This document shows, one piece after another, positions 1 through 64,000 of a stretch of DNA of 64,000 nt. Origin of the DNA: Marinomonas sp. SBI8L. GTDB lineage: Bacteria > Pseudomonadota > Gammaproteobacteria > Pseudomonadales > Marinomonadaceae. The stretch covers positions 62,001 through 126,000 of the forward strand of contig NZ_JSEO01000002.1 in assembly GCF_001624705.1 (NCBI RefSeq), written 5' to 3'. The notes below the pieces were generated by a model. The model ran no database searches, was not told where the DNA came from, and saw nothing but the letters and a program-made list of their open reading frames with translations. The first letter of the stretch is position 1; the number at the start of each line of letters is the position of its first letter. The translations under genes and the position numbers were made by a program.

Positions 1-91
1 AGGTATTGATATAGACTTTATTTTGATAAAACCTCTCTTAGATAAAGTTTCAAGCTGCAACCTTCTCTGACTCCAGCTTGATTTTAGTTGC

Positions 92-793
92 TTAGTTAGG
101 CTTTTTGTTTGCGATAAAGCTTTGATACACATAACCATAACTTGTATGTTCTGCTAATACAGCACCAAGTTCTTGGCCCTTAGGGCTTCTCCAGTCATCC
201 ATAATCTCAGCGAGTACAGAAGTCCAAGTAACTACTTTTACACCAGCTTGTGTCATACGATGAATCGCAGCTTCACGGCTAACTTTATCCCAAGTACCAG
301 ATGCATCGACAACCGCGTAGACATCATAGCCTTGTGCAACGGCTGAAATGGCAGGAAACATTAGGCACACATCAGTCACTATGCCTGCCATGATAATTTT
401 ATTACGACCAGTGTCTTTAATTGCCTTTCTAAATTCAGGCGATTTCCATGCATTTATTTCACCTTGTCGGTTAATCACTTTTGCATCAGTGAGTACTTGG
501 CTAATTTCTCCCATTACAGGTCCGTTAGGCCCTTGCGGATAGCTGGCGGTTACAATGCTTGGTAAGTCCAATACCTTTGCCATCTTAGTTAGGCCTAAAA
601 TGTTATTTTTTAGCTGGGCAGGATTCATATCTCTTACTCCCACCATAAGTCCAGTTTGATGATCTATCATGGCTAGAACGGCATTATCTGGCGTTAATAC
701 TTCACTGTATTTATTCGCATATGATTGGCTGGCTAAGCCTAATAGTGCGGCTGTGAAGAGAGTATTTTTAACAATAGATTTGAAAATTTTCAT
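92..793 (-). CDS. Secreted isochorismatase-family (YcaC-like) hydrolase
   Basis: The 233-residue product has an N-terminal signal peptide (about residues 1-26, ending Ser-Tyr-Ala), so it is probably periplasmic. The rest is a cysteine-hydrolase fold of the isochorismatase superfamily, closest in pattern to YcaC. An Asp sits in MIDHQTGL, a nearby Lys in AWKSPEFR, and the nucleophile Cys in GIVTDVCLMFP. The ATG at 793 has a GAGG-type ribosome site at good spacing. The gene is divergent from a LysR gene across about 190 bp, a common regulator-target layout. The substrate is unknown, since YcaC-type proteins have few proven substrates. A signal peptide is unusual because most family members are cytosolic. 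The family call is firm; function is not. Confidence 0.85.
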   Translation of the reverse strand: MKIFKSIVKNTLFTAALLGLASQSYANKYSEVLTPDNAVLAMIDHQTGLMVGVRDMNPAQLKNNILGLTKMAKVLDLPSIVTASYPQGPNGPVMGEISQVLTDAKVINRQGEINAWKSPEFRKAIKDTGRNKIIMAGIVTDVCLMFPAISAVAQGYDVYAVVDASGTWDKVSREAAIHRMTQAGVKVVTWTSVLAEIMDDWRSPKGQELGAVLAEHTSYGYVYQSFIANKKPN

Positions 794-985
794 GAGTTAA
801 ACCTCGTTTTTGAATGTGAGGTCATATTAATTGTTGGTTTAAAAGTGATATATAACTATAAATGAGATTCTTTGTTGATTTATTGATAACAAGATGCTGT
901 ATTTGAAAAAATGTTCTTGAAACTAAATTGGATTAGATTATTTTATTTAAAGAAATATGACTTATTAAAAGTAGGAAAAATAATA

Positions 986-1930
986 ATGAACTTTACCTTG
1001 AAGCAACTGCGTTACTTTGTAAAAGCAGGTGAATTTAATAGTGTAACCAGAGCGGCAGAAACCTTATTTGTTTCTCAGCCATCTATTTCTTCTGCCATTT
1101 TACATTTAGAAGATGTGACAGGTTTACAGCTTTTTGTTAGACATCATGCTCAAGGTCTTTCCTTAACGCCTGCAGGTAGGCAATTTATCCTTAAAGCGAA
1201 GCAGCTTTTGGCTGATGCTGAAGGGTTAGGGCATTATGCGAATACTCTCGGTGAAGATGTTGCTGGTACTCTGAGAATTGTCGGCTTTCCCACTTTTACC
1301 CCAATACTTTTACCTTCTTTAATGAAAAAGTTTGTCGAAACCTACCCTGATGCAAGTGTTCAATGTGATGAAAGCCATCACAAAGACATTATTGAAGACT
1401 TGATTGATGGTCGTTATGAACTTGCTTTAACCTATGATATGCAAATTCCCGCTGAGATCGAATTCGAGCCGATTGTAGAGTTTCCTCCTTATGCCATCTT
1501 GTCTCAAGATCATCCATTGGCACAAAGAGAGACATTAAGTCTAAAAGAACTCGTAGAATATCCAATGGTGCTGTTGGATTGGCCTATGAGCCGAGATTAT
1601 TTCTATTCGCTATTTTTAAGCCAAGACCTTGAGCCTAATTTTGCCTATCGAGCACAGTCCTTGGGCATGGTACGAGGTTTAGTTGGTAACGGTTTTGGTT
1701 ACTCCTTGTTTAATACACCACTTGCAACAAACTTAGCCTTAGATGGTTCTCAGTTGATAGCTATTCCTTTAACAGATAATTTGCGACCACTGAGGCTAGG
1801 TGTAGCAAAGGTTGCTCAGTTTAGGCTGACACCTGTGGCAGATGCCTTTATTGAAATGTTAAAAGAAAGAGCGAGTGAGCTTACAGACTCAGTGTTTACC
1901 GATAAGCGTCTTTATAAAAACTTGAAATAA
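986..1930 (+). CDS. LysR-type transcriptional regulator
   Basis: A 314-residue LysR regulator. The N-terminal winged helix-turn-helix reads LKQLRYFVKAGEFNSVTRAA with SQPSISSAI as recognition helix, followed by a periplasmic-binding-protein-like effector domain from about residue 90. The reading frame is open further upstream, but the ATG at 986 follows AGGAAAA at good spacing and matches the usual LysR N terminus, so I start there. It is divergent from the isochorismatase-fold gene and upstream of the aspartate ammonia-lyase gene, so either could be its target. The effector is not predictable from sequence. Confidence 0.9.
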   Translation: MNFTLKQLRYFVKAGEFNSVTRAAETLFVSQPSISSAILHLEDVTGLQLFVRHHAQGLSLTPAGRQFILKAKQLLADAEGLGHYANTLGEDVAGTLRIVGFPTFTPILLPSLMKKFVETYPDASVQCDESHHKDIIEDLIDGRYELALTYDMQIPAEIEFEPIVEFPPYAILSQDHPLAQRETLSLKELVEYPMVLLDWPMSRDYFYSLFLSQDLEPNFAYRAQSLGMVRGLVGNGFGYSLFNTPLATNLALDGSQLIAIPLTDNLRPLRLGVAKVAQFRLTPVADAFIEMLKERASELTDSVFTDKRLYKNLK

Positions 1931-1935
1931 TCTTG

Positions 1936-1978
1936 TTTAACTTTCCTGCATAAATTTTTTTTATGCAGGAAAGTTAAA
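1936..1978. terminator. 19-bp perfect inverted repeat (putative bidirectional terminator)
   Basis: Arms 1936-1954 and 1960-1978 are perfectly complementary over 19 bp around a five-T loop. It starts six bases after the LysR stop and lies about 110 bp before the aspartate ammonia-lyase gene. The A/T-rich outer stem could supply the U-tract on either strand. A terminator is the simplest reading; the exceptional stem length is odd. Confidence 0.6.
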
Positions 1979-2087
1979 TTAAATATTTTACATATGCACT
2001 GGGGCTTTTTAATCTGTTGTTATAGATATGTTCATTTACTGACTTCGAGGTAAATGCGCTTAACCCTCTATATCATTGGATTAAAAA

Positions 2088-3926
2088 ATGACTGTCCTAA
2101 AAAAAATAATTAAATCGGTTTTACCTTGCGATACTTTGAACAAATCAGAGTTTGATAAGCTGGTACAGCTCTTTCATTTGCAAAAATTAAAGCAAGGGGA
2201 AATGTTCCAACATGACTTATTAAGCTCAGATGTTATTTTGCTTGTATCTGGGCAGTGTCAGTTGATATATCAGGACATTCAAAAGCATTTAGATACCCCT
2301 TCACTTTGTAACCCCTTCATAGGCGATGATAGTGACACCGCATTACGTAATATTTGTGTTGTGAGTGAGTCAGCGTCATTTGTCAGTATTAAACGTCAGG
2401 CATTATCCACTTGGTTGGATACAAACCAAAATACAGCACTCTTAAGTCATGCTTTTCTAAAATTAGAGATGAATCGTTTGAATGCTCAGGTCTTAGATGT
2501 ACAAACATTTCGTACCGAAAAAGATTTACTTGGGGTTCGACAGGTTGAAGAAAGTGCATTGTATGGCATTCAAACCCTACGTGCCCAAGAAAACTTTGCT
2601 ATCACTGACATCAAGGTCAAGCATTTTCCTCAACTTGTTAGCGCGCTTGCTATGGTTAAAAAGGCGGCGGCTAATGCTAATCATAAGTTGGGTTTACTGT
2701 CACAAGAACATAAAAATGCTATAGGACTAGCGTGTGATGAAATCATAGGGGGTGAATGGCATGAGCATTTTGTCGTTGATGTGATTCAAGGAGGCGCGGG
2801 CACATCAACGAATATGAATGCTAATGAAGTGATTGCCAATAGAGCGTTAGAAATCATGGGGCATAAAAGAGGGGAGTATCAGTATCTACACCCAAATAAT
2901 CATGTGAATCTCTCTCAATCCACCAACGACGCTTACCCCACTGCGATACGTTTAGCTATCTTGCTAAGTCATCAGGACTATGTGGATGCTTTATCAGATC
3001 TCTGCTATCAGATGAAGCAAAAAGCCGTGGAGTTTTCTGATGTCATCAAGATGGGGCGTACTCAGCTGCAAGATGCTGTGCCTATTACTCTAGGTCAAGA
3101 GTTTGATGCTTGGTACTTCACCATGAAAGAAGATATCTCAGAAGTGAAAGACGTTATTGAATACTTTAGAGAGATTAACCTTGGTGCTACTGCCATTGGA
3201 ACAGGGATAAACACGGACCCTGATTATTCCAGTTTAGCCATTGAAGAGCTATGCCGTATTTCAGGAAAAGAATTAGTCAGAGCAAGAAACCTTATTGAAG
3301 CAACGTCTGACATGGGCGCTTTTGTAACCTTTTCCAGCGTGCTTAAGCGAAATGCTGTCAAGTTATCTAAAATCTGCAATGACCTTAGGCTCATGTCGAG
3401 TGGTCCAAGAGCTGGGCTACAAGAAATCAACTTGCCCGCTATGCAGCCAGGTAGCTCAATCATGCCAGGCAAGGTTAACCCTGTGATACCCGAAATGGTC
3501 AATCAAGTTGCATTTCAGATTATTGGGAACGACATCACGATAACAATGGCAAGTGAAGCAGGGCAATTACAGCTCAATGTTATGGAGCCTGTCATCGTCT
3601 TTAATGTTTTACAGTCTTTACGATTACAGGTTCGCGCTGTTTCAACCTTATCGCAAAAATGTATCAAGGGAATAACCGCAAATGTTGAGCATTGCTTAAA
3701 CACGGTTAATCACAGTATTGGCATCATCACAGCGCTTAACCCATTTATAGGTTATGAGAATGCTACTCGTATTGCTAAACAAGCCTTAGATGAAAGCGCC
3801 AGTGTTAGAGATCTTATTTTGGCTGAAGGTCTGTTATCTGAACAAGCTTTAGATGACGTGCTCAGTGTAGAGAATATGACAGCACCCCGAAAAATGCGTG
3901 TTAAAGAACCAATGCAGCTAGTTTGA
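2088..3926 (+). CDS. aspA: Aspartate ammonia-lyase with N-terminal cNMP-binding-like domain
   Basis: Residues from about 144 on form a full-length aspartase (L-aspartate to fumarate plus ammonia). They start at EKDLLGVRQVEESALYGIQT and carry the family signature GSSIMPGKVNP near residue 460, plus the segments GGAGTSTNMNANEV and QSTNDAYPTAIRLA. Residues 1-140 are extra: QKLKQGEMFQ, ILLVSGQCQLIY and SFVSIKRQALSTWL look like the beta-roll of a CRP/cNMP-binding domain. The phosphate-binding cassette (Gly-Glu...Arg-x-Ala) is not visible, so cAMP binding is doubtful. E. coli AspA is 478 residues; this product is 612. An aldehyde dehydrogenase follows after 71 bp. The aspartase call is strong; a regulatory role for the extra domain is inference. 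Confidence 0.92.
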   Translation: MTVLKKIIKSVLPCDTLNKSEFDKLVQLFHLQKLKQGEMFQHDLLSSDVILLVSGQCQLIYQDIQKHLDTPSLCNPFIGDDSDTALRNICVVSESASFVSIKRQALSTWLDTNQNTALLSHAFLKLEMNRLNAQVLDVQTFRTEKDLLGVRQVEESALYGIQTLRAQENFAITDIKVKHFPQLVSALAMVKKAAANANHKLGLLSQEHKNAIGLACDEIIGGEWHEHFVVDVIQGGAGTSTNMNANEVIANRALEIMGHKRGEYQYLHPNNHVNLSQSTNDAYPTAIRLAILLSHQDYVDALSDLCYQMKQKAVEFSDVIKMGRTQLQDAVPITLGQEFDAWYFTMKEDISEVKDVIEYFREINLGATAIGTGINTDPDYSSLAIEELCRISGKELVRARNLIEATSDMGAFVTFSSVLKRNAVKLSKICNDLRLMSSGPRAGLQEINLPAMQPGSSIMPGKVNPVIPEMVNQVAFQIIGNDITITMASEAGQLQLNVMEPVIVFNVLQSLRLQVRAVSTLSQKCIKGITANVEHCLNTVNHSIGIITALNPFIGYENATRIAKQALDESASVRDLILAEGLLSEQALDDVLSVENMTAPRKMRVKEPMQLV

Positions 3927-3997
3927 TCCCATAAAATTAGACTAAAACTATTTAATAGAACCTATGTCGGGCAAGGTGTCCTGATTGGAGAAAAAGA

Positions 3998-5476
3998 ATG
4001 AAAAACAAACAAGACTGGTTAGATCTACAGCAAAAGATTGAGCTTAAACATCAGGCTTTTATTAATGGACGTTTTGTTGATGCCAGTGATAAAGGTGTAT
4101 ACGAGACAATTAACCCAGCAAATGGTGAGCGACTAAATCAAACGGCTGCTTGTACCGAACTTGATGTAGATACTGCAGTAAAAGTGGCTAGGGAGTCATT
4201 TGATGCTGGCGTTTGGGCAGATAAAGCGCCGGCAGAAAGAAAAGCTGTTTTAAAGAAGCTTGCCAGTTTGATTATGGAAAATCATGAAGAGTTAGCTTTG
4301 CTTGAGAGCCTAAATGTAGGCAAACCAGTGCAAGACGCTATGAATGTCGATATACCAGGTTCAGCTGCTTGCTTTGAATGGTACGCTGAAGCGATCGATA
4401 AACTCTATGGTGAAGTAGCGCCAACAGATAAAAACAATGTTGCCACGATTACACGTGAACCTGTTGGTGTGGTTGCAGCTGTTGTGCCATGGAACTTCCC
4501 GCTTGATATCGCAGCATGGAAGCTCGCACCAGCGCTAATTAGTGGTAACTCTGTGGTACTTAAACCTGCCGAGCAATCACCATTGACCGCATTAAAACTC
4601 GCTGAGCTTGCTCAGCAGGCAGGTTTGCCAGATGGTGTTTTAAATGTCGTAACAGGTCACGGACACATAGTGGGTAAAGCCTTGGGTCTTCATCAAGATG
4701 TCGATTGCTTAGCTTTCACTGGCTCTACTCAAGTGGGTAAATTATTTATGGGCTATTCTGCTGCTTCCAATTTAAAGCAGGTTTGGCCAGAGACTGGTGG
4801 TAAAAGTCCAAACCTTATTTTTGCTGATTGTGATTTAGACGCTGCTGTAGAGCATGCAGCCTTTGGTATCTTCTTTAATCAGGGCGAGGTCTGCTCGGCA
4901 AATTCACGTGTTCTTGTTCAATCTAGTATTAAGCAGGCTTTCTTAGACAAGTTTGTAGCAAAAGCAAAATCAATGAAGGTTGGTGATCCGCTTGATGCAG
5001 ATACCCAAGTGGGTGCTTTAATTGACCAACAACATGCCAGCAATGTTAGAGCCTGTATTTCTCAAGCCCTTGAACAAGGAGCAAGCTTGGTAACAGGTGG
5101 TTTAGGTGATGAGAGTACTGCCGTAGTGGCGCCAACAATCTTTGATAATGTGAGCTCTGAAATGGCCATAGCGAGAGATGAAGTCTTCGGTCCTGTGGCT
5201 GCCATTATTGGGTTTGATTCAGAGGAAGAGGCTATCAAGATAGCGAATGACTCCATTTACGGATTGGCAGCTTCTGTTTGGACCCAAGACTTAAACCGAG
5301 CTCATAAAGTATCTGCGAAACTAAAAGCAGGTACAGTCTCTGTGAATACAATGGATGCTCTAGACTTTTCGACACCATTTGGCGGTTACAAGCAGTCAGG
5401 GTTTGGTCGTGATTTGTCGCTTCATGCACTTGAAAAATTTACTCAGTTAAAAACCACTTGGATCAAGCTTACTTAG
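3998..5476 (+). CDS. NAD(P)-dependent aldehyde dehydrogenase (PuuC-like)
   Basis: A 492-residue aldehyde dehydrogenase of the class that includes PuuC, which oxidises gamma-glutamyl-gamma-aminobutyraldehyde in putrescine breakdown. The Rossmann motif VPWNFPLDIAAWKLAPAL, catalytic Cys299 in FNQGEVCSANSR and general-base Glu265 in WPETGGKSPN are all present. The ATG at 3998 follows GGAGAAAAAGA. The gene lies 71 bp after aspA on the same strand and is closed by a strong terminator. With a SpuC-like aminotransferase and polyamine-type importer nearby, an aminoaldehyde substrate is likely but not proven; betaine aldehyde or another omega-aldehyde is possible. Confidence 0.9.
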   Translation: MKNKQDWLDLQQKIELKHQAFINGRFVDASDKGVYETINPANGERLNQTAACTELDVDTAVKVARESFDAGVWADKAPAERKAVLKKLASLIMENHEELALLESLNVGKPVQDAMNVDIPGSAACFEWYAEAIDKLYGEVAPTDKNNVATITREPVGVVAAVVPWNFPLDIAAWKLAPALISGNSVVLKPAEQSPLTALKLAELAQQAGLPDGVLNVVTGHGHIVGKALGLHQDVDCLAFTGSTQVGKLFMGYSAASNLKQVWPETGGKSPNLIFADCDLDAAVEHAAFGIFFNQGEVCSANSRVLVQSSIKQAFLDKFVAKAKSMKVGDPLDADTQVGALIDQQHASNVRACISQALEQGASLVTGGLGDESTAVVAPTIFDNVSSEMAIARDEVFGPVAAIIGFDSEEEAIKIANDSIYGLAASVWTQDLNRAHKVSAKLKAGTVSVNTMDALDFSTPFGGYKQSGFGRDLSLHALEKFTQLKTTWIKLT

Positions 5477-5494
5477 GTTGTTTTAGTAAAAAAG

Positions 5495-5528
5495 AAGCAC
5501 AGAGTTTGATTCACTCTGTGCTTTTTTT
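5495..5528 (+). terminator. Rho-independent terminator after the aldehyde dehydrogenase
   Basis: An 11-bp perfect stem (5495-5505 with 5513-5523) and seven-base loop run into a T tract, 19 bases after the stop codon. It closes the aspA-aldehyde dehydrogenase unit and suggests the next gene has its own promoter. Confidence 0.9.
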
Positions 5529-5690
5529 ATTTAGAACCTATGAGTAATTTTTTTATCAAGATGAATCAAGGCTGAACCTTATCGCCTGATATAGCTCGGT
5601 TTTCTTTTCTAATTTTATTTCCCCCAACTTTTAGTCGTTTTACCTATGCGTGACGCCTGTTTTGAGATTTATTTAATTTGGAGTTATTAC

Positions 5691-7010
5691 ATGCAAAACA
5701 TTAATTTATGGCAGCTTGATGAGCTTGACTCAGCAAAAAGGCAATCTCTATTAATGCGAACAGAGGCTGACTTGAGTCTTTATATAGATCAAGTTAGGCC
5801 CATTATTGAAAGGGTGAAGAAAGAGGGTGATTTGGCTCTCATTGAGTATACAAAAAAGTTTGATGGTGCCAGTTTAAGTCTAGAGACAATTCAAGTGACA
5901 GAACAAGAGTTTCTTGATGCCCAAGCTCAGGTCGATGAGGATACATTAGCCGCAATCAAATATGCCTCAAACAACATACGTCAATATCATGAGGCGCAAA
6001 AACCTCAAGAAATGGTGATGCAAGAAGTTCGAAGTGGTAGTTATGTTGGTGAAAAGTATTTGGCGATTCCTTCTGTCGCTTGTTACGTGCCAAGAGGTAA
6101 GGGGTCTTTTCCATCCGTACTCATGATGAATGCCATTCCGGCGGTTGTGGCTGGGGTTGAGCAAGTGGTTATTTTAACACCACCTGGGCCTGACGGACGT
6201 GTTGATGCTGCAACTTTGGTCGCTGCAAAAGAAAATGGCATCAATCAGGTATATAAATGCGGTGGGGCACAGGCGGTGGCAGCGGTAGCGTATGGTACGG
6301 ATACATTACCAAAATGCAGCAAGATAGTCGGACCGGGTAGTCCATGGATGATAGCAGCAAAGCAAGAGCTCGCTAGCCTGATTGACCCAGGTATTCCAGC
6401 GGGTCCATCGGAATCTATCGTGTTTGCAGATGATAGTGTTGATGGCGCACTGGCTGCTATGGATTTATTGATTGAGGCAGAACACGGGCCAGATTCCTCT
6501 GCCTATTTAGTGACAACCTCATCTAGAGTGGCGCAAGAAGCATTATCAGCTATTCCTCAGCATTGGTTAGCTATGAGTGAGCTTAGGGTTGAATACTCAA
6601 AGACAGTGCTAACAGGTCCTATGGGGGGCATAATTCTCGCTGACAATATTGAGCAGGCTTTTGATTTTATTAATGACTACGCACCTGAGCATTTACAAAT
6701 TCTAAGTCAAGATGCATGGAAATACTTGGGTAAGATTCGTAATGCAGGTGAGGTTTTATTAGGTCAACACTCACCAAGCACTTTAGGTAACTTTGTTTTA
6801 GGCTGTAATGCTGTTTTACCCACTTCAGGGGCGGCAGCCACTGTATCGCCATTATCTGTGATGGATTTTATGAAGTTCATGTCCGTGGCGTATGTGACTC
6901 AATGTGGTTATCCAGAAATGGCAAAACATGCGCACGTCTTGGCTAGCTACGAAGGTTTTGATGCTCACGCAAATGCGGTATCTGATAAGCGCAAGAGCTT
7001 AATAAAGTAA
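5691..7010 (+). CDS. Histidinol-dehydrogenase-like NAD-dependent alcohol dehydrogenase
   Basis: The 439-residue product is homologous to HisD end to end, including the catalytic pair Glu333-His334 in YAPEHLQI. Aligned by eye with E. coli HisD, the zinc ligand Gln259 becomes Glu262 and Asp360 becomes Asn367. His262 and His419 are kept (His265, His426), as is Glu414 (Glu421). HisD His367 is replaced by Ala374 (NAVLPT in place of NHVLPT). No other his gene is near. This fits the HisD-like paralogs that oxidise other primary alcohols, such as the sulfopropanediol dehydrogenase HpsN, rather than histidine biosynthesis. The open frame extends upstream, but the ATG at 5691 follows a TTGGAG site. It stands alone between two terminators. 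Substrate unknown. Confidence 0.85.
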   Translation: MQNINLWQLDELDSAKRQSLLMRTEADLSLYIDQVRPIIERVKKEGDLALIEYTKKFDGASLSLETIQVTEQEFLDAQAQVDEDTLAAIKYASNNIRQYHEAQKPQEMVMQEVRSGSYVGEKYLAIPSVACYVPRGKGSFPSVLMMNAIPAVVAGVEQVVILTPPGPDGRVDAATLVAAKENGINQVYKCGGAQAVAAVAYGTDTLPKCSKIVGPGSPWMIAAKQELASLIDPGIPAGPSESIVFADDSVDGALAAMDLLIEAEHGPDSSAYLVTTSSRVAQEALSAIPQHWLAMSELRVEYSKTVLTGPMGGIILADNIEQAFDFINDYAPEHLQILSQDAWKYLGKIRNAGEVLLGQHSPSTLGNFVLGCNAVLPTSGAAATVSPLSVMDFMKFMSVAYVTQCGYPEMAKHAHVLASYEGFDAHANAVSDKRKSLIK

Positions 7011-7028
7011 AGAAGTAAAAGTGCCATC

Positions 7029-7054
7029 AAAGCGGTGCTAGTCACCGCTTTTTT
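7029..7054 (+). terminator. Rho-independent terminator after the HisD-like gene
   Basis: A 9-bp stem (7029-7037 with 7043-7051), five-base loop and T run, 18 bases after the stop of the dehydrogenase gene. Confidence 0.88.
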
Positions 7055-7125
7055 GTGTTTATTAAATATAAAGATAGGTGATTGGAGAGTGATAAGAATA
7101 ACTGAAAACCCTATTTTACAGGCAC

Positions 7126-7155
7126 AAAAAAGGGTAGATGGGAGAACATCTACCC
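7126..7155 (-). terminator. Rho-independent terminator after the aminotransferase
   Basis: Read on the minus strand: a 9-bp perfect stem (7147-7155 with 7132-7140), six-base loop and six T residues, about 60 bases past the aminotransferase stop. Confidence 0.85.
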
Positions 7156-7214
7156 AAAATGAGCAACTTGGGAAGCTGCTCATAAGGCTGGTGGGTGTAA
7201 TTCAGCCTGTAAAC

Positions 7215-8609
7215 TTATAAGAAACCATCACGTTTTAGATCTTGGGTTGTGGCTTCAATACTTTCTCTTAAGGTACTGACTAGGAAATCAACATTCTCTT
7301 TTGTAAGCGTCAGTGGTGGTGACAATACGTTCATATGCGCCAATGGACGGACAATCAAACCGCGAGCCTGACAATGGTCTGCAATTCGGTTACCCACAGC
7401 AGCATCAGGGTTGATTAACTCTTTGGTTTCTTTATTGGCAACATTCTCAATGCACATCATAAATTTACGACCGCGCACGTCCCCAACAATAGAAAGGTCA
7501 CCCAGTGATTTAACTTGTTCTTCGAAATAAGCACCCATATCCATCACGTGCTCGCAAAGTTGTTCACGCTCCATGATCTCAATATTTTTGATTGCAGCCG
7601 CACAGCTAACCGGGTGGCCAGAGTAGGTATAACCATGGGTAAATAAGGCGCCGTCTTCTTGTGGCACACTGATAACATCGTAAATATCATCAGACATTAT
7701 GGTGGCACCTAAAGGAAGGTAGCCAGAGGTTAAGCCTTTTGCGCAAGTGATGATGTCAGGTACTATCTCAAACTCATCATCAGATGCAAACATATGGCCT
7801 AAACGACCAAAGGCCGTAACCACTTCATCTGATACATAAAGAACGCCATATTTACGGCACACTTCTAAAGAGCGTTTGTGATAACCCTTAGGCGGTACGA
7901 TAACACCACCAGCACCCATGATAGGTTCTGCAAAAAATGCAGCAACGTTATCTGGACCTAATTCAAGAATTTTATCTTCTAGCTCTTGAATCTTCTCATC
8001 GCAGAAGTCTTCGATACTTTGATCATTTGGACGACGATAGGGATTAGGGCATGAGATATGGTGTACAAGCTCTTCTTCAATATCAAAACCAATGTGGTCA
8101 AACTTGACGCCAGTAATCGACATGGCCATATAAGTACTACCATGGTAACCATCAATACGAGAGATGATTTTCTTCTTCGATTTTTTACCTAGCTGGTTAA
8201 AGTAGAAGTGGATAATACGAACCGCGGTATCGTTGGCAACAGAGCCGCCACAACCGTAAAAGACATGATTCAAGTTACCTGGCGCTAGTTCTGCAAGTTT
8301 GGCAGAAAGCTGTGCCGCAGGAACTGTCGTGTGATGACCGAATGAAGAATAGTAAGGAATATTCATGATTTGATCAGCAATGGCTTGTGCCATTTCTTCG
8401 CGTGCATAACCTATGTTGACGCACCACAGTCCGCCAATACCATCTAGGTAGCGTTTACCTTCACCATCCACTACATGCACATTATCGCTGTCAGCGAGGA
8501 TCATAGAGCCTTGCTCTTTGAAGGTTGAAAAGTCAGTCCAAGGGTGAACATAGTGATCTTTATCTTGTTGCCACACTTGCTTCATATTGATGTTTTTTGT
8601 ATTGGACAT
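7215..8609 (-). CDS. Class III omega-aminotransferase (SpuC-like)
   Basis: A 464-residue PLP-dependent class III aminotransferase. The Schiff-base lysine is Lys291 in TCAKGLTSGYLPLG. The segments GGLWCVNIGY, DGYHGSTYMAM, AEPIMGAGGVIVPPKGY and HGYTYSGHPV match the putrescine/omega-amino-acid:pyruvate group (SpuC; taurine-pyruvate transaminases are related). The likely reaction moves a terminal amine to pyruvate and makes an aminoaldehyde, which the nearby aldehyde dehydrogenase could oxidise. The ATG at 8609 is preceded by GAGGAG about 11 bases away. It has its own terminator and a 304-bp upstream gap, so it is probably monocistronic. The exact amine donor cannot be read from sequence. Confidence 0.88.
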   Translation of the reverse strand: MSNTKNINMKQVWQQDKDHYVHPWTDFSTFKEQGSMILADSDNVHVVDGEGKRYLDGIGGLWCVNIGYAREEMAQAIADQIMNIPYYSSFGHHTTVPAAQLSAKLAELAPGNLNHVFYGCGGSVANDTAVRIIHFYFNQLGKKSKKKIISRIDGYHGSTYMAMSITGVKFDHIGFDIEEELVHHISCPNPYRRPNDQSIEDFCDEKIQELEDKILELGPDNVAAFFAEPIMGAGGVIVPPKGYHKRSLEVCRKYGVLYVSDEVVTAFGRLGHMFASDDEFEIVPDIITCAKGLTSGYLPLGATIMSDDIYDVISVPQEDGALFTHGYTYSGHPVSCAAAIKNIEIMEREQLCEHVMDMGAYFEEQVKSLGDLSIVGDVRGRKFMMCIENVANKETKELINPDAAVGNRIADHCQARGLIVRPLAHMNVLSPPLTLTKENVDFLVSTLRESIEATTQDLKRDGFL

Positions 8610-8913
8610 TTTCGAGATTACTCCTCAATGAAAATTATTATTCTTTTTTCTGATCTCTCTAAGGTAGGCATTTGTTAGGTATAAATAAAATATTAAAAAT
8701 TTTACTTAAATATTAAAAAAACCTATGCAAAGAATGACTGTAATTAAGAATCTAAAAAGTCCTGACTAACTAAGTGCGCTTTAAAAGTATAGGAGATCTT
8801 GAAGGTGGAAGAAGTACATTGGTGAGAGCAAAGTGAGCGTAAAAAAACAGAAAAACCCGTAAACATTATGTTTACGGGTTTAGTATTAAAGTTCACTTAA
8901 TACTTAGGTGAAG
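8610..8913. other. Intergenic: aminotransferase promoter region and permease terminator
   Basis: This 304-bp gap holds the leader of the leftward aminotransferase gene, very AT-rich around 8680-8720, and the terminator of the permease gene transcribed toward its right end. I see no small gene. Confidence 0.6.
8850..8881 (-). terminator. Rho-independent terminator after the APC permease
   Basis: A 13-bp perfect stem (8853-8865 with 8869-8881) with a tight three-base loop; on the minus strand it is followed by T-rich sequence. It lies about 30 bases past the permease stop. Confidence 0.85.
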
Positions 8914-10341
8914 CTATTTTGGCTTGAGAATTTCATCAATGTCTGTGGCTTTGAAAAGGGGTTTACCCATGACCAGTTTCACCCAAAGAACACCAATGAT
9001 GGTCACAAGGCCAAGTACCACACCCGCGGCACCAAATATTTGAGTACTTAACTCTGGTGCTGGTGAGGCATAATAAATGGCATAAAGCATTCCTAAAATA
9101 CCAACAATCTGAGGGATAGGGTAAAAAGGTGTTTTATATGGTCTGTCGATACTTGGATAACGTTTGCGCAATACAAGAACGTTGATATGGGTGATGATAT
9201 AAGCCAACAACCAGGCAATCGCAGCTGAGATAAGAAGTAAACCGATAGACTCAGGCTGATCTCTTAACAGCAGCATAGGAATACCTGTAATTAAAGCGAC
9301 AAAGACAATAGCAACCCAAGGGGTTTTCTTTTCCTTTGTTAATGTTTTGAATTGAGGGAATGCCTGACCATTTTTTGCCATACCATAAAGCATTCTTGGT
9401 ATTGCCGCTAATGAGGTATTCACCGTGCTACAAGTTGCTGTAATAGCAGCAATGGCTAAAAACATTAAACCAACATCACCAAATACTGCTTGGGCAAAGT
9501 CATAGTGAGGCAGTGTTGAATTAGCTAAATCATCAGCTGGGATATAAAGCAAAGCACCAAGGCAATATAGAGTGATAGTAATGAAAATAATGGTCACACC
9601 TATCATCATAGAGCGAGGTATATTTCTATTCGCATCTTTTGACTCTTCCACTAGCGGACAAACAAATTCTGCGCCAACAAAGCCCCAAATAGCTAATGCA
9701 GCTAGGGTAAGCACTTCTGCACCCAGTGGATTCCAGTTGGAGACCAAGTCTATGCTTTGATTGTGAGGTGCTGAGATTTCAGTTACAGCAGATAATCCAA
9801 GTACCAAGAGGACAACAACCATTACAAAGGCTAGCGTGGTTTGTAGCTTGGCGAAAACATCTAACCCCATTAAGTTTAAGAAGGTAAAGATGGCTAATAA
9901 ACCAAAACCAACTGAGTATTGAGGGAAGATACCCGGATAAATTTTCTCAATGATGAAGTCGACCAATAAGAGTTCGGCAGATAGAGCGAACATGGCAACG
10001 ACGACGTAACCAGAGAAAACCGCTAAAATAGCTGGGAAATGGCCAATAGCAGCTTCGGTATAAGTACTTAAGCTTCCTGCTCTTGGGATCATTAAGGATA
10101 GTTCTGAAAAAGACATGATATAGGTAATTGCAAGCAAGTAGGCAATGGCTAAAGGTATTATGAAACCTAAACCAGCAATGCCCGCGCCCTGTAGCATGAG
10201 TACCATCACGCCTTGAGACACTACTAAACCAATAGCGACCGCTAACAGCGAACCTAAACCTAATATTTTATTAAAGCCAGTTGGCTTTGATGTATCTGTT
10301 TTAGCCTGATCGGCATTACCATAGGTGGTGGGGTTTGACAT
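8914..10341 (-). CDS. APC-superfamily amino acid/amine permease
   Basis: A 475-residue inner-membrane transporter with about twelve hydrophobic segments. Its N-terminal hallmark is LGLGSLLAVAIGLVVSQGVM. The conserved TM6 region reads WGFVGAEFVCPLVEESKDANRNIPRSM, quoted here as WGFVGAEFVCPLVEE followed by a polar loop, as in amino acid-polyamine-organocation carriers. The frame opens at a TTG four codons earlier, but the ATG at 10341 has TTGGAG at proper spacing. It sits between the aminotransferase and the Pot-type importer, so uptake of the same amine or amino acid is plausible. Substrate is not predictable. Confidence 0.88.
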   Translation of the reverse strand: MSNPTTYGNADQAKTDTSKPTGFNKILGLGSLLAVAIGLVVSQGVMVLMLQGAGIAGLGFIIPLAIAYLLAITYIMSFSELSLMIPRAGSLSTYTEAAIGHFPAILAVFSGYVVVAMFALSAELLLVDFIIEKIYPGIFPQYSVGFGLLAIFTFLNLMGLDVFAKLQTTLAFVMVVVLLVLGLSAVTEISAPHNQSIDLVSNWNPLGAEVLTLAALAIWGFVGAEFVCPLVEESKDANRNIPRSMMIGVTIIFITITLYCLGALLYIPADDLANSTLPHYDFAQAVFGDVGLMFLAIAAITATCSTVNTSLAAIPRMLYGMAKNGQAFPQFKTLTKEKKTPWVAIVFVALITGIPMLLLRDQPESIGLLLISAAIAWLLAYIITHINVLVLRKRYPSIDRPYKTPFYPIPQIVGILGMLYAIYYASPAPELSTQIFGAAGVVLGLVTIIGVLWVKLVMGKPLFKATDIDEILKPK

Positions 10342-10407
10342 CTTTCGCTCCAAAGAGAGTATTTATTGTTATTTGACTCGGCTATTAAAATTTAAAGCCT
10401 GTTGTTC

Positions 10408-10420
10408 ACTTACTTGTTAA
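10408..10420 (-). promoter_or_regulatory. 13-bp motif shared with the deacylase promoter (copy 1)
   Basis: On the minus strand it reads TTAACAAGTAAGT, 67-79 bases upstream of the permease start codon. An identical copy lies upstream of the M20 deacylase gene. It could be a common regulator site or promoter element of the catabolic island; this is inference from recurrence only. Confidence 0.4.
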
Positions 10421-10678
10421 CGAATTAGGCTCTTCTTACTATTTTTTGAATCCTTATCAAAGATGACATGTCATTGTTTAATCTTAGTGGATTAGCGCTA
10501 AAGAGTGCTTTGTATCAGTTTTTGCTGATAAATTAAGAGTACGTAGTCTTTCTTTATTATTAAAATATTAAAAATCACTTTGCTGCATAAATATTTTTTA
10601 TCCAAATAATCTGCTCTTTACCAGCCAATTTATTCGTTAAAATCTAATAGAAAGTTAAAAGGCCCCTAGGTTAGACAT

Positions 10679-10711
10679 AAAAAAAGCCAATAGAGGCGAG
10701 TCTATTGGCTT
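10679..10711 (-). terminator. Rho-independent terminator of the Pot-type importer operon
   Basis: An 11-bp perfect stem (10684-10694 with 10701-10711), six-base loop and T run on the minus strand, about 20 bases past the binding-protein stop codon. Confidence 0.88.
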
Positions 10712-10730
10712 CAACTTTTTATGTGACAGC

Positions 10731-11756
10731 TTATAAAAGCAATTGAGTCCAGACTTTATCAACTAACTTTTGTGCGACAGGAGAGCATGCCTGGGTAAAT
10801 TTGACTCTTACTTCAGGAAATATCTCTGGCGAATTATTCGGTTTGTGTTTGGCGTTTCTTGCATTAATGATGAAGCCTGATGAGTGGCCATAATAATTGT
10901 ATTGGGTTGTCGCATTGGCCTCTTGGCTAATCCAGTTAATAAAGGTTTTAGCATTTTCTGTATTGCGTGAACCTTTAGGAACCACTAAAGCATCTAGCCA
11001 ACCAATCAAACCCTCAAGTGGTTGAGCATAAATAATGGGGGCCTTGTTATCTTTTCTAGCTCGCATTGTGTCTCCATCCCACCAAGAGTGCATGGCGACT
11101 TCTCCGCCTGCTAGGCGAGAGCTGATATTGTCTGAGCTATAAACCGCCACGTAAGGCTTTTGCTTTTTAAGTAGCTGATAAACACGCTTCATTTCATTAC
11201 TGTCTTCACTACAAAAATCGATTCCTAGATAAGCTTGTGCTGCTGGAATGATTTCATCAGGCGTACTAAAAGCAGCAATTTTTCCCTTCAAACTTTCTTC
11301 TGGTTCAAAAAACTCTTTCCAAGAGTTGCCAGGACCTGAGTATTCATTGGTATTAAATGCAAAGCTTGCTGTGCCATAAGCAAAGGCGATGGAGTACTCA
11401 TCATTTGGGTCCCACCATTGGCCTTTCCATCTTGGGTCAAGGTTTTTAAATGCAGCAAGTGATTTAGCGTTAATGTTTTTAAGCAGATCTTCCTGAATCA
11501 TAATTTTAACAAAGTGCTGGCTTGGCATAACCAAGTCATAATCACTTGAGCCGGATTTAAGTTTTGCTAACAAATCCTCATTAGAGGTGTAGCCATCTAA
11601 GGTGACTTGTATACCTGTCTCTTGCTCAAATTTTTCTATGAGACTTGGGTCAATGGACTCAGACCAAGTATAGATATTGAGCTTTTCAGCGGCGCTAACC
11701 GAGAACGAAAGGCTAAGGGCGGTAAGTCCTGCTAGGGTAGATTTTGCAAATTTCAT
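10731..11756 (-). CDS. potF: Polyamine-type ABC transporter substrate-binding protein (PotF/PotD family)
   Basis: A 341-residue periplasmic binding protein with a clear signal peptide (cleavage near VSAAEKL). The start of the mature chain, LNIYTWSESIDP, matches PotF/PotD, and GWLDALVV keeps the Trp-x-Asp that contacts the amine in that family. An aromatic residue of the PotF pocket (Tyr in WSDY) is Ser here (WSES), so ligand choice may differ from putrescine. It is the last gene of a four-gene importer unit, 30 bp after the second permease, followed by a terminator. The symbol reflects family, not a tested substrate; a diamine, polyamine or acylated derivative is likely. Confidence 0.87.
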   Translation of the reverse strand: MKFAKSTLAGLTALSLSFSVSAAEKLNIYTWSESIDPSLIEKFEQETGIQVTLDGYTSNEDLLAKLKSGSSDYDLVMPSQHFVKIMIQEDLLKNINAKSLAAFKNLDPRWKGQWWDPNDEYSIAFAYGTASFAFNTNEYSGPGNSWKEFFEPEESLKGKIAAFSTPDEIIPAAQAYLGIDFCSEDSNEMKRVYQLLKKQKPYVAVYSSDNISSRLAGGEVAMHSWWDGDTMRARKDNKAPIIYAQPLEGLIGWLDALVVPKGSRNTENAKTFINWISQEANATTQYNYYGHSSGFIINARNAKHKPNNSPEIFPEVRVKFTQACSPVAQKLVDKVWTQLLL

Positions 11757-11786
11757 AGTGCTTATCCTTTGTTATTGTTATCGAGG

Positions 11787-12620
11787 TTACTTATTGCGTT
11801 TAGATATCATCCAAGCTGGTGTTACCAGTAATAGGGAAACCAGCATGATGAGGGTGGAAATAGCATTTAACTCAGGTGAAACGCCTTGTTTTACCAGCGA
11901 GAAAATATAAACGGGTAGGGTTGTTGCGCCTCCACCTGACACTATGCTGCTGGTGATAAAATCATCCATTGAAATCACAAAACTAAGCATGGCGCCGGCA
12001 AAAATCCCGGGAAGAATTAAGGGTAAGGTAATGCGCTTAAAGGTAATCCAAGGGTTGGCATATAAATCTTGAGCTGCTTGCTCTAAATTGTTCGTCATAC
12101 CTTGAAGGCGAGCGCGAATGGGTAAAAATGCAAAGGGGATGCAAAAACAAGCGTGAGCAAGGATTAACTTGGTTAATCCATCTTGTAAGCCAAGTTGAGA
12201 GAAAAGAATCAGTATGGCGACCGCAAAGACGATTTCTGGCAGCATTAAGGGTAAATTGATCACTGTCTCAGACAGTTTTACATGTTTAACCTCTTTACCA
12301 CGAGATAGAACCAATGCGGCCGCGGTAGCAACACTGGTCGCAATAATAGTTGCTATGGTGGCAACGGTTAATGAGACCTGTACTGCATTCATTAAACCTT
12401 CATTTTGCAAAGCGCTGAGATACCATTTAAATGAAAATCCTTGCCACACAGAGACGATTTTATTGCTATTAAATGAGTAGGTGATTACGACTAAAATGGG
12501 TAAATACAAAAAGAGAAAGAAGGCGACACTGATTAGGCCAAAACCAGGATAGTGTTTCACATCTTTATTTTTTGCGGTGATAAAACGCATAAGTGCATTT
12601 TGATTATTTGAATGGCTCAT
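11787..12620 (-). CDS. potI: Polyamine-type ABC transporter permease 2 (PotI/PotC)
   Basis: A 277-residue inner-membrane permease with six predicted helices. Its cytoplasmic coupling loop EQAAQDLYANPWITFKRITL (EAA motif) is followed by PLILPGI. E. coli PotI is 281 residues. Its ATG overlaps the stop of the preceding permease by four bases (ATGA), so the two are translationally coupled. It pairs with that permease to form the channel of the importer. Confidence 0.9.
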   Translation of the reverse strand: MSHSNNQNALMRFITAKNKDVKHYPGFGLISVAFFLFLYLPILVVITYSFNSNKIVSVWQGFSFKWYLSALQNEGLMNAVQVSLTVATIATIIATSVATAAALVLSRGKEVKHVKLSETVINLPLMLPEIVFAVAILILFSQLGLQDGLTKLILAHACFCIPFAFLPIRARLQGMTNNLEQAAQDLYANPWITFKRITLPLILPGIFAGAMLSFVISMDDFITSSIVSGGGATTLPVYIFSLVKQGVSPELNAISTLIMLVSLLLVTPAWMISKRNK

Positions 12621-13561
12621 ACAGCACTCCCTTCAACAATAGGGCGAGAGCTTTTTCTGGCATTCCACATAAGAAAAAGCATGACTATGATAAGTAACAC
12701 CACAGCAAGGCTGGCTCCAAATGACCAGTTTCTAGCAATGCTGAATTGGTTTTGAATCAAGTTCCCCATCATCATGGTTTTGCCGCCGCCGAGTAACATG
12801 GGCTCGAGTACCGTGCCTAAACATGGAACAAAAACAAGAATAAAACCTGCCACTATGCCGGGTTTGCATAAGGGCAAAATGATTTTAGTTAAGGTACTTA
12901 AACGAGTGGAGTAGAGGTCACTGGCTGCTTCTGTAAGGCGAGCATCAAGTTTTTCGATACTGGCATAAATAGGCAAAATCATCAGTGGGATATAACTGTA
13001 AACCATGCCAACTAACATGGCGTTATTGTTATACAGAAGGCTATCCATACCTGAGGTGAGGCCTAAGAAAGTTAGGCTAGACTCTAAAACACCATCATTG
13101 CTTAAAATCAAAACCCAAGCATAAACGCGAATCACCATGCTGACCCAAAACGGTAAGGTAATCAGGTAAAGCAGTAGGGCCTTGGTACTGTTTGATTGTC
13201 TTGATATGAAGTAGGCAACTGGAAAGCTGATTAATAGGCAAATAATTGCGGTGGCTGATGCTAAAAGTAAAGTGCGAGCAATAATAATCAGATATTGAAA
13301 GTTAAGGTTTAAATTATCATCCCAGTCATAGGTAAAGAGTATTTGCTGGTATGACTCTAAGGAAAAAATAGCTTCGTATCCGCCATAGGGATCTGAAGTC
13401 ATCATAGAGACATAAAAAATGATGCCTAGAGGAATGATCATTAAAAAAAACATCACCAAATAGGCTGGCATTAGGCCAATTAGATTCCAAGACAATCTAA
13501 GGTTAAAAGGCTTGTTGATTGAGGCATTCTGCTTATGAGCGTTATTGATGATCTGGTTCAT
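12617..13561 (-). CDS. potH: Polyamine-type ABC transporter permease 1 (PotH/PotB)
   Basis: A 314-residue inner-membrane permease. It has a long cytoplasmic N terminus of about 30 residues, six hydrophobic segments and the EAA loop TEAASDLYSTRLSTLTKI followed by ILPLCKPGI. Length matches PotH (317) better than PotB (275). It overlaps the ATPase gene by four bases (ATGA) on one side and the second permease by four on the other, so the three genes are coupled. Confidence 0.9.
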   Translation of the reverse strand: MNQIINNAHKQNASINKPFNLRLSWNLIGLMPAYLVMFFLMIIPLGIIFYVSMMTSDPYGGYEAIFSLESYQQILFTYDWDDNLNLNFQYLIIIARTLLLASATAIICLLISFPVAYFISRQSNSTKALLLYLITLPFWVSMVIRVYAWVLILSNDGVLESSLTFLGLTSGMDSLLYNNNAMLVGMVYSYIPLMILPIYASIEKLDARLTEAASDLYSTRLSTLTKIILPLCKPGIVAGFILVFVPCLGTVLEPMLLGGGKTMMMGNLIQNQFSIARNWSFGASLAVVLLIIVMLFLMWNARKSSRPIVEGSAV

Positions 13562-14655
13562 TGTGTTAATACCCTTACTGATGATTGTAAGAAGCCAATT
13601 TTGACCATTTCATTAATGCCGTAGCTTATGTTGTTGCTGATGTGATTTCGTTTAGATACTTTGAGGTTCTGCCCTTGTTCTGTGTGCACTGTATAATGGG
13701 TGTAACCACCCATATAAGTACGTTGGGTAATCCTGCCTTCTAGATTGATGTCTAGCCCATCACTGTTTATAGAAATTTTCTCAGGTCTTAAAGAAAGGGT
13801 GGCATGACAGGATTGGTTTTCAATTAAAGCGTTGAAACCCGCTTGTGTACTAGGGTCTAGTTCAAGGTCAACACCTAATGGCGTTTTAACCTTTAGGGGT
13901 TGATCCTTTCCTTTGTTAATCACATCAACATTTAAAAAGTTGGTTTCGCCTATAAAATCTGCAACAAATTTATTCGCCGGGTTTTCATAGATCTCAGCTG
14001 GTGTGCTTAATTGTTGAATATCACCATTTGCTAAAATGCAGATACGATCCGACATCGCCAGTGCTTCTTCTTGATCATGGGTGACAAAAATAAAAGTAAT
14101 GCCGGTGTTACGCTGTAGTTGCTGTAATTCATCCCGCATTGCTTGGCGAAGTTTGAGATCCAATGCTGAAAGAGGCTCATCGAGTAACAGTACTTTCGGT
14201 TCTGGTGCCAAAGTGCGGGCAAGCGCAATACGTTGTTGCTGACCGCCGGATAACGCCGATGGCATGCGCTTGGCAAACTGCGTCATATGCACAAGGTTTA
14301 GCATCTCATCAACACGGGCTTGAATTCTGTCTTTACCCCAGCCGATCATTTCAAGGCCAAAGGCGATATTTTGCTCAAGGCTCATATGAGGGAATAAGGC
14401 ATAGTTTTGAAAAACGGTATTGACTCGTCGCTTGTGTGCTGCAAGAGACTGAATGTCATCCCCATGGAGCTGGATGACACCAGCATTGGGTGTTTCAAAG
14501 CCAGCAATCATTCTCAGGAGAGTTGTTTTACCGCAACCACTTGGGCCTAAAAGGGTAAAAAACTCATTATCTTTAATCTCTAGTGAAATATTGTTGAGGG
14601 CTTGATAAGAGCCATACGACTTTGAGATGTTATTTATTTTTATTGCAATGCTCAT
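13558..14655 (-). CDS. potG: Polyamine-type ABC transporter ATPase (PotG/PotA)
   Basis: A 365-residue ATPase that powers the importer. It has Walker A GPSGCGKTT, signature LSGGQQQRIALARTLA, Walker B VLLLDEPLSALD and the switch histidine in VTHDQEEA. A C-terminal TOBE-type region of about 120 residues is typical of PotA/PotG. It is the first gene of the leftward unit ATPase-permease-permease-binding protein. The deacylase gene lies 107 bp upstream on the same strand, so co-transcription is possible. Confidence 0.92.
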   Translation of the reverse strand: MSIAIKINNISKSYGSYQALNNISLEIKDNEFFTLLGPSGCGKTTLLRMIAGFETPNAGVIQLHGDDIQSLAAHKRRVNTVFQNYALFPHMSLEQNIAFGLEMIGWGKDRIQARVDEMLNLVHMTQFAKRMPSALSGGQQQRIALARTLAPEPKVLLLDEPLSALDLKLRQAMRDELQQLQRNTGITFIFVTHDQEEALAMSDRICILANGDIQQLSTPAEIYENPANKFVADFIGETNFLNVDVINKGKDQPLKVKTPLGVDLELDPSTQAGFNALIENQSCHATLSLRPEKISINSDGLDINLEGRITQRTYMGGYTHYTVHTEQGQNLKVSKRNHISNNISYGINEMVKIGFLQSSVRVLTQ

Positions 14656-14762
14656 TGTGCGTCTCTTCTTTAAAATGAATGTGTCTATGCGCTAGGGCTA
14701 ATTCTCGATAAATGACTCTTTAATGGCTGATGAATGTAAATGTGTATTTAGTTTGTTTTTCC

Positions 14763-15929
14763 CTAGTTAGCTTGCTGTAAACTCTGTATTAGCCTTTTTA
14801 AAAAAAGGTCACACTGAGCTAGTTGGCAGGCTTCAATGTACTCATCTGGTTTATGGCCTTGGTCCATGCTGCCTGGCCCACAAACGACAGTGGGGATATT
14901 TAGTTCTTGGCTAAATAAACCGCCTTCTGTACCAAAGTTGATGTTGGCTTTTTCCTGAGATTGAGCGAGATTTCTGACGTAGCTAACGACATCTTCGGTT
15001 TCTGATGTACTTAATCCTGGATATTGGGTGATTAACTCAATTTGGATATCACAGGCTTCACTAATCTCTCTCATTTCAGTGATGAGCTGGTTAGCATAAG
15101 TTTTGAATTCTTCGAATAGCTGGAAAGGGTCTTCTTTGGCTATATTGCGCATTTCAAAGGTAAAATCACAAAAATTAGGAACGATATTGAGGGCTTGGCC
15201 ACCCTGCACAACACCTGTATGTATCGTGCTATATGGAATGTCATAGTTGGAATCAAACGGGCCTGCCAACTTTCTTTGGATAGCCGCTTGTTCTAACCAA
15301 TGAATCAATCTAGCTGCATAGTTAATGGCGTTGACTCCCATTGGCGCCATGCCTGAATGGCATTCTTTACCGATAACTTTTACAGTCGCCGCTATTTTGC
15401 CTTTATGACTGGTTACAACCTGCATGGAGGTGGGTTCGCCAATAATGCAAATTGCAGGTTTTATTGTTTGCTCTTTGAGGTTTTCGATCAGCTTTCTGAC
15501 CCCGACACAGCCAACTTCTTCATCATAGGAAAACGCGAGGTGAATAGGAGTGTGTAGTTCATTTGCTTGTATTTGTGGCACACTAGCCAGCACTGCTGCC
15601 ACAAAGCCTTTCATATCACTGGTACCACGACCATAGTAACGATCGTTTAACTTGCTCAATTTATAAGGAGGTTGTGTCCAGTTTTGGCCAGTAACAGGTA
15701 CTGTGTCTGTATGGCCGGATAGCATGACGCCAGCTTTGTCTTGAGGACCTAAGGTTGCATATAAATTGGCTTTGGTTTTTTCTTGGTTGTAAACCAAGCG
15801 ACTTTCTACACTGTGCTCAGAAAGAAAAGATTGCACATAGTGCATGAGGGCAAGGTTAGATTCACTGCTGGTGGTATCAAAAGCAATTAGCTTGCTTAAA
15901 ATCTGTGTGGTGAGGGTATCTGTCATCAT
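14763..15929 (-). CDS. ArgE-like M20 metallo-deacylase
   Basis: A 389-residue M20 family amidohydrolase close to acetylornithine deacetylase ArgE. Metal-site and catalytic segments are visible: the His in LSGHTDTVPV, Asp in RGTSDMKGF, the Glu pair in YDEEVGC, and the C-terminal His in GSMDQGHKPDEY. The frame opens at a TTG, but paired ATGs at 15929 and 15926 follow an AAAGG site, so the start is one of these. The placement upstream of a Pot-type importer, with no other arg gene nearby, suggests deacylation of an imported acyl-amine or acyl-amino acid rather than arginine synthesis. True ArgE activity cannot be excluded. Confidence 0.85.
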   Translation of the reverse strand: MMTDTLTTQILSKLIAFDTTSSESNLALMHYVQSFLSEHSVESRLVYNQEKTKANLYATLGPQDKAGVMLSGHTDTVPVTGQNWTQPPYKLSKLNDRYYGRGTSDMKGFVAAVLASVPQIQANELHTPIHLAFSYDEEVGCVGVRKLIENLKEQTIKPAICIIGEPTSMQVVTSHKGKIAATVKVIGKECHSGMAPMGVNAINYAARLIHWLEQAAIQRKLAGPFDSNYDIPYSTIHTGVVQGGQALNIVPNFCDFTFEMRNIAKEDPFQLFEEFKTYANQLITEMREISEACDIQIELITQYPGLSTSETEDVVSYVRNLAQSQEKANINFGTEGGLFSQELNIPTVVCGPGSMDQGHKPDEYIEACQLAQCDLFLKRLIQSLQQAN

Positions 15930-15977
15930 CTTGCCTTTAAATTTGGTTGCAGTGTTTGGAATCAAAGCTCGGTTTTT

Positions 15978-15990
15978 ACTTACTTGTTAA
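15978..15990 (-). promoter_or_regulatory. 13-bp motif shared with the permease promoter (copy 2)
   Basis: It is identical to 10408-10420 and in the same orientation relative to the downstream gene. Together they suggest joint control of the permease and the deacylase/importer unit. Confidence 0.4.
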
Positions 15991-16231
15991 AAACTGATTG
16001 AGATCATTCTCTAAGTGATAACTTGAGGATATGTCGTAATTTAAAGGCAATAAAATATTATAAAGTTGTTAACTGTATTAAAAAAATGAATCCAATTGGC
16101 ATATTGTTTATGTTTTTAGAATGCTTAAGTTTTTTAAATATCCAATTGAAAATAAAAATTTTTTCTTGTCTTTAGTGAAAGAAGTTGATGGAAAGGTATG
16201 AATTACCCTAAAACCTTGGATTGAAACCAAT

Positions 16232-16259
16232 AAAAAACCAGTGGCCAGCACTGGTTTTT
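16232..16259 (-). terminator. Terminator after the DUF1028 gene
   Basis: An 11-bp perfect stem (16233-16243 with 16249-16259) and five-base loop. The A/T outer stem provides the U-rich end on the minus strand. It lies 18 bases past the DUF1028 stop. Confidence 0.8.
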
Positions 16260-16276
16260 AGATATCAAATGAGAGT

Positions 16277-16954
16277 TTATTCGTCCCCTGGGACTCCGTA
16301 TGATTCGGCGTTAGCTGGATCTTTGGCGCGTGTGATATAGGCTTGCATTTGCGGCTCGTATGCTTGCCATAAAGACTCAAGCTCTTGTAGTGGATCATCA
16401 TGCCAGTCCACCCTTAAATCTATGATAGGCCATTCAGGGTCTGAACACACTTTTAAGCCAATAGATTGTATTGGCCCCATCTCACCACCAGCCTCAAGAC
16501 CAGCTCTTAATGCAAGCAGTAAACGATCAGCAAGTTTACCCTTACTTAATTCGAATGCATTTACCATAGCTTGAGGTACTTGATCGTTTGCTAATAAGTT
16601 GCCCATAGCAATAACATTTTTGCCCTTGGCAAGATTATGAATGCCCAATGCTTGCTCGCCACTGAAAGTTGCACTGTCTCCATTAGCTGCAAGTATGCCT
16701 AATTGACGCCACTCAATACTGGCTTCTTCTTGCTTAAGTTGCTCTAACACAGATTGGGTATCTGGGTAGCTGCTATCTTCTAATAATGTGAGAGCACGCG
16801 GTCCTAAATCAGGGTTAGTAATGTTTTGCGTTAGCGCAACACCCACTTTGGATTTAACGAAATGACAGCGGCTGGCAACGCAGATACTAGACGAGGTGAT
16901 AATACTGCCAAGCATACCTGTATCAGGGCAAACTCCAGCAACAGAGAAGGTCAT
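16277..16954 (-). CDS. DUF1028 family protein
   Basis: A 225-residue DUF1028 protein (Ntn-hydrolase-like fold in known relatives; function not established). Family segments seen are TFSVAGVCPDTGMLG at the N terminus, SRCHFVKSKVGVALTQN, and GGEMGPIQSIGLKV with DLRVDWHDDP toward the C terminus. The frame continues upstream into the previous gene, but the ATG at 16954 overlaps the Rid stop by one base (TAATG), which fits translational coupling. Pairing with a Rid-family gene suggests work on a reactive amine or amide metabolite. Confidence 0.85.
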   Translation of the reverse strand: MTFSVAGVCPDTGMLGSIITSSSICVASRCHFVKSKVGVALTQNITNPDLGPRALTLLEDSSYPDTQSVLEQLKQEEASIEWRQLGILAANGDSATFSGEQALGIHNLAKGKNVIAMGNLLANDQVPQAMVNAFELSKGKLADRLLLALRAGLEAGGEMGPIQSIGLKVCSDPEWPIIDLRVDWHDDPLQELESLWQAYEPQMQAYITRAKDPANAESYGVPGDE

Positions 16955-17403
16955 TATGCTTCTCCTTTTTCTGGTTGCCAATCGTCTGGAATCACTGCAA
17001 TAACATCAATTTCCATTAACCATTGGGCTTGAGCTAGGGCTTGAACCACTAAACCAGTTGAAATAGGGTAAACACCTTTAAACCATTTACCTGTTTCCTT
17101 GTAGACATCTTCACGGAATCTTGGGTCTGTTATGTAGGTTGTTGTTTTGACAACATGGCTAATATGAGAGCCAGATTCTTCTAGTAACTGATTCACATTT
17201 TTCATAGCTTGTTTTGCTTGAGCACCTGGGTCACCCAAACCGACTAGATTACCTTCAAAGTCCGTGCCGACTTGCCCGCGCACATAAACTGTATTGCCTG
17301 CACGTACTGCTTGGCAGAGGTCATTGTCCAAACTTTGGTTGGGATAAGTTTCTTTGGTATTGAACATACGAATTCGAGTATGTGTCGGTGTAGTGTTAGA
17401 CAT
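16954..17403 (-). CDS. Rid (YjgF/YER057c/UK114) family protein lacking the catalytic Arg
   Basis: A 149-residue Rid-family protein, recognised by VYVRGQVGTDFEGNLVG, QAKQAMKNVNQLLEESG, VVKTTTYITDP and WLMEIDVIAV. Archetypal RidA deaminates 2-aminoacrylate-type imines using an Arg (Arg105 in E. coli) 12 residues before the IAV segment. Here that position falls on Leu in VVQALAQAQW. It therefore belongs with the non-archetypal Rid groups and need not have imine deaminase activity. It is the first gene of a two-gene unit with DUF1028. Its role in the catabolic island is inferred from position only. Confidence 0.87.
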   Translation of the reverse strand: MSNTTPTHTRIRMFNTKETYPNQSLDNDLCQAVRAGNTVYVRGQVGTDFEGNLVGLGDPGAQAKQAMKNVNQLLEESGSHISHVVKTTTYITDPRFREDVYKETGKWFKGVYPISTGLVVQALAQAQWLMEIDVIAVIPDDWQPEKGEA

Positions 17404-17660
17404 GAAAGCTCCTTACGCTTTGTCGCATTCTGAAAACCATACAAGGGCTAAAAACAGCCGTTAACGCGTTTTTAATGCAGCATAAGAAAGCCCTTTAGAT
17501 AAATAAAATACTATTAACTTTTAACTTGTATAAGAAAAAATAATGCAGTGAGAGTGATGTTAAAAAATAATAATAGAGAAGCTTTTTTTTGCTGGAAAAC
17601 AGACAGGGCTTTTAAAAAATATGTGCCATACTTAGCTCACTTTTTATTCAATTAGGATGA

Positions 17661-18263
17661 ATGATGGAAAGTTTCCCCGATAGCTCTTGGCATGATTACC
17701 TTGCAAAAGTTAAAACTAAACCTCACCGAAAAATTCTGGAAAAAGTTGTCGAGCTACTCCCTAAGGATATCTTGTGTGCAGTAGAGTGCGGTTGTGGTGT
17801 TGGAAATAATAGCCAATTTTTAATTGATAATGGACTTAATATACATGCCTTCGATAAAGATCCTAATGCAGTTAATTTATGTCGCATGCGGTTTATTAAC
17901 GAATCAAATTTTGCCATCTGCTTAAGTGATTTAGATACCTATATCTATCCTTCTAATGGTCTGGTAATTGCTGATTCAAGTTTCTTTGTATGTAACCCTA
18001 AGCGCTTTGAGATTTGCTGGCATAACTTAGCGCGCTCAATACAGTTAGGCGGTTTGTTTTGTGGTGACTTTTTAGGTCTTAATGACTCGTATGCCAAACA
18101 CGACCCAGACAATGTTCTGGCTTTAAGTGAGGCTGATATTAGACGTTACTTTTCATCTTTTGAAATAATTGATTGGCATGAAAGAAACCGTTCTGGCGTT
18201 AATTTTCAAGGGGAAGAAATTAATCGTCATAGTCACACCTTATTAGCGCGTAAACTCCAATAA
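17661..18263 (+). CDS. Class I SAM-dependent methyltransferase
   Basis: A 200-residue methyltransferase. Motif I is AVECGCGVGNNSQFL, followed by the acidic strand end HAFDKDP that binds the SAM ribose. Later segments GLVIADSSFFVCNP and GGLFCGDFLGLNDSY fit the fold. Two ATGs, at 17661 and 17664, share one AGGA site; the second has better spacing. It stands alone between intergenic regions on the opposite strand from the island. The substrate is unknown; small-molecule or tellurite-type methyltransferases have similar size. Confidence 0.8.
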   Translation: MMESFPDSSWHDYLAKVKTKPHRKILEKVVELLPKDILCAVECGCGVGNNSQFLIDNGLNIHAFDKDPNAVNLCRMRFINESNFAICLSDLDTYIYPSNGLVIADSSFFVCNPKRFEICWHNLARSIQLGGLFCGDFLGLNDSYAKHDPDNVLALSEADIRRYFSSFEIIDWHERNRSGVNFQGEEINRHSHTLLARKLQ

Positions 18264-18570
18264 TTGCACCTCATTACTTTTCATATTAGTTTTGCTAATG
18301 CATAAAATTAATTCTGCTTAGTTAAGACTTAATTTTTAAGACTTCAACTTTTAGCTTAATCGGTGTCAGATTTGCTAAAACAGAGAAAAATTACAAATTA
18401 AGTATAAAATCACCTAGGCCTTATTAACCTAAGGTTACTTAAGTTATGGTATTGTAACTGTGTGACCAATATTTTTACCTAAACGTAATGGAGTGTAATA
18501 TCTTTTTGGATATTACTTTTACAATTTAAAAAATTGGATGGATTAAATTTTCTAATAAGGTAAGTGTATT
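18264..18570. other. Intergenic: chemoreceptor promoter region with leader hairpin
   Basis: This 307-bp gap is AT-rich. It contains one perfect 8-bp hairpin (18495-18502 with 18509-18516) followed by four T residues, 50 bases before the chemoreceptor ATG. It could be a weak terminator or leader structure. No coding potential was seen. Confidence 0.5.
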
Positions 18571-20457
18571 ATGTTTGTAAATCTTAGCTTTAAAGCGAAA
18601 CTAAGTATTCTTCTTATCAGTGCTATCAGTGGATTTATTATTGTCACTTTAGTGGCGTTAAATGGATTAAATATCCAAACAGAATCTTCCAACCGCTTAC
18701 AAACCTTATCTGGAATTGAAAGTAATTTAGATTCACTCGAAATCGCAATGATGAAAGAGTACGAGGCGATGTTTGAGGTTAATGATGATAACTTTCAAGT
18801 TTATGTTGATCAGATAAATATGGATAAGATTGATCTTCTTCTTGGCCTTGAAGAAGACATTTTAATCATAGAATCCCCAGAAGGTCAGTCTCATTTAGAA
18901 GCAACTATGGTGAGTTTAACTAACTTCTCCGATGCACTTGGGTATGTGGTGCTACAAAGACAGCGTTTAGGCTTTAGTGGCCAAACTGGGCTTAAGGGAG
19001 AAATTGCGGGTTTAGGTGACAAGGTACTTGAAGATGTGGGCAAGCTGAGTTTGGTGAAACGCTCATTTCTACCTGTTCGTGAAGCTGAGAAAAACTATGT
19101 ATTCGAAACCACCCAAAATAACCTTGATACCTTTATGGCGAAGTTTAACGAGTTCCATAAAAGGGTTCAGAACTTTGGTTTAGAAGACAGGTTTGGTGAA
19201 AGCATCAATGCTTACTTAGTTTCCGTTGAAAAGCTCACAAAAGAAACCTTGAAAACCAGTGCCGCTGAAGAAGACTTTAAGCAGCAACGAGCTGAGTTTG
19301 ATGTGAAACGTGACAATGCATCTGAATATTTAGCGAGTATGACCAGAAACGCGACTGAATTTGCTAAGAAAAGCTCGCAACAAGCAAGTCTTACCTTAAT
19401 TGCAGTCAGTGTCATAGTGGCACTTTTTGCTGGTGTCTTAATGGCATTCATAGGAAAGAGCGTCAATCGCTCACTTAACCAGATTATTCGCGACCTAATC
19501 AAGGTGCAGGAAGGGGATTTGAGTGCTAGGTTAGCAATCAATGCTAAACGCAATGATGAGTTTGATGCCCTGTGTAATTCGGTTAATGCCATGACTAATG
19601 GGTTAGGTTCAGTAATAGGTGATGTCGTTCAAACCACAGAAGAGGTTAATGGCATGGTAAGTGAACTTAACCTTGCTGTTACTGATATTGCTGATAGTAA
19701 TAAATCGGTTAACACACAAACGAACTCCTTAGCAGCAGCAACAGATCAAATTTCTGCAACTATTTCGAATATTGCCACTACGACAAGCACTTTAAGTGTT
19801 CAATCGAAAGATACCTTTGAATCTGCTAAAAATGGCGCTGAAACCATTAAAGATGCGCTTGATAATTTATCCATGACAGTTGGGTTTGTTAATAAAACCA
19901 GTGATCAACTGAATGATTTAGGTAAACTGTCTAAAGACATTGATGGTGTAATTTCTATGATTAATGATTTGGCTAATCAGACTAATTTACTCGCTTTGAA
20001 TGCGGCGATTGAAGCGGCAAGAGCTGGGGAGGCAGGTCGTGGTTTCTCTGTTGTCGCTGATGAGGTTCGTTCATTGGCAGAAAAAACTGTTGAAGCAACG
20101 TCAAGTATCACTGCCATAGTAAGTACGATTCAAACCTCGACGAATAATGCCATAACAACCATGAAGGATGGTCAAGAGAACTTAAAGGCCATAGAAACCT
20201 CTGGTGAGAAGGCCGCACAAGCGATGAGAGAGATTGAAGTAAATGCTCAAACAGGGGCTGATTCTGCTCATAATATGGCCATCTCAATTCAGGAAGTTTC
20301 CAAAACCTCTCAACATATGAGCGAGGAAATGGATGCCATTGCACAGCAATTGCAGAAAGACACGGATTCCATTTCAACGATCGCTGATAGTACTAACCAA
20401 ATAAACTCCTTAGTTGATCACCTAGATACTAAAACCCGTGTATTCACAACAGTGTGA
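18571..20457 (+). CDS. Methyl-accepting chemotaxis protein
   Basis: A 628-residue chemoreceptor. TM1 spans about residues 9-31, a periplasmic helical sensor domain of about 235 residues follows, and TM2 is near 268-292 ([20 protein letters not shown]). A HAMP domain (about 293-345) leads into the long cytoplasmic coiled coil. The hairpin tip reads [20 protein letters not shown] and continues [20 protein letters not shown], the invariant contact for CheA and CheW. No C-terminal pentapeptide tether for CheR is present. The ligand cannot be predicted. It is a single gene converging on a Nudix gene. Confidence 0.93.
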
Positions 20458-20470
20458 TGTTGCTTAGCAT

Positions 20471-21001
20471 TTAAACTAACTCTTCTAGAATACGCTTTAA
20501 AAGGAAGGTCTCTCTGACAATAGAGAGGCCTTTTTTTGGGCTTGAAGCCATAGTTTCTTCATTATGAGCAATGGCCGCATGAATATTCATCCAAACTGGG
20601 TGCATGCCATTTTGAATTTCATGATGTTCTAGTTCAGGTGTATCAAGTTCTTCATCAATGTCACAGACATAACAAAATGATTGCATCTGCATTATGTCTA
20701 TATCTTCCTTATACCAAGGCCTATATTCTTCATAACAACCAAACTCTTGGATATTACGAACATTTTTAGCGCCTGTTTCTTCTCTTAGTTCTCGTATTAA
20801 GCCTTGAATATTATCTTCACCTTCATCAATGCCACCACCTGGTAAACTATAGTCATGATAACGCTTGGTATAGAGCATGAGTATTTCGTCATTTCGAATA
20901 ATAATGCCCCTTGTTGCACGTCGTAAAACTCGCTTGATAGAGGCATCTTGGAGCTTTTCAGGTGAAATATCAGGATGAAGTGTAGAAGCTAATAAACGCA
21001 T
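20471..21001 (-). CDS. Nudix hydrolase
   Basis: A 176-residue Nudix protein. The Nudix box is GGIDEGEDNIQGLIRELREE followed by TGA, with all the metal-binding glutamates in place. It hydrolyses a nucleoside-diphosphate-linked compound; the exact substrate is unclear. A TTG lies four codons upstream in frame; the ATG at 21001 is preferred although its ribosome site is weak. It converges with the chemoreceptor gene, 13 bp apart. Confidence 0.87.
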   Translation of the reverse strand: MRLLASTLHPDISPEKLQDASIKRVLRRATRGIIIRNDEILMLYTKRYHDYSLPGGGIDEGEDNIQGLIRELREETGAKNVRNIQEFGCYEEYRPWYKEDIDIMQMQSFCYVCDIDEELDTPELEHHEIQNGMHPVWMNIHAAIAHNEETMASSPKKGLSIVRETFLLKRILEELV

Positions 21002-21110
21002 GTAAGCACTCAATAATAACTAGTAAAAATAGAAAGCGGGATTATAAGTGCGACCTATCATTTTTAACACTCTTTTATAATAGTGCTTAAGGAAGTCTTT
21101 AATACACTTA

Positions 21111-21446
21111 CTATTGGTTAGCTTGAAAATCGGCTAATGTCATTTTCTCTGTATGTGTCGCATCGTCAGCACAACATTCATCCTGCAAAAAGCCAATAAC
21201 ATTCTGCAACTGTTCGTACTGAGCAACACAATATAACACTCTGCCTTCACGCCTTTGATTAATAAGCCCAGCTGATGACAAGCTAGAAATATGATGAGAG
21301 AGGGTGGAACCTGGAATCCCTAAAGATTCCTGTAAGCTGCCTACGGCAACGCCTTGAACCCCAGCTCTGACAACGGTTTTAAAGACTCTAAGCCGAGTTG
21401 GATGGCCTAATTCTTTTAAGGCTTTGGCAATAATTTCTATGTCCAC
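21111..21446 (-). CDS. ArsR-family transcriptional repressor
   Basis: A 111-residue winged-helix regulator of the ArsR/SmtB type. Conserved segments are LKELGHPTRLRVFKTVVRAG, GSTLSHHISSLSSAGLINQR and GRVLYCVAQYEQL. A C-terminal Cys pair (DECCADD) may bind arsenic or another thiophilic ligand, as in ArsR groups with C-terminal cysteines. Translation starts at GTG (21446). It is divergent from a DUF318/ArsP-type permease, and a perfect 10-bp palindrome lies in the promoter region between them. Autoregulation and control of the permease are likely. Confidence 0.88.
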   Translation of the reverse strand: MDIEIIAKALKELGHPTRLRVFKTVVRAGVQGVAVGSLQESLGIPGSTLSHHISSLSSAGLINQRREGRVLYCVAQYEQLQNVIGFLQDECCADDATHTEKMTLADFQANQ

Positions 21447-21466
21447 AATGGCATCCCTGTTAAAAG

Positions 21467-21490
21467 TTATTTCGATAATAATCGAAATAA
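21467..21490. promoter_or_regulatory. Palindromic ArsR-type operator
   Basis: A perfect inverted repeat, TTATTTCGAT (21467-21476) and ATCGAAATAA (21481-21490), with a four-base AATA spacer. It lies 21 bases upstream of the arsR GTG and about 78 bp upstream of the divergent permease. Form and place fit an ArsR/SmtB operator (compare the 12-2-12 sites of that family). Binding is inferred. Confidence 0.7.
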
Positions 21491-21567
21491 TTTGTTTTAT
21501 CTAATTTATTTCTTTATATTTCGACAAATCCAGGAATATAGAAATTAATAGATAAAATGATAGTGAG

Positions 21568-22490
21568 ATGATTATGTTAGGTATTGATATGAGTATGGTG
21601 ACAGAAACTCTGAATATGTTCGTGTTTTTAGCGGTGGAATTAACCTTGTTGTTCCTACTGATAAGCTATCTTGTCGGGGTGTTACAGCATTATATTCCCC
21701 CTGCTAAAATTCAAAGCATTTTGAGTACAAAGAAAGGTAAAGGTTATATCGTTGCTGGCTTTTTAGGTGCCATTACACCGTTTTGTTCTTGCTCTACCAT
21801 CCCTTTTTTAAAAGGCTTGTTACGTGCAAAAGCCGGTTTTGGCACCATGATGGTTTTTCTATTTGCTAGCCCTTTGTTAAATCCAATCATTATTGGGCTA
21901 TTTGCCGTGACTTTTGGTATTCAGGTAACTTTGTTTTATTTCGCGATTGCACTTGGTGTCTCAATTATGGCGGGAATCCTGCTTGAAGCATTAGGATTTG
22001 AAAAGTATGTGAAACAAGAAGCTTATGCAGAGCCTGTTAGTAAAGGTTGTTCTGGCAACTCAAAGGGACAAGCTAAGCAAGGCACACCATGGTTTGCAAT
22101 TTGGCAATCAAGCTGGAAAGACTTTAAAAAGTATTGCCTTATCTGATAGGGGGGATCGCGTTAGGCTCTATGATTTATGGCTTTATGCCAACAGACCTTG
22201 TTGCTCGGTTCGCCAATGATAATAATCCTTTTGCCATTCCAGTCGCTGCTATTATCGGTATTCCTTTATATATCCGTGCTGAAGCTGTCATCCCTCTTAG
22301 TGCGGCATTAGCCGCTAAAGGTATGGGATTAGGAGCTGTCATGGCGTTAATTATTGGCAGCGCTGGGGCGAGTCTTACTGAAATTATTTTGCTTAAATCA
22401 ATTTTCAAAAATAAAATGATTTATGCTTTCCTAGCTGTCATTTTAACTATGGCAATGGGAGCGGGCTTTTTATATAGCCTTATCTTTTAA
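21568..22490 (+). pseudogene. ArsP/DUF318-type permease, frame interrupted by a -1 shift
   Basis: Two overlapping frames together make one permease of the DUF318/ArsP group (thiophilic or organoarsenical efflux in characterised members). The first part (21568-22146) has the hallmark TPFCSCSTIPFLKGLLRAK with its Cys pair. The second part (to 22490) begins at ...LPYLIGGIALGSMIYGF and carries the remaining helices. The 0 frame reads WKDFKKYCLI and stops at TGA 22144-22146; a -1 shift after AAG at 22129-22131 restores WKDFKKVLPYLIGG. The site has A-AAG after TTTAA, a GGAAAG eight bases upstream, and a short hairpin (22137-22142 with 22146-22151). It could be a true mutation, a sequencing error or programmed frameshifting. 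The ATG at 21574 has better ribosome-site spacing. Confidence 0.75.
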
Positions 22491-22526
22491 TGGTCTGAAT
22501 ACATTGTTCTTCTAAGATAGCCAAAT

Positions 22527-22559
22527 GGATTTAGCGAGTGAAATAGCTCTGCTAAATCC
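22527..22559 (+). terminator. Possible terminator after the permease
   Basis: A 9-bp stem (22527-22535 with 22551-22559) with a loop that can pair further, followed by mixed then T-rich sequence (ATTTTT at 22564-22570). It lies 37 bases past the permease stop. The T tract is displaced, so confidence is moderate. Confidence 0.5.
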
Positions 22560-22656
22560 TCAGTATTTTTATAATTCTCAAAGGTTAGATTGATTTTATT
22601 GTTTGATTATTTATAAATGATCCAACGTATCTAAATGACACCGTAGGGAATTATTC

Positions 22657-23703
22657 ATGTTAAAAGGAAAAATCAAAGACCTATTAGGCACCGAGCTTCC
22701 AATTATTCAAGCACCAATGGCCGGAGCACAAGACAGTGCTTTGACTATTGCAGTCTCTGAGGCTGGAGGTTTAGGGTCTTTGCCTTGTGGCATGTTAAGT
22801 ATCGATAAGATGGTGTCAGAAATTCAGCTAATAAAAGCGGCGACAAGTAAACCTTATAACTTAAATTTCTTTTGTCATCAGATGCCTGATTATGAACAAG
22901 AAAAGCATGATGTTTGGCAAAAAACCTTAGCTAAGTATTTTAGTGAACTCGGTATCGAGTGTAAAAACAGCCCAAACAGTGCCACCAGAATGCCTTTTAA
23001 TCACGATGTTGCTGATGCCATAGAAGCTTTTAATCCGGAATTTATTAGTTTTCATTTTGGTTTACCTGATGATGACCTGCTCGCTCGAATTAAAGGCTGG
23101 GGGACACGCATAGTCTCTACGGCAACAACAGTAAAAGAAGCTTTGTGGTTGGAGGCAAAAGGCGTTGATGGCATTATTGCTCAAGGGGTTGAGGCTGGTG
23201 GTCATAGGGGAATGTTTTTAACCAAGGACATAAGTACTCAAATTGGCACCTTTGCTTTGCTTCCTCAAATTGTTAAGAAAGTAGACCTTCCTGTCATTGC
23301 CACAGGGGGGATTACAGATGCAGAAGGCGTTAAGGCGTCTTTGTTGCTAGGTGCTGATGCCGCCCAAATCGGAACCGCCTATTTATTAGCGGATGAAACC
23401 AAAATATCCGAGCTTCACCGTAATGCACTTAAAAGTAATGCAGCTGAACATACCGCATTAACTAATATTTTTTCAGGGAGGCCAGCGCGAGGTATTGTAA
23501 ATAGAGTAATGGCCGATCTTGAAAATATGTGTGACCAAGCGCCAGACTTTCCTCATGCTGCTATTGAAATCACCCAGTTACGTAATAAAGCTGAAAGCCT
23601 TGGTGATGCCGGATTTTCTCCCTTATGGTGTGGTCAAAATGTCTCAGGTTGTTTATCCGCTTCAGCAAAAAGTATTACTCAAGAATTGGCTGGCAAGGTT
23701 TAA
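22657..23703 (+). CDS. Nitronate monooxygenase / NPD-family FMN flavoprotein
   Basis: A 348-residue TIM-barrel flavoprotein of the 2-nitropropane dioxygenase/nitronate monooxygenase family. Seen are PIIQAPMAGAQDSALTIAVS, GVDGIIAQGVEAGGHRG with the conserved His after the Gly pair, and the FMN phosphate site VIATGGITDAEGV followed by LLGADAAQIGTAYLL. The class oxidises nitronates such as propionate-3-nitronate to the semialdehyde; FabK-like enoyl reductases share the fold. The ATG at 22657 follows AGGGA. It stands alone downstream of the broken permease. Confidence 0.87.
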   Translation: MLKGKIKDLLGTELPIIQAPMAGAQDSALTIAVSEAGGLGSLPCGMLSIDKMVSEIQLIKAATSKPYNLNFFCHQMPDYEQEKHDVWQKTLAKYFSELGIECKNSPNSATRMPFNHDVADAIEAFNPEFISFHFGLPDDDLLARIKGWGTRIVSTATTVKEALWLEAKGVDGIIAQGVEAGGHRGMFLTKDISTQIGTFALLPQIVKKVDLPVIATGGITDAEGVKASLLLGADAAQIGTAYLLADETKISELHRNALKSNAAEHTALTNIFSGRPARGIVNRVMADLENMCDQAPDFPHAAIEITQLRNKAESLGDAGFSPLWCGQNVSGCLSASAKSITQELAGKV

Positions 23704-23713
23704 AAATAGTGAC

Positions 23714-23743
23714 ATTGCCTTTTCTTTCACCAGAAAGGGCAAT
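23714..23743 (+). terminator. Hairpin after the nitronate monooxygenase gene
   Basis: A 12-bp stem with one G:T pair (23714-23725 with 23732-23743) and a six-base loop, 11 bases past the stop. No T tract follows, so termination is uncertain. Confidence 0.4.
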
Positions 23744-23838
23744 GAAACTAACCAGCTTTTAAGGCGTCTATACTTATATCAAATAATTTAAATTCCTTAA
23801 TGTCATTAAGAATAGGTATTAGATATAGGTAGGTTTTT

Positions 23839-24825
23839 ATGGCGACTCTGAACAAAAAATGGCTGCTTTTTATCTTCATCACTTTATTACTCACTTTTCC
23901 TATGGCTCAAGCCAGCTTCTTTGAGCAATGGCCCAAAACCGACTTCACCAAGAGTAGTGTAAATTTAGAAGAGGTGATGTTTGGTGGACCGGGTAAAGAC
24001 GGTATTCCTGCAATTGATTCACCTAAATTTGTTTCTCTCGATGAGGCAGCAACAAAATTAAATGACACTGATCCCATTATTGGTGTGGTAATAAAAGGAG
24101 AAGCGAAAGCCTATCCTTTGAGGGTGTTAATTTGGCATGAAATCGTTAACGATGTTATTGCCGATGTACCTGTTGCTGTTACTTATTGTCCTCTTTGTAA
24201 TACTTCAATTGTGTTTGATCGCAGGATTGGGCAGAAGGTCTTAGATTTTGGAACAACAGGAAACTTAAGGCATTCCGATTTAATTATGTACGATAGGCAA
24301 ACACAGAGTTGGTGGCAGCAATATGAAGGTAGTGCCATAGTGGGCGACTTAGTTGGTACAAACCTTAGAGTGTTGGCTTCAAGGCTTGAATCTTTTGCTG
24401 ATTTTAAAAAAAGAGCACCAAATGGTGTGGTGTTAGTGCCAAATAATCCAGCGTTTAGAGATTATAATCGAAACCCTTATGTTGGCTATGACAGCTCTGC
24501 ACTCCCTTTTTTATTTAAAGGAAAATTGCCCAAAAACTTAACGCCAATGATGAGGGTGATTGCGGTAGATGGTTTAGCTGTCAGTCTACCATTACTATCT
24601 CAACAGCAGAATGTTAAGCAGGGCGACTTACTGTTTAGTTGGCATAAGGGGCAAAGTTCAGTTCTTGATACTTCTGATATTGGCCAGGGGCGAGATGTTG
24701 GCAATGTGTTAGTCACGCGTAATGGAGAAGATGTCCCTTATATAGTGACATTTGCGTTTGCCTACTTTGCTTTTAACCCAGATGGAAAGCTTTTTACAAA
24801 GCAAGGTGAAATGGCTGTTTATTAA
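23839..24825 (+). CDS. DUF3179 domain-containing secreted protein
   Basis: A 328-residue protein with a signal peptide (hydrophobic residues 8-24, ending AQASF) and a DUF3179 domain. The family core is YPLRVLIWHEIVNDVI followed by VAVTYCPLCNTSIVFDR, with a conserved Cys-x-x-Cys, and later DFGTTGNLRHSDLIMYDRQT and SWWQQ. The domain's function is unknown; the Cys pair and exported location suggest metal or redox chemistry. It is a single gene with its own upstream gap of 135 bp. Confidence 0.87.
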   Translation: MATLNKKWLLFIFITLLLTFPMAQASFFEQWPKTDFTKSSVNLEEVMFGGPGKDGIPAIDSPKFVSLDEAATKLNDTDPIIGVVIKGEAKAYPLRVLIWHEIVNDVIADVPVAVTYCPLCNTSIVFDRRIGQKVLDFGTTGNLRHSDLIMYDRQTQSWWQQYEGSAIVGDLVGTNLRVLASRLESFADFKKRAPNGVVLVPNNPAFRDYNRNPYVGYDSSALPFLFKGKLPKNLTPMMRVIAVDGLAVSLPLLSQQQNVKQGDLLFSWHKGQSSVLDTSDIGQGRDVGNVLVTRNGEDVPYIVTFAFAYFAFNPDGKLFTKQGEMAVY

Positions 24826-25068
24826 TTTTAATCGCTGTTTTTCTTCTGGACTCAGTTAAACTTGTTTGTTGGTGAGTATCTGGCACCTTAAAAAATCACC
24901 TTATCAAGAAACTAAGGGTTTTATATAAGCTATTGATTTATATGAATTAAATTTCTTTTTATGTAATGGGATGTTATTTTTACAGCGTCTTAAGCAAGGC
25001 AAAATTACAGACTTCAATCTTGAGCTGAAATACAGCTTAAGAACCCTAGTGATTAAGGAACACACCTA

Positions 25069-25500
25069 ATGAAGTCTTATAAAATTATTTTTGCAGCAAT
25101 TATTCTTACCCTTTCTGGCATTGCGAGTGCTATCAACTTTTTTGCCACTAGCAATTATTATCAAGGTAATTACCAGAATATGGACCCAACCTACGGCGGT
25201 ATTTGTATTGGTGGCGATATATGTGGATTAGAAAATACCTTATTTATTGTTTACCCTCAAAATACTTACTTGTCAGTTGCTGAGGTGACGGCTCATGATG
25301 ATGTTGGCAGTAAAACAAAGGCCCGCCTTCAGTTATGGGTTGATGGCGTATTTCAAGAAGATATGGATGTGAAAAAAGCAGGCTCTACACTTCGTTTTTA
25401 CATCAACAAAACAGTGAAAGGTAATATTGAGTTTCGCTCTGTTGGGGAAAGTGACGGTAAAACAGATGAGACAGTCATTGAATCTGTTTTAACTTTTTAA
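25069..25500 (+). CDS. Small secreted protein of unknown function
   Basis: A 143-residue product with a clear signal peptide (about 1-21, ending IASA). The mature part is rich in beta-type sequence (KARLQLWVDGVFQ, TLRFYINKTVKGN, IEFRSVGESDG) and has two cysteines in GGICIGGDICGLE that could form a disulfide. I recognise no family. A good terminator follows. Its composition suggests a small extracellular or periplasmic beta-sandwich, which is inference only. Confidence 0.7.
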   Translation: MKSYKIIFAAIILTLSGIASAINFFATSNYYQGNYQNMDPTYGGICIGGDICGLENTLFIVYPQNTYLSVAEVTAHDDVGSKTKARLQLWVDGVFQEDMDVKKAGSTLRFYINKTVKGNIEFRSVGESDGKTDETVIESVLTF

Positions 25501-25507
25501 TTAGTGA

Positions 25508-25538
25508 AAAGGGTACAAGTATATTTCTTGTACCCTTT
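25508..25538. terminator. Bidirectional terminator
   Basis: A 12-bp perfect stem (25508-25519 with 25527-25538) with a seven-base loop between two converging genes. The A/T ends of the stem can serve both strands. Confidence 0.8.
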
Positions 25539-25578
25539 ATATTTACTCCCCTTTAACCAAAAAACATTAAAGCGTGGC

Positions 25579-26328
25579 TTAAAACCTTTCTTCTAAATCC
25601 AGTGATTCTTGTGTTTGGCAGTTATAAATGACGGGCATCTTGCCTTCCCAATAGTCAAAAAGGTAATCTTCTCTAGTTAAACGTGCCATAAAGTTAGCAA
25701 CATTAATTCGGCTTGTTGTGCCCGGATCAAAGATTGCACTTCGTTCTGGAGAGGCATGCAAAGTGTAGTTCGAAATGTCCTTTTCATTTATTAGTGTATC
25801 TGGCCTTACGATGACCCATTTTAATTGATAGTCGTTTTTAATTTCGCACCTTAGATAGTTTGCCGCTCTTTCATTATCTAGGTGGGGTGGAACAAGGCAT
25901 CGAATTATCGCTAAAGCCATCTTCTGAGATTTTGAAATGGGCTCTGCTAAATCTAAGTTTTGGCTACCAGAGCTGCTCATTAAAATAATTCTAAGGGGTT
26001 TTCTTCTTGTTAGGGTTTTCCTTATAAGGCGTTCTAGCTGGCAAATTTGCATTATGCTGTCTCGAACTAGCATTCTTGGCTGCCCATAGATTCCTTTAAA
26101 GGTTAAGTTATGGCCTAAACAAGAGGCGATACACTCAACTCTCGCTAAGATCTTAATCAGCTTAGCTTCACTAAGTGTTAATACTGTCCCTTGAATTTGC
26201 TCAAGGTTAGGATGGGGTGGTAAATTTGGGCTTCTAACTAAAGCGATGACACTTTGGTTACTGGATAATAAATCCTTAACAATTAGTTGGCCGGTTGCCC
26301 CTGTCGCTCCTAATACAAGAACCGCCAT
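25579..26328 (-). CDS. NAD(P)-binding atypical SDR-family protein
   Basis: A 249-residue protein starting with a Rossmann fingerprint, MAVLVLGATGATGQLIVKDLL (glycine motif GATGATG). Later segments are IILMSSSGSQN and KWVIVRPDTLINE, as in atypical short-chain dehydrogenases of the NmrA/YwnB type. The frame stays open 30 codons further upstream, but the ATG at 26328 follows GGAGAAAAA and starts exactly at the first beta strand. It is divergent from a LysR gene, which may regulate it. Substrate unknown. Confidence 0.82.
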   Translation of the reverse strand: MAVLVLGATGATGQLIVKDLLSSNQSVIALVRSPNLPPHPNLEQIQGTVLTLSEAKLIKILARVECIASCLGHNLTFKGIYGQPRMLVRDSIMQICQLERLIRKTLTRRKPLRIILMSSSGSQNLDLAEPISKSQKMALAIIRCLVPPHLDNERAANYLRCEIKNDYQLKWVIVRPDTLINEKDISNYTLHASPERSAIFDPGTTSRINVANFMARLTREDYLFDYWEGKMPVIYNCQTQESLDLEERF

Positions 26329-26495
26329 ATTATTTTTCTCCCGTTTGAAAACTAAAAAAACATTATAAGTATTCAATATAAGGCAGAAAATACGCTTAAT
26401 TTCATAGTATCTATTCATAAATGAATACCAAAAGCCGATATACTGCTAAAATTCTATTTAACAATGTATAGATAAAGTCGTTAAGGTGTTTCAGT

Positions 26496-27395
26496 ATGGA
26501 ATGGCAACAAAATCAGTTTGATTGGAATCATGCTCGAGCATTCATGATAGTCGCTGATGAGGGTTCTTTGTCAGCTGCTGGAAGAGTGATGGGAGTAAGC
26601 CAGCCAACATTGGGTCGGCAAATCTCTTTGTTTGAAGCAAAGTTAAACCTAGTGCTATTTGAGCGAGTTGGCAGAGGGTTGGAGTTAACGCAGGCAGGCT
26701 TAAGGTTATATGAACACGTAAAGCAAATGTCTCATGCGGCAGATCAGTTTTCCCTAGTGGCTTTGGGACAGAGTAACGACCTTCAAGGTACGGTTGGTTT
26801 GTCTTTGTCACAACTTGATGCATTTTTTAAGTTTCCCGAACTTTGGCCTAAATTCCAAGAAATAGCCCCTAAAGTACGAATTGATCTTGATGTGAATAAT
26901 CAAATTAGTGACCTTAAACGCCGACAATCAGATATTGCTATCCGTTATAAAAGGCCAGAAGAAGCGGATTTGATTATCAAAAAACTGGGTGAAGAAAGGG
27001 TGTTTCTTTATGGGCATAAGGATTACGTAGCAAGCTTTGAAGACAAGCAGCCACATGAAATTAACAATTTGCGTATATTAGGTTTTGACCAGACTGAGCA
27101 ATTAAAAGATTATTTTGCTAGTTGTGGTATGACAATCAAGGAAGAGCAAATTGTTTTTTTGACTCATAATCAGCTAGTGCAATGGCAGTTGCTTAAGCAA
27201 GGCAATGCATTGGCTCTTTTACCGGACCATATTGCAGCAAGAGACCCTAATCTAGTACCTGCTTTTTCGTCTCTTTGTAAACCTATGAGTTTTGATATAT
27301 GGCTAGTTTGTCATGGTGAATTGCATACTAACCCAAGAGTAAGGTTAGTTTTTGATTTTCTCGTTGATCACTTTATGAAATCCAGTGCTACTTGA
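26496..27395 (+). CDS. LysR-type transcriptional regulator
   Basis: A 299-residue LysR regulator. The winged helix region reads FDWNHARAFMIVADEGSLSA with SQPTLGRQISLFEAKL as recognition helix. The C-terminal effector domain is somewhat short at about 210 residues. It is divergent from the SDR gene with about 165 bp between them, so that gene is the natural candidate target. The uracil-DNA-glycosylase-like gene follows on the same strand after about 40 bp. Confidence 0.9.
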   Translation: MEWQQNQFDWNHARAFMIVADEGSLSAAGRVMGVSQPTLGRQISLFEAKLNLVLFERVGRGLELTQAGLRLYEHVKQMSHAADQFSLVALGQSNDLQGTVGLSLSQLDAFFKFPELWPKFQEIAPKVRIDLDVNNQISDLKRRQSDIAIRYKRPEEADLIIKKLGEERVFLYGHKDYVASFEDKQPHEINNLRILGFDQTEQLKDYFASCGMTIKEEQIVFLTHNQLVQWQLLKQGNALALLPDHIAARDPNLVPAFSSLCKPMSFDIWLVCHGELHTNPRVRLVFDFLVDHFMKSSAT

Positions 27396-27438
27396 ATAAA
27401 CTAACTTGGCCATAAGAAAAGTAACTAGGGAGAAGCTC

Positions 27439-28029
27439 ATGCCTGAATTAATTTCTTTGATAGAAGAAGTGCGAGCCTGCACCTTATGTTCTGAACATTT
27501 AGAGCATGGTGTAAGGCCTGTTGTACAGCTTCATGAAAAGGCTAGAATTCTTATTGTAGGACAAGCCCCGGGTCGTAAAGTACATGAATCTGGCGTGCCA
27601 TTTGATGATGCAAGTGGTGATAGATTAAGAGATTGGTTAGGGATAGATAAAGCGACTTTCTATGATGAAGCTCAAATTGCTATTCTTCCAATGGGGTTTT
27701 GCTATCCAGGGTCCCATAAAGGAAAAGGTAAATCGGGAGATCTTGCTCCAAGGCCTGAATGCGCGAAAGCTTGGCGTAAAGCGTTATTGTCTAAACTTGA
27801 GCGTATTGAGCTCACCTTGGTAATAGGGCAGTATGCTCAAGCTTATCATCTTGGAAAACGATTAAATGTGACTGAGACAGTGAAAGCGTGGCAAGACTAT
27901 TGGCCTGATTGCGTGCCTCTGCCACATCCTAGTCCGAGAAATAATATCTGGATGGCAAAAAATCCTTGGTTCTCAGAAAACCTATTGCCTAAATTAAAAT
28001 TGGAAGTGGCTCGTATTCTACCCTCTTGA
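27439..28029 (+). CDS. Uracil-DNA glycosylase superfamily protein
   Basis: A 196-residue UDG-fold protein. Motif A is LIVGQAPGRKVHESGVPF and motif B is LPHPSPRNNIWM, as in the family 4/5-like branch. Only two Cys (CTLC near residue 15) stand where iron-sulfur members have four, so a cluster is unlikely. An upstream TTG frame exists, but the ATG at 27439 follows AGGGA. The active-site pattern GQAPG rather than GEAPG suggests a divergent enzyme; base-excision activity is not proven. Confidence 0.82.
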   Translation: MPELISLIEEVRACTLCSEHLEHGVRPVVQLHEKARILIVGQAPGRKVHESGVPFDDASGDRLRDWLGIDKATFYDEAQIAILPMGFCYPGSHKGKGKSGDLAPRPECAKAWRKALLSKLERIELTLVIGQYAQAYHLGKRLNVTETVKAWQDYWPDCVPLPHPSPRNNIWMAKNPWFSENLLPKLKLEVARILPS

Positions 28030-28552
28030 AACGTGAGTCTCTTGTGAATAAAAAATTATTCGTATTTAGTTTTTTACTACATGCTTCAAAGTGATGCCTT
28101 GCTTGATACTTTACCAATTACCTTAGCAGAGTAGGCTAATTAGAGGTGAATTGATCTTTGGCTCTCAAGGCAATTATCTAGGCTTTTTTTGTCTGAATGT
28201 ATTTGTTGTGAATTCTGAGCATGTCTATAAAAACTTTCTCCTGACGGTTTTTGTAAACTATTTTCATCCAACGGTTTTAGTTTTTTACGCTTGATTTGCC
28301 CTAGTTAAGCATAGGGTAAGCTGGATTCAGTTTTTCTAAAAACGCTAAAAACAGTGTCAGATTAATAAGTTGTTTGTAAGTTTTTTGTGTTTTTTGCTAA
28401 GCTTGCTCTGGTTGCTTGCATCTTTTTTGAACATTTCAATGTTTAGCCTTAAGTAAACTTTATTTATCATTATGTTTGTTTAAGTGAGTATGCAGCACTA
28501 CTTTTAAATAGGTCTGGATGAAATCCTAGTGCAATAATATCGGGAAGTAATT
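28030..28552. other. Intergenic: leader and promoter region of the envelope operon
   Basis: This is the longest gene-free stretch (523 bp), directly upstream of the eleven-gene envelope operon. The plus strand is T-rich. There are only short imperfect repeats, for example two ACGGTTTT copies near 28240-28280. I could not identify a clear promoter, riboswitch or small gene. The length suggests a regulated promoter or an untranslated leader. Confidence 0.5.
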
Positions 28553-30514
28553 ATGCAAAAGCCTTATCAAATTACCTTTACCATAATGCTCGCTTTAGCT
28601 CTGAGTGGTTGTGCAACCATTATGGGCTTTATTTTCGAAGATAAAAAAGTAGAAATGTTTGCTGCTGAAACAGATCCAATAAAAATTCAAGAATATCTTG
28701 AGTGGTCAGTTAATCGGCTCAATGAAGAAGATGAAGATAGTCCCGATCTATTGGCTAGGTTGATGCCTATTGCTGTTACGCAAGCTAATAATATTGATCT
28801 TTTTGACGTTAAGCCTAGTTTGTATAGTGCACTAACAGACAGTCTTGTAAATATCGCCAAAGATGGTGTGCAGACGACTGATCAAGAAGAGTGGGAAGAA
28901 GACGGGTTTCCTTATGATGTCACGATAGATTATTTAAGGGCTTCTGCTGCTTACAATTTGGGAAAACTTGATGGCGATACGATAGCATCTCAACTTCTAG
29001 TGATATTACGCAAAGTAGATTCACCAGGGGTGCAAACTGTCGTCATTAAATCTATGTTGGATAGAGTAAACAGCTATCGTGTTAGCCCCGAAATACAAGC
29101 ACAAGCTGTGACGGCCTTATCCAGTGTTGATGTGGCAAATTTAGCAGAAGATACACCATTGAGTCAGCTTGTTTACGCACTAGAAAATGAGCTTGTTACG
29201 CTTGCTATAATCAACCGAGTTTTAGCAAAAAAAGATATCTATCAATTATCGGTGCGTAATTTAAATTACATCTTAGATGTGAATGAAGGTTTGTTTATTC
29301 ATCACTTAGACAACCCTGGTAGTATTAATAAATCTGAATTGATTAAAAACTCTCGTTTACTCAGTTCTTTAGTGTTACCAAGGCAAGCCCAATATGATGG
29401 TGTTTTACCTAAGTTCACTAGTATTCAATTAAGAGCTCAAAGATTACTTTTGCAATATGTTCCAGGGCTTTATTACTACAGCATGTATGAAAATGCGCCT
29501 ATTAGTGATTATAGTTTGGGCCAATTGATGGCGAGTCTGGCGTTTTTAGATAGACATGATGACTATGCGACAAAGGCAAAAGGAAAATTGGTCGCAAAAG
29601 GGGATGATGAACATTTATTCTTTAATCATCATCAGGTTATGAACGCAGAAATCTATGCAACAACTAAGCTACGAGCGAAAGAATTAGTTTTTACTAGTTT
29701 GCAAAAAAGGGTAGAAACACGTCCTTATGCATACATAGATTTTATCTATTCATTTTTATATCTAAATTACCCTGATGAGTTTGCCGCCTATTTAATCAAA
29801 GCCGTTGATGTCAAATATAGGAATGCGAACCTTGATCAGCTCCAGCATTACTATGGATTACGTTTATCAAAAGATTCAGCAGTAACGGCCAAGCACAAAG
29901 CGCAAATAGTAGACAAAATTTCCGCTAAACAGTTATCAAGAAGCTTGGCTTACAATGATAGTGAGTTTAAGCGTTATACAGATAAAGTTATGCCTGTTTT
30001 TGTGGCAAACCAGCCTTTAGCCTTATTAAAAGGTCTGACTTCTCGTAATCAGAATGTGAAAAAACAAGCAGGTATTTCACATCTTGTTAATTACTATATT
30101 TCGGCACTTGAGAAGCAAGCGATAGTTAATCGAAAAACATATTTAGCGCCAGCAGGACGAATCATCGCGCTAAGAAAAGAGTCGGATACTAAAAAAATAT
30201 TTGGCAGCTTAATGGCATTACCTTTATCCGAAACCAGTAGTATGTTCGAGCAATATGCGTTTTCTGATTCTCGTACCAGCTTAGCAAGTGATTATTTATT
30301 CTTAGGTAATTATCTTACTAAACATAAAACGGGCTTAACGCCAAATTATGCGAGCCGATATGCCAAGTTATTTAGCTCAGGCGTTAGGCAAGCTAAAAGT
30401 GAAGATGCCTCTTTGCATGCTGGGCAACAAGGGATTGCGAATCTAAGTTCGGATGCAGATCTACAACAAATTAAAGCGGCGTTATCGGGTCGTTTTAAGA
30501 AAATCAGTTTTTAA
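28553..30514 (+). CDS. Helical-repeat lipoprotein, first gene of the envelope operon
   Basis: A 653-residue protein with a lipoprotein signal peptide (lipobox LSGCA near residues 18-22). The mature chain is almost entirely helix-prone, with irregular repeats reminiscent of HEAT/TPR-type solenoids, for example PGVQTVVIKSMLDRVNSY and LAVTALSS-like segments. I recognise no named family. The residue after the Cys is Ala and Asp is absent at that place, so outer-membrane sorting is likely. It heads an eleven-gene run; the next gene starts 15 bp later. A scaffold or sensor role on the outer membrane is inference. Confidence 0.75.
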   Translation: MQKPYQITFTIMLALALSGCATIMGFIFEDKKVEMFAAETDPIKIQEYLEWSVNRLNEEDEDSPDLLARLMPIAVTQANNIDLFDVKPSLYSALTDSLVNIAKDGVQTTDQEEWEEDGFPYDVTIDYLRASAAYNLGKLDGDTIASQLLVILRKVDSPGVQTVVIKSMLDRVNSYRVSPEIQAQAVTALSSVDVANLAEDTPLSQLVYALENELVTLAIINRVLAKKDIYQLSVRNLNYILDVNEGLFIHHLDNPGSINKSELIKNSRLLSSLVLPRQAQYDGVLPKFTSIQLRAQRLLLQYVPGLYYYSMYENAPISDYSLGQLMASLAFLDRHDDYATKAKGKLVAKGDDEHLFFNHHQVMNAEIYATTKLRAKELVFTSLQKRVETRPYAYIDFIYSFLYLNYPDEFAAYLIKAVDVKYRNANLDQLQHYYGLRLSKDSAVTAKHKAQIVDKISAKQLSRSLAYNDSEFKRYTDKVMPVFVANQPLALLKGLTSRNQNVKKQAGISHLVNYYISALEKQAIVNRKTYLAPAGRIIALRKESDTKKIFGSLMALPLSETSSMFEQYAFSDSRTSLASDYLFLGNYLTKHKTGLTPNYASRYAKLFSSGVRQAKSEDASLHAGQQGIANLSSDADLQQIKAALSGRFKKISF

Positions 30515-30529
30515 GCAGGGAGAATTGCT

Positions 30530-32101
30530 ATGAAGATGAATACGTTTTATGTCAGTTTAACCTTGCTTTTAGCTTATGGACAAACCGTAGTAGCTGATGA
30601 AGTAGAAGAGTATGATTTTTCGTATAAATCAGACTACTCGGTTACAAATTATGAAACTGATCTTGCTTTACTGCCGCAGTTTGATGTGACGGCGGATACC
30701 GGTGAAGTTTTGTTTGATCGTCGTGATGGGTTAGCTGCTAAAGTAAGTGTTAATCAGAGTATCGAGTCAGTTAAACAAACCGTTGTGGCTTACTCGGCAA
30801 GCAAAACAATGACATGGCAAGCTAATTACTTGCCACAGCCAAACACTAACAAACTCAATAAACTTTATACATTTTCCGTTAAAAATGAACGTATCCCTGT
30901 TTATTATGATGGACAAAAACATGTGTTAAATCGCGTTGTGCTCCAAGATGAAAATGGCCAAGTTTATTTCACCGCGAAATATGGTACGACAGAAAATGCT
31001 AAGCTGCATTTCCCCGCAAGTAAGTTGCAATACAAACTGACTAGCTTAAATGGCAGTATGCAATCAGATGGCAAATTGAGCTATAAAAAGAGTAATCCAT
31101 TTACCGCTGCTAAAACTGGTTACAAGGTCAGGGTTTCTCTTAATAACAAGGTGAATGAAAGTTTTGTTATTGCTCCATCCTTAAGGCTAAATGGCTCTCA
31201 TTCGGCCAACTTATCTACACCAAATGCTAAAAATGGCAACCATGGTAGTGATGGCCGTGGCGGAACAAGTTATTCCAGTAGTGCGTTATCAAGTGTGGCT
31301 GGTGCGTTTGCTGGTGGTAGCGGGCGAGACGGTAACAATGGTGGTGATGGTCGTCGAGGTGGCGATGGTGGTGATGGATATGATGCGAAAGATGTTGGCA
31401 GCATTAATGTGACAATTAAACCCTTTAACTCTCCCTTCTACCAACAGCCGTTAAAGGATTATACCTATAAATCTAGACAAGGTTCTGACCACTTATTATT
31501 TGAACAAACCCAAAAACTTTACATCGCAGCTGTAGGTGGCAGAGGTGGTAAAGGGGGGAATGGTGGTGACGGTGGTAATGGCGGTAATGGTGAGTCGGGA
31601 TCCGCGGGCACCAAAGGTAATAATGCAAGTGAATACAGCAGTGCAGGAAGTGGAGGTACTGGTGGTGACGGCGGTGACGGTGGTGACGGAGCTCGTGGGG
31701 GTAATGCAGGTGACGGCGGTAACGGTGGTGATGGCGGTCGAATTCAAGTCACATTATTTGGTCCAACCAGTTTTCAAGCTAATGCCCGTAGCTACTTTAG
31801 CGCTAAGGTAGGCGGTGGTTCTGGTGGTAGTTCTGGCCAGCCGGGCTCTGGTGGGTCTGGTGGTAGCCGAGGTGGCGCGGGGCCTGGTGGTCCTGGCGGT
31901 AGTTCATATTACAACCCAAATTGTACGATAGATTATTCAACAGGTTATTCAAGCTGTAACCCAATTAGTCGATCAGCAGGTTACCAAGGTAGCTCAGGCT
32001 CTTATGGTCGCTCTGGTTCATCAGGTTCGTCTGGTTCTTCAGGCTCATCAGGCTCTTATGGATCTAGCGGTAATATTAGCTTTTATGCGTCTGGAAATTG
32101 A
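30530..32101 (+). CDS. Secreted protein with collagen-like / Gly-Gly-X repeats
   Basis: A 523-residue exported protein (signal peptide to about residue 22). Residues 25-260 look beta-rich. After that, four Gly-x-y blocks alternate with short beta segments. They lie near residues 265-285 (GRDGNNGGDGRRGGDGG), 336-404 (GGRGGKGGNGGDGGN and a second run), 428-457 (Gly-Ser-Pro-rich) and 487-515 (GSSGSYGRSGSSGSS). Many triplets are Gly-Gly-x, typical of polyglycine-II sandwich lattices such as phage adhesin tips, rather than proline-rich collagen. The gene is in a compact operon, seven bases before a LolD-like ATPase. A surface or adhesin-like role is inference. Confidence 0.8.
   Translation: MKMNTFYVSLTLLLAYGQTVVADEVEEYDFSYKSDYSVTNYETDLALLPQFDVTADTGEVLFDRRDGLAAKVSVNQSIESVKQTVVAYSASKTMTWQANYLPQPNTNKLNKLYTFSVKNERIPVYYDGQKHVLNRVVLQDENGQVYFTAKYGTTENAKLHFPASKLQYKLTSLNGSMQSDGKLSYKKSNPFTAAKTGYKVRVSLNNKVNESFVIAPSLRLNGSHSANLSTPNAKNGNHGSDGRGGTSYSSSALSSVAGAFAGGSGRDGNNGGDGRRGGDGGDGYDAKDVGSINVTIKPFNSPFYQQPLKDYTYKSRQGSDHLLFEQTQKLYIAAVGGRGGKGGNGGDGGNGGNGESGSAGTKGNNASEYSSAGSGGTGGDGGDGGDGARGGNAGDGGNGGDGGRIQVTLFGPTSFQANARSYFSAKVGGGSGGSSGQPGSGGSGGSRGGAGPGGPGGSSYYNPNCTIDYSTGYSSCNPISRSAGYQGSSGSYGRSGSSGSSGSSGSSGSYGSSGNISFYASGN
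31322..32074 (+). repeat. Gly-x-y coding repeat blocks
   Basis: The DNA contains imperfect 9-base repeats of the GGTGGTGAC kind. They encode the glycine triplets at 31322-31384, 31535-31624, 31652-31741, 31811-31900 and 31988-32074. Codon use within repeats varies, so selection seems to act on the protein pattern rather than recent slippage. The last block has near-identical TCAGGCTCT-like units and may vary in number. Confidence 0.75.
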
Positions 32102-32108
32102 TTGAATC

Positions 32109-32825
32109 ATGCATAAAGAAGCAAATGATGTTGCAATAAAAGTTACAGATTTAGACAGATATTATCTTATCGATGGAAAACAGTCGCCGATTTATAAAAA
32201 CCTCACTTTGGAGGCAAAGGCAGGTGAGGTTACTTTAATTATGGGAGCCTCAGGTAGTGGGAAGTCCTCGCTTTTAAGACAGATAGCTTTATTGGATAAC
32301 ATACCTAAAGGTGACATTTTTTATGGTCATCAATCTGTCGCCTCTTTAGGCAAGGCTAAAAAGGCTAAGATTAGAGCGAAAAACTTGGGTTTTATTTTTC
32401 AGTCTTTTGCGCTTATTCCAGAATTTAGTGTGCTAGAAAATTGTGCTTTGCCGCTTTTAATGAATGGTAGTAAGCGTACAGAAGCGAATCATAAGGCGAA
32501 GGATTATATAAAACGTTTTATGAATGATATTGATCCGGATAAAAAGCCAAATGAGTTATCAGGAGGAGAGCAACAAAGAGTTGCCATCATTAGAGCTTTG
32601 ATCCATGAGCCTAGTGTCGTGATTGCAGATGAGCCAACAGGAAATTTAGACGAGATTAATGCTGAGTTTATTAAGTCAGAGTTAAAGCGAATTGCCAAAA
32701 GTTTAGGCAGTGCCGTCATTATTGTTAGTCATGATAAAAGTTTTATTGAAAGTGCTGACGCTTATTATCAGTTAGATGCTTGTCCTAATGGATTAAGTAA
32801 GTCTTTATTAACAAGGTATAAATGA
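32109..32825 (+). CDS. LolD/MacB-type ABC transporter ATPase
   Basis: A 238-residue ATPase. Walker A is GASGSGKSS (residues 46-54), the Q-loop is FIFQSFAL (Gln98), the signature LSGGEQQRV lies near 150, Walker B is VVIADEPTGNLD (170-181), and the switch His is in VSHDKSF. Sequence style is that of LolD/FtsE/MacB ATPases that drive mechanotransmission rather than import. Its stop directly abuts the GTG of the permease gene, so the two are coupled. With the second permease at the operon end, it can form a LolCDE- or TagTS-like complex. Confidence 0.92.
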   Translation: MHKEANDVAIKVTDLDRYYLIDGKQSPIYKNLTLEAKAGEVTLIMGASGSGKSSLLRQIALLDNIPKGDIFYGHQSVASLGKAKKAKIRAKNLGFIFQSFALIPEFSVLENCALPLLMNGSKRTEANHKAKDYIKRFMNDIDPDKKPNELSGGEQQRVAIIRALIHEPSVVIADEPTGNLDEINAEFIKSELKRIAKSLGSAVIIVSHDKSFIESADAYYQLDACPNGLSKSLLTRYK

Positions 32826-34034
32826 GTGCGGTTAGATATCAAGTTGCTGCTTGCTTGGCGATTTTTTAAAGGGCCATTATTTAGCTTTTTTATACTCTTT
32901 GCCTTTGTTTCCTGCTGTATTTTTAGCTTTTTTTTAATTACTGATAGTTATGAGAAACAGGTTGAAGAACGTTTTGCTAGTAAACAGCCACATTTCACCT
33001 TGAGTTTGGGGGGGGGTGTTTCTAGTTGGTCTGATTATAAAGCATCAGGTGAACTAGAAAATTTAAAGCGGAGCTTGCAAGATGAAGGCAGTATTTTAAG
33101 TGTAAGTGAATTTACTAAGGTCACTAAATGGCTAAGGTTAAAAGCAGCTACTGCGCAGCAAAGTGGTTTTGAGTCGGCTCAAGAGTACGATAAATTTAGC
33201 TCAGGTAATGTAACCCTAATTGGTTTAGAAAGGCATTTTCCAAGTGTGATCCCATTAACTGAGCTTAATTATTACGATGCTGGGGCCTATAAATTTAAAA
33301 TTACTAATCTTGAGTTTGCTGCTGATTGGTTAATGAATCCGAGTTTGGTGTTACCCAATGCCGTGTTAGATGCGAGCTTTTTTGCTCCCATAAGTCAAGA
33401 AGTCAGTATTAAATCAGTAGGGCATGGCTACCAAGGAAAAATTAAAGCTTTTATTAATGATTATAACGACGAATCCATCTTATATATGGGGATTGAACAG
33501 ATAGCGGCATGGCTTGATGACGATGATTTAAAAGAAGAGGGTCTTTACCTTCGTATCTTAGATAGTCGCGATATTGAGCAGGGTAAAAATGTGATTACAG
33601 CTTTATTGGCCAAGACAGGTGAAAACTGGACTGTAACAACTTGGTTAGATGAGAAAAGTAAGCAAAAAAGTATTTTGTTGATGACGAAGCTTCTAGGTTA
33701 TAGCTTGATCAGTGTATTGGTATTTGCCTTGATTCTTATATTGGGACTTAATCAGGCGAATGTCTTCATTAAAAAAGCTAAGTCATTGAATATACTTTAT
33801 ATGACAGGCTATTTACTGACACTACCTCTGGTTGTAACTAGCTTTTTTGTTGGTCTATTAGGACTTTTATTGGCTTATTTGGTGACTTTTATTTGGCTAA
33901 AACCCATGATTCTACAGGTGTTTTCTGTCTCAACAACTTTACACCAAGGTATGTCTTGGGGAGTGTGTATTACGGTACTTTTGTTGATTAACTTACTTAA
34001 TTTGATCGGTATGAAGAATAGGTTAGGGTATTAA
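32826..34034 (+). CDS. FtsX/LolE-like ABC permease, full length
   Basis: A 402-residue inner-membrane protein with the MacB/FtsX layout. TM1 is near residues 17-38, a periplasmic domain of about 240 residues follows, and three C-terminal helices lie near 282-302, 318-348 and 376-396. Translation starts at GTG immediately after the ATPase stop and ends with TAATG overlapping the next gene. The sequence is too divergent for a LolC or LolE assignment, and the periplasmic domain has no recognised motif. It probably pairs with the upstream ATPase. Confidence 0.85.
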   Translation: MRLDIKLLLAWRFFKGPLFSFFILFAFVSCCIFSFFLITDSYEKQVEERFASKQPHFTLSLGGGVSSWSDYKASGELENLKRSLQDEGSILSVSEFTKVTKWLRLKAATAQQSGFESAQEYDKFSSGNVTLIGLERHFPSVIPLTELNYYDAGAYKFKITNLEFAADWLMNPSLVLPNAVLDASFFAPISQEVSIKSVGHGYQGKIKAFINDYNDESILYMGIEQIAAWLDDDDLKEEGLYLRILDSRDIEQGKNVITALLAKTGENWTVTTWLDEKSKQKSILLMTKLLGYSLISVLVFALILILGLNQANVFIKKAKSLNILYMTGYLLTLPLVVTSFFVGLLGLLLAYLVTFIWLKPMILQVFSVSTTLHQGMSWGVCITVLLLINLLNLIGMKNRLGY

Positions 34035-37000
34035 TGTTTAATCGAAATTTTAGACTTATTAGCAGTATTATCTTGGCAATAGGCCTTGTGGGCTGCAATA
34101 CAGTTGAAGAAAAGCCATCAGGCCCGACCAATATTTTTGATGAGCTTGAATTAAAAGTATCGGAAGCTAAGGCAGCTAAACCTAATAGTTCTAGTTGGTC
34201 TGACCCTAGTGTTAAAGATATTAGATTGGTTGGCCCTATTTACCAGACGGGTTTTGAAAAAAGGTCACCTGCTACCAAAGCGCTGACAAAAGTACTGCAA
34301 TACATAGAAAATAACCCCTCTAAATTGCCTCAATTAACAAAACGCTCTTTAAATGACCAGTTCTCTGATTATCAGGTGAGTGATTTTGTACTAGGAGATA
34401 ATGAATTTAGTTATATACCCGCTGTTTTTAATGTAGGTTATGGTGATGAAGCTGACTTAAATGCCGTGCTTAATATCGTTTTAGAGCCAAATGGCCCTGC
34501 TGAAATTGGGTTTTATATTGATGCTCAAGCTTGGCAAAAAGACATTATCAGTTTACAAGGCTATAAAACGATCAAGTCAGAAGGTAAAGATCGTAATTCT
34601 ACTTGGTATCATTATAAGTTAAATCTTGAAGGGCAAGACAGTAAGGCTAAAGTCGATGCACTTTTGCGTATGGCTCTTTATGCAATTGGTTCAGATATTC
34701 GTGAGTTTGCGAGTATTGATCGCGATGCGGTTATGAAATTTAACGATAAAGATTATGTTGTAGAGCGAGCGAATGGCGATACTTTCGCTTTTATCTACCA
34801 AGATAGAGTTAAGCTTATTGAGAAGGATATACAACGAAAAATAGATGGGTTAGATAAAGAAAGAATTCTTAACAATACTGCCAATGCGCGAAGCCTTTTT
34901 ATTGATGCTAATGAGAGTTATGCCACAGTAAACACGCTAACAGATTATGTAAGTCAGGTTTCTCTTATATCCCTTAAAAACTCAAACCAAGTTAGGCCCC
35001 TATGGGAAAGTAAGCAATGGGATGAGTTTGCAAAAGCGGCATATTTTTTACCTAAACTAGACCTTACTCTTATTCTGACTGATAAAAACTTAGTTCTAAA
35101 ACAAGGTAATCTTGTTAAGTTTAAAAAAGACGCTACAAGAATAAGCTCTTTGAATGTGTTAGAAGCGAGAGAAAAAGCCTTTTATGTTAATAGCGGTGTT
35201 GCCTACTCCCTTGATCTTAAAAGTTATCAAGAAAAAGTACTAAACACATTGGGTAAACTGTCTTTATTGGCTGCAAGCCAAGACGGTAAAAGCCTTTATA
35301 GTTTGTCAGAAGAGACAAAACTCTCTTATTTCGACGCTAAGAATCAGCGCTTAATTAAACTTAAAGATTCAATTGAGTTAACTGGTATGCAGGTCTGTTC
35401 AGCGGGTAAAAAACTCTTATATTGGCATAAAAATAAAGCGTATCTGTACGAAAACCAAACTCAAACACACCACCTTATCCAGTTTGCCTCAGACCTTGAT
35501 GAAGACTTAATTGCAGCAACCTGCGCTGTGTCTGAAAATAAGCTCTTATTCATGACAGAGTCTGGAGGAATAAGGCAAATCGACACAGAGACCTATCAAG
35601 AAATTACCCAATTTGCTGGAAGCTATGATGCTTATGACAAGCTAAATTCTGGCTATGTTCTTCATTATTTGGCTGAAAGTGAGTTTGTTTATGGCGGTAA
35701 AAATGATCTTAGAATTAGGCCCACTACCACAGAAGCTGAAATTAGACGTGTTTATCAAAAACGTTTAGAGCGTATTGAAAGTGCACGTTCATGGTTAGAT
35801 AAATCATCGATTAAACAGTTGGTTTTTGCTGAGTCTATCTCTACAAGTGACTTAGACCTATACCAAAGTCTATTTAATGAGCAAGTTGTCACACAGTCAC
35901 AAAAAAGTGCTTATCTTAACTTTATTAATGAAGAGCAGGCAGATCCTTTACTTGTCGCCAATAAACCCAGTTTATTTAATGCTTTGAGTGGTGGTATAGA
36001 GGTGACGCAAGACGGCAATATTATGCTTGTAAAACAAAACGAAGTTGATTCATCTCGCTTTTTTACGACGTCTCAGCCTAACTGGGAGCATTTAGGCTTT
36101 CAGGTGGATACCCTTTTTCTTGGGACACAAGGCTTTGAGTCTAAAATCTATCGTCAGCTAGATAATGCGCAATTGACGGCAGATATCGTGAATATGGATT
36201 TAGGAAATGACGATTGGTTACTGACTAGTCTTACTAATGGTGAAATATCGTTCGAGTCTTTGTCATCAGAGTTTGAATTTAATGAAACTTTTGATGCTCA
36301 CAAAGGTGCTGTGACTGCTACAGCGATGACACAAGATAGAAAGAAGCTCGCCACCGCAGGCCGAGATGGTTTGATTAAAATTTGGCAGATAAATATACCG
36401 GCTAAAGAAGATGAGTCATGGATCAACTTAGAAAAAGAGCTAAAAGGTTATGCGGGCCATGTGCTAGACCTTGAGTTTGTTGATGATGAGACTTTGTTAT
36501 CAACGGGGACAGATCAGACGATAAAACTTTGGGAATTAAGTTTTGAAGGTACTGTGAAAAATGAAATGTTAGGTCATACAGATAGTGTCAAATTTGCTAA
36601 GTATGACGCTTCGATTCATAAAGTGGTTTCTGCTAGTGATGATGCCAGTGTCAGAGTATGGGATATAGATAAGGCTGAACAGGTTAAATCTTTTAAAGGG
36701 AGTAAAGGCGGGGTTGTTAGTTATCATCTTGGTTCTAACCGACTGGCTTATGCAAAGGGAGAGCAAATCATAGTTAAAAATATTGTCAGTGGCGATACCT
36801 TAGGCCGTATTGCAATTGAACAAATGCCAATAGGGTTAGCTCTTGGGGTAAATGGCCTTGTTAGCTATCTTATTTACCAAGACAAAGTGGCTGTTCACAA
36901 GGTGGCAACAGGTGAGCTGATCAATGATATTCAGCTGGCCAACGTAAAGAATATTAAACAAGTTTTTACCAGCTTTAATGATCATGATTTATATATAGTG

Positions 37001-37069
37001 ACAGACCAAGAGGCTTACATGCTGAATATGGGCCGATATGCTTTATATGGAATTGAAGATGCTAATTAA
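34034..37069 (+). CDS. Large lipoprotein with C-terminal WD40 repeats
   Basis: A 1011-residue lipoprotein (lipobox LVGCN near residue 19). Residues 30-250 form an unknown domain; a long beta-rich propeller-like region follows. Near 755-885 three WD-type repeats are plain: HKGAVTATAM...GLIKIWQI, YAGHVLDLEF...TIKLWEL and LGHTDSVKFA...SVRVWDI. Weaker blades continue to the C terminus. Its ATG overlaps the permease stop by one base. WD40 propellers on bacterial lipoproteins are usually interaction platforms, so it may be the hub of the envelope complex. The outer-membrane location is inferred from the lipobox. Confidence 0.85.
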   Translation: MFNRNFRLISSIILAIGLVGCNTVEEKPSGPTNIFDELELKVSEAKAAKPNSSSWSDPSVKDIRLVGPIYQTGFEKRSPATKALTKVLQYIENNPSKLPQLTKRSLNDQFSDYQVSDFVLGDNEFSYIPAVFNVGYGDEADLNAVLNIVLEPNGPAEIGFYIDAQAWQKDIISLQGYKTIKSEGKDRNSTWYHYKLNLEGQDSKAKVDALLRMALYAIGSDIREFASIDRDAVMKFNDKDYVVERANGDTFAFIYQDRVKLIEKDIQRKIDGLDKERILNNTANARSLFIDANESYATVNTLTDYVSQVSLISLKNSNQVRPLWESKQWDEFAKAAYFLPKLDLTLILTDKNLVLKQGNLVKFKKDATRISSLNVLEAREKAFYVNSGVAYSLDLKSYQEKVLNTLGKLSLLAASQDGKSLYSLSEETKLSYFDAKNQRLIKLKDSIELTGMQVCSAGKKLLYWHKNKAYLYENQTQTHHLIQFASDLDEDLIAATCAVSENKLLFMTESGGIRQIDTETYQEITQFAGSYDAYDKLNSGYVLHYLAESEFVYGGKNDLRIRPTTTEAEIRRVYQKRLERIESARSWLDKSSIKQLVFAESISTSDLDLYQSLFNEQVVTQSQKSAYLNFINEEQADPLLVANKPSLFNALSGGIEVTQDGNIMLVKQNEVDSSRFFTTSQPNWEHLGFQVDTLFLGTQGFESKIYRQLDNAQLTADIVNMDLGNDDWLLTSLTNGEISFESLSSEFEFNETFDAHKGAVTATAMTQDRKKLATAGRDGLIKIWQINIPAKEDESWINLEKELKGYAGHVLDLEFVDDETLLSTGTDQTIKLWELSFEGTVKNEMLGHTDSVKFAKYDASIHKVVSASDDASVRVWDIDKAEQVKSFKGSKGGVVSYHLGSNRLAYAKGEQIIVKNIVSGDTLGRIAIEQMPIGLALGVNGLVSYLIYQDKVAVHKVATGELINDIQLANVKNIKQVFTSFNDHDLYIVTDQEAYMLNMGRYALYGIEDAN

Positions 37070-38492
37070 TAAGAAATCTGTGCTTGCATGTTTAGCTGCT
37101 GTATCTTGCTACCTAAGTCCAGCATTAACTTTGCATGCCGTCGAGATTCAAGATGAAAAACCTGATTGGGCTAAAAGTAATTATAGAGCTGACTCGGGTT
37201 TGGATTTTATTGGTTTATCACAGTTATGGGTATCTGGCCTTGCTCAAGCTGAAGCAAAATCTATTACCGAAGCCTGTACTAATGGGCTAGGTAAAGTCTC
37301 CGAATTTTTTAGTGTTGAAATCGCATCAAAAAGCTCATCATCTCAAGTGGTGGTGGATGATGAGTTTCAAGGACAGTTTAGTGTTAAGACTGATAAGTTA
37401 AGTCGAATTAATCTCACAGGTATTAGTGTTACGGCTTCTTATTCAGAGCGGGTAGAAAAGGGCGATTATATACAATCATACTGTCTTTATCGTTTAACTC
37501 GTGCTCAGGTTAATGAAATTAAAAGAGATTTAGCGAAAGAGGCCGCTGAAATTCAGACACTTATTAGCCAATTTGGTGCAGAGTTAAACTCAGGCAATAT
37601 AGCCCAAGCCAAAATACAATTGGCTCTATTAAAAGGGAAAAAAAATGTATCTCCTGTACTTATACAGGAGTTGGATGTTTTGCTAGTTGAGTTTATAAAG
37701 AACAATATCGCGATAGATTTAGTGTTTGGTCAACACGCTTTTAGCGCTAACGATATTCTCTCTGTGCAGCTTAGGTCTAATCAAAATGTCTTTGTTTATT
37801 TGTTTGTTGATGATGGGCAATATGCAAATATGATTTTGCCAAGCCCTGCTTATGGCTTTAATCTGATTAAGCAAGATGTGGCTTTGACAGTACCAACATT
37901 GGAGCAAAAGAAAAAAGGAAACATTTATAAACTGGCTAAATCTCATCAGGGTAAAAAAGAGCCGAAGGTTTATTTAGTCGCTTCAAAGCAAAGGCTGCAA
38001 ACAGGTTTTGCTAAACCTGCTTTTAATCGCTTTTTAGTGAATGATACATCCAAGTTTAGTGACTTTTTGGCCAGTTGTAGGCTAATTCAAGATTGTATAG
38101 TGAATCAATACCCTTTGATGTTGGATCAAACGACATCTGATTTTAGTATTCAGTCCTATGCACTCTTTGTAAATCGCCAGCCTTATGATGATCTTGGCCA
38201 AAATGTTAAAGCTACCCTTATCGAGCAAGGTTTTAAATTTGATGATAAAGGGCTTAATTTAAAGTTCTTTATTAATCATAAAAAGGTTTTTTCAAATAAA
38301 TTGGAAGCGGATATGTTTGTGGCTGAATTACGCCTGGTTTCAGATGTAAATTCACAAAATAAGACATTGTTAAAAATGCGCTTTAATAGTCTATATGATG
38401 AGAGTCGTACTGACTTTTATATTGAGAGCATGCTTAAAAAGGCCACAAAAAAACTGATGAGTAAGGTGGAAGCAGGTGAAGTATCTTATTAA
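37059..38492 (+). CDS. Exported LPP20-like and DUF4384-type protein
   Basis: A 477-residue protein with a signal peptide (ending LTLHAVE). The segment around residues 35-140 (KPDWAKSNY, GLAQAEAKSITEAC, GDYIQSYCLYRLTR) resembles LPP20/FlgT-N-type domains. Residues about 215-310 look like DUF4384, with SANDILSVQLRSNQNVFVYL and a following NMILPSPAYG. DUF4384 often accompanies Ser/Thr kinases and FGE-fold proteins. The frame is open upstream, but the ATG at 37059, overlapping the previous gene by 11 bases and preceded by GGAATTGAAG, is the sensible start. The domain calls are by eye and moderate. Confidence 0.75.
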   Translation: MLINKKSVLACLAAVSCYLSPALTLHAVEIQDEKPDWAKSNYRADSGLDFIGLSQLWVSGLAQAEAKSITEACTNGLGKVSEFFSVEIASKSSSSQVVVDDEFQGQFSVKTDKLSRINLTGISVTASYSERVEKGDYIQSYCLYRLTRAQVNEIKRDLAKEAAEIQTLISQFGAELNSGNIAQAKIQLALLKGKKNVSPVLIQELDVLLVEFIKNNIAIDLVFGQHAFSANDILSVQLRSNQNVFVYLFVDDGQYANMILPSPAYGFNLIKQDVALTVPTLEQKKKGNIYKLAKSHQGKKEPKVYLVASKQRLQTGFAKPAFNRFLVNDTSKFSDFLASCRLIQDCIVNQYPLMLDQTTSDFSIQSYALFVNRQPYDDLGQNVKATLIEQGFKFDDKGLNLKFFINHKKVFSNKLEADMFVAELRLVSDVNSQNKTLLKMRFNSLYDESRTDFYIESMLKKATKKLMSKVEAGEVSY

Positions 38493-39252
38493 TTTAGTAT
38501 TAATAGGTTTGGTACTAAGTTGCTTCAATATTAACTTGGCAAATGCAGATAATGAGGCGGTTGAAAGCTTATTAAGTGAAGAGCTCCCTATAAATACAAT
38601 TGAATGGGTAAGTATTACTATTAAGGGTAATACTTGGCCTGAAATTATAGGGCCAACTTTAAATCTTGGTGATGACTTTAGCTTTATTTCCGCGTTGCAT
38701 TCTTTGCCAAGTGACTTTTCTATGATGAAAACAGAGGTGACTTGCACTCAAATGTTAGCGGGTGAAGGCTTATCTTCATTTAGAAAAATAGAAATAGCTA
38801 ATTTGTGTGAATATGGTATGGATGAACCTGTTACTGGTGTCGCATTTCATGAAGCAAATGATTTCTGTAACGCTTTAGATGCTAGTTTACCGACTGAGAG
38901 CCAATGGGTTTATGCAGCAAGTCAGGTAACAAATGACTGGTTAACGCGATATGGCGTGATTAATTATTTACATTCTGAAGAGCCGCAAAACGAATTACTG
39001 AGTTATTTTGCGGCTTATAAAGAGGATGCCTATGAGACAAGTGAAGGCCCACTGGGCCTACTTGGGTTATATGCAAGTGTTTGGGAAATAACGCAAAGTA
39101 TTTGGGGCAAGAACAATCGTGCCTATGTAATAAAGGGCGGTGCTTTTGATCTGGTTAATAAACCTTGGTTGATGCACCCATACTTAAAAGCGGCTTATAA
39201 CGAAAATGATGTGGTCAATCAAAATGTTGGTTTTAGATGTGTTAAACCCTGA
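38476..39252 (+). CDS. Exported FGE/SUMF1-fold protein without catalytic cysteines
   Basis: A 258-residue protein with a signal peptide (to about residue 25). The body carries the sulfatase-modifying-factor fold hallmarks: FSMMKTEVTCTQM, PVTGVAFHEANDFCNALD, LPTESQWVYAAS, GLLGLYASVWEIT, AYVIKGGAFD and the ending NVGFRCVKP. True formylglycine-generating enzymes have two cysteines after the Gly-Gly motif; here that segment lacks them, so it is probably a non-enzymatic binding domain. TagR of type VI secretion regulation is a periplasmic FGE-fold protein of this sort. Translation starts at GTG inside the preceding gene (17-base overlap). Confidence 0.85.
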   Translation: MKYLINLVLIGLVLSCFNINLANADNEAVESLLSEELPINTIEWVSITIKGNTWPEIIGPTLNLGDDFSFISALHSLPSDFSMMKTEVTCTQMLAGEGLSSFRKIEIANLCEYGMDEPVTGVAFHEANDFCNALDASLPTESQWVYAASQVTNDWLTRYGVINYLHSEEPQNELLSYFAAYKEDAYETSEGPLGLLGLYASVWEITQSIWGKNNRAYVIKGGAFDLVNKPWLMHPYLKAAYNENDVVNQNVGFRCVKP

Positions 39253-39293
39253 CGTAGATTTTATCTATATAGATAACTTTAAAGGAGAGCGTA

Positions 39294-40856
39294 ATGCTTA
39301 GCTTTAACTATCGATTAAAAAGTCGTTGCTTTAGCGCCATTTTAACGACGCTTATGGCGAGTTTATGTATAAAGGCTAACGCGGCAAGCCTTGCTAGCCA
39401 AGGGCTTAGTGAAAGCATTGATCATTATTCAAGTATCAATTATCAGGTGAGAAATAGCGCTCAACGTCAGTTAACTTATGCTAAGCCTGGTACGCAGACT
39501 ACGGTCCTAACCTTGTTAGAGTCGAAAAATAGCCTACAGCTCAAGCAAGGTATCAAGGCTTTTCAGCCATTGTTTCAATCAGTTCAGAAACAGCAGAATT
39601 ATCAGAATTTAAAGAAAGCTTTTATTGATCAAAATGGTGTTGAAAGACAAGCAGATTTAACGAATGAGCTTAATGAATTAGATCAAGAGCTAAGTGCTCT
39701 ATCAACCCAAGTAAATAATGAAAAAGACGTAAATAAAAAAGCGAAATTAAATAGTGAACTGGGTAAATTAAAGCAAGAACAAAGGAACCTTGAAAAAGCA
39801 ATAAAAGGTATTAAGCGAAAACAGAATGGTCTGACATCTTTGCCTGTTTATGACCTTTCTCAAGTGTTTGCTCAAGCTTATAAGAAAAACTTCTTTTTGG
39901 TAGATAGTGAATCTTTATACCTAGTCAATGTGAAGGTGACAAGAGCTCGATATCAAGATAGTTTGAGTGGCAAAAGCTTGTCTGTAAATGAGCTAGATTA
40001 TCGTATAGACAGCCAGATTACGTTGGCGTCACCTAATAAGTTTTCACGTCAAGATCGCTCAGTGCTTAAGCTAACTTACCATCAAGATACCTTGGTGCAT
40101 TTCAGCTATAGACAGCAAGAAGGCGTATTAAGTCATTTAGAAGACGCAGCCTTGTCTGAATTCGCGCGGTTGCTTAAGAGTACGCCGTTAGAACCTAAGG
40201 AGTTATCTTTTAAGGGTGAAACCTTAACAAACCTGTATCTATGGTCGAATGCTGATCAAGAGAAAACGTTAGAGGTTAGCTATAAAGAAACAGGTAAACG
40301 TAAAAACTTGATTCAAGTGAAAGTCAGTGCGCAAACAAACGTATTTGATCCTAAGCAATCTTCTACTGCACTTGAAAAACACATAGGTGTGCTTGCTGTG
40401 GCAAAAGGCCAGCGCTTAGTTGAACTGAAGAAAATACAAACCATCAATGGCAAAAAAGACATAGGTTGGGATCAAGATATTCGTAATGGCATCATAAAGC
40501 TGGGGCCAGAAACCATTTTTGTTTCTAAAGAAGATTATTATGGTTATGAAGGCTTATGGTATCTCGCAAGCTGGATGAGTCGTAATAATATTAAGCTAAA
40601 ACGTATCTTTTTGATTAATGGTACAGAACCCATTTCTTTAACTGCCAAATTAACAAAAGCGGGTGAGGTTGAGATATCGAAAGCAGGCAATGCGCTCTAT
40701 CAGTTCAGTGTCGATTTAAATGGATTCGTTACAAATTTATTCTTTACCCCATCTAAGCAAATGTTAACGCTAGTGAGTAAAGAAACAAAAACAACTAAGG
40801 CAAATAAAGCCAAAATTAAACAATACATGCAGAACAATAAGATAATTTTATTATGA
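39294..40856 (+). CDS. Exported coiled-coil protein of unknown function
   Basis: A 520-residue exported protein (signal peptide ending KANAAS). Residues about 118-178 form a strong coiled coil (LNELDQELSALSTQVNNE, LGKLKQEQRNLEKAIKG). The C-terminal 330 residues alternate short strands and polar loops, perhaps a beta-barrel-like or DUF3108-like fold, but I cannot name a family. It has a fair ribosome site (AAAGGAGAG) and ends with ATGA overlapping the next lipoprotein gene. The tight position in the operon argues for a structural role in the same envelope machine. Confidence 0.7.
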   Translation: MLSFNYRLKSRCFSAILTTLMASLCIKANAASLASQGLSESIDHYSSINYQVRNSAQRQLTYAKPGTQTTVLTLLESKNSLQLKQGIKAFQPLFQSVQKQQNYQNLKKAFIDQNGVERQADLTNELNELDQELSALSTQVNNEKDVNKKAKLNSELGKLKQEQRNLEKAIKGIKRKQNGLTSLPVYDLSQVFAQAYKKNFFLVDSESLYLVNVKVTRARYQDSLSGKSLSVNELDYRIDSQITLASPNKFSRQDRSVLKLTYHQDTLVHFSYRQQEGVLSHLEDAALSEFARLLKSTPLEPKELSFKGETLTNLYLWSNADQEKTLEVSYKETGKRKNLIQVKVSAQTNVFDPKQSSTALEKHIGVLAVAKGQRLVELKKIQTINGKKDIGWDQDIRNGIIKLGPETIFVSKEDYYGYEGLWYLASWMSRNNIKLKRIFLINGTEPISLTAKLTKAGEVEISKAGNALYQFSVDLNGFVTNLFFTPSKQMLTLVSKETKTTKANKAKIKQYMQNNKIILL

Positions 40857-41938
40857 ATAAATTGATCTATTTAAGCCTTATTTCAAGCCTACTTCTTGGT
40901 TGTGCAAGTCAAGATACGGAAGATACATCCGCTGAGACAAGTTTAGAGCAGAGCTTTGAGCAGGACTTATATGTGGACCTGTTTGATGAGGAAGAAGAGG
41001 AGCTAGATTACGAAGCTTATTTCTTTGACTCTAAAGGGCAGCGCTTTTTAGAAAAGAATAGTTCTTTTAGTAAGCTAGATACATTAATTGAGAGACTAAT
41101 AGAGCAAGCATTTGCTCAAGCTAGTACTCGTATGGCTAATGCTTATGGTGAGTTAGATGTTGCTTTAGAGGTAAGTGGTGGAGGCAGCTATCGTAATGAC
41201 GTTATTACAGCATCTGAGCAATACATTGTTTCCAACCCCTTACTTAGCTTGAGAGCGCAAGAGGAAGAAGTCGATCAAGTATTAGGAAAAATCCTAAAAC
41301 AGGAATTGGACCCTTTCTTTGCAACGTCTGACGGTGACTTTGGCGAGACAGCTGAGGTATCTGACTTGGTGCTATATATATTGGCTGAAGAAAAGGAAGA
41401 GACTCTAGACCTTAAAGTCAGTGCCTTAAGTAAGTCTGGTCAAGTATTGGGCGTCGCTAAATCAGAACTTCCCTTAAGAGGGCAGGTGACTCAAGCTAAC
41501 CGTTTTTCTTTTGTTGAAGTACCTTTTAGCGAGAGTAGTGGTGGTCGTGAATTTCAAATCATGAGCTACCCTGTGAGCGTGAATGAGATGTTTGGATCAG
41601 GTTCAACGTCCATTGCAGTGACAGATGTTAGTTTAGAGCAGGCAAGTAATTACTGTTATGAAAACGATTTACGTTTGTCGTCACCCTATGTTTTTGAATT
41701 TGCTCGCCGTGATTTACAAATTAATCGACCGGCTGGCAATGCCTATGAAGAGATCATTGCGGCAGTTGATTATGAAGATATCGACGAGCCATTTTATCGA
41801 GAAGAAGACAGATTAGAACTAGAAGATGATGATATGGCAAATACCTTTCTGGCTTTTAACTGGAACACAGAGCGTTACACAATAGTGTCAAATAGTTATA
41901 GCTCTAGAAATATGACGTTTCGTTGTTTTAAACAATAA
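40853..41938 (+). CDS. Acidic lipoprotein with degenerate FGE-like C-terminal domain
   Basis: A 361-residue lipoprotein (lipobox LLGCA at residues 14-18). It has an Asp/Glu-rich linker (residues 25-60) and a middle domain of about 150 residues. From about residue 225 the FGE-like pattern appears: FQIMSYPVSVNEM, VTDVSLEQASNYCYEN, LRLSSPYVFEFARRD and the closing NMTFRCFKQ. The central part of the fold is shortened and the Gly-Gly motif is missing. This is the second FGE-like domain in the operon. The start overlaps the upstream stop by four bases. The FGE relation is by eye and moderate. Confidence 0.75.
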   Translation: MNKLIYLSLISSLLLGCASQDTEDTSAETSLEQSFEQDLYVDLFDEEEEELDYEAYFFDSKGQRFLEKNSSFSKLDTLIERLIEQAFAQASTRMANAYGELDVALEVSGGGSYRNDVITASEQYIVSNPLLSLRAQEEEVDQVLGKILKQELDPFFATSDGDFGETAEVSDLVLYILAEEKEETLDLKVSALSKSGQVLGVAKSELPLRGQVTQANRFSFVEVPFSESSGGREFQIMSYPVSVNEMFGSGSTSIAVTDVSLEQASNYCYENDLRLSSPYVFEFARRDLQINRPAGNAYEEIIAAVDYEDIDEPFYREEDRLELEDDDMANTFLAFNWNTERYTIVSNSYSSRNMTFRCFKQ

Positions 41939-42000
41939 AAGTCTTATAAAAGGTACGTATGTTGTCATGATATTAAATCAGTATTTTAGGAGCCTTGTGA

Positions 42001-42954
42001 ATGCGTAAATATCTAATAAGCATGAGTCTTTGCCTTGTGTTGTTATTTACTCAATCAGCTTATGCTGCGAATAATATAGCGATTGCTGAGTTTGTAAATA
42101 ATATTCGAGGGTCATTTAATATGCTCGTCGCAAAAGAGTTTGTTCCTGGCTCTAAGCGACTTAAAAAGACACGTAAAATGATTAAAAAAGGCTATAACAA
42201 TGAAATCCGCAATATGCAGATTCTACTATCTGGACTGGATCTAGTTGCTAACATTCGTACCGCCAACCCCAAGCTGCTACCTCAGTTTGCAATTCAAGAA
42301 AAAGAGGTGGGTAAAACGTTAGATAATGTTGTTGTCTCTTTAACAAGTATTATAAAAACGCGTATTGATGCCAGTAATCAGTTGGCTTCAACACAAATTG
42401 ATAATTCAGGGGCAGAAATTGAGCTTATTGATGAAGAGTTTGATGAAGATGATATCGGTTCAGATATTGATTTAGATGATAATCTAATTGAAATATCAGA
42501 CGAATCTATTGAGATAGATAATGAAAGGCTAAATTTAGATGATGTAGCTAAACAAGCTTACATTGATATAGCCATTCAATATGTGCCTCAGTTTGCAGGT
42601 AAAGAAGTGACTTGGTATGCGGGCGATAAATCCGAAAAAATTCAATTAGGAAAGGGGATGTCGTTAAAACATGCGTTTGTTCCTTATTCACGACAAGGGC
42701 TCATCCAGCCATATCCGCTGCATTCAATCTTTGCGACCTCTTTTCTACCTGACCGTAAAGGGGTGCTTCACGTGATGCGCATGTATATTATTCTCATGGT
42801 GAATGAAGCAGAGCACGGTACTGTCCGAGTTGCTACCAGGGAAATACCGACCTTTAGATGGGATAGGAACCCTTACTTTATCGCCGCTGCAACTGGAACT
42901 GTTTTGAAGAAGATATTTACCAGTACCTTAGGTCAAAAAGTAGATAGCTTTTAA
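42001..42954 (+). CDS. Exported protein with acidic central segment, unknown function
   Basis: A 317-residue protein with a signal peptide (ending SAYAANN). The N-terminal 110 residues are helical with many basic residues. A very acidic stretch follows at about residues 138-178 (DEEFDEDDIGSDIDLDDN), possibly calcium-binding or a flexible linker. The C-terminal domain (YVPQFAGKEVTWYAG, QPYPLHSIFATSFLPDRKG) is not one I recognise. It is 62 bp after the lipoprotein and 17 bp before the second permease. Confidence 0.68.
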   Translation: MRKYLISMSLCLVLLFTQSAYAANNIAIAEFVNNIRGSFNMLVAKEFVPGSKRLKKTRKMIKKGYNNEIRNMQILLSGLDLVANIRTANPKLLPQFAIQEKEVGKTLDNVVVSLTSIIKTRIDASNQLASTQIDNSGAEIELIDEEFDEDDIGSDIDLDDNLIEISDESIEIDNERLNLDDVAKQAYIDIAIQYVPQFAGKEVTWYAGDKSEKIQLGKGMSLKHAFVPYSRQGLIQPYPLHSIFATSFLPDRKGVLHVMRMYIILMVNEAEHGTVRVATREIPTFRWDRNPYFIAAATGTVLKKIFTSTLGQKVDSF

Positions 42955-42971
42955 CGATAAGGATAAAGCTG

Positions 42972-44015
42972 GTGCTAGAACATTCAATTCAGTTGCTTAA
43001 AATTTTAAGCAGGGGGCAATCAAAATTTATCCGTTTAGCTCTTTTGAGTTTGCCCCTAATACTGATAATTGTATTTTATAGCTTTTTCATTACTCAAAAC
43101 TTGGTAGATGCTTTTGAAAAGCATATGCACAAAAGCTACTTTGGTGTGTTTGGTGATCTACAACTAGTATCAACCTCAGGATTACTAGAAGAAGTTTATA
43201 ATGCACCTGAACTCAAACATCTTAATCGTTCCTACCGTATCTCTACTCAGTCTGTTTTATTATTTGAAGCTGGTAAGAAAGACGTTCTAAAAGGCGTCAA
43301 ACTTCTTGCTTATGAAACGGATTACCTTATTAATAAATTTAACTCAGAGAGTGATCTTAGGAGCTACCAATCTGGTTCAATCATTTTAAGTGCAGTCGTA
43401 TTTAACCAGCTTGATGCGGGAAACTATCAGATAAAAAGCATCTTTAACCCTTTGACTAAGTCATCAGCTAATTTTAATCAGCAGATGAAATTAGATTTTG
43501 GCTTTTTAGGCAGTGAACCCATTGTCGTCATGAGTTTAGTTGATTTACAAAAGCTATTTTCAAACAATAAGCGTGAGGATAATGCTGATGGAAAGCTTAG
43601 CTACAATCAGATCGAATTTAATGGTTTGAATGAACAAGATATAGCGCTTGTTAAGCATGTTGCAAGTAGCGCTTTAACACTGGGTTTGGCTAATGATTAT
43701 CAATTGATTAATCAAAAAGCGCTGACGCAAGAATCCCGTCTTATTTTTGCTCGCATTAATTATTTTAAAGCGGCATTCTTTTTTATTCTTATATCCATTA
43801 GTTTTGCGATTTATTTGATGGCGCTGAAATTGTTACTGAATACTAAGAGAGAGGCCCTTACTATTCTGCAATGCTTAGGTGTTTCGAATACTCGCATTGT
43901 GATGACATTAGTATTATTAATCTTTGTGGTTACTTGTTTATGCTTCTTCTTAGCCCAACAGTTGGCTTTATCATCAACGGCTGAATTCATTAAGTTTGTT
44001 GGTATAACGCTTTAG
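42972..44015 (+). CDS. FtsX/LolC-like permease lacking the last helix
   Basis: A 347-residue second permease. TM1 lies near 24-44 (ALLSLPLILIIVFYSFFI), followed by a periplasmic domain of about 220 residues. Only two C-terminal helices follow (near 268-290 and 308-332), separated by the typical REALTILQCLGVSNTRIV loop of FtsX-family proteins. The usual fourth helix is absent; the stop comes 15 residues after TM3 and no shifted continuation is seen. It may pair with the first permease as an unequal heterodimer, or be a decayed copy. Translation starts at GTG. It ends seven bases from the converging kinase gene. Confidence 0.8.
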   Translation: MLEHSIQLLKILSRGQSKFIRLALLSLPLILIIVFYSFFITQNLVDAFEKHMHKSYFGVFGDLQLVSTSGLLEEVYNAPELKHLNRSYRISTQSVLLFEAGKKDVLKGVKLLAYETDYLINKFNSESDLRSYQSGSIILSAVVFNQLDAGNYQIKSIFNPLTKSSANFNQQMKLDFGFLGSEPIVVMSLVDLQKLFSNNKREDNADGKLSYNQIEFNGLNEQDIALVKHVASSALTLGLANDYQLINQKALTQESRLIFARINYFKAAFFFILISISFAIYLMALKLLLNTKREALTILQCLGVSNTRIVMTLVLLIFVVTCLCFFLAQQLALSSTAEFIKFVGITL

Positions 44016-44022
44016 AAGAGGG

Positions 44023-45858
44023 TTAGTTGATTGCTAATGCTTGTTTTGGGTTTCTAGGGTAGAACTTTTCTTCAGCGCATTCATTTAAGGTGAATTCTCG
44101 CGTATTTTTATAAGGCATTTTCATAAAACCGGATACACCTAACCCTTTAATTTCTGGTATGGCATCAACAATGCGAGATAGTGCTGCGGCAAACGCTTGT
44201 TCTTGCTCAGGCTCTAATAAGACATAATAACTATGTACTTTAAGGTGAGTCGGTAAAGCCTCAAAAATAATAAGCCCCGTGTGTCTTATCGTATTTAAGT
44301 AAGCAATTTCTCGCATAATGGACTCTGGTAAATTAAGTAATTCATCTGGGTCCTGACCGTCTTCAAAATAAGAGTGGTTCCGGCTGTGGTCTTCACTAAA
44401 AGGCGTGTGAGTCACGTCAAATGGTATGCTCATTCTATTGTCAGGAATAAAAGCGGCTTCTTCATCAACACGATTGATATGCTGAGTGTTTTTAGCGTTA
44501 AACATGCAGCATTTAAAGACACCATCTCTGTGGATTGTTCTTGCAAGCGCCACAATATTGTTAACGGCTGTGACAAAAGGGAGCCTTAACGCGTTATCTT
44601 TTAAATGTAAGCTGGAATCGATATAAAGGTGCTCTTCATCCCATCTAAGAGCTAGGCCACCCACGACAGGGTATTTGCCTAATCGGCTAATGGCACCTAA
44701 GAATGCTCGCTCAGTATGTCCCATGCCATGCATGAAATTCTTGTAATACTTTTCAAGTTCAACATCATCTACTTCGGCGAGTAAGTAATGATCAATATTA
44801 CCTTCTTTTAAAAAGCTCTTTCTTGAGCTGTAAACAACGGTTTCCATATCAGTTGCTTCATTGAAGCTCCATATAGGAATGAGTGGCTTTTCTTCTTCTT
44901 GAGGTAATTCCGGCATCACAAGACGTTTCATGTTGTCGATTTGTCGGAATAAATAATCACCAGCAGTTTGTCTTTGTTTTCTGTCGCCCGAGAGTAGGGT
45001 TTGTAAACACACTGCAAACTCTTTAGGTAAGCCTAGTGACGTAACTGGGATAGCATCATAGCCATAGCGGCAACTTTGCCCAGAGGCTAAAGCATACAGA
45101 GTTCCAGCAGCACCTTGTTCATCAAATCTTGGTGAACTTAAGCCACCATTTAATTGCTCTTCACCTATAAAATATACATCACCTAATTTTGCATTGGTTT
45201 GTTGCAAGTCTTCACTTAAAAAGCTGAACTGCTGGTGGCCAATTGCTTGGCCTGTAGTATCAGTTTGTGCGAAAACACTTGAACCCCAGTCAATTAGCTT
45301 GATGGTTTCTGTGTTTTCGTCAAAAACGATATTGGAAGGTTTAATATCACCATGGACAATGGGGGTTTCAACCTTATCTTGGGTGGCATTACGCAGGCTT
45401 TTAAGAATATCGATTAATTGCGCTGCAATTTTGACAACTAATCTGGGGGATAATCGACCGTGCATGACTGAGTAGGCCTCAAGGTCCAGACCTGGCGCTC
45501 TTTCCATCATGAGTACAGATTGTCTCGATATTTTTGTGTATTCACTGACGGCAGGAATAAGCGGATGCATGACCTGCGACTGCATCCATGCTTCATCTTC
45601 TAACCTGTCTTGAATATGCTGAGGTAAGTTGATTCTTGAAAACTTAAATACGTAATCAGAGCCATCATTCGCTTGTCCACCAAAAACAAAACCATAGGCC
45701 CCTTTGCCAATAAATTCTATACCTGTAAAACCAAGCAATTTTAACTGATCAATACATAATTGAACCCAGTCTTTTATCTTCTGAGCATCTTCATGGCTCA
45801 TCAAATAAATTGATTGTTCTTCGTTAATATAAAACTGTTGTAGCAAGGGGCGCGTCAT
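44023..45858 (-). CDS. Atypical Hanks-type Ser/Thr protein kinase with C-terminal extension
   Basis: A 611-residue cytoplasmic kinase with no membrane segment. The glycine loop is GKGAYGFVFGG (51-61), the ATP Lys is Lys72 in YVFKFSR, the catalytic loop is HGDIKPSN (169-176, Gly instead of Arg), the metal-binding Asp is in DWGSS (190-194), and GDVYFIGEEQ replaces the APE segment. The 290 residues after the kinase domain are unknown. It lies 20 bp behind the bkd E2 gene on the same strand, so it may be the last gene of that operon. It also converges on the envelope operon with seven bases between. Target unknown; links to either neighbour are inference. Confidence 0.85.
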   Translation of the reverse strand: MTRPLLQQFYINEEQSIYLMSHEDAQKIKDWVQLCIDQLKLLGFTGIEFIGKGAYGFVFGGQANDGSDYVFKFSRINLPQHIQDRLEDEAWMQSQVMHPLIPAVSEYTKISRQSVLMMERAPGLDLEAYSVMHGRLSPRLVVKIAAQLIDILKSLRNATQDKVETPIVHGDIKPSNIVFDENTETIKLIDWGSSVFAQTDTTGQAIGHQQFSFLSEDLQQTNAKLGDVYFIGEEQLNGGLSSPRFDEQGAAGTLYALASGQSCRYGYDAIPVTSLGLPKEFAVCLQTLLSGDRKQRQTAGDYLFRQIDNMKRLVMPELPQEEEKPLIPIWSFNEATDMETVVYSSRKSFLKEGNIDHYLLAEVDDVELEKYYKNFMHGMGHTERAFLGAISRLGKYPVVGGLALRWDEEHLYIDSSLHLKDNALRLPFVTAVNNIVALARTIHRDGVFKCCMFNAKNTQHINRVDEEAAFIPDNRMSIPFDVTHTPFSEDHSRNHSYFEDGQDPDELLNLPESIMREIAYLNTIRHTGLIIFEALPTHLKVHSYYVLLEPEQEQAFAAALSRIVDAIPEIKGLGVSGFMKMPYKNTREFTLNECAEEKFYPRNPKQALAIN

Positions 45859-45878
45859 AGATGCTTATTCTTGTTTGC

Positions 45879-47138
45879 TTAACGTAAGTGGGAAAGCATA
45901 GTTACTGGGTTTTCAAGATAAGCTTTCCAGTGATTACAGAAACGAGCCATAGTGGCACCGTCAATTACTCTGTGATCGCCTGACCAGCTGATCTGCATTA
46001 TCTTACGAGCTTCTACTTCACCTTTTTCATTAAACCTTGGTAGGGTTTGAATCTTGCCTAGGGCAACGATTGCTACTTCAGGTTTACTTATAATTGGTGT
46101 CGCAACTGTGCCGCCAATTACGCCAATGTTGGAAATGGTAATAGTGCCACCTTTCATCTCATTGTTTTTGAGCTTACCTTGGCGAGCCATGTCAGCAAGG
46201 CGGTTCACTTCTTGGCAAACTTCAAACAAAGAAAGAGACTCAACATTTTTTACATTAGGTACGAGTAAGCCTAATGGTGTGTCGGCCGCCATGCCTATGT
46301 TAACTGCGTTAAGGTAGGTTATTTCAGTACAAGACTCATTGACTCGACTATTGAGCTCAGGGAAATGAGGTAGGCTAAGTGCTAATGCCTTCATGAGGAA
46401 TGGCATCATGCTAAGCTTGGCGCCTTGATCTGCAAAGCTAGCTTTAAGCTCCTGGCGAAGAGAATCTAGTTTGGTGACATCGATTTCTTCTGCGTAAGTA
46501 AAATGAGGAATCGTACTCACTGATTCCATCATTTGTTTTGCCATAACCGCTTTTACGCCCTTAATAGCTTCAGTTCTGTTTGTTTTACTATCAGGCACTG
46601 TAGACAGTGTTTGTGGGTTATCTAATTGTGCTGGCTCTTGCATATTATTAAATAGGTCTTGTTTCATGACTCGACCGTTTTTGCCAGAACCAACTACTTG
46701 GCTGATCTCAATATTGTTTTCTCTTGCTAAGCGTCTCACCGCAGGGCTGGCAATGGCTTTACCTGTATTTGCAAGTGCGCTGATTTGAGTCTCTGAATCT
46801 GGCACTGTTTGAGGCTCTAGAGTATTGATATCTGAATTAGCGACCATAGCAGGCGCTTCTACGACTTGCTCATTGGTTTCTACTGATGTTGATTCATCAT
46901 CTGCAACTTCAATTTCAAATAAGGGTTGATGTACTTTGGCAATTTCACCTTTTGCATAATAAAGCTTGCTAATGGTGCCTGTGTACATAGAAGTGATTTC
47001 TACTAAAGCTTTGTCAGTCATAACATCTGCTACAGACTGATCTTCTGTGACTGCCATACCTTCACTTATGTGCCAATCGACAAGTTCGCATTCAACAATA
47101 CCTTCACCGATATCCGGTAGAATAAAATCAATTTTCAT
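45879..47138 (-). CDS. bkdB: Branched-chain 2-oxoacid dehydrogenase E2 (lipoyl transacylase)
   Basis: A 419-residue E2. It has one lipoyl domain with lipoylated Lys43 in MTDKALVEI, a linker, a peripheral-subunit-binding domain near 133-170 (ASPAVRRLARENNI, VGSGKNGRVMKQDL) and a catalytic domain with the active-site His near 391 (SWSGDHRVIDGATMARF). It transfers acyl groups from E1 to CoA. The bkd rather than pyruvate assignment rests on E1 being split in alpha and beta and on sequence style. The E3 subunit is not in the window. Start ATG with GGAG upstream, 21 bp after E1 beta. Confidence 0.9.
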   Translation of the reverse strand: MKIDFILPDIGEGIVECELVDWHISEGMAVTEDQSVADVMTDKALVEITSMYTGTISKLYYAKGEIAKVHQPLFEIEVADDESTSVETNEQVVEAPAMVANSDINTLEPQTVPDSETQISALANTGKAIASPAVRRLARENNIEISQVVGSGKNGRVMKQDLFNNMQEPAQLDNPQTLSTVPDSKTNRTEAIKGVKAVMAKQMMESVSTIPHFTYAEEIDVTKLDSLRQELKASFADQGAKLSMMPFLMKALALSLPHFPELNSRVNESCTEITYLNAVNIGMAADTPLGLLVPNVKNVESLSLFEVCQEVNRLADMARQGKLKNNEMKGGTITISNIGVIGGTVATPIISKPEVAIVALGKIQTLPRFNEKGEVEARKIMQISWSGDHRVIDGATMARFCNHWKAYLENPVTMLSHLR

Positions 47139-47159
47139 TATGGGTCTCCTGATAACGGG

Positions 47160-48137
47160 TTAGTAGTTTAGGCTGGCTTTAATTGCTTCATAGGTCTTCA
47201 GATGATCTGGCATATATTCTTTTTCTAACGCTAGTGGAAATGGGGTATCTAAGCCTGCCACTCTGACAATAGGGCTTTCTAGGTATAAAAAGCATTCTTC
47301 TTGAATTGCGGCGGCAATCTCTGCACCAAAGCCACTGGTTTTAGGTGCTTCGTGGTTAATGATAAACCGACCAGTTTTTTTTACTGATGCAGATACAAGA
47401 TCACGATCCCAAGGTAGTAGGGTGCGTAAGTCGATAATTTCACAGGAAATACCGTCTTTTTCTGCCATTTCAGCGGCTTTTTCAATGGCTTCCATTTGCG
47501 CTCCCCACGCAAGTAGACTGATATCTGAGCCTTCCTTAACTATTTCGCCTTTACCGAGAGGGATTTCATAATCATGATCTGGCACTTCACCCGTTGAAGC
47601 TCGATAGAGCTTTTTAGGCTCAAAAAATATGACAGGGTTATCATCACGAATTGAGGCAAGCAATAAACCTTTCGCCTGTTCTGGATTGCGGGGAACAACC
47701 ACTTTTAACCCTGGGGTATGGGTAAAGTATGCTTCAGGGGATTGTGAGTGGTAAAGACCACCATTTATACCACCACCATATGGGGTACGTATGGTCAGGC
47801 TACCTACATTAAACTCATTACCAGAACGATATCTAAATTTAGCTGCTTCATTCACAATTTGATCGAATGCGGGGAATATATAATCAGCAAATTGTATTTC
47901 GGCAATCGCTGTCATACCTTGAGATGCCACACCATTTGCAAAGCCTATAATGCCTTGTTCTGTTAAAGGGGTGTTAAAACAACGGTGTTTACCATGTTTT
48001 TCTTGTAGTTGGCTGGTCGCTCTGAACACGCCGCCAAAATGACCTACATCTTCACCAAAACAAAGGGTTTTCTCATTGCTTGTCATGGCAATATCTAAAG
48101 CATTATTGATTGCCTGTAATAAGTTAATTTTACTCAT
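47160..48137 (-). CDS. bkdA2: Branched-chain 2-oxoacid dehydrogenase E1 beta subunit
   Basis: A 325-residue E1 beta subunit (transketolase-like pyrimidine and C-terminal domains): [56 protein letters not shown], and [18 protein letters not shown] at the end. The frame is open upstream, but the ATG at 48137 follows TGGAG and overlaps the E1 alpha stop by eight bases, so the genes are coupled. It forms the alpha2beta2 thiamine-diphosphate enzyme with the next gene. Confidence 0.92.
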
Positions 48138-49320
48138 CGTCGAATCTCCAAGATGTTGTTTTATATGCATCCGGATATTTTCGGATATGTTGCTCTAGTG
48201 CCTTGTGCTGTTCTTCTAAATGCCAAGGCAAGCTGTCATATACATCTGTAAATAATTCTTTTAGAGCTGGGGCAGGTACTTTTTCCCCTTTTTTCATTGC
48301 TTGTACAACACTGGTTCTATGGGTTTCTTTACGCGCTAATTCTTGCTCTTCATCCCACCAACCTTGATGTATTAACCAATGCTTAAATCGAGAAACTGGA
48401 CATTTAGAACGCCAAGTATCTTCTTCGGATTTATTGCGATACCCACTTGGATCATCTGAACTTGAATGAGCGCCTAATCGGTAGGTCATCGCTTCAATCA
48501 AAACAGGTTGATGATGTTCAACGGCAAGCTTACGAGCTTCTTGTGTCGCTTTTAAAACCGCCAATACATCATTGCCATCAACTCGAATTGTTTTAAGGCC
48601 GAGGGCAACACCTCTTGGCGCTATACCATCACCGGCAAACTGTTCATGAGCGGGTGTTGAAATGGCATAACCATTGTTTCGACAGAAGAAAATTGAAGGT
48701 GTTTTTAAAACACCTGCCATGTTTAGCGCGGCATGGAAATCACCTTCTGAGGCTGCGCCATCGCCAAAATAACAAATCACACAGTTTGGTTTATCTTGCG
48801 CTTTCAGGGCGTAAGCGTAGCCTGTCGCCTGTGGTAACTGAGTTGCTAGAGGTGACGAAACGGTCATGTAATGAAGTTTATTAGAACCATAATGAATGGG
48901 CATTTGTCGCCCTTTGCCGTAGTCCTTTTCATTAGAGAAGATTTGGTTCATAAATTCATCAGGTTCAAAGCCACGAAAAGCGAGAGCGCCTTGCTCACGG
49001 TATTGAGCCATGATCATGTCATCGTCTTTAAGCGCTGCTGTACTGCCAATATCGGCCGCTTCTTCGCCTGTTTCAGTCATATAAAAGCTAATACGACCTT
49101 GACGTTGAGACGCCAGCATACGCTCGTCTAAAGCACGAATAAAAAGAAAAGTATCGTAGATTTTAAGTGCTAGTGTCTGGTCAATATCAGGCATAGCAGC
49201 ATTAGGGTAGAGGGTTCCGTCATCTTGAAGTATACGTAAGGTTGGTATATTCAAGGATGAGTTTTCTGAAAATTCAGGGCAATGCACGATCTGCGCATCT
49301 GTCTTGCGTTTATCACTCAT
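48130..49320 (-). CDS. bkdA1: Branched-chain 2-oxoacid dehydrogenase E1 alpha subunit
   Basis: A 396-residue E1 alpha with the thiamine-diphosphate motif [15 protein letters not shown] through [10 protein letters not shown]. The segment [16 protein letters not shown] around residues 280-295 matches the loop that is phosphorylated in mammalian branched-chain E1 alpha. It decarboxylates the 2-oxoacids of Val, Leu and Ile, feeding branched-chain acyl-CoA for catabolism or branched fatty acids. It is the first gene of the leftward unit E1alpha-E1beta-E2, followed by a protein kinase. A 375-bp upstream gap holds the promoter. Confidence 0.92.
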
Positions 49321-49695
49321 AGTTGACCTTCTTGTTTTTATTTTATGACTAACGATTGTGTCGGTAGCATGGGTAAGATTTTTGGGATCGCCAAAAACTT
49401 ACCCCGTGACTTTAATACCGAAACACTAGTTATGTAAAGATCATACTGAAGAAGATTATGTAAAAGAGTGTTGCAGTATTATCAGTTTTAAATATAGACC
49501 CTTAAGGCGCAACTGATTAAGCTTTATAAACTTTTTTGTTAGGAAATTGGTTCAAGAAGGCGGTTGGAGGGCGTTTTTGTGAAAAAAAGAAAACTTGATA
49601 TTGGATATTTATATAATTACGACTGAATGCGATCTTGAAAAATCTTGGCTTTTTGATGATAAATAAACCTAATTCAGTCGTGAAAAATAAACTTT
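49321..49695. other. Intergenic: bkd promoter region
   Basis: A 375-bp gap between the leftward bkd operon and the leftward thioesterase gene. A perfect 10-bp inverted repeat (49619-49628 and 49672-49681) flanks 43 bases just past the thioesterase stop and could be part of a terminator structure. No small gene or clear operator was seen. Confidence 0.5.
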
Positions 49696-50091
49696 TTATA
49701 TAAGTGCCTGATCAAGTCCAGAGAAAATAACTGGTTTTCCTTTGTCAGTGATTGAAGCTGCAATGATTTTTGCCTTCAAAATTACCTTTTTGTCACTGGT
49801 TCTGATGATTTCTTGATGAAAGTCGAACTTGAATTTTGACTGGCGTTCAGCCTTAGTTGTGACAATGAACTCATCACCACTGGTTAGAGGCTTTTTAAAA
49901 TCGAGCTCTGCTCTCATAACAACTAAGTGAATTCCTTGCTTGGTAATTTCAGCAAAATCAACATTGTTAGCGAGTAAGAATTTGTGTCGAGCGTGTTCGA
50001 TATAATTCTGGTAAACCGAGTTGTTTACTATACCTTGCATATCACATTCATAGTCTCTTACTTCAAAATTAATCGAGTGTAATTCAGGCAT
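49696..50091 (-). CDS. YbgC/4HBT-family acyl-CoA thioesterase
   Basis: A 131-residue hot-dog-fold thioesterase of the 4-hydroxybenzoyl-CoA type. The N-terminal active-site segment is VRDYECDMQGIVNNSVYQNYIEHAR, quoted as YECDMQGIVNNSVYQNYIEH, with the conserved Asp in the D-x-x-x-x-V-N-N pattern, and LDFKKPLTSGDEFIV follows. It cleaves acyl-CoA thioesters; chain preference is unknown. It lies between bkd and a GGDEF-domain gene, on the same strand, 54 bp after the latter. Confidence 0.87.
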   Translation of the reverse strand: MPELHSINFEVRDYECDMQGIVNNSVYQNYIEHARHKFLLANNVDFAEITKQGIHLVVMRAELDFKKPLTSGDEFIVTTKAERQSKFKFDFHQEIIRTSDKKVILKAKIIAASITDKGKPVIFSGLDQALI

Positions 50092-50145
50092 AGGGCATCC
50101 TTGGTTTAAGTATAAAGTTTACTATAAAGTTTGTAATTTGGAGGG

Positions 50146-51153
50146 TTAATGAGAAACGGTGCTGTTTCTTCCCATTTTTTTCGCTTCAGTTAAGTATTTT
50201 TTGGCCCTATCCATTAGATGATCGGCGTTTTCTTCACCAATTGTTGTTGCAACGCCAATGGATACTGTGAAGCGACATAGCACTTTTTTGGTTTCTTTAT
50301 GTCTTAGAATCTGACCTTCAATATTCGCTCTTAATGTCTCAGCATATTGGCTACTAAAACTCATACTTGCTTCATTCATCAAGATAGCGAAAGTACCACC
50401 ATAGAGTCTGGCAATCAAAGCGTTTTCAAGCTTCTTACTTTTTAAGTAATTTGCTAAGAAACGAATTAGCTGATTTCCAACTTGTTTACCATGGTCTTTA
50501 TTGATTTTATCTAGATGATCAATGTCTAAAATGAAAAGGGATAAGTCATCTTCTGCTGCTGGGAGCCAAGAGAATAAATGCCTTTCAAGTCCTTTTTGAT
50601 TAGCAAGTTTTGTAATTGGGTCAAGTTCTACTTCACTCTTAGCTTCTGCAAGGGCTTGTTTTAGCTCTGCCATTTCAGTTTGCGCTTCTTCAAGCTTAGC
50701 TAAGAATTTTTCAGATTCTTGTGAGGCTTTTTCTGTACCCTTTTCAAGATATGACACGACCTTTTCTAGTTGCTTATTACCTGAGCTTGATTTGAGAACT
50801 TTCTTGCTATTGCTAAGCACCAAGTTTAAATCCTTGATGCTATTTTCCATTTGTTTGGAGCTTGAACCCACTGTATTAATAATTTTTTCAATTTGATTCT
50901 TTTTGTCATCATCAAACTTTTTATCGTCATCAGCAACAAATTCGTGGAAGAACTCCTTTGCTAAGAAATGAGGAATATTACCCAGTTTGCGAATAGTTTG
51001 ATCGACAATTGTATTTAATTGAGAGTCACGGTTGGAAACATAATGGTACCAGACACCATAGTTATAAGGTGTTGGAGGAATGTTTAATTTTACCATCAAG
51101 GGTACAGCTTTCCGCAGCAAACGTGACGCTTGTATTGGATTGTCTTGATGCAT
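50146..51153 (-). CDS. GGDEF-fold protein with degenerate signature
   Basis: A 335-residue soluble protein. A helical N-terminal region (about 1-165) includes a coiled coil at about 120-165 and the start NIPPTPYNYGVWYHYVSN seen in some diguanylate-cyclase N termini. A GGDEF fold follows from DPITKLANQKGLERHLF. The active-site signature reads LYGGTFAIL near residues 249-257 instead of GGDEF/GGEEF, with one residue missing and no acidic pair. Cyclase activity is therefore unlikely; it may bind GTP or c-di-GMP or act as a scaffold. No inhibitory-site RxxD is obvious. Confidence 0.85.
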   Translation of the reverse strand: MHQDNPIQASRLLRKAVPLMVKLNIPPTPYNYGVWYHYVSNRDSQLNTIVDQTIRKLGNIPHFLAKEFFHEFVADDDKKFDDDKKNQIEKIINTVGSSSKQMENSIKDLNLVLSNSKKVLKSSSGNKQLEKVVSYLEKGTEKASQESEKFLAKLEEAQTEMAELKQALAEAKSEVELDPITKLANQKGLERHLFSWLPAAEDDLSLFILDIDHLDKINKDHGKQVGNQLIRFLANYLKSKKLENALIARLYGGTFAILMNEASMSFSSQYAETLRANIEGQILRHKETKKVLCRFTVSIGVATTIGEENADHLMDRAKKYLTEAKKMGRNSTVSH

Positions 51154-51361
51154 TTAAGCGTTTCCTCTTAGGTATACATTGTCGAATTTCCGTCCTGGTG
51201 AAATCGAAAAAATAAAACAGTTAAGTGAGTTGCTGTTCATTTATTCTTACTGAAACAGCATTTTTATCGTTTGCTTTGAAATAAATCACGACTAGTTTAT
51301 CGACTAAACATGTAAAAGCTTTAGTAGTTTTAAGTAAAATTAGAGTAGGGTTTAGTAAAAC

Positions 51362-51709
51362 TTAGCCACCTGCTTTTTTTGCTCGTATCTTCTTCTTTTC
51401 TAAGGCTAAAATTAGTTTATCCCTATGATCTCCCTGGATTTCGATTTGATTGTTTTTTACCGAACCACCAGTACCACATAGGTTTTTTAGCTCTTTTGCT
51501 AGGCTTTTTAAGTCTTTTTCGGTTAAAGCTAAACCTGTGATAACAGAAACGCCTTTACCTTTACGGCCTTTTGTATCAAGGGTGATTTTTACGTTACCGT
51601 CACCAACTAAAGCGTTTTCATCTTTACAAATACACACATTTTGATGTTGGTTACAGTCAGGACACATTTGAGTTTGATCTGTGGAGTATACGAGGTTGCG
51701 CTTTTTCAT
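51362..51709 (-). CDS. yciH: SUI1/YciH-family translation factor-like protein
   Basis: A 115-residue SUI1-domain protein, like E. coli YciH and eukaryotic eIF1. The core reads VKITLDTKGRKGKGVSVITGL, quoted as DTKGRKGKGVSVITG, with LKNLCGTGGSVKNNQIEIQG and a basic C terminus. The N-terminal CPDCNQHQNVCIC has four cysteines that may bind zinc. It is thought to influence start-codon choice or initiation under stress. Single gene. Confidence 0.9.
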   Translation of the reverse strand: MKKRNLVYSTDQTQMCPDCNQHQNVCICKDENALVGDGNVKITLDTKGRKGKGVSVITGLALTEKDLKSLAKELKNLCGTGGSVKNNQIEIQGDHRDKLILALEKKKIRAKKAGG

Positions 51710-51924
51710 CTTGCTCTTAATCTAAAAATTCTGCTTGGCATTATAACATCCTCTTTGAGGGAATCATGGCTGTTTAAAGTTATTTTGCTCATTAATTCGA
51801 AAACTTTCCTCAGTCTGCCTAAAATGAAAGTGACAGGAGTCACACAAAAGACATTAGATTAATTTTGATATGTCATTTTTCAAACAAGGTAATAAGGGAC
51901 TCCTTTTATTTTCGAGTTATCACT

Positions 51925-52428
51925 ATGAAGTCTCTTTTTTATACAAGAACGGCCAGCACTCAGGATGTATTAAAAATTTTAGCTTTTGAACAAGAAAACA
52001 AAGACTGGTTTTTAAATTATCTACCCAGCTCTTATTTAGATAAATTGGATCAAGGTTTCATACGTCAGCAAATAGAGAATCAAAGAGATCATAAGTACTA
52101 CTTGGTTTATTCAAACTCAGGAGTACTGATTGGTCGATTTAACCTCTACTTCATAGAAGAACACAGGAAAGTTGTTGAGGTTGTTTATCGTATGGATCAA
52201 GCTTGGATAGGAAAAGGCATAGCAAGCTATATCCTTAAACGACTTGTTGCCTATTGGGCTTCATCTGGAATAGAAGAAATATATGCCACAACACTAAAGT
52301 CTAATTTGGCAAGCAACAAACTCTTATTGAAAACGGGTTTTAAGGTAACTAAGCGTCCCTCAAAACCTATTCTAATAGGGGATGTGAATCAAGAAACCAG
52401 TGAATATGTGTGGTCGATTGAAGGTTAA
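51925..52428 (+). CDS. GNAT-family acetyltransferase (RimJ/RimL type)
   Basis: A 167-residue N-acetyltransferase. The acetyl-CoA pyrophosphate loop is AWIGKGIASYILKRL (Q/R-x-x-G-x-G/A pattern), preceded by VVEVVYRMD and followed by YATTLKSNLASNKLLLKTGF, all typical of the GNAT fold. The open frame begins 20 codons earlier at a TTG. The ATG at 51925 gives the expected N terminus, although its ribosome site is weak. Substrate unknown; RimL-like enzymes acetylate ribosomal proteins, amino acids or antibiotics. Confidence 0.82.
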   Translation: MKSLFYTRTASTQDVLKILAFEQENKDWFLNYLPSSYLDKLDQGFIRQQIENQRDHKYYLVYSNSGVLIGRFNLYFIEEHRKVVEVVYRMDQAWIGKGIASYILKRLVAYWASSGIEEIYATTLKSNLASNKLLLKTGFKVTKRPSKPILIGDVNQETSEYVWSIEG

Positions 52429-52452
52429 ACTTCTGTCTATATTTGTTAAGTG

Positions 52453-53178
52453 TCAGCTGATACTTTCGTCGGCTAAATACTGAATAAAATCGCTAAAACT
52501 TACTGGTAACGGTGCTTCACAACTAATTGAGTTTAAGCTAACAGGATGAATAAAGCTGAGTGACTTGGCATGTAACATCAATCTTTGGGCTCGGCCTAAA
52601 CCTCTAAAGAGTTTGTTATGGTGGCGACAGCCATAACGAGTATCACCTATTAGCGGAAACCTTATATGCTTAAAGTGTCTTCGTATCTGGTGTTTTCTAC
52701 CTTGCTCAGTTTTGACTTCCAATAAGGCGCAGCGAGTGGTGCTGTACTTGCTTACAGGGTGATTTAAGGTAAACCGATTGAGGCAAGAAAAGTTCGTGAT
52801 AGCCTCTTTTTCTGTACCTTCTATTTTAAAGCGAGATTGGCCTTTGTTTTCATTTAATTTCGCCAAAGGGTAATCAATAATGCCAGTGTCTTCTGGGTGA
52901 CCTCTAACAATACAAAGGTAGTTCTTGTCTACCTTTGCTTGGCTAAACTGTTTAGAGAGGTGGCGAGCTGTCTCAGCGCAAAAAGTAAGCACAAGCGCAC
53001 CCGATGTACCTCTATCAAGCCTATGAACAGGGTAAACCCATTTACCAAGTTGATTATTTAGCCTTTGTACAACGGCATCAGTTTCTTGGCTAGCAAGTTG
53101 AGTGCGGTGAACGAGTAAACCAGAAGGTTTATTGATGACAACAAGGTGATCATCTTGGTATAGGATATCTAAATGCAT
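52453..53178 (-). CDS. truC: tRNA pseudouridine synthase C
   Basis: A 241-residue RluA-family pseudouridine synthase that modifies tRNA position 65. The catalytic Asp lies in HRLDRGTSGALVL; the start DILYQDDHLVVINKPSGLLV and the segments GRKHQIRRHFKHIRFPLIGD and RLMLHAKSLSFIHP match TruC closely. The ATG at 53178 is the natural start. It converges on the GNAT gene and stands alone, with a hairpin upstream closing the hydroxyacid dehydrogenase unit. Confidence 0.9.
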   Translation of the reverse strand: MHLDILYQDDHLVVINKPSGLLVHRTQLASQETDAVVQRLNNQLGKWVYPVHRLDRGTSGALVLTFCAETARHLSKQFSQAKVDKNYLCIVRGHPEDTGIIDYPLAKLNENKGQSRFKIEGTEKEAITNFSCLNRFTLNHPVSKYSTTRCALLEVKTEQGRKHQIRRHFKHIRFPLIGDTRYGCRHHNKLFRGLGRAQRLMLHAKSLSFIHPVSLNSISCEAPLPVSFSDFIQYLADESIS

Positions 53179-53204
53179 GTTTTAATAAATTAATGTAGAT
53201 CGAA

Positions 53205-53238
53205 ATAAAGGCTTATCAGTTTAATAATAAGCCTTTAT
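53205..53238 (-). terminator. Hairpin closing the tesA-dehydrogenase unit
   Basis: A 12-bp perfect stem (53205-53216 with 53227-53238) and ten-base loop, about 60 bases past the dehydrogenase stop on the minus strand. No strong T tract follows. Confidence 0.6.
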
Positions 53239-53299
53239 GTATTGTTTGGTGCAATCATCAATAGATAAATACACGTTAGGCGATTTGATGAGTTAGATA

Positions 53300-54229
53300 T
53301 TAGCTCATAAAGTCTGACAATTGCTGCATACTGGTATTAGCTAATGTTTGCATTGAGTCATGACTTGCCCAAGCTACATGTGGGGTCAGAATAAAGTTTT
53401 CTTCTTTACTCAGGTCTTGCAATAGGTGAGAGGACGGCATGGGTTCTACACTTGCGACATCAAACCCAGCGCCAGCAATTTGTTTGGTTTTAATAGCCCT
53501 TGCTAATGCGGCTTCGTCTACTAATCCACCCCTTCCTGTATTAATTAGTACGCAATTTGCTTTCATTTTGCTAAAAGCGTCATTATCAATCATGTGCTTA
53601 TTATCATCAGTAAGAGGACAATGGAAACTGATGACATCCGCAATTTCTAGAGCGGTATCAAATGCGATATAGCCTTCTCTCACTTCGTGTGCATGTTTTC
53701 TTTCACTGAAAAACGTTTTCATACCAAACGCTTCTGCAATCTTTGCAACTTGGTTACCAAGTGCACCTTTACCAAAAATGACTAAATTGGAGCCAGCTAG
53801 GTCTGTGATAGGAAAGTCATGAAAACAAAAGTGATCAGATTTCTCCCAATCTCCATTCTTTGTTGCTTGGCTATAGGCAATGAGATTACGTTTAAGTGCC
53901 AGAAGGAGGCTAAATGTATGTTCAGGTACGCTATTAATTGAATACCCAGTAACATTTTTAACTAAGATATTATTTTGTTGGCAGTACTCAAGGTCTACAT
54001 TATTTGTTCCAGTGGCTGTGACAAGGATAAGCTTAACACTGCTGGCTTGAGCTAAAATATCAGCGCTAAGTTGGACTTTATTAGAAAGCACGATATCAAA
54101 ACCCTGAATACGTTCGAGCACTTGGTTTTTCTCTGTACTTGGGTATTCACGAACAGTCTCTAGTGTTGCTGGATAATCAAAGTTGATGCTGTCGGGGAAA
54201 CTACCGCGGTCTAAAAAAACAGCTTTCAT
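53300..54229 (-). CDS. D-2-hydroxyacid dehydrogenase (HprA-like)
   Basis: A 309-residue NAD(P)-dependent dehydrogenase. The Rossmann motif is VIFGKGALGNQVAKIAEAFG, and the catalytic Arg, Glu and His lie in NTGRGGLVDE and LTPHVAWAS. It resembles glycerate/hydroxypyruvate reductases that interconvert 2-oxoacids and D-2-hydroxyacids. It begins nine bases after tesA on the same strand, so the two are co-transcribed. Substrate is not certain. Confidence 0.87.
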   Translation of the reverse strand: MKAVFLDRGSFPDSINFDYPATLETVREYPSTEKNQVLERIQGFDIVLSNKVQLSADILAQASSVKLILVTATGTNNVDLEYCQQNNILVKNVTGYSINSVPEHTFSLLLALKRNLIAYSQATKNGDWEKSDHFCFHDFPITDLAGSNLVIFGKGALGNQVAKIAEAFGMKTFFSERKHAHEVREGYIAFDTALEIADVISFHCPLTDDNKHMIDNDAFSKMKANCVLINTGRGGLVDEAALARAIKTKQIAGAGFDVASVEPMPSSHLLQDLSKEENFILTPHVAWASHDSMQTLANTSMQQLSDFMS

Positions 54230-54238
54230 AGTATTTCC

Positions 54239-54856
54239 TTATTTTAATTCAAGAAGTGGCAAGACTTTAGGCATAATGTTTTCTAATACGAACGTTTGCC
54301 CTTGAGCATTTGGGTGAAGGCCATCATTAAGCATAAGGTCTTGATTTAGCGCGATATTATCTAGCATAAAGGGAACAAGTGAAACCTCTTCTTGTTTAGC
54401 AATGTCCTGATATAGTTGAAAAAAGGCAGTTGAATAGCGACGACCATAGTTTGGTGGTATTTGATTGCCAATTAATAGAACCTTCGCACCCGCAAGTTTG
54501 CTGGCTTGAATCATCTTTATAAGATTGCTTTTGGTGGTTTTTAAAGGGTAACCGCGTAGTGCATCGTTAGCGCCGAGCTCCAGAATAACGAGCTTTGGTT
54601 GTTCTTGAAGTAAAGAGGTTAACCTTGCTGCACCGCCTTGGGTTGTTTCACCACTGATACTTGCGTTAATAATGTTAATGCTTTTACCCTGTTGGTTAAC
54701 TTCTTGTTCTAACAGGTGTACCCAACCACTTTCGACAGGGAGTTGGTAGGCAGCACTAAGACTGTCTCCAAGTACTAGAACGGTTGATGCCTGAGTGTAG
54801 GGTAAGAAAAGAGAGATAAGTGTTAAAAGAAATATTCGTAACAGTTTAAACATCAT
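54239..54856 (-). CDS. tesA: TesA-type periplasmic thioesterase/lysophospholipase L1
   Basis: A 205-residue SGNH hydrolase with a signal peptide (hydrophobic 6-20, ending TQAS). Block I is VLGDSLSAAYQLP (nucleophile Ser), block III GANDALRG and block V DGLHPNAQG (Asp-x-x-His). It hydrolyses acyl-thioesters and lysophospholipids in the periplasm. Paired ATGs at 54856 and 54853 are the likely starts; a TTG three codons earlier is less likely. It is divergent from ybbA-ybbP, the same arrangement as in E. coli. Confidence 0.92.
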   Translation of the reverse strand: MMFKLLRIFLLTLISLFLPYTQASTVLVLGDSLSAAYQLPVESGWVHLLEQEVNQQGKSINIINASISGETTQGGAARLTSLLQEQPKLVILELGANDALRGYPLKTTKSNLIKMIQASKLAGAKVLLIGNQIPPNYGRRYSTAFFQLYQDIAKQEEVSLVPFMLDNIALNQDLMLNDGLHPNAQGQTFVLENIMPKVLPLLELK

Positions 54857-54888
54857 AATCGCCAATAATTGAAGAGTAAGTTTTATTT

Positions 54889-55575
54889 ATGAATGATCCA
54901 CAAGCAATTGCCATCAGAACCGATAATTTAATTCATAGTGTTGCAACCAGTGCTGGTGAACTATCCATATTGAAAGGTATTGATATGGAAATCAAGGAGG
55001 GTGAGTCTGTTGCAATTGTTGGCGCTTCTGGATCGGGTAAATCAACTTTACTTGGATTAATTGCAGGATTAGATGTGTGTTCAGGTGGCGAAGCTTACAT
55101 TTATGATAAGGCTTTATCTAAGCTTGATGAAGAAGAAAGGGCACAATTAAGAGGACAATATGTGGGTTTTGTCTTTCAGTCTTTTCATTTATTACCAAGC
55201 TTAACCGCGCTTGAAAATGTCATGCTACCTGCAGAGCTTAGTGGTGATAATCAAGCTAAGGAAAAAGCACTTGGTTTTTTAGAGCAAGTTGGTTTGTCTC
55301 ATCGTTTAAATCATTATCCGAGGCAACTTTCAGGAGGAGAGCAGCAACGTGTTGCTATTGCTAGGGCATTTGCTTCTGCTCCAAAAATACTTTTTGCAGA
55401 TGAACCAACGGGTAATTTAGATGCTGAAACAGGCAAAGTCATCAGTGATCTGATCTTTGATCTTAATGAGTCTCTCGGAACAACTTTGGTTATGGTAACC
55501 CATGATGCAACCCTTGCTAAGCGTTGTCAGCGTCAACTTTCTATGAGCGCTGGTCGCTTAAGCGAGGCGTCATGA
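54889..55575 (+). CDS. ybbA: YbbA-type ABC transporter ATPase
   Basis: A 228-residue ATPase of the MacB/LolD group. Walker A is GASGSGKSTLLGLIAG, the signature LSGGEQQRVAIARAFA, Walker B ILFADEPTGNLDAE and the His switch VTHDATLAK. It pairs with the large YbbP permease, whose ATG overlaps its stop (ATGA). The partner and the divergent tesA mark it as YbbA. The exact cargo of YbbAP is unsettled; an envelope lipid or lipoprotein role is usually proposed. Confidence 0.92.
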   Translation: MNDPQAIAIRTDNLIHSVATSAGELSILKGIDMEIKEGESVAIVGASGSGKSTLLGLIAGLDVCSGGEAYIYDKALSKLDEEERAQLRGQYVGFVFQSFHLLPSLTALENVMLPAELSGDNQAKEKALGFLEQVGLSHRLNHYPRQLSGGEQQRVAIARAFASAPKILFADEPTGNLDAETGKVISDLIFDLNESLGTTLVMVTHDATLAKRCQRQLSMSAGRLSEAS

Positions 55576-58037
55576 ATTTAGCGCTGAGACTTTTATTAAG
55601 AGAGTTAAGAAATGGCGATGTGCTGACGTTAGCGCTTGCCCTTGTGTTATCAGTCGCGACAGTTACTGGTATTAGCTTATTCATAGATAGATTACAAAGT
55701 TCTTTTGAATTGCAATCAGCTACCTTGCTGGCAGCTGATAGGGTCGTACGAAGTCCTGAGGTTTTACCTATTCAATGGGAAGAAGAAGCTGAGTCTAAAG
55801 GGCTAGAAGTAGCAAACAGGGCTTGGTTTTCGACCATGGTGTTTACTGAATCTGGTTTACAGCTATCTCAAGTAAGTGCTGTAACTGAAGCTTATCCGTT
55901 AAGAGGTGAGTATCTAATTGATAGCACTCTATTTGGTACAGGAAAGGCGACGGATGCAGGCCCTAACACAGGTGAAGTTTGGGTATCTTCTCGTTTAGCA
56001 AGCTTAATTGATGTTGAAATAGGGAATAGCATTCAAATAGGTGAAGCTGACTTTGTGGTAACGGCTTACCTTGTACGAGATCCAGGTTCAACGGCTAGTG
56101 CATTTGCTATTGCACCAAGAGTGGTCATTAATTGGCAAGATCTCGATAAAACAGAAGTTATCCAGCCAGGTAGTAGAGTTCGTTATGCGTTGCTTATGGC
56201 TGGTATAGAAAGTCAGTTAGATGAAATGGAAGAATGGATTACGCCAAAACTAAGTGATAACCAAGAATGGCGTAGCCCAAGAGCGGGTGGCAGAGGTATA
56301 GGTGCAACAATTGATAGGGCTGAGTCTTTTCTATTGCTTGCAGGCACTTTGGCAGTGGTTATGGCTGGTGTTGCTATGGCATTGGCATCAAATCGCTATG
56401 TAAAAAGGCATTTAGCGCAAGTTGCTGTGATGAAAACTTTGGGCGCGACACCTAAAAAAGTAGCCTCAATTTTAATTTGGCAACTGATTTGTATTTTAGT
56501 CTTGGGTTCTATCGTTGGCCTTCTTTTAGGTTGGAGCGTTCAAGCATTTATAGCACTTTCTCTAGAGGCATTGTTATCGACTGCGTTACCTGAACCCGGT
56601 TTTGAGAAAATGTGTCTTGGCGTTGTAACAGGTTTAACATCATTAGTTGCTTTTTGTTTGCCATTAATGGTGCGCTTATTAGGTGTCTCACCTTTAAGTG
56701 TGCTGCAACCAATGGGGCGAATTGAGGGAAAAACAGCGCTGTTATATGCCTGTGGTTTCGTGGGTATGTTTGCTTTGATGGTAATATACACCCAAGGCAT
56801 TTTGTTACCAAGCCTCATGGTATTGAGTATCTTATTAGTGTCTGCTTTGGTTGGTGTTATTGGTTTTATTCTATTCAAGTTAGGTCGGAAATTGACAACT
56901 GGCGCAACCAGTGGTTGGCAAATTGGTTTGGCAGCTCTTCATAGAAGGCTGCAGTCTAACTTATTTCAACTTTTGATTTTTACTCTCATTATCATGCTCG
57001 TACTTATTTTAACGGGTGTTAGAAGTAATTTGATTTCAGACTGGCAGTCTCAGCTTCCTGAAGGTGCGGCGAATCATTATTTATTTAATATTCAGCAGCA
57101 AGATGTTGAGCCTTTGCAATCAATGATGACAGGTCTTGAAATTGAAGAGTCTGACTGGTACCCAATGGTACTTGGGCGGGTTACTAAAGTGAATCAAGAA
57201 AAGGTTACTGACCTCTATGGTAAAAAAGAGGAAAGACCCGAAATGTTATCTAGAGAACTTAATTTAACTTGGACTGATGTAATTGGTGAAGACAATACGA
57301 TACTCGAAGGTGTATTTAACCCTCTAGAAGATGGTTTCTCTATTGAATCAACCGCAGCTGAAGAGGCAGGGGTGAAACTTGGTGATGAAATAACGCTCTT
57401 TATTGGAGGGCGTGAGTACAGTCAAAAAGTCACCTCTATACGTAAGGTTGATTGGGGGAGTATGAGGCCAAACTTTTATCTTATTCTACCTAAAACGATT
57501 TTATCCGATTTTCCAGCGAATTATATTACTAGTGTGCATGTGACTGATGAAAGTAAGCAGGCGTTTTACAAAGGAATGGCAAATTATCCAACTGTCTCTC
57601 TATTGAATGTGGGTGATTTGATAGGGCAGATACAATTAATTATTGCGCAAGTTTCTCAAGCAATTCAGTTGTTGTTGGGCTTTATTGTTGCTTCAGGTGC
57701 TTTAGTACTAGTAGCAAGTATTAGAGCAAGTTTGGATGAAAGGTTAGAAGAAGGCGCCTTATTACGCACTTTGGGTGCAAGTAAGAGCTTAATTCGTCAG
57801 GCAATGCTGATAGAGTTTGGGTTTTTAGGCATATTTGCTGGCATTATTGCGGCAATGGCCGCGGAAGCTTGTTTGTTCGGGTTGCAGGTGTACTTATTTG
57901 AACTGAGTGCAAGTTTTCACCCTATCTTATGGCTGCTTGGGCCATTACTTGGATTTATAATAGTGACAAGTATCGGTTTGTTTGCGGGGAGAACTGTGCT
58001 AAAAGTGGCGCCTATGAGAATGTTGCAAGCCCTATAA
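55572..58037 (+). CDS. ybbP: YbbP-type large ABC permease
   Basis: An 821-residue inner-membrane permease made of two FtsX-like halves. The first TM is near residue 20-40 and a periplasmic domain follows to about 245. Helices cluster near 255-455, a second periplasmic domain spans about 480-690 and final helices lie near 700-820. The segments AQVAVMKTLGATPKKV and EEGALLRTLGASKSLI are the coupling loops of the two halves. E. coli YbbP is 804 residues. Upstream frame codons are ignored because ATG 55572 overlaps the ybbA stop. DNA polymerase II follows three bases later. Confidence 0.9.
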   Translation: MNLALRLLLRELRNGDVLTLALALVLSVATVTGISLFIDRLQSSFELQSATLLAADRVVRSPEVLPIQWEEEAESKGLEVANRAWFSTMVFTESGLQLSQVSAVTEAYPLRGEYLIDSTLFGTGKATDAGPNTGEVWVSSRLASLIDVEIGNSIQIGEADFVVTAYLVRDPGSTASAFAIAPRVVINWQDLDKTEVIQPGSRVRYALLMAGIESQLDEMEEWITPKLSDNQEWRSPRAGGRGIGATIDRAESFLLLAGTLAVVMAGVAMALASNRYVKRHLAQVAVMKTLGATPKKVASILIWQLICILVLGSIVGLLLGWSVQAFIALSLEALLSTALPEPGFEKMCLGVVTGLTSLVAFCLPLMVRLLGVSPLSVLQPMGRIEGKTALLYACGFVGMFALMVIYTQGILLPSLMVLSILLVSALVGVIGFILFKLGRKLTTGATSGWQIGLAALHRRLQSNLFQLLIFTLIIMLVLILTGVRSNLISDWQSQLPEGAANHYLFNIQQQDVEPLQSMMTGLEIEESDWYPMVLGRVTKVNQEKVTDLYGKKEERPEMLSRELNLTWTDVIGEDNTILEGVFNPLEDGFSIESTAAEEAGVKLGDEITLFIGGREYSQKVTSIRKVDWGSMRPNFYLILPKTILSDFPANYITSVHVTDESKQAFYKGMANYPTVSLLNVGDLIGQIQLIIAQVSQAIQLLLGFIVASGALVLVASIRASLDERLEEGALLRTLGASKSLIRQAMLIEFGFLGIFAGIIAAMAAEACLFGLQVYLFELSASFHPILWLLGPLLGFIIVTSIGLFAGRTVLKVAPMRMLQAL

Positions 58038-58040
58038 GCT

Positions 58041-60368
58041 ATGTCTGAGTTAACTGAAATTAATGGCTACATCCTTACTCGCCAGAGTAAGGATGTAGCT
58101 AATAAAATAGAAACCGCATTTTGGGTTAAAACTGATGCAGTTTGTTTGAAAGTGATTCCAGAAAAGCAGCAATGCATTTTTTTTGTATCTGTTCTTGCCT
58201 TGCCCTTGTTAGAAGGGCTTCCTTGCATAAAAATTATACAGAAATCTTATTTATCATTTTCAGAAGAGCCTCTTTATCTTATTTCTTGTGAAAGCTTACT
58301 GGTTCAATCCCAGGTTACTCTATTACTTGAAAAAAATGGTTTCCCTTATTATGAGCATGATGTAAGACCAGAAGACAGATACATCATGGAACGAGGTATT
58401 AAGGGAAAAGTAAAAATGCTTGGATATTTATCAGAGGATAAAAAAACTTTAACTCAAGCGCGCCTTTTACCTAGTAGATATGAACCGAACTGGCTTATTT
58501 GGTCATTAGATATCGAAACCTCAGTCTCACGTAATTGCATTCTATCGATTGCTATTGTTTGTGAAGAATATGAAGCCTGCTTTATCGTTTCAGATCGAAG
58601 CTTTGATGATGAAAGGGTCTTTCCTTGTAGTGATGAAAAAACTTTGTTACTCGAGTTTATGCGTTTTCAAAAGCAATATTCACCCGACATTATCATTGGC
58701 TGGAATCTTGTTGGGTTTGATTTAAATTTTATTGATCAAAGATGTCACTTTTATGGTTTAAAGCCAGGTTTTGGTGTTGATGGCCAGAATTGGAATATGC
58801 GTGGAAAAGAAGGTTCTTCAAGGCGTTTTATTCGTATTCCCGGGCGAGCAGTGTTAGATGGTATTGATCTCCTGAAAGTGGCTGGTTATCACTTTGATTC
58901 TTATAGCCTTGAAAATGTTAGTCGTGAGATTTTAGATGACGGGAAATTGATTCATGGTAGTCAGCGCTGGCAAGAAATAGAGAGGCTGCATCAAGAAGAT
59001 CAAGAGAGTTTCATTGAATACAACTTGCAAGACTGTCGCTTAGTCTTGGGGATTTTCAAAAAACTAAATTTAATCGAGTTACAGCAAACACGCGTCGATT
59101 TAACTGGTATCCCATTTTCTCAAACTGGTGGTTCGGTACAAGCGTTTGAAAATCAATACCTTCCTCTGTTACATCAACAGGGACGAGCTGCGCCTAATTA
59201 TTCAAAAGACCCATTTATTGCAAGCCCTGGTGGCTTTGTTATGTCATCCGTGCCTGGCTTGTATAAAAATGTATTGGTATTTGATTTTAAAAGCCTATAT
59301 CCCAGTATTATTCGCACTTTTTTGGTCGATCCTTTAGCTAGGGTTAAGCAATCAGGCGAAAGGGTGGAGGGGTTTCTTGGTGCAAGTTATTCGAAAGATG
59401 CCCCCATATTGCCTAACTTAATCAGTGAGCTATCTTCAGCAAGGGAAGAAGCAAAAGCAACTGACAACGATATACTAAGTTATGCCATCAAAATTATCAT
59501 GAATTCGTTTTATGGGGTTTTAGGTTCAAACTTATGTCGTTTTTATCACCCTGAGCTTGCAAGTTCTATTACTATGCGTGGGCACGAGATTCTAAATCAA
59601 ACTCGCAAGTGGTTCGAGCAAGCAAATGCCAAGGTAATATATGGTGATACTGATTCATTGTTTATTACTTTTGATAATGAAAATTTATCTTCAACAGAAG
59701 TAAAGTTTAAGGGAGATGTGCTCTGTAAAGAAATAAATCAGAAGTGGGTATTGTTCTGCAGGGAGAATTATCAAATTGACTGCTACCTAGAGCTAGAGTT
59801 TGAAAGAACCTATGAAAGATTTTTTATGCCGACGATTAGAGGGCAGGTTGAAGGTAGTAAAAAGCGATATGCAGGTCTTGCTAATGATGAGCTTATCTTT
59901 AAAGGGCTAGAAGCCGTAAGAAGTGATTGGACGCCATTTGCTCGTTATTTTCAGAAAGCTTTATTTAAGCGAATTTTTAATGATGAATCTCCTGTATCAT
60001 TTGTTAAACAAGTTGTAGAAGAGCTTTATCAAGGTAAGTACGATAATCAGCTTGTCTATCAAAAGCGCCTTTCAAGACCTCTATGTGAATATACTAAAGT
60101 GACACCTCCACATGTAAGGGCGGCTAAGATTGCAGATCAGAGGCGAATACAATTAGGGGTTAAGCCCGAATTTTCATTAGGTCGTCAAAGTGTGCAATAT
60201 TATTACTCTGTTCAGGGCGTGCAGCCATTTGCTGAGGAAGGGGACTTAGATAATATTGATTATGACCATTATTTAGAAAAGCAAATAGAACCTATTGCTG
60301 ACAGTGTATTATCTTTGTTTGGAACTGACTTGGCGAGCTTAACAACGCCTCAGTTGGGTTTGTTGTAA
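58041..60368 (+). CDS. polB: DNA polymerase II (family B)
   Basis: A 775-residue family B polymerase (E. coli Pol II has 783). Proofreading exonuclease motifs are LDIETS near 155, NLVGFDLNFID and YNLQDCRLV. Polymerase motif A is VFDFKSLYPSII near 414, motif B IKIIMNSFYGVLGS and motif C YGDTDSLF near 533. It restarts replication and bypasses lesions in the SOS response in E. coli. Here it follows ybbP by three bases, so it is probably read from the ybbA promoter as well. No obvious LexA box was found directly before it, since it lies inside the operon. Confidence 0.93.
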   Translation: MSELTEINGYILTRQSKDVANKIETAFWVKTDAVCLKVIPEKQQCIFFVSVLALPLLEGLPCIKIIQKSYLSFSEEPLYLISCESLLVQSQVTLLLEKNGFPYYEHDVRPEDRYIMERGIKGKVKMLGYLSEDKKTLTQARLLPSRYEPNWLIWSLDIETSVSRNCILSIAIVCEEYEACFIVSDRSFDDERVFPCSDEKTLLLEFMRFQKQYSPDIIIGWNLVGFDLNFIDQRCHFYGLKPGFGVDGQNWNMRGKEGSSRRFIRIPGRAVLDGIDLLKVAGYHFDSYSLENVSREILDDGKLIHGSQRWQEIERLHQEDQESFIEYNLQDCRLVLGIFKKLNLIELQQTRVDLTGIPFSQTGGSVQAFENQYLPLLHQQGRAAPNYSKDPFIASPGGFVMSSVPGLYKNVLVFDFKSLYPSIIRTFLVDPLARVKQSGERVEGFLGASYSKDAPILPNLISELSSAREEAKATDNDILSYAIKIIMNSFYGVLGSNLCRFYHPELASSITMRGHEILNQTRKWFEQANAKVIYGDTDSLFITFDNENLSSTEVKFKGDVLCKEINQKWVLFCRENYQIDCYLELEFERTYERFFMPTIRGQVEGSKKRYAGLANDELIFKGLEAVRSDWTPFARYFQKALFKRIFNDESPVSFVKQVVEELYQGKYDNQLVYQKRLSRPLCEYTKVTPPHVRAAKIADQRRIQLGVKPEFSLGRQSVQYYYSVQGVQPFAEEGDLDNIDYDHYLEKQIEPIADSVLSLFGTDLASLTTPQLGLL

Positions 60369-60504
60369 TCTGATTTTTTAAAAATATGCTATTTAGTTAT
60401 GCAAGATATGAGAGCGTTATTTGTCTTAATCTTGATAAAAAGATTGATTAACGCTTTAAAACTGAGATAGATTGCATTGAAGGTAATAACTTGGTGACAA
60501 AGGA

Positions 60505-63123
60505 ATGACATTTGCTAACGTACGAGTAGCGTTATTGGTGTTTTTTTTATTTGCTGTGCTAGTTTTGGTTTGGGCGGTAAATGAGCATAGGATTAGTAAG
60601 TCAAATATCGAGTATGCTTCGGATTATCAGGTATACATTTCTGAAAATGAAAACTTAGCTTTTCATGATATTCTAAATTTGCCACAAAGCGATTGGCAAA
60701 ACCTACTGCAGAAGTCTAATTCACTTTCTTTTGGTTATTCGACCGCTTCTCATTGGATTAAATTACCCCTTAAAAATCAGATAAAGAAGGGGCAGTTCTT
60801 GGTTGTTAATTACTCATTACTTGATGAAATCGACTTTTATCAAGTAATGAAAGAAGGTGAAACACTAAAGATAGAGACAGGTGATGCTCGCCCTTTTGAT
60901 AATAGGTTGGTTAAAGTCTCAAATTTTGCTTTTCCTATTGACGCTCAATCACAGGGTTCAACTTTATTCATTAGAGTGAAAAGCAGTGGTACTTTAAAGG
61001 TTCCCTTATACTTTGAGCAATATGAAGATTTGATTCAGGCGGAAGCAGCCGAAAATCTATATTCTGGTGCTTTTGCAGGTTATATGGGCTTAATGATCTT
61101 AATGAGCCTTATTATTGTTGCCATTAGTGGCGATAAGAATTATTTGCTTTACGGTGTTTATGTGTTGGCAAGTTTGGGGCTCACTCTAAATTTGCATGGC
61201 TTATTATTCCGTTGGCTTTGGTCTGGATCTCCCGAGTGGAATCAAGTCTCAACTAATCTCTTTTCTTATACCCTTATTTATTTTCAGCTCGTTTTTGTAT
61301 GTCGTTATATTAAACTAGAAAATAGCAGGATAAAGGTGCTTTCTGATGTACTTAAAATGCTTGCCATGGTTGGCTTGCTGATTTCTCTTGTACCGCAATG
61401 GTATATGCCATTAAGTAAAATTAGTGGAATATTTATCCTTTTAACCAACCTTTTTTGTCTTTTTCTTGCGGTTGATTACTGCCGTAAAAACAAGAGTAGG
61501 TTGAGAGGTGAGTTATATTTTGCTATGGCTTGGCTTGTAATGGCTCTTGGTGTGAGTGTTGTTGTACTTGGAGTCTTTGGAATATTGCCCTCAACCCCTA
61601 TTGTTAATAACGCTAACATGATCGCTTCTGTTCTGGAGGTTTTCTTTTTAACAACAGCCATGGTATGTCGTTTTGAAAGCGAGAGGCAAGCTCGTATTGA
61701 GGCGACTTTACAAAGTCATAAGGAAGCCGAGCAGAGAGTGCATATTGAAAAACATATGTTATTCCAAGCGACTCACGATTCAGTTTCGCACCTACCTAAA
61801 AAAGACGTGTTACTAGCTAACTGGCCAAAGTTGAGTGCCGAAGTGCCTTCTGATCATAGTGCCAGTGCTGTTTTGATTCATTTTGAAGGCTATTATGGGC
61901 AAGTATTGTCGTTTGGTCAGCAAGTTGCTGAAGCTATGGTGCATGAGTTGCACGATAGAGTAAGGCGATTACTTGGTAATAAGTCTCAATATTTAAAGCT
62001 TGATTACCAGTGGAGCCAAGATAGGGCTGTGGTATTGGACTCATTAGATTTATGTCTAATTTTAATTAGCCCGAAAGAGTATGACATTAGTGAAGAGCTT
62101 AATTGGTTGCATAATAGTCTAAGTGGTCCATTTAATTATGAGAATATGTTTTTAGATATTGAATTAACGATTGGTGTCAGTAAACTGCATGACTCAGAAA
62201 AAGTAGACCGTGTAATAAGGCGTGCACAAGTTGCTTCTAAAGAAGCATCACAAAGGCGTTTAAAAGTGTTACATTACCATAACAAATTAGGCCAAGACCC
62301 TGAATTAACAGGGATTATAATGTCTAAATTGAAAATGGCATTAGACCAAGGTCGATTACAGCTTGCATTTCAGCCACAGGTAAATACTCATAATGGGAGT
62401 TTATTTGGTGTTGAGGCCTTGGTTCGTTGGAAGGATGATGAGTATGGTTGGATTCCTCCTGATGTCTTTGTGCCTATAGCTGAGCAGTGTCGATTAATTA
62501 CACCTTTGACTGCATTTGTAGTGAAAGAATCGTGTGCTTTTTATCAAAGATTTTATCAAGAGACTGGTCAGGAAATTGCTATATCAATAAATTTATCGGC
62601 TAGAAACCTATCTGATGAATTTTTGATACAAGAAGTCTCAAGTATTATTGAGAAATATCGTGTTCCACCAAGGTTAGTTACTTTTGAGGTGACAGAAACT
62701 GCTATCATTGGTGATATAGAAAAAAGTCGTAATGCCCTTGAGGATCTTTTGGACTTGGGGGTTAAGATGGCGCTGGATGACTTTGGAACGGGTTATTCTT
62801 CTTTAGTGTATCTTAAAGAGTTGCCTTTTACTGAATTGAAAATTGACAAAGGATTTTTAGTTAAGGATGACAAGGCACAACACAATGCAAGTCTCGTCGA
62901 AGCAGCGGTGATGCTAGGTAAGGCTTTGAATATGGAAGTGATAGCAGAAGGTGTTGAAAGTCTCGAAATGGCTGAACAGCTTGCAGGCTATGGCTGCCAA
63001 CTTTGCCAAGGTTTTTATTTTGCGAAACCTATGTCAGAGACAGATTTTGGATTGTGGTACAAAGGATATGACAATAAACGGAATATTATTGGAACAAAAC
63101 ATGAAATCACCTATGAAACGTGA
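60505..63123 (+). CDS. 7TM-DISM sensor EAL-domain phosphodiesterase
   Basis: An 872-residue membrane protein. An N-terminal TM (about 7-25), an extracellular 7TMR-DISMED2-like domain (about 35-180) and seven helices (about 190-395) precede a GGDEF-like region without the signature (about 415-590). A full EAL domain starts near 610 with GVEALVRW, SINLSARNL, LDDFGTGYSSL near 757, LKIDKGF and IAEGVES. All catalytic positions I can check are present, so c-di-GMP hydrolysis is likely. The TetR gene overlaps its 3' end by 23 bases. The signal is unknown; carbohydrate-type ligands are suspected for DISMED2. Confidence 0.9.
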   Translation: MTFANVRVALLVFFLFAVLVLVWAVNEHRISKSNIEYASDYQVYISENENLAFHDILNLPQSDWQNLLQKSNSLSFGYSTASHWIKLPLKNQIKKGQFLVVNYSLLDEIDFYQVMKEGETLKIETGDARPFDNRLVKVSNFAFPIDAQSQGSTLFIRVKSSGTLKVPLYFEQYEDLIQAEAAENLYSGAFAGYMGLMILMSLIIVAISGDKNYLLYGVYVLASLGLTLNLHGLLFRWLWSGSPEWNQVSTNLFSYTLIYFQLVFVCRYIKLENSRIKVLSDVLKMLAMVGLLISLVPQWYMPLSKISGIFILLTNLFCLFLAVDYCRKNKSRLRGELYFAMAWLVMALGVSVVVLGVFGILPSTPIVNNANMIASVLEVFFLTTAMVCRFESERQARIEATLQSHKEAEQRVHIEKHMLFQATHDSVSHLPKKDVLLANWPKLSAEVPSDHSASAVLIHFEGYYGQVLSFGQQVAEAMVHELHDRVRRLLGNKSQYLKLDYQWSQDRAVVLDSLDLCLILISPKEYDISEELNWLHNSLSGPFNYENMFLDIELTIGVSKLHDSEKVDRVIRRAQVASKEASQRRLKVLHYHNKLGQDPELTGIIMSKLKMALDQGRLQLAFQPQVNTHNGSLFGVEALVRWKDDEYGWIPPDVFVPIAEQCRLITPLTAFVVKESCAFYQRFYQETGQEIAISINLSARNLSDEFLIQEVSSIIEKYRVPPRLVTFEVTETAIIGDIEKSRNALEDLLDLGVKMALDDFGTGYSSLVYLKELPFTELKIDKGFLVKDDKAQHNASLVEAAVMLGKALNMEVIAEGVESLEMAEQLAGYGCQLCQGFYFAKPMSETDFGLWYKGYDNKRNIIGTKHEITYET

Positions 63124-63766
63124 ACTAACTCTAGATAGATTACGCATGTCTGCGCAAACTATGATCTTACAATCTAATTGGAATGAAGTGGGCGTTCAGG
63201 ACATTGCTAAGTTGGCAAATGTTAGTATTGGCACCTTTTATAACTATTTTGATAGTAAAGATGCCGCTTTGGATGACCTTAAAAAAGTATTGAGTGATGT
63301 CTTGTATCACGATCTTGATGCTTTATTAAAAGTAGAGATGGATCCAGTTTCGCAATTAACCTTGCTTATTAAATACTTTTTTGAGCTTGCGAATTCAAAA
63401 GCTGTATGGGCTCAGTATATTTTAGGTGGTACTGAGTTCTCTGATCGTCTTGAGCCTGGTGTGGATCAACTTTTATCACCCATTTTACAAGCAGGCAAAG
63501 CAAAAGGGCTATTCTCTATAGAAGTTGATGAAGTTGTTGTAGACTTTGTTGAAAAGGGTATGTTCGGTTTGCTAAGGCAAGCGCTGGAAAATCAGGACAG
63601 AGGTCAAGAAATTGCAGTAAGCTGTGCTGAACTTGTATTAAGATTAGTAGGTGTTCCTCCTACTATTTCGAAAGATGCAGCTAAAAAAGTATGTCCTTGT
63701 ACACCATTATATACTTTACCTGTTTCTGTTTTATCACTAAACCAAACTAAAAATGACTATGCATAA
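63101..63766 (+). CDS. TetR-family transcriptional regulator
   Basis: A 221-residue TetR regulator. The helix-turn-helix reads VQDIAKLANVSIGTFYNYF with the usual DSKDAALDDL following. The C-terminal ligand domain is unassigned. The frame is open upstream within the EAL gene, but ATG 63101 follows TTGGAAC at good spacing, so the genes overlap by 23 bases and are probably coupled. Near its end are two Cys (VCPCTP). Target genes unknown; a downstream DUF836 gene overlaps by 14 bases. Confidence 0.87.
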   Translation: MKSPMKRELTLDRLRMSAQTMILQSNWNEVGVQDIAKLANVSIGTFYNYFDSKDAALDDLKKVLSDVLYHDLDALLKVEMDPVSQLTLLIKYFFELANSKAVWAQYILGGTEFSDRLEPGVDQLLSPILQAGKAKGLFSIEVDEVVVDFVEKGMFGLLRQALENQDRGQEIAVSCAELVLRLVGVPPTISKDAAKKVCPCTPLYTLPVSVLSLNQTKNDYA

Positions 63767-64000
63767 AGCGTTACCAGAAGTTGTTTTATATGGAACACTA
63801 GGGTGTCATCTTTGTGATGATGCTCTTGCCTTAGGAAGGGCTGCTCTTCCTAAGGATGTTTCAATAAAACAAATAGATATTGTTGAAAATGAAAGCTTGA
63901 TGAGTGCCATGGCGACGAGGATTCCTGTCATGAAGCTTGGCGATCAAGAGCTAAATTGGCCTTTTGAGGCGAGTGATATTCAGAAAATCTGGCGTCAGCA
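63753..64000 (+). CDS. DUF836 glutaredoxin-like protein (cut by window end)
   Basis: The first 82 residues of a small thioredoxin-fold protein. The Cys-x-x-Cys site is GCHLCDDA, followed by a cis-Pro segment RIPVMKLGDQEL, as in the DUF836 glutaredoxin-like family. The stop codon lies beyond the window. An ATG at 63759 is an alternative start. It overlaps the TetR gene end by 14 bases in another frame, so it is likely in the same transcript. A thiol-redox role is inferred. Confidence 0.8.
   Translation, partial: MTMHKALPEVVLYGTLGCHLCDDALALGRAALPKDVSIKQIDIVENESLMSAMATRIPVMKLGDQELNWPFEASDIQKIWRQ

Follow-up and report, generated by a model that had tools for sequence, protein, structure and literature searches.

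Type VII ABC systems are described, in the excerpt of PMC12646458 available, as being defined by their partner proteins, and the FGE fold appears in extracts of PMC12421860 as a non-catalytic docking hub, PorK, within an outer-membrane ring. Tag genes without type VI machinery are already published: an SrfABC-linked vWA-TagT-TagS-TagR operon is reported for Deltaproteobacteria in the accessible part of PMC3608642. On a Klebsiella plasmid we found such an SrfABC-linked operon in a 25-kb stretch, where none of the 17 features is a type VI structural gene.

Here, we analysed 64,000 nucleotides of Marinomonas sp. SBI8L (the window). As a preliminary description of this DNA had stated, eleven co-directional genes lie on the + strand; their tightly packed open reading frames span exactly 28553–44015. 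These and two nearby features are:

g01, 28553..30514, +, 653-aa lipoprotein with an LSGC-A lipobox; no known family; 74% identity to the MED121 copy
g02, 30530..32101, +, 523 aa, probably exported; C-terminal half Gly-rich with Gly-Gly-x runs
g03, 32109..32825, +, ABC ATPase of LolD/MacB type; motifs intact
g04, 32826..34034, +, 402-aa permease candidate; TM peaks, one N-terminal and three C-terminal, flank a large stretch
g05, 34034..37069, +, 1011-aa lipoprotein with an LVGC-N lipobox; WD40 repeats at the C-terminal end
g06, 37038..38492, +, probably exported; DUF4384 match under threshold; start probably 37059
g07, 38476..39252, +, FGE-sulfatase-fold protein, probably exported
g08, 39294..40856, +, 520 aa; central coiled coil; C-terminal region very conserved
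g09, 40853..41938, +, 361-aa lipoprotein with an LLGC-A lipobox; weak FGE-like segment at the C-terminal end
g10, 42001..42954, +, 317 aa, probably exported; no known family; most conserved of the eleven
g11, 42972..44015, +, 347-aa second permease candidate; fourth TM helix apparently missing
Ser/Thr kinase, 44023..45858, -, convergent to the operon; Pkinase 68.2 bits; not counted as an operon member
YbbAP-TesA set, 54239-58037, apart from the operon

An eleven-gene block in two Marinomonas species

Successive frames in the window are separated by 15, 7, 0, -1, -32, -17, 41, -4, 62 and 17 bp, the coordinates confirming the 62 bp given earlier as the largest gap. Marinomonas sp. MED121 carries all eleven genes in identical order and in the same chromosomal place, with gaps of 13, 3, 0, -4, -11, 51, -1, -4, 60 and 21 bp. 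The true start of g06 is probably an internal ATG at 37059, which would give an 11-bp overlap matching that of MED121. A promoter scan of 27900–29486 returned no + strand consensus promoter, and thus none upstream of g01.

Between the window and MED121, protein identity is 45–88% across the eleven genes, and pN is 0.085–0.393 against a pS of 0.70–0.78; judged from these values, all eleven are under purifying selection. Synonymous sites are near saturation between the two operon-bearing species, yet gene order is intact. With its whole order recurring in MED121 at these pN and pS values, the block is more than a chance arrangement. The gene-order comparison called for in the preliminary description came out in its favour, with neither loss of order nor fusion to a type VI cluster in MED121, the sole relative found.

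The operon is rare, being found in two of 49 Marinomonas genomes. No credible homologues outside Marinomonas were detected with g01 in 390 order-level genomes, with g10 and g05 in 369 class-level genomes, or with g08 in 249 phylum-level genomes. A scan of assembled contigs by short exact patterns, which misses distant relatives, gave no match for g04 and, for g10, matches in MED121 alone. Two marginal matches were set aside: one to g04 (genome G001, E 7e-4) falls, by reading, in an EptA-like frame, and one to g10 (genome G653, 47 residues, E 7e-5) contains two in-frame stops and was taken as noise. Among plasmids, g05 drew 31 records, all with less than 80% query coverage, and the 20 listed match the WD40 end only; g01 and g06 had no plasmid matches. 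We found no description of the operon in the titles and abstract openings among the literature matches listed, a search in which subscription papers were little covered. The reading of the eleven genes as a conserved multi-gene envelope unit apart from type VI clusters is supported.

A putative ABC core and its candidate partner proteins

The g03 protein scores 102.9 bits with ABC_tran (Pfam) and has intact Walker A, signature, Walker B and H-loop motifs in both the window and the MED121 copies, as an intact ATPase of the LolD/MacB/FtsE group would. Its best scorer is LolD (40–41% identity, 154–162 bits), and YbbA, like LolD a type VII ATPase, is also among its top scorers. It nevertheless fails the cut-off of the LolD equivalog TIGR02211, reaching 197.4 of the 307.75 bits needed. 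Identity to the MacB ATPase is 35%, and the DarD exporter ATPase model gives 169.3 of 375 bits.

The two permeases proposed earlier remain candidates, g04 and g11: both have TM peaks, but the family labels are weak, with no Pfam match at cut-off. By hydropathy, a single N-terminal peak of g04 is followed, after ~250 aa, by three C-terminal ones, as in LolC/E and TagS, whereas g11 shows two C-terminal peaks only, the fourth peak being absent. No Pfam family matches g04 at E<=1, and g11 reaches 16.9 bits with FtsX, under the cut-off of 25.5. Both fail the FtsX and MacB_PCD family matches, while E. coli LolC and the host's own LolC/E pass both, and one TagS passes the FtsX cut-off. Against the LolC/E profile, hhalign gave probabilities of 6% for g04 and 0.3% for g11, each represented by a two-row profile. 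By reading, the C-terminal tail R-[AT]-x-x-[IVT]-x-[PA]-A-x-x-[LV] is missing from g04 and g11; it is present in all three LolC/E and all four TagS proteins compared.

Only three of the eleven proteins pass a Pfam cut-off, namely the ABC ATPase g03, the WD40 protein g05 (64.7 bits, cut-off 27) and the FGE-type g07 (PF03781, 57.6 bits, cut-off 23.3). The N-terminal ~700 aa of g05 belong to no Pfam family, yet are 57% identical to the MED121 copy. From residue 226 on, g02 is 29% Gly, with GGx runs between residues 336 and 404, and its collagen score of 20.9 bits stays under the Pfam cut-off of 27.2. No Pfam family was found for g10 (88% identical to its MED121 copy), and none over cut-off for g08. 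A suggested likeness of the g08 C-terminus to DUF3108/LolA-like folds was not confirmed. An AlphaFold model of g08 (pLDDT 46.6) is unusable except for a confident helical stretch at ~113–181, and Foldseek with it returned nothing at E<=0.001; the g10 model has low confidence (pLDDT 40.5) and is unusable as a fold. In g07, by reading, no cysteine pair was seen directly before the C-terminal GFRC, where the catalytic pair of true FGEs would be expected, and the protein has no sequence match in the PDB. The FGE resemblance of g09, 79% identical to its MED121 copy, is weak and confined to a C-terminal segment, making it at best distant kin of FGE-type proteins; its one PDB match is at chance level. 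PADLOC, run on g01 to g10, gave generic ATPase and repeat matches and one weak g02 match; the NCBIfam scan covered the operon proteins other than g10.

Among the ten non-ATPase proteins, a Kyte-Doolittle scan scored an N-terminal hydrophobic segment in seven window copies; in g02, g08 and g09 such a stretch was assigned by reading; for g02 and g08, the scan does detect it in the MED121 proteins. Lipobox cysteines are conserved in both copies of g01, g05 and g09, the LLGC of window g09 lying outside the scan pattern and being identified by reading. The residue after this cysteine, partly by reading, is Ala or Asn, not Asp; a non-Asp residue at this position favours the outer membrane. Several labels of the preliminary description thus need qualifying: export or membrane signals in nearly all proteins hold by hydropathy for seven of ten and by reading only for g02, g08 and g09; the three lipoproteins stand, a number that already includes the WD40 protein; the pair of FGE-like proteins reduces to g07 over the cut-off and g09 weak at best; and the DUF4384-type protein, g06, has a match, but a sub-threshold one (15.8 against 27 bits in Pfam).

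Tag proteins, type VI genes and the neighbouring kinase

The TagQRST-like core previously proposed was contradicted by the ATPase, permease and lipoprotein tests, leaving only g07 as TagR-like. As yardsticks we used TagT, TagS, TagR and TagQ of other bacteria, the first set coming, via its ATPase, from one of 20 TagF regions. The identity of g03 to TagTs is 31–38% (84–105 bits). In a 13-row tree with long branches, where two TagTs are flagged for odd make-up and the FtsE (193 aa) and MetN rows are rough picks, three TagTs form a clade (99/98); g03 falls outside it and scores better with LolD, and was rejected as TagT. As TagS, g04 and g11 obtained hhalign probabilities of 0.4% and 0.2%, where the LolC/E–TagS control gave 93.4% (two-row profiles). 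As TagQ, g01, g05, g09 and g10 reached at most 1.1% against one TagQ, itself named by reading. The g07 protein matches the TagR profile with 94% probability, and the two TagRs scanned fall in its Pfam family; since the FGE fold is widespread, this likeness is weak evidence for TagQRST.

The reported lack of type VI genes is borne out for the 32 proteins of the window that were scanned, among which Pfam shows no Tss family. It does not extend to the genome, where two other contigs hold three copies of TssC between them. The genome has two type VI clusters outside the window, one with its own kinase; in that on contig C67, an FHA protein and a kinase lie behind TssM. TagF was not found in the host genome, and we saw no linkage of PpkA, PppA, TagF or Tss genes to the operon. 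At E<=1, the two type VI loci gave no match to any of the operon's proteins. TssC occurs in 22 Marinomonas genomes; two of these are the ones with the operon, and the other 20 lack it, as searched with g04 and g10. The Ser/Thr kinase noted earlier is indeed present, but on the opposite strand. In each of the six genomes where it occurs, four of which do not have the operon, it follows 2-oxoacid dehydrogenase genes (E1alpha-E1beta-E2); in one of these six, G043, the locus covers ~1.2 kb beyond the kinase, and genome-wide g04 and g10 searches found nothing. On this linkage, the kinase was rejected as a signalling partner of the operon.

A possible envelope machine and its relation to known systems

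We tentatively read the operon as encoding a divergent ABC motor of the MacB/LolCDE superfamily that has lipoproteins of its own, a hub of FGE fold and, perhaps, the task of exposing g02. A fuller version, which we regard as more doubtful, is an undescribed, lineage-restricted trans-envelope machine in which such a motor, its two permease halves strongly diverged, would act through an FGE hub and a WD40 lipoprotein to drive assembly of the Gly-Gly-x protein at the surface. In this scheme, g03 would form the ATPase pair of a type VII-like motor, and g04 and g11 its two unlike membrane halves. Cycles of ATP would move the periplasmic parts of g04 and g11 by mechanotransmission, with no solute pumped, and force would pass to the outer membrane via the lipoproteins g01, g05 and g09 and the soluble g06, g07, g08 and g10, the FGE-fold g07 serving for docking and not as an enzyme. 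The likeliest client is g02, the sole member resembling a surface or matrix protein, which the machine would expose, anchor or assemble; the only tie of g02 to the other members is its position in the operon. The sequences establish the order and conservation of the genes, the ATPase motifs, the lipobox cysteines, the WD40 repeats and, by profile, the FGE domain. That the products form a complex, reach the outer membrane, work as a motor and have g02 as their client is our inference; a trans-envelope role of the operon is plausible. Of the separate trans-envelope machine proposed earlier, the conserved unit apart from type VI clusters is retained, and its envelope-spanning function is a plausible reading.

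Other readings appear less probable. A second, dedicated LolCDE, with g03, g04 and g11 releasing only g01, g05 and g09 to the outer membrane, is unlikely: LolD as the best scorer of g03, two unlike permease candidates reminiscent of LolC/LolE and three lipoproteins encoded in the operon itself speak for it, but g03 stays under the LolD cut-off, LolC/E likeness is weak in g04 and nil in g11, and g02, g06, g07, g08 and g10 are left unexplained. Moreover, contig C7 carries a LolD-type ATPase adjoining a LolC/E permease above cut-off, so that the three lipoproteins should be handled there. Still less probable is a TagQRST-like sensor of contact or damage whose signal would go to a kinase and to a type VI system from another locus. 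The TagR match of g07, TssC in both operon-bearing genomes, and the C67 cluster with its FHA protein and kinase in a genome without TagF are consistent with it, against failed TagT, TagS and TagQ tests, the absence of g04 and g10 from most TssC-bearing Marinomonas, the lack of matches to the type VI loci and the dehydrogenase setting of the adjoining kinase.

An FtsEX-like switch, in which the ABC core steers wall remodelling via periplasmic partners such as g09, g10 and the coiled-coil protein g08, seems improbable to a slightly greater degree. The helical stretch of g08 would fit, and the excerpt of PMC12646458 offers the precedent of FtsEX-EnvC, which regulates periplasmic amidases and does not transport; Pfam, on the other hand, detects neither an amidase nor a LysM or SPOR domain in any operon protein, and presence in so few species speaks against a core wall role. 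We consider a MacAB-type exporter of a peptide or small toxin the least probable of all. The likeness of g03 to the MacB and DarD ATPases points that way, but Pfam reveals neither a membrane-fusion adaptor nor a TolC-type protein in the operon, and the permease candidates are encoded separately and lack a match to the MacB domain.

Eight of the eleven proteins lie under every Pfam cut-off, yet order and purifying selection have been kept across two diverged species. If the products form one complex, this would add a further job to the MacB/LolCDE superfamily, whose known functions are partner-defined, and one more case of the FGE fold serving in the envelope, beyond type VI and type IX secretion. 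The sequenced isolate MED121, named Marinomonas blandensis in the available part of PMC12175539, was recently grown in laboratory co-culture, so the operon could be tested in that strain.

Compared with LolCDE, the operon shares a LolD-like ATPase, two unlike permease candidates, a large part between TM peaks, and lipoproteins; it differs in the failed LolD cut-off, in permeases hardly like LolC/E, g11 being apparently one helix short, in eight extra genes and in a host with its own Lol genes. With TagQRST of the type VI threonine phosphorylation pathway it has in common an ABC ATPase and permease, an FGE-fold protein and a lipoprotein, whereas g03 lies outside the TagT clade, permease and lipoproteins are unrelated by profile, and PpkA, PppA or TagF do not adjoin. 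The SrfABC-linked operon likewise combines ABC and FGE proteins at a distance from type VI structural genes, but carries a TagS relative found by sequence, while the Marinomonas operon has no TagS, SrfABC or vWA. Type IX PorK/GldK/GldJ also use the FGE fold in an envelope protein, there non-catalytic at the outer membrane; g07 reaches 13.2 of 350 bits with the GldK model TIGR03525, no other type IX families were seen in the Pfam scan or, for proteins other than g10, the NCBIfam scan, and type IX is powered by PorLM, unlike this operon with its ABC ATPase. YbbAP-TesA, a type VII ABC system with a periplasmic partner, differs in the ten TM helices given for YbbP in the excerpt of PMC12646458, and shares with the operon the ATPase superfamily and a partner-defined function.

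A rare eleven-gene envelope operon

Eleven open reading frames (g01–g11), all on the plus strand, occupy window positions 28553–44015 on contig C12 of the 5.19-Mb genome with intergenic gaps of −32 to +62 bp, in agreement with the close, co-directional packing of the preliminary description. The whole gene order, whose conservation in relatives that description had proposed to check, recurs in Marinomonas sp. MED121 (NZ_CH672432.1), where the block of all eleven genes is bordered as in the window, by uracil-DNA glycosylase and LysR genes at one end and by the kinase and dehydrogenase genes at the other. Protein identity between the two species is lowest for g07 (45%) and g11 (48%) and highest for g09 (79%) and g10 (88%). 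The shared order and flanks, together with a pN of 0.085–0.393 versus a pS of 0.70–0.78 across the eleven genes, exclude chance reading frames. Comparison with MED121 also places the start of g06 probably at 37059, not at the ORF start at 37038.

Of 49 genomes in the genus, two have a credible g04 (one further match, E 7e-4, was rejected as an EptA-like frame) and two have g10. The wider samples each include the strain's own genome and evidently not MED121, which would have matched; g01 was found in 1 of 390 order genomes (the strain's own), g10 in 2 of 369 class genomes (the strain's own and one with a fragment of 47 residues interrupted by two stops), the N-terminal part of g05 in 1 of 369 class genomes and g08 in 1 of 249 phylum genomes, although remote homologues may escape these searches because the profiles had at most two rows. 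This is a real, conserved and very rare envelope operon, whose proteins mostly lack a family: only three reach a Pfam cut-off, and g01, g04, g08, g09 and g10 have no convincing Pfam match.

Pfam matches of the operon proteins (28553–44015, plus strand)
g02: collagen, below threshold
g03: ABC ATPase, cut-off passed
g05: WD40, cut-off passed
g06: DUF4384, below threshold
g07: FGE-sulfatase domain, cut-off passed
g11: FtsX, below threshold

By motif scan and reading, three proteins, g01, g05 and g09, have a lipobox cysteine conserved in both species.

Comparison with the Tag proteins

The preliminary description saw a TagQRST-like core. As yardsticks we used a TagF-PpkA-TagT-TagS-TagR-TagQ run from another bacterium (TagF found by search, FtsX and FGE domains by Pfam, the rest named by reading), an annotated Tistrella cluster, a Klebsiella SrfABC-linked set and a Thiodictyon set. 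In a 13-row ATPase tree, with long branches flagged, three TagTs form a clade (support 99/98) that leaves g03 outside. Its scores are stronger with two LolDs (40–41% identity, 154–162 bits) and two YbbAs (37–39%, 140–142 bits) than with the three TagTs (31–38%, 84–105 bits), and neither result supports g03 as a TagT.

By hhalign, LolC/E and TagS match at 93.4%, g04 and g11 reach 6.4% and 0.3% with LolC/E, and neither matches TagS (0.4% and 0.2%). The C-terminal tail R-[AT]-x-x-[IVT]-x-[PA]-A-x-x-[LV], present by reading in 7/7 LolC/E and TagS proteins compared, is absent from both. C-terminal transmembrane peaks number three in g04 and two in g11, the second permease candidate (42972–44015; 2543–3571 of the MED121 operon locus), which has no recognisable fourth transmembrane helix in either species. 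These hhalign scores, the missing tail and the transmembrane peaks suggest, from sequence, that g04 and g11 belong to the LolC/E-TagS superfamily at most as a highly divergent pair. As for the two FGE-like proteins described earlier, g07 holds (94.2% with TagR), while g09 does not match TagR (0.2%) and reaches 38.7% with g07. With g07 alone matching a Tag protein, the TagQRST-like core is not supported.

Neighbouring genes and type VI secretion

44023–49320, minus strand: Hanks-type Ser/Thr kinase as the fourth gene after E1alpha, E1beta and E2 of a 2-oxoacid dehydrogenase
54239–58037: YbbA-type ABC ATPase and FtsX/MacB_PCD permease (YbbP-like), with a GDSL hydrolase on the opposite strand

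Kinase orthologues (73–90% identity) occur in 6/49 Marinomonas genomes; the many weaker matches in others are partial kinase-domain matches. The E1alpha, E1beta and E2 genes precede it in all six, the operon adjoins it in only two, and the two are convergent. The kinase, which the preliminary description listed together with the operon, is best read as a member of the dehydrogenase gene group; a kinase dedicated to 2-oxoacid dehydrogenase in a bacterium is an idea worth testing.

Tss genes, with no member among the 32 window proteins scanned with Pfam, do occur elsewhere in the genome, with one TssC copy on contig C1 and two on C67; TagF was not found in this genome. Both clusters contain an FHA protein, and in that of C67 a short, 239-residue Ser/Thr kinase (15124–15843 of the region) lies directly 3' of TssM. 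Both operon carriers have TssC, and MED121 is listed as T6SS-bearing in a part of PMC12175539. Only 2 of the 22 TssC-bearing Marinomonas genomes (among 49) have g04 and g10, so the operon is not required for type VI secretion.

The GDSL hydrolase of the set at 54239–58037 is TesA-like and 76% identical in MED121; the set corresponds to YbbAP-TesA as described in E. coli. Contig C45 (113388–116299) carries a further ATPase resembling LolD and a permease resembling LolC/E (132.9 bits, below the 362.45 cut-off), with another protein between them; this locus is distinct from C7, where the main Lol genes lie.

A possible envelope machine

Support is best for an ATPase whose motifs are intact, for two membrane partners and three lipoproteins, and for other proteins that are probably periplasmic, one of which has an FGE domain. 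These products may form a complex in the envelope, a machine whose most likely client would be the Gly-Gly-x protein g02; predicted structures of two operon proteins were both of low confidence. Passages of PMC12421860 describe the FGE fold of PorK as a docking hub without catalysis, and passages of PMC12646458 describe type VII transporters as working on the periplasmic side via partners. A Tag module that stands apart from type VI genes would not be new in itself, since sections of PMC3608642 report tagQ/ppkA and mostly tagR-S-T beside SrfBC genes in host-associated Deltaproteobacteria, in genomes mostly without type VI machinery. Our verdict on the present operon is a putative MacB/LolCDE-superfamily ABC system with a new set of partners.
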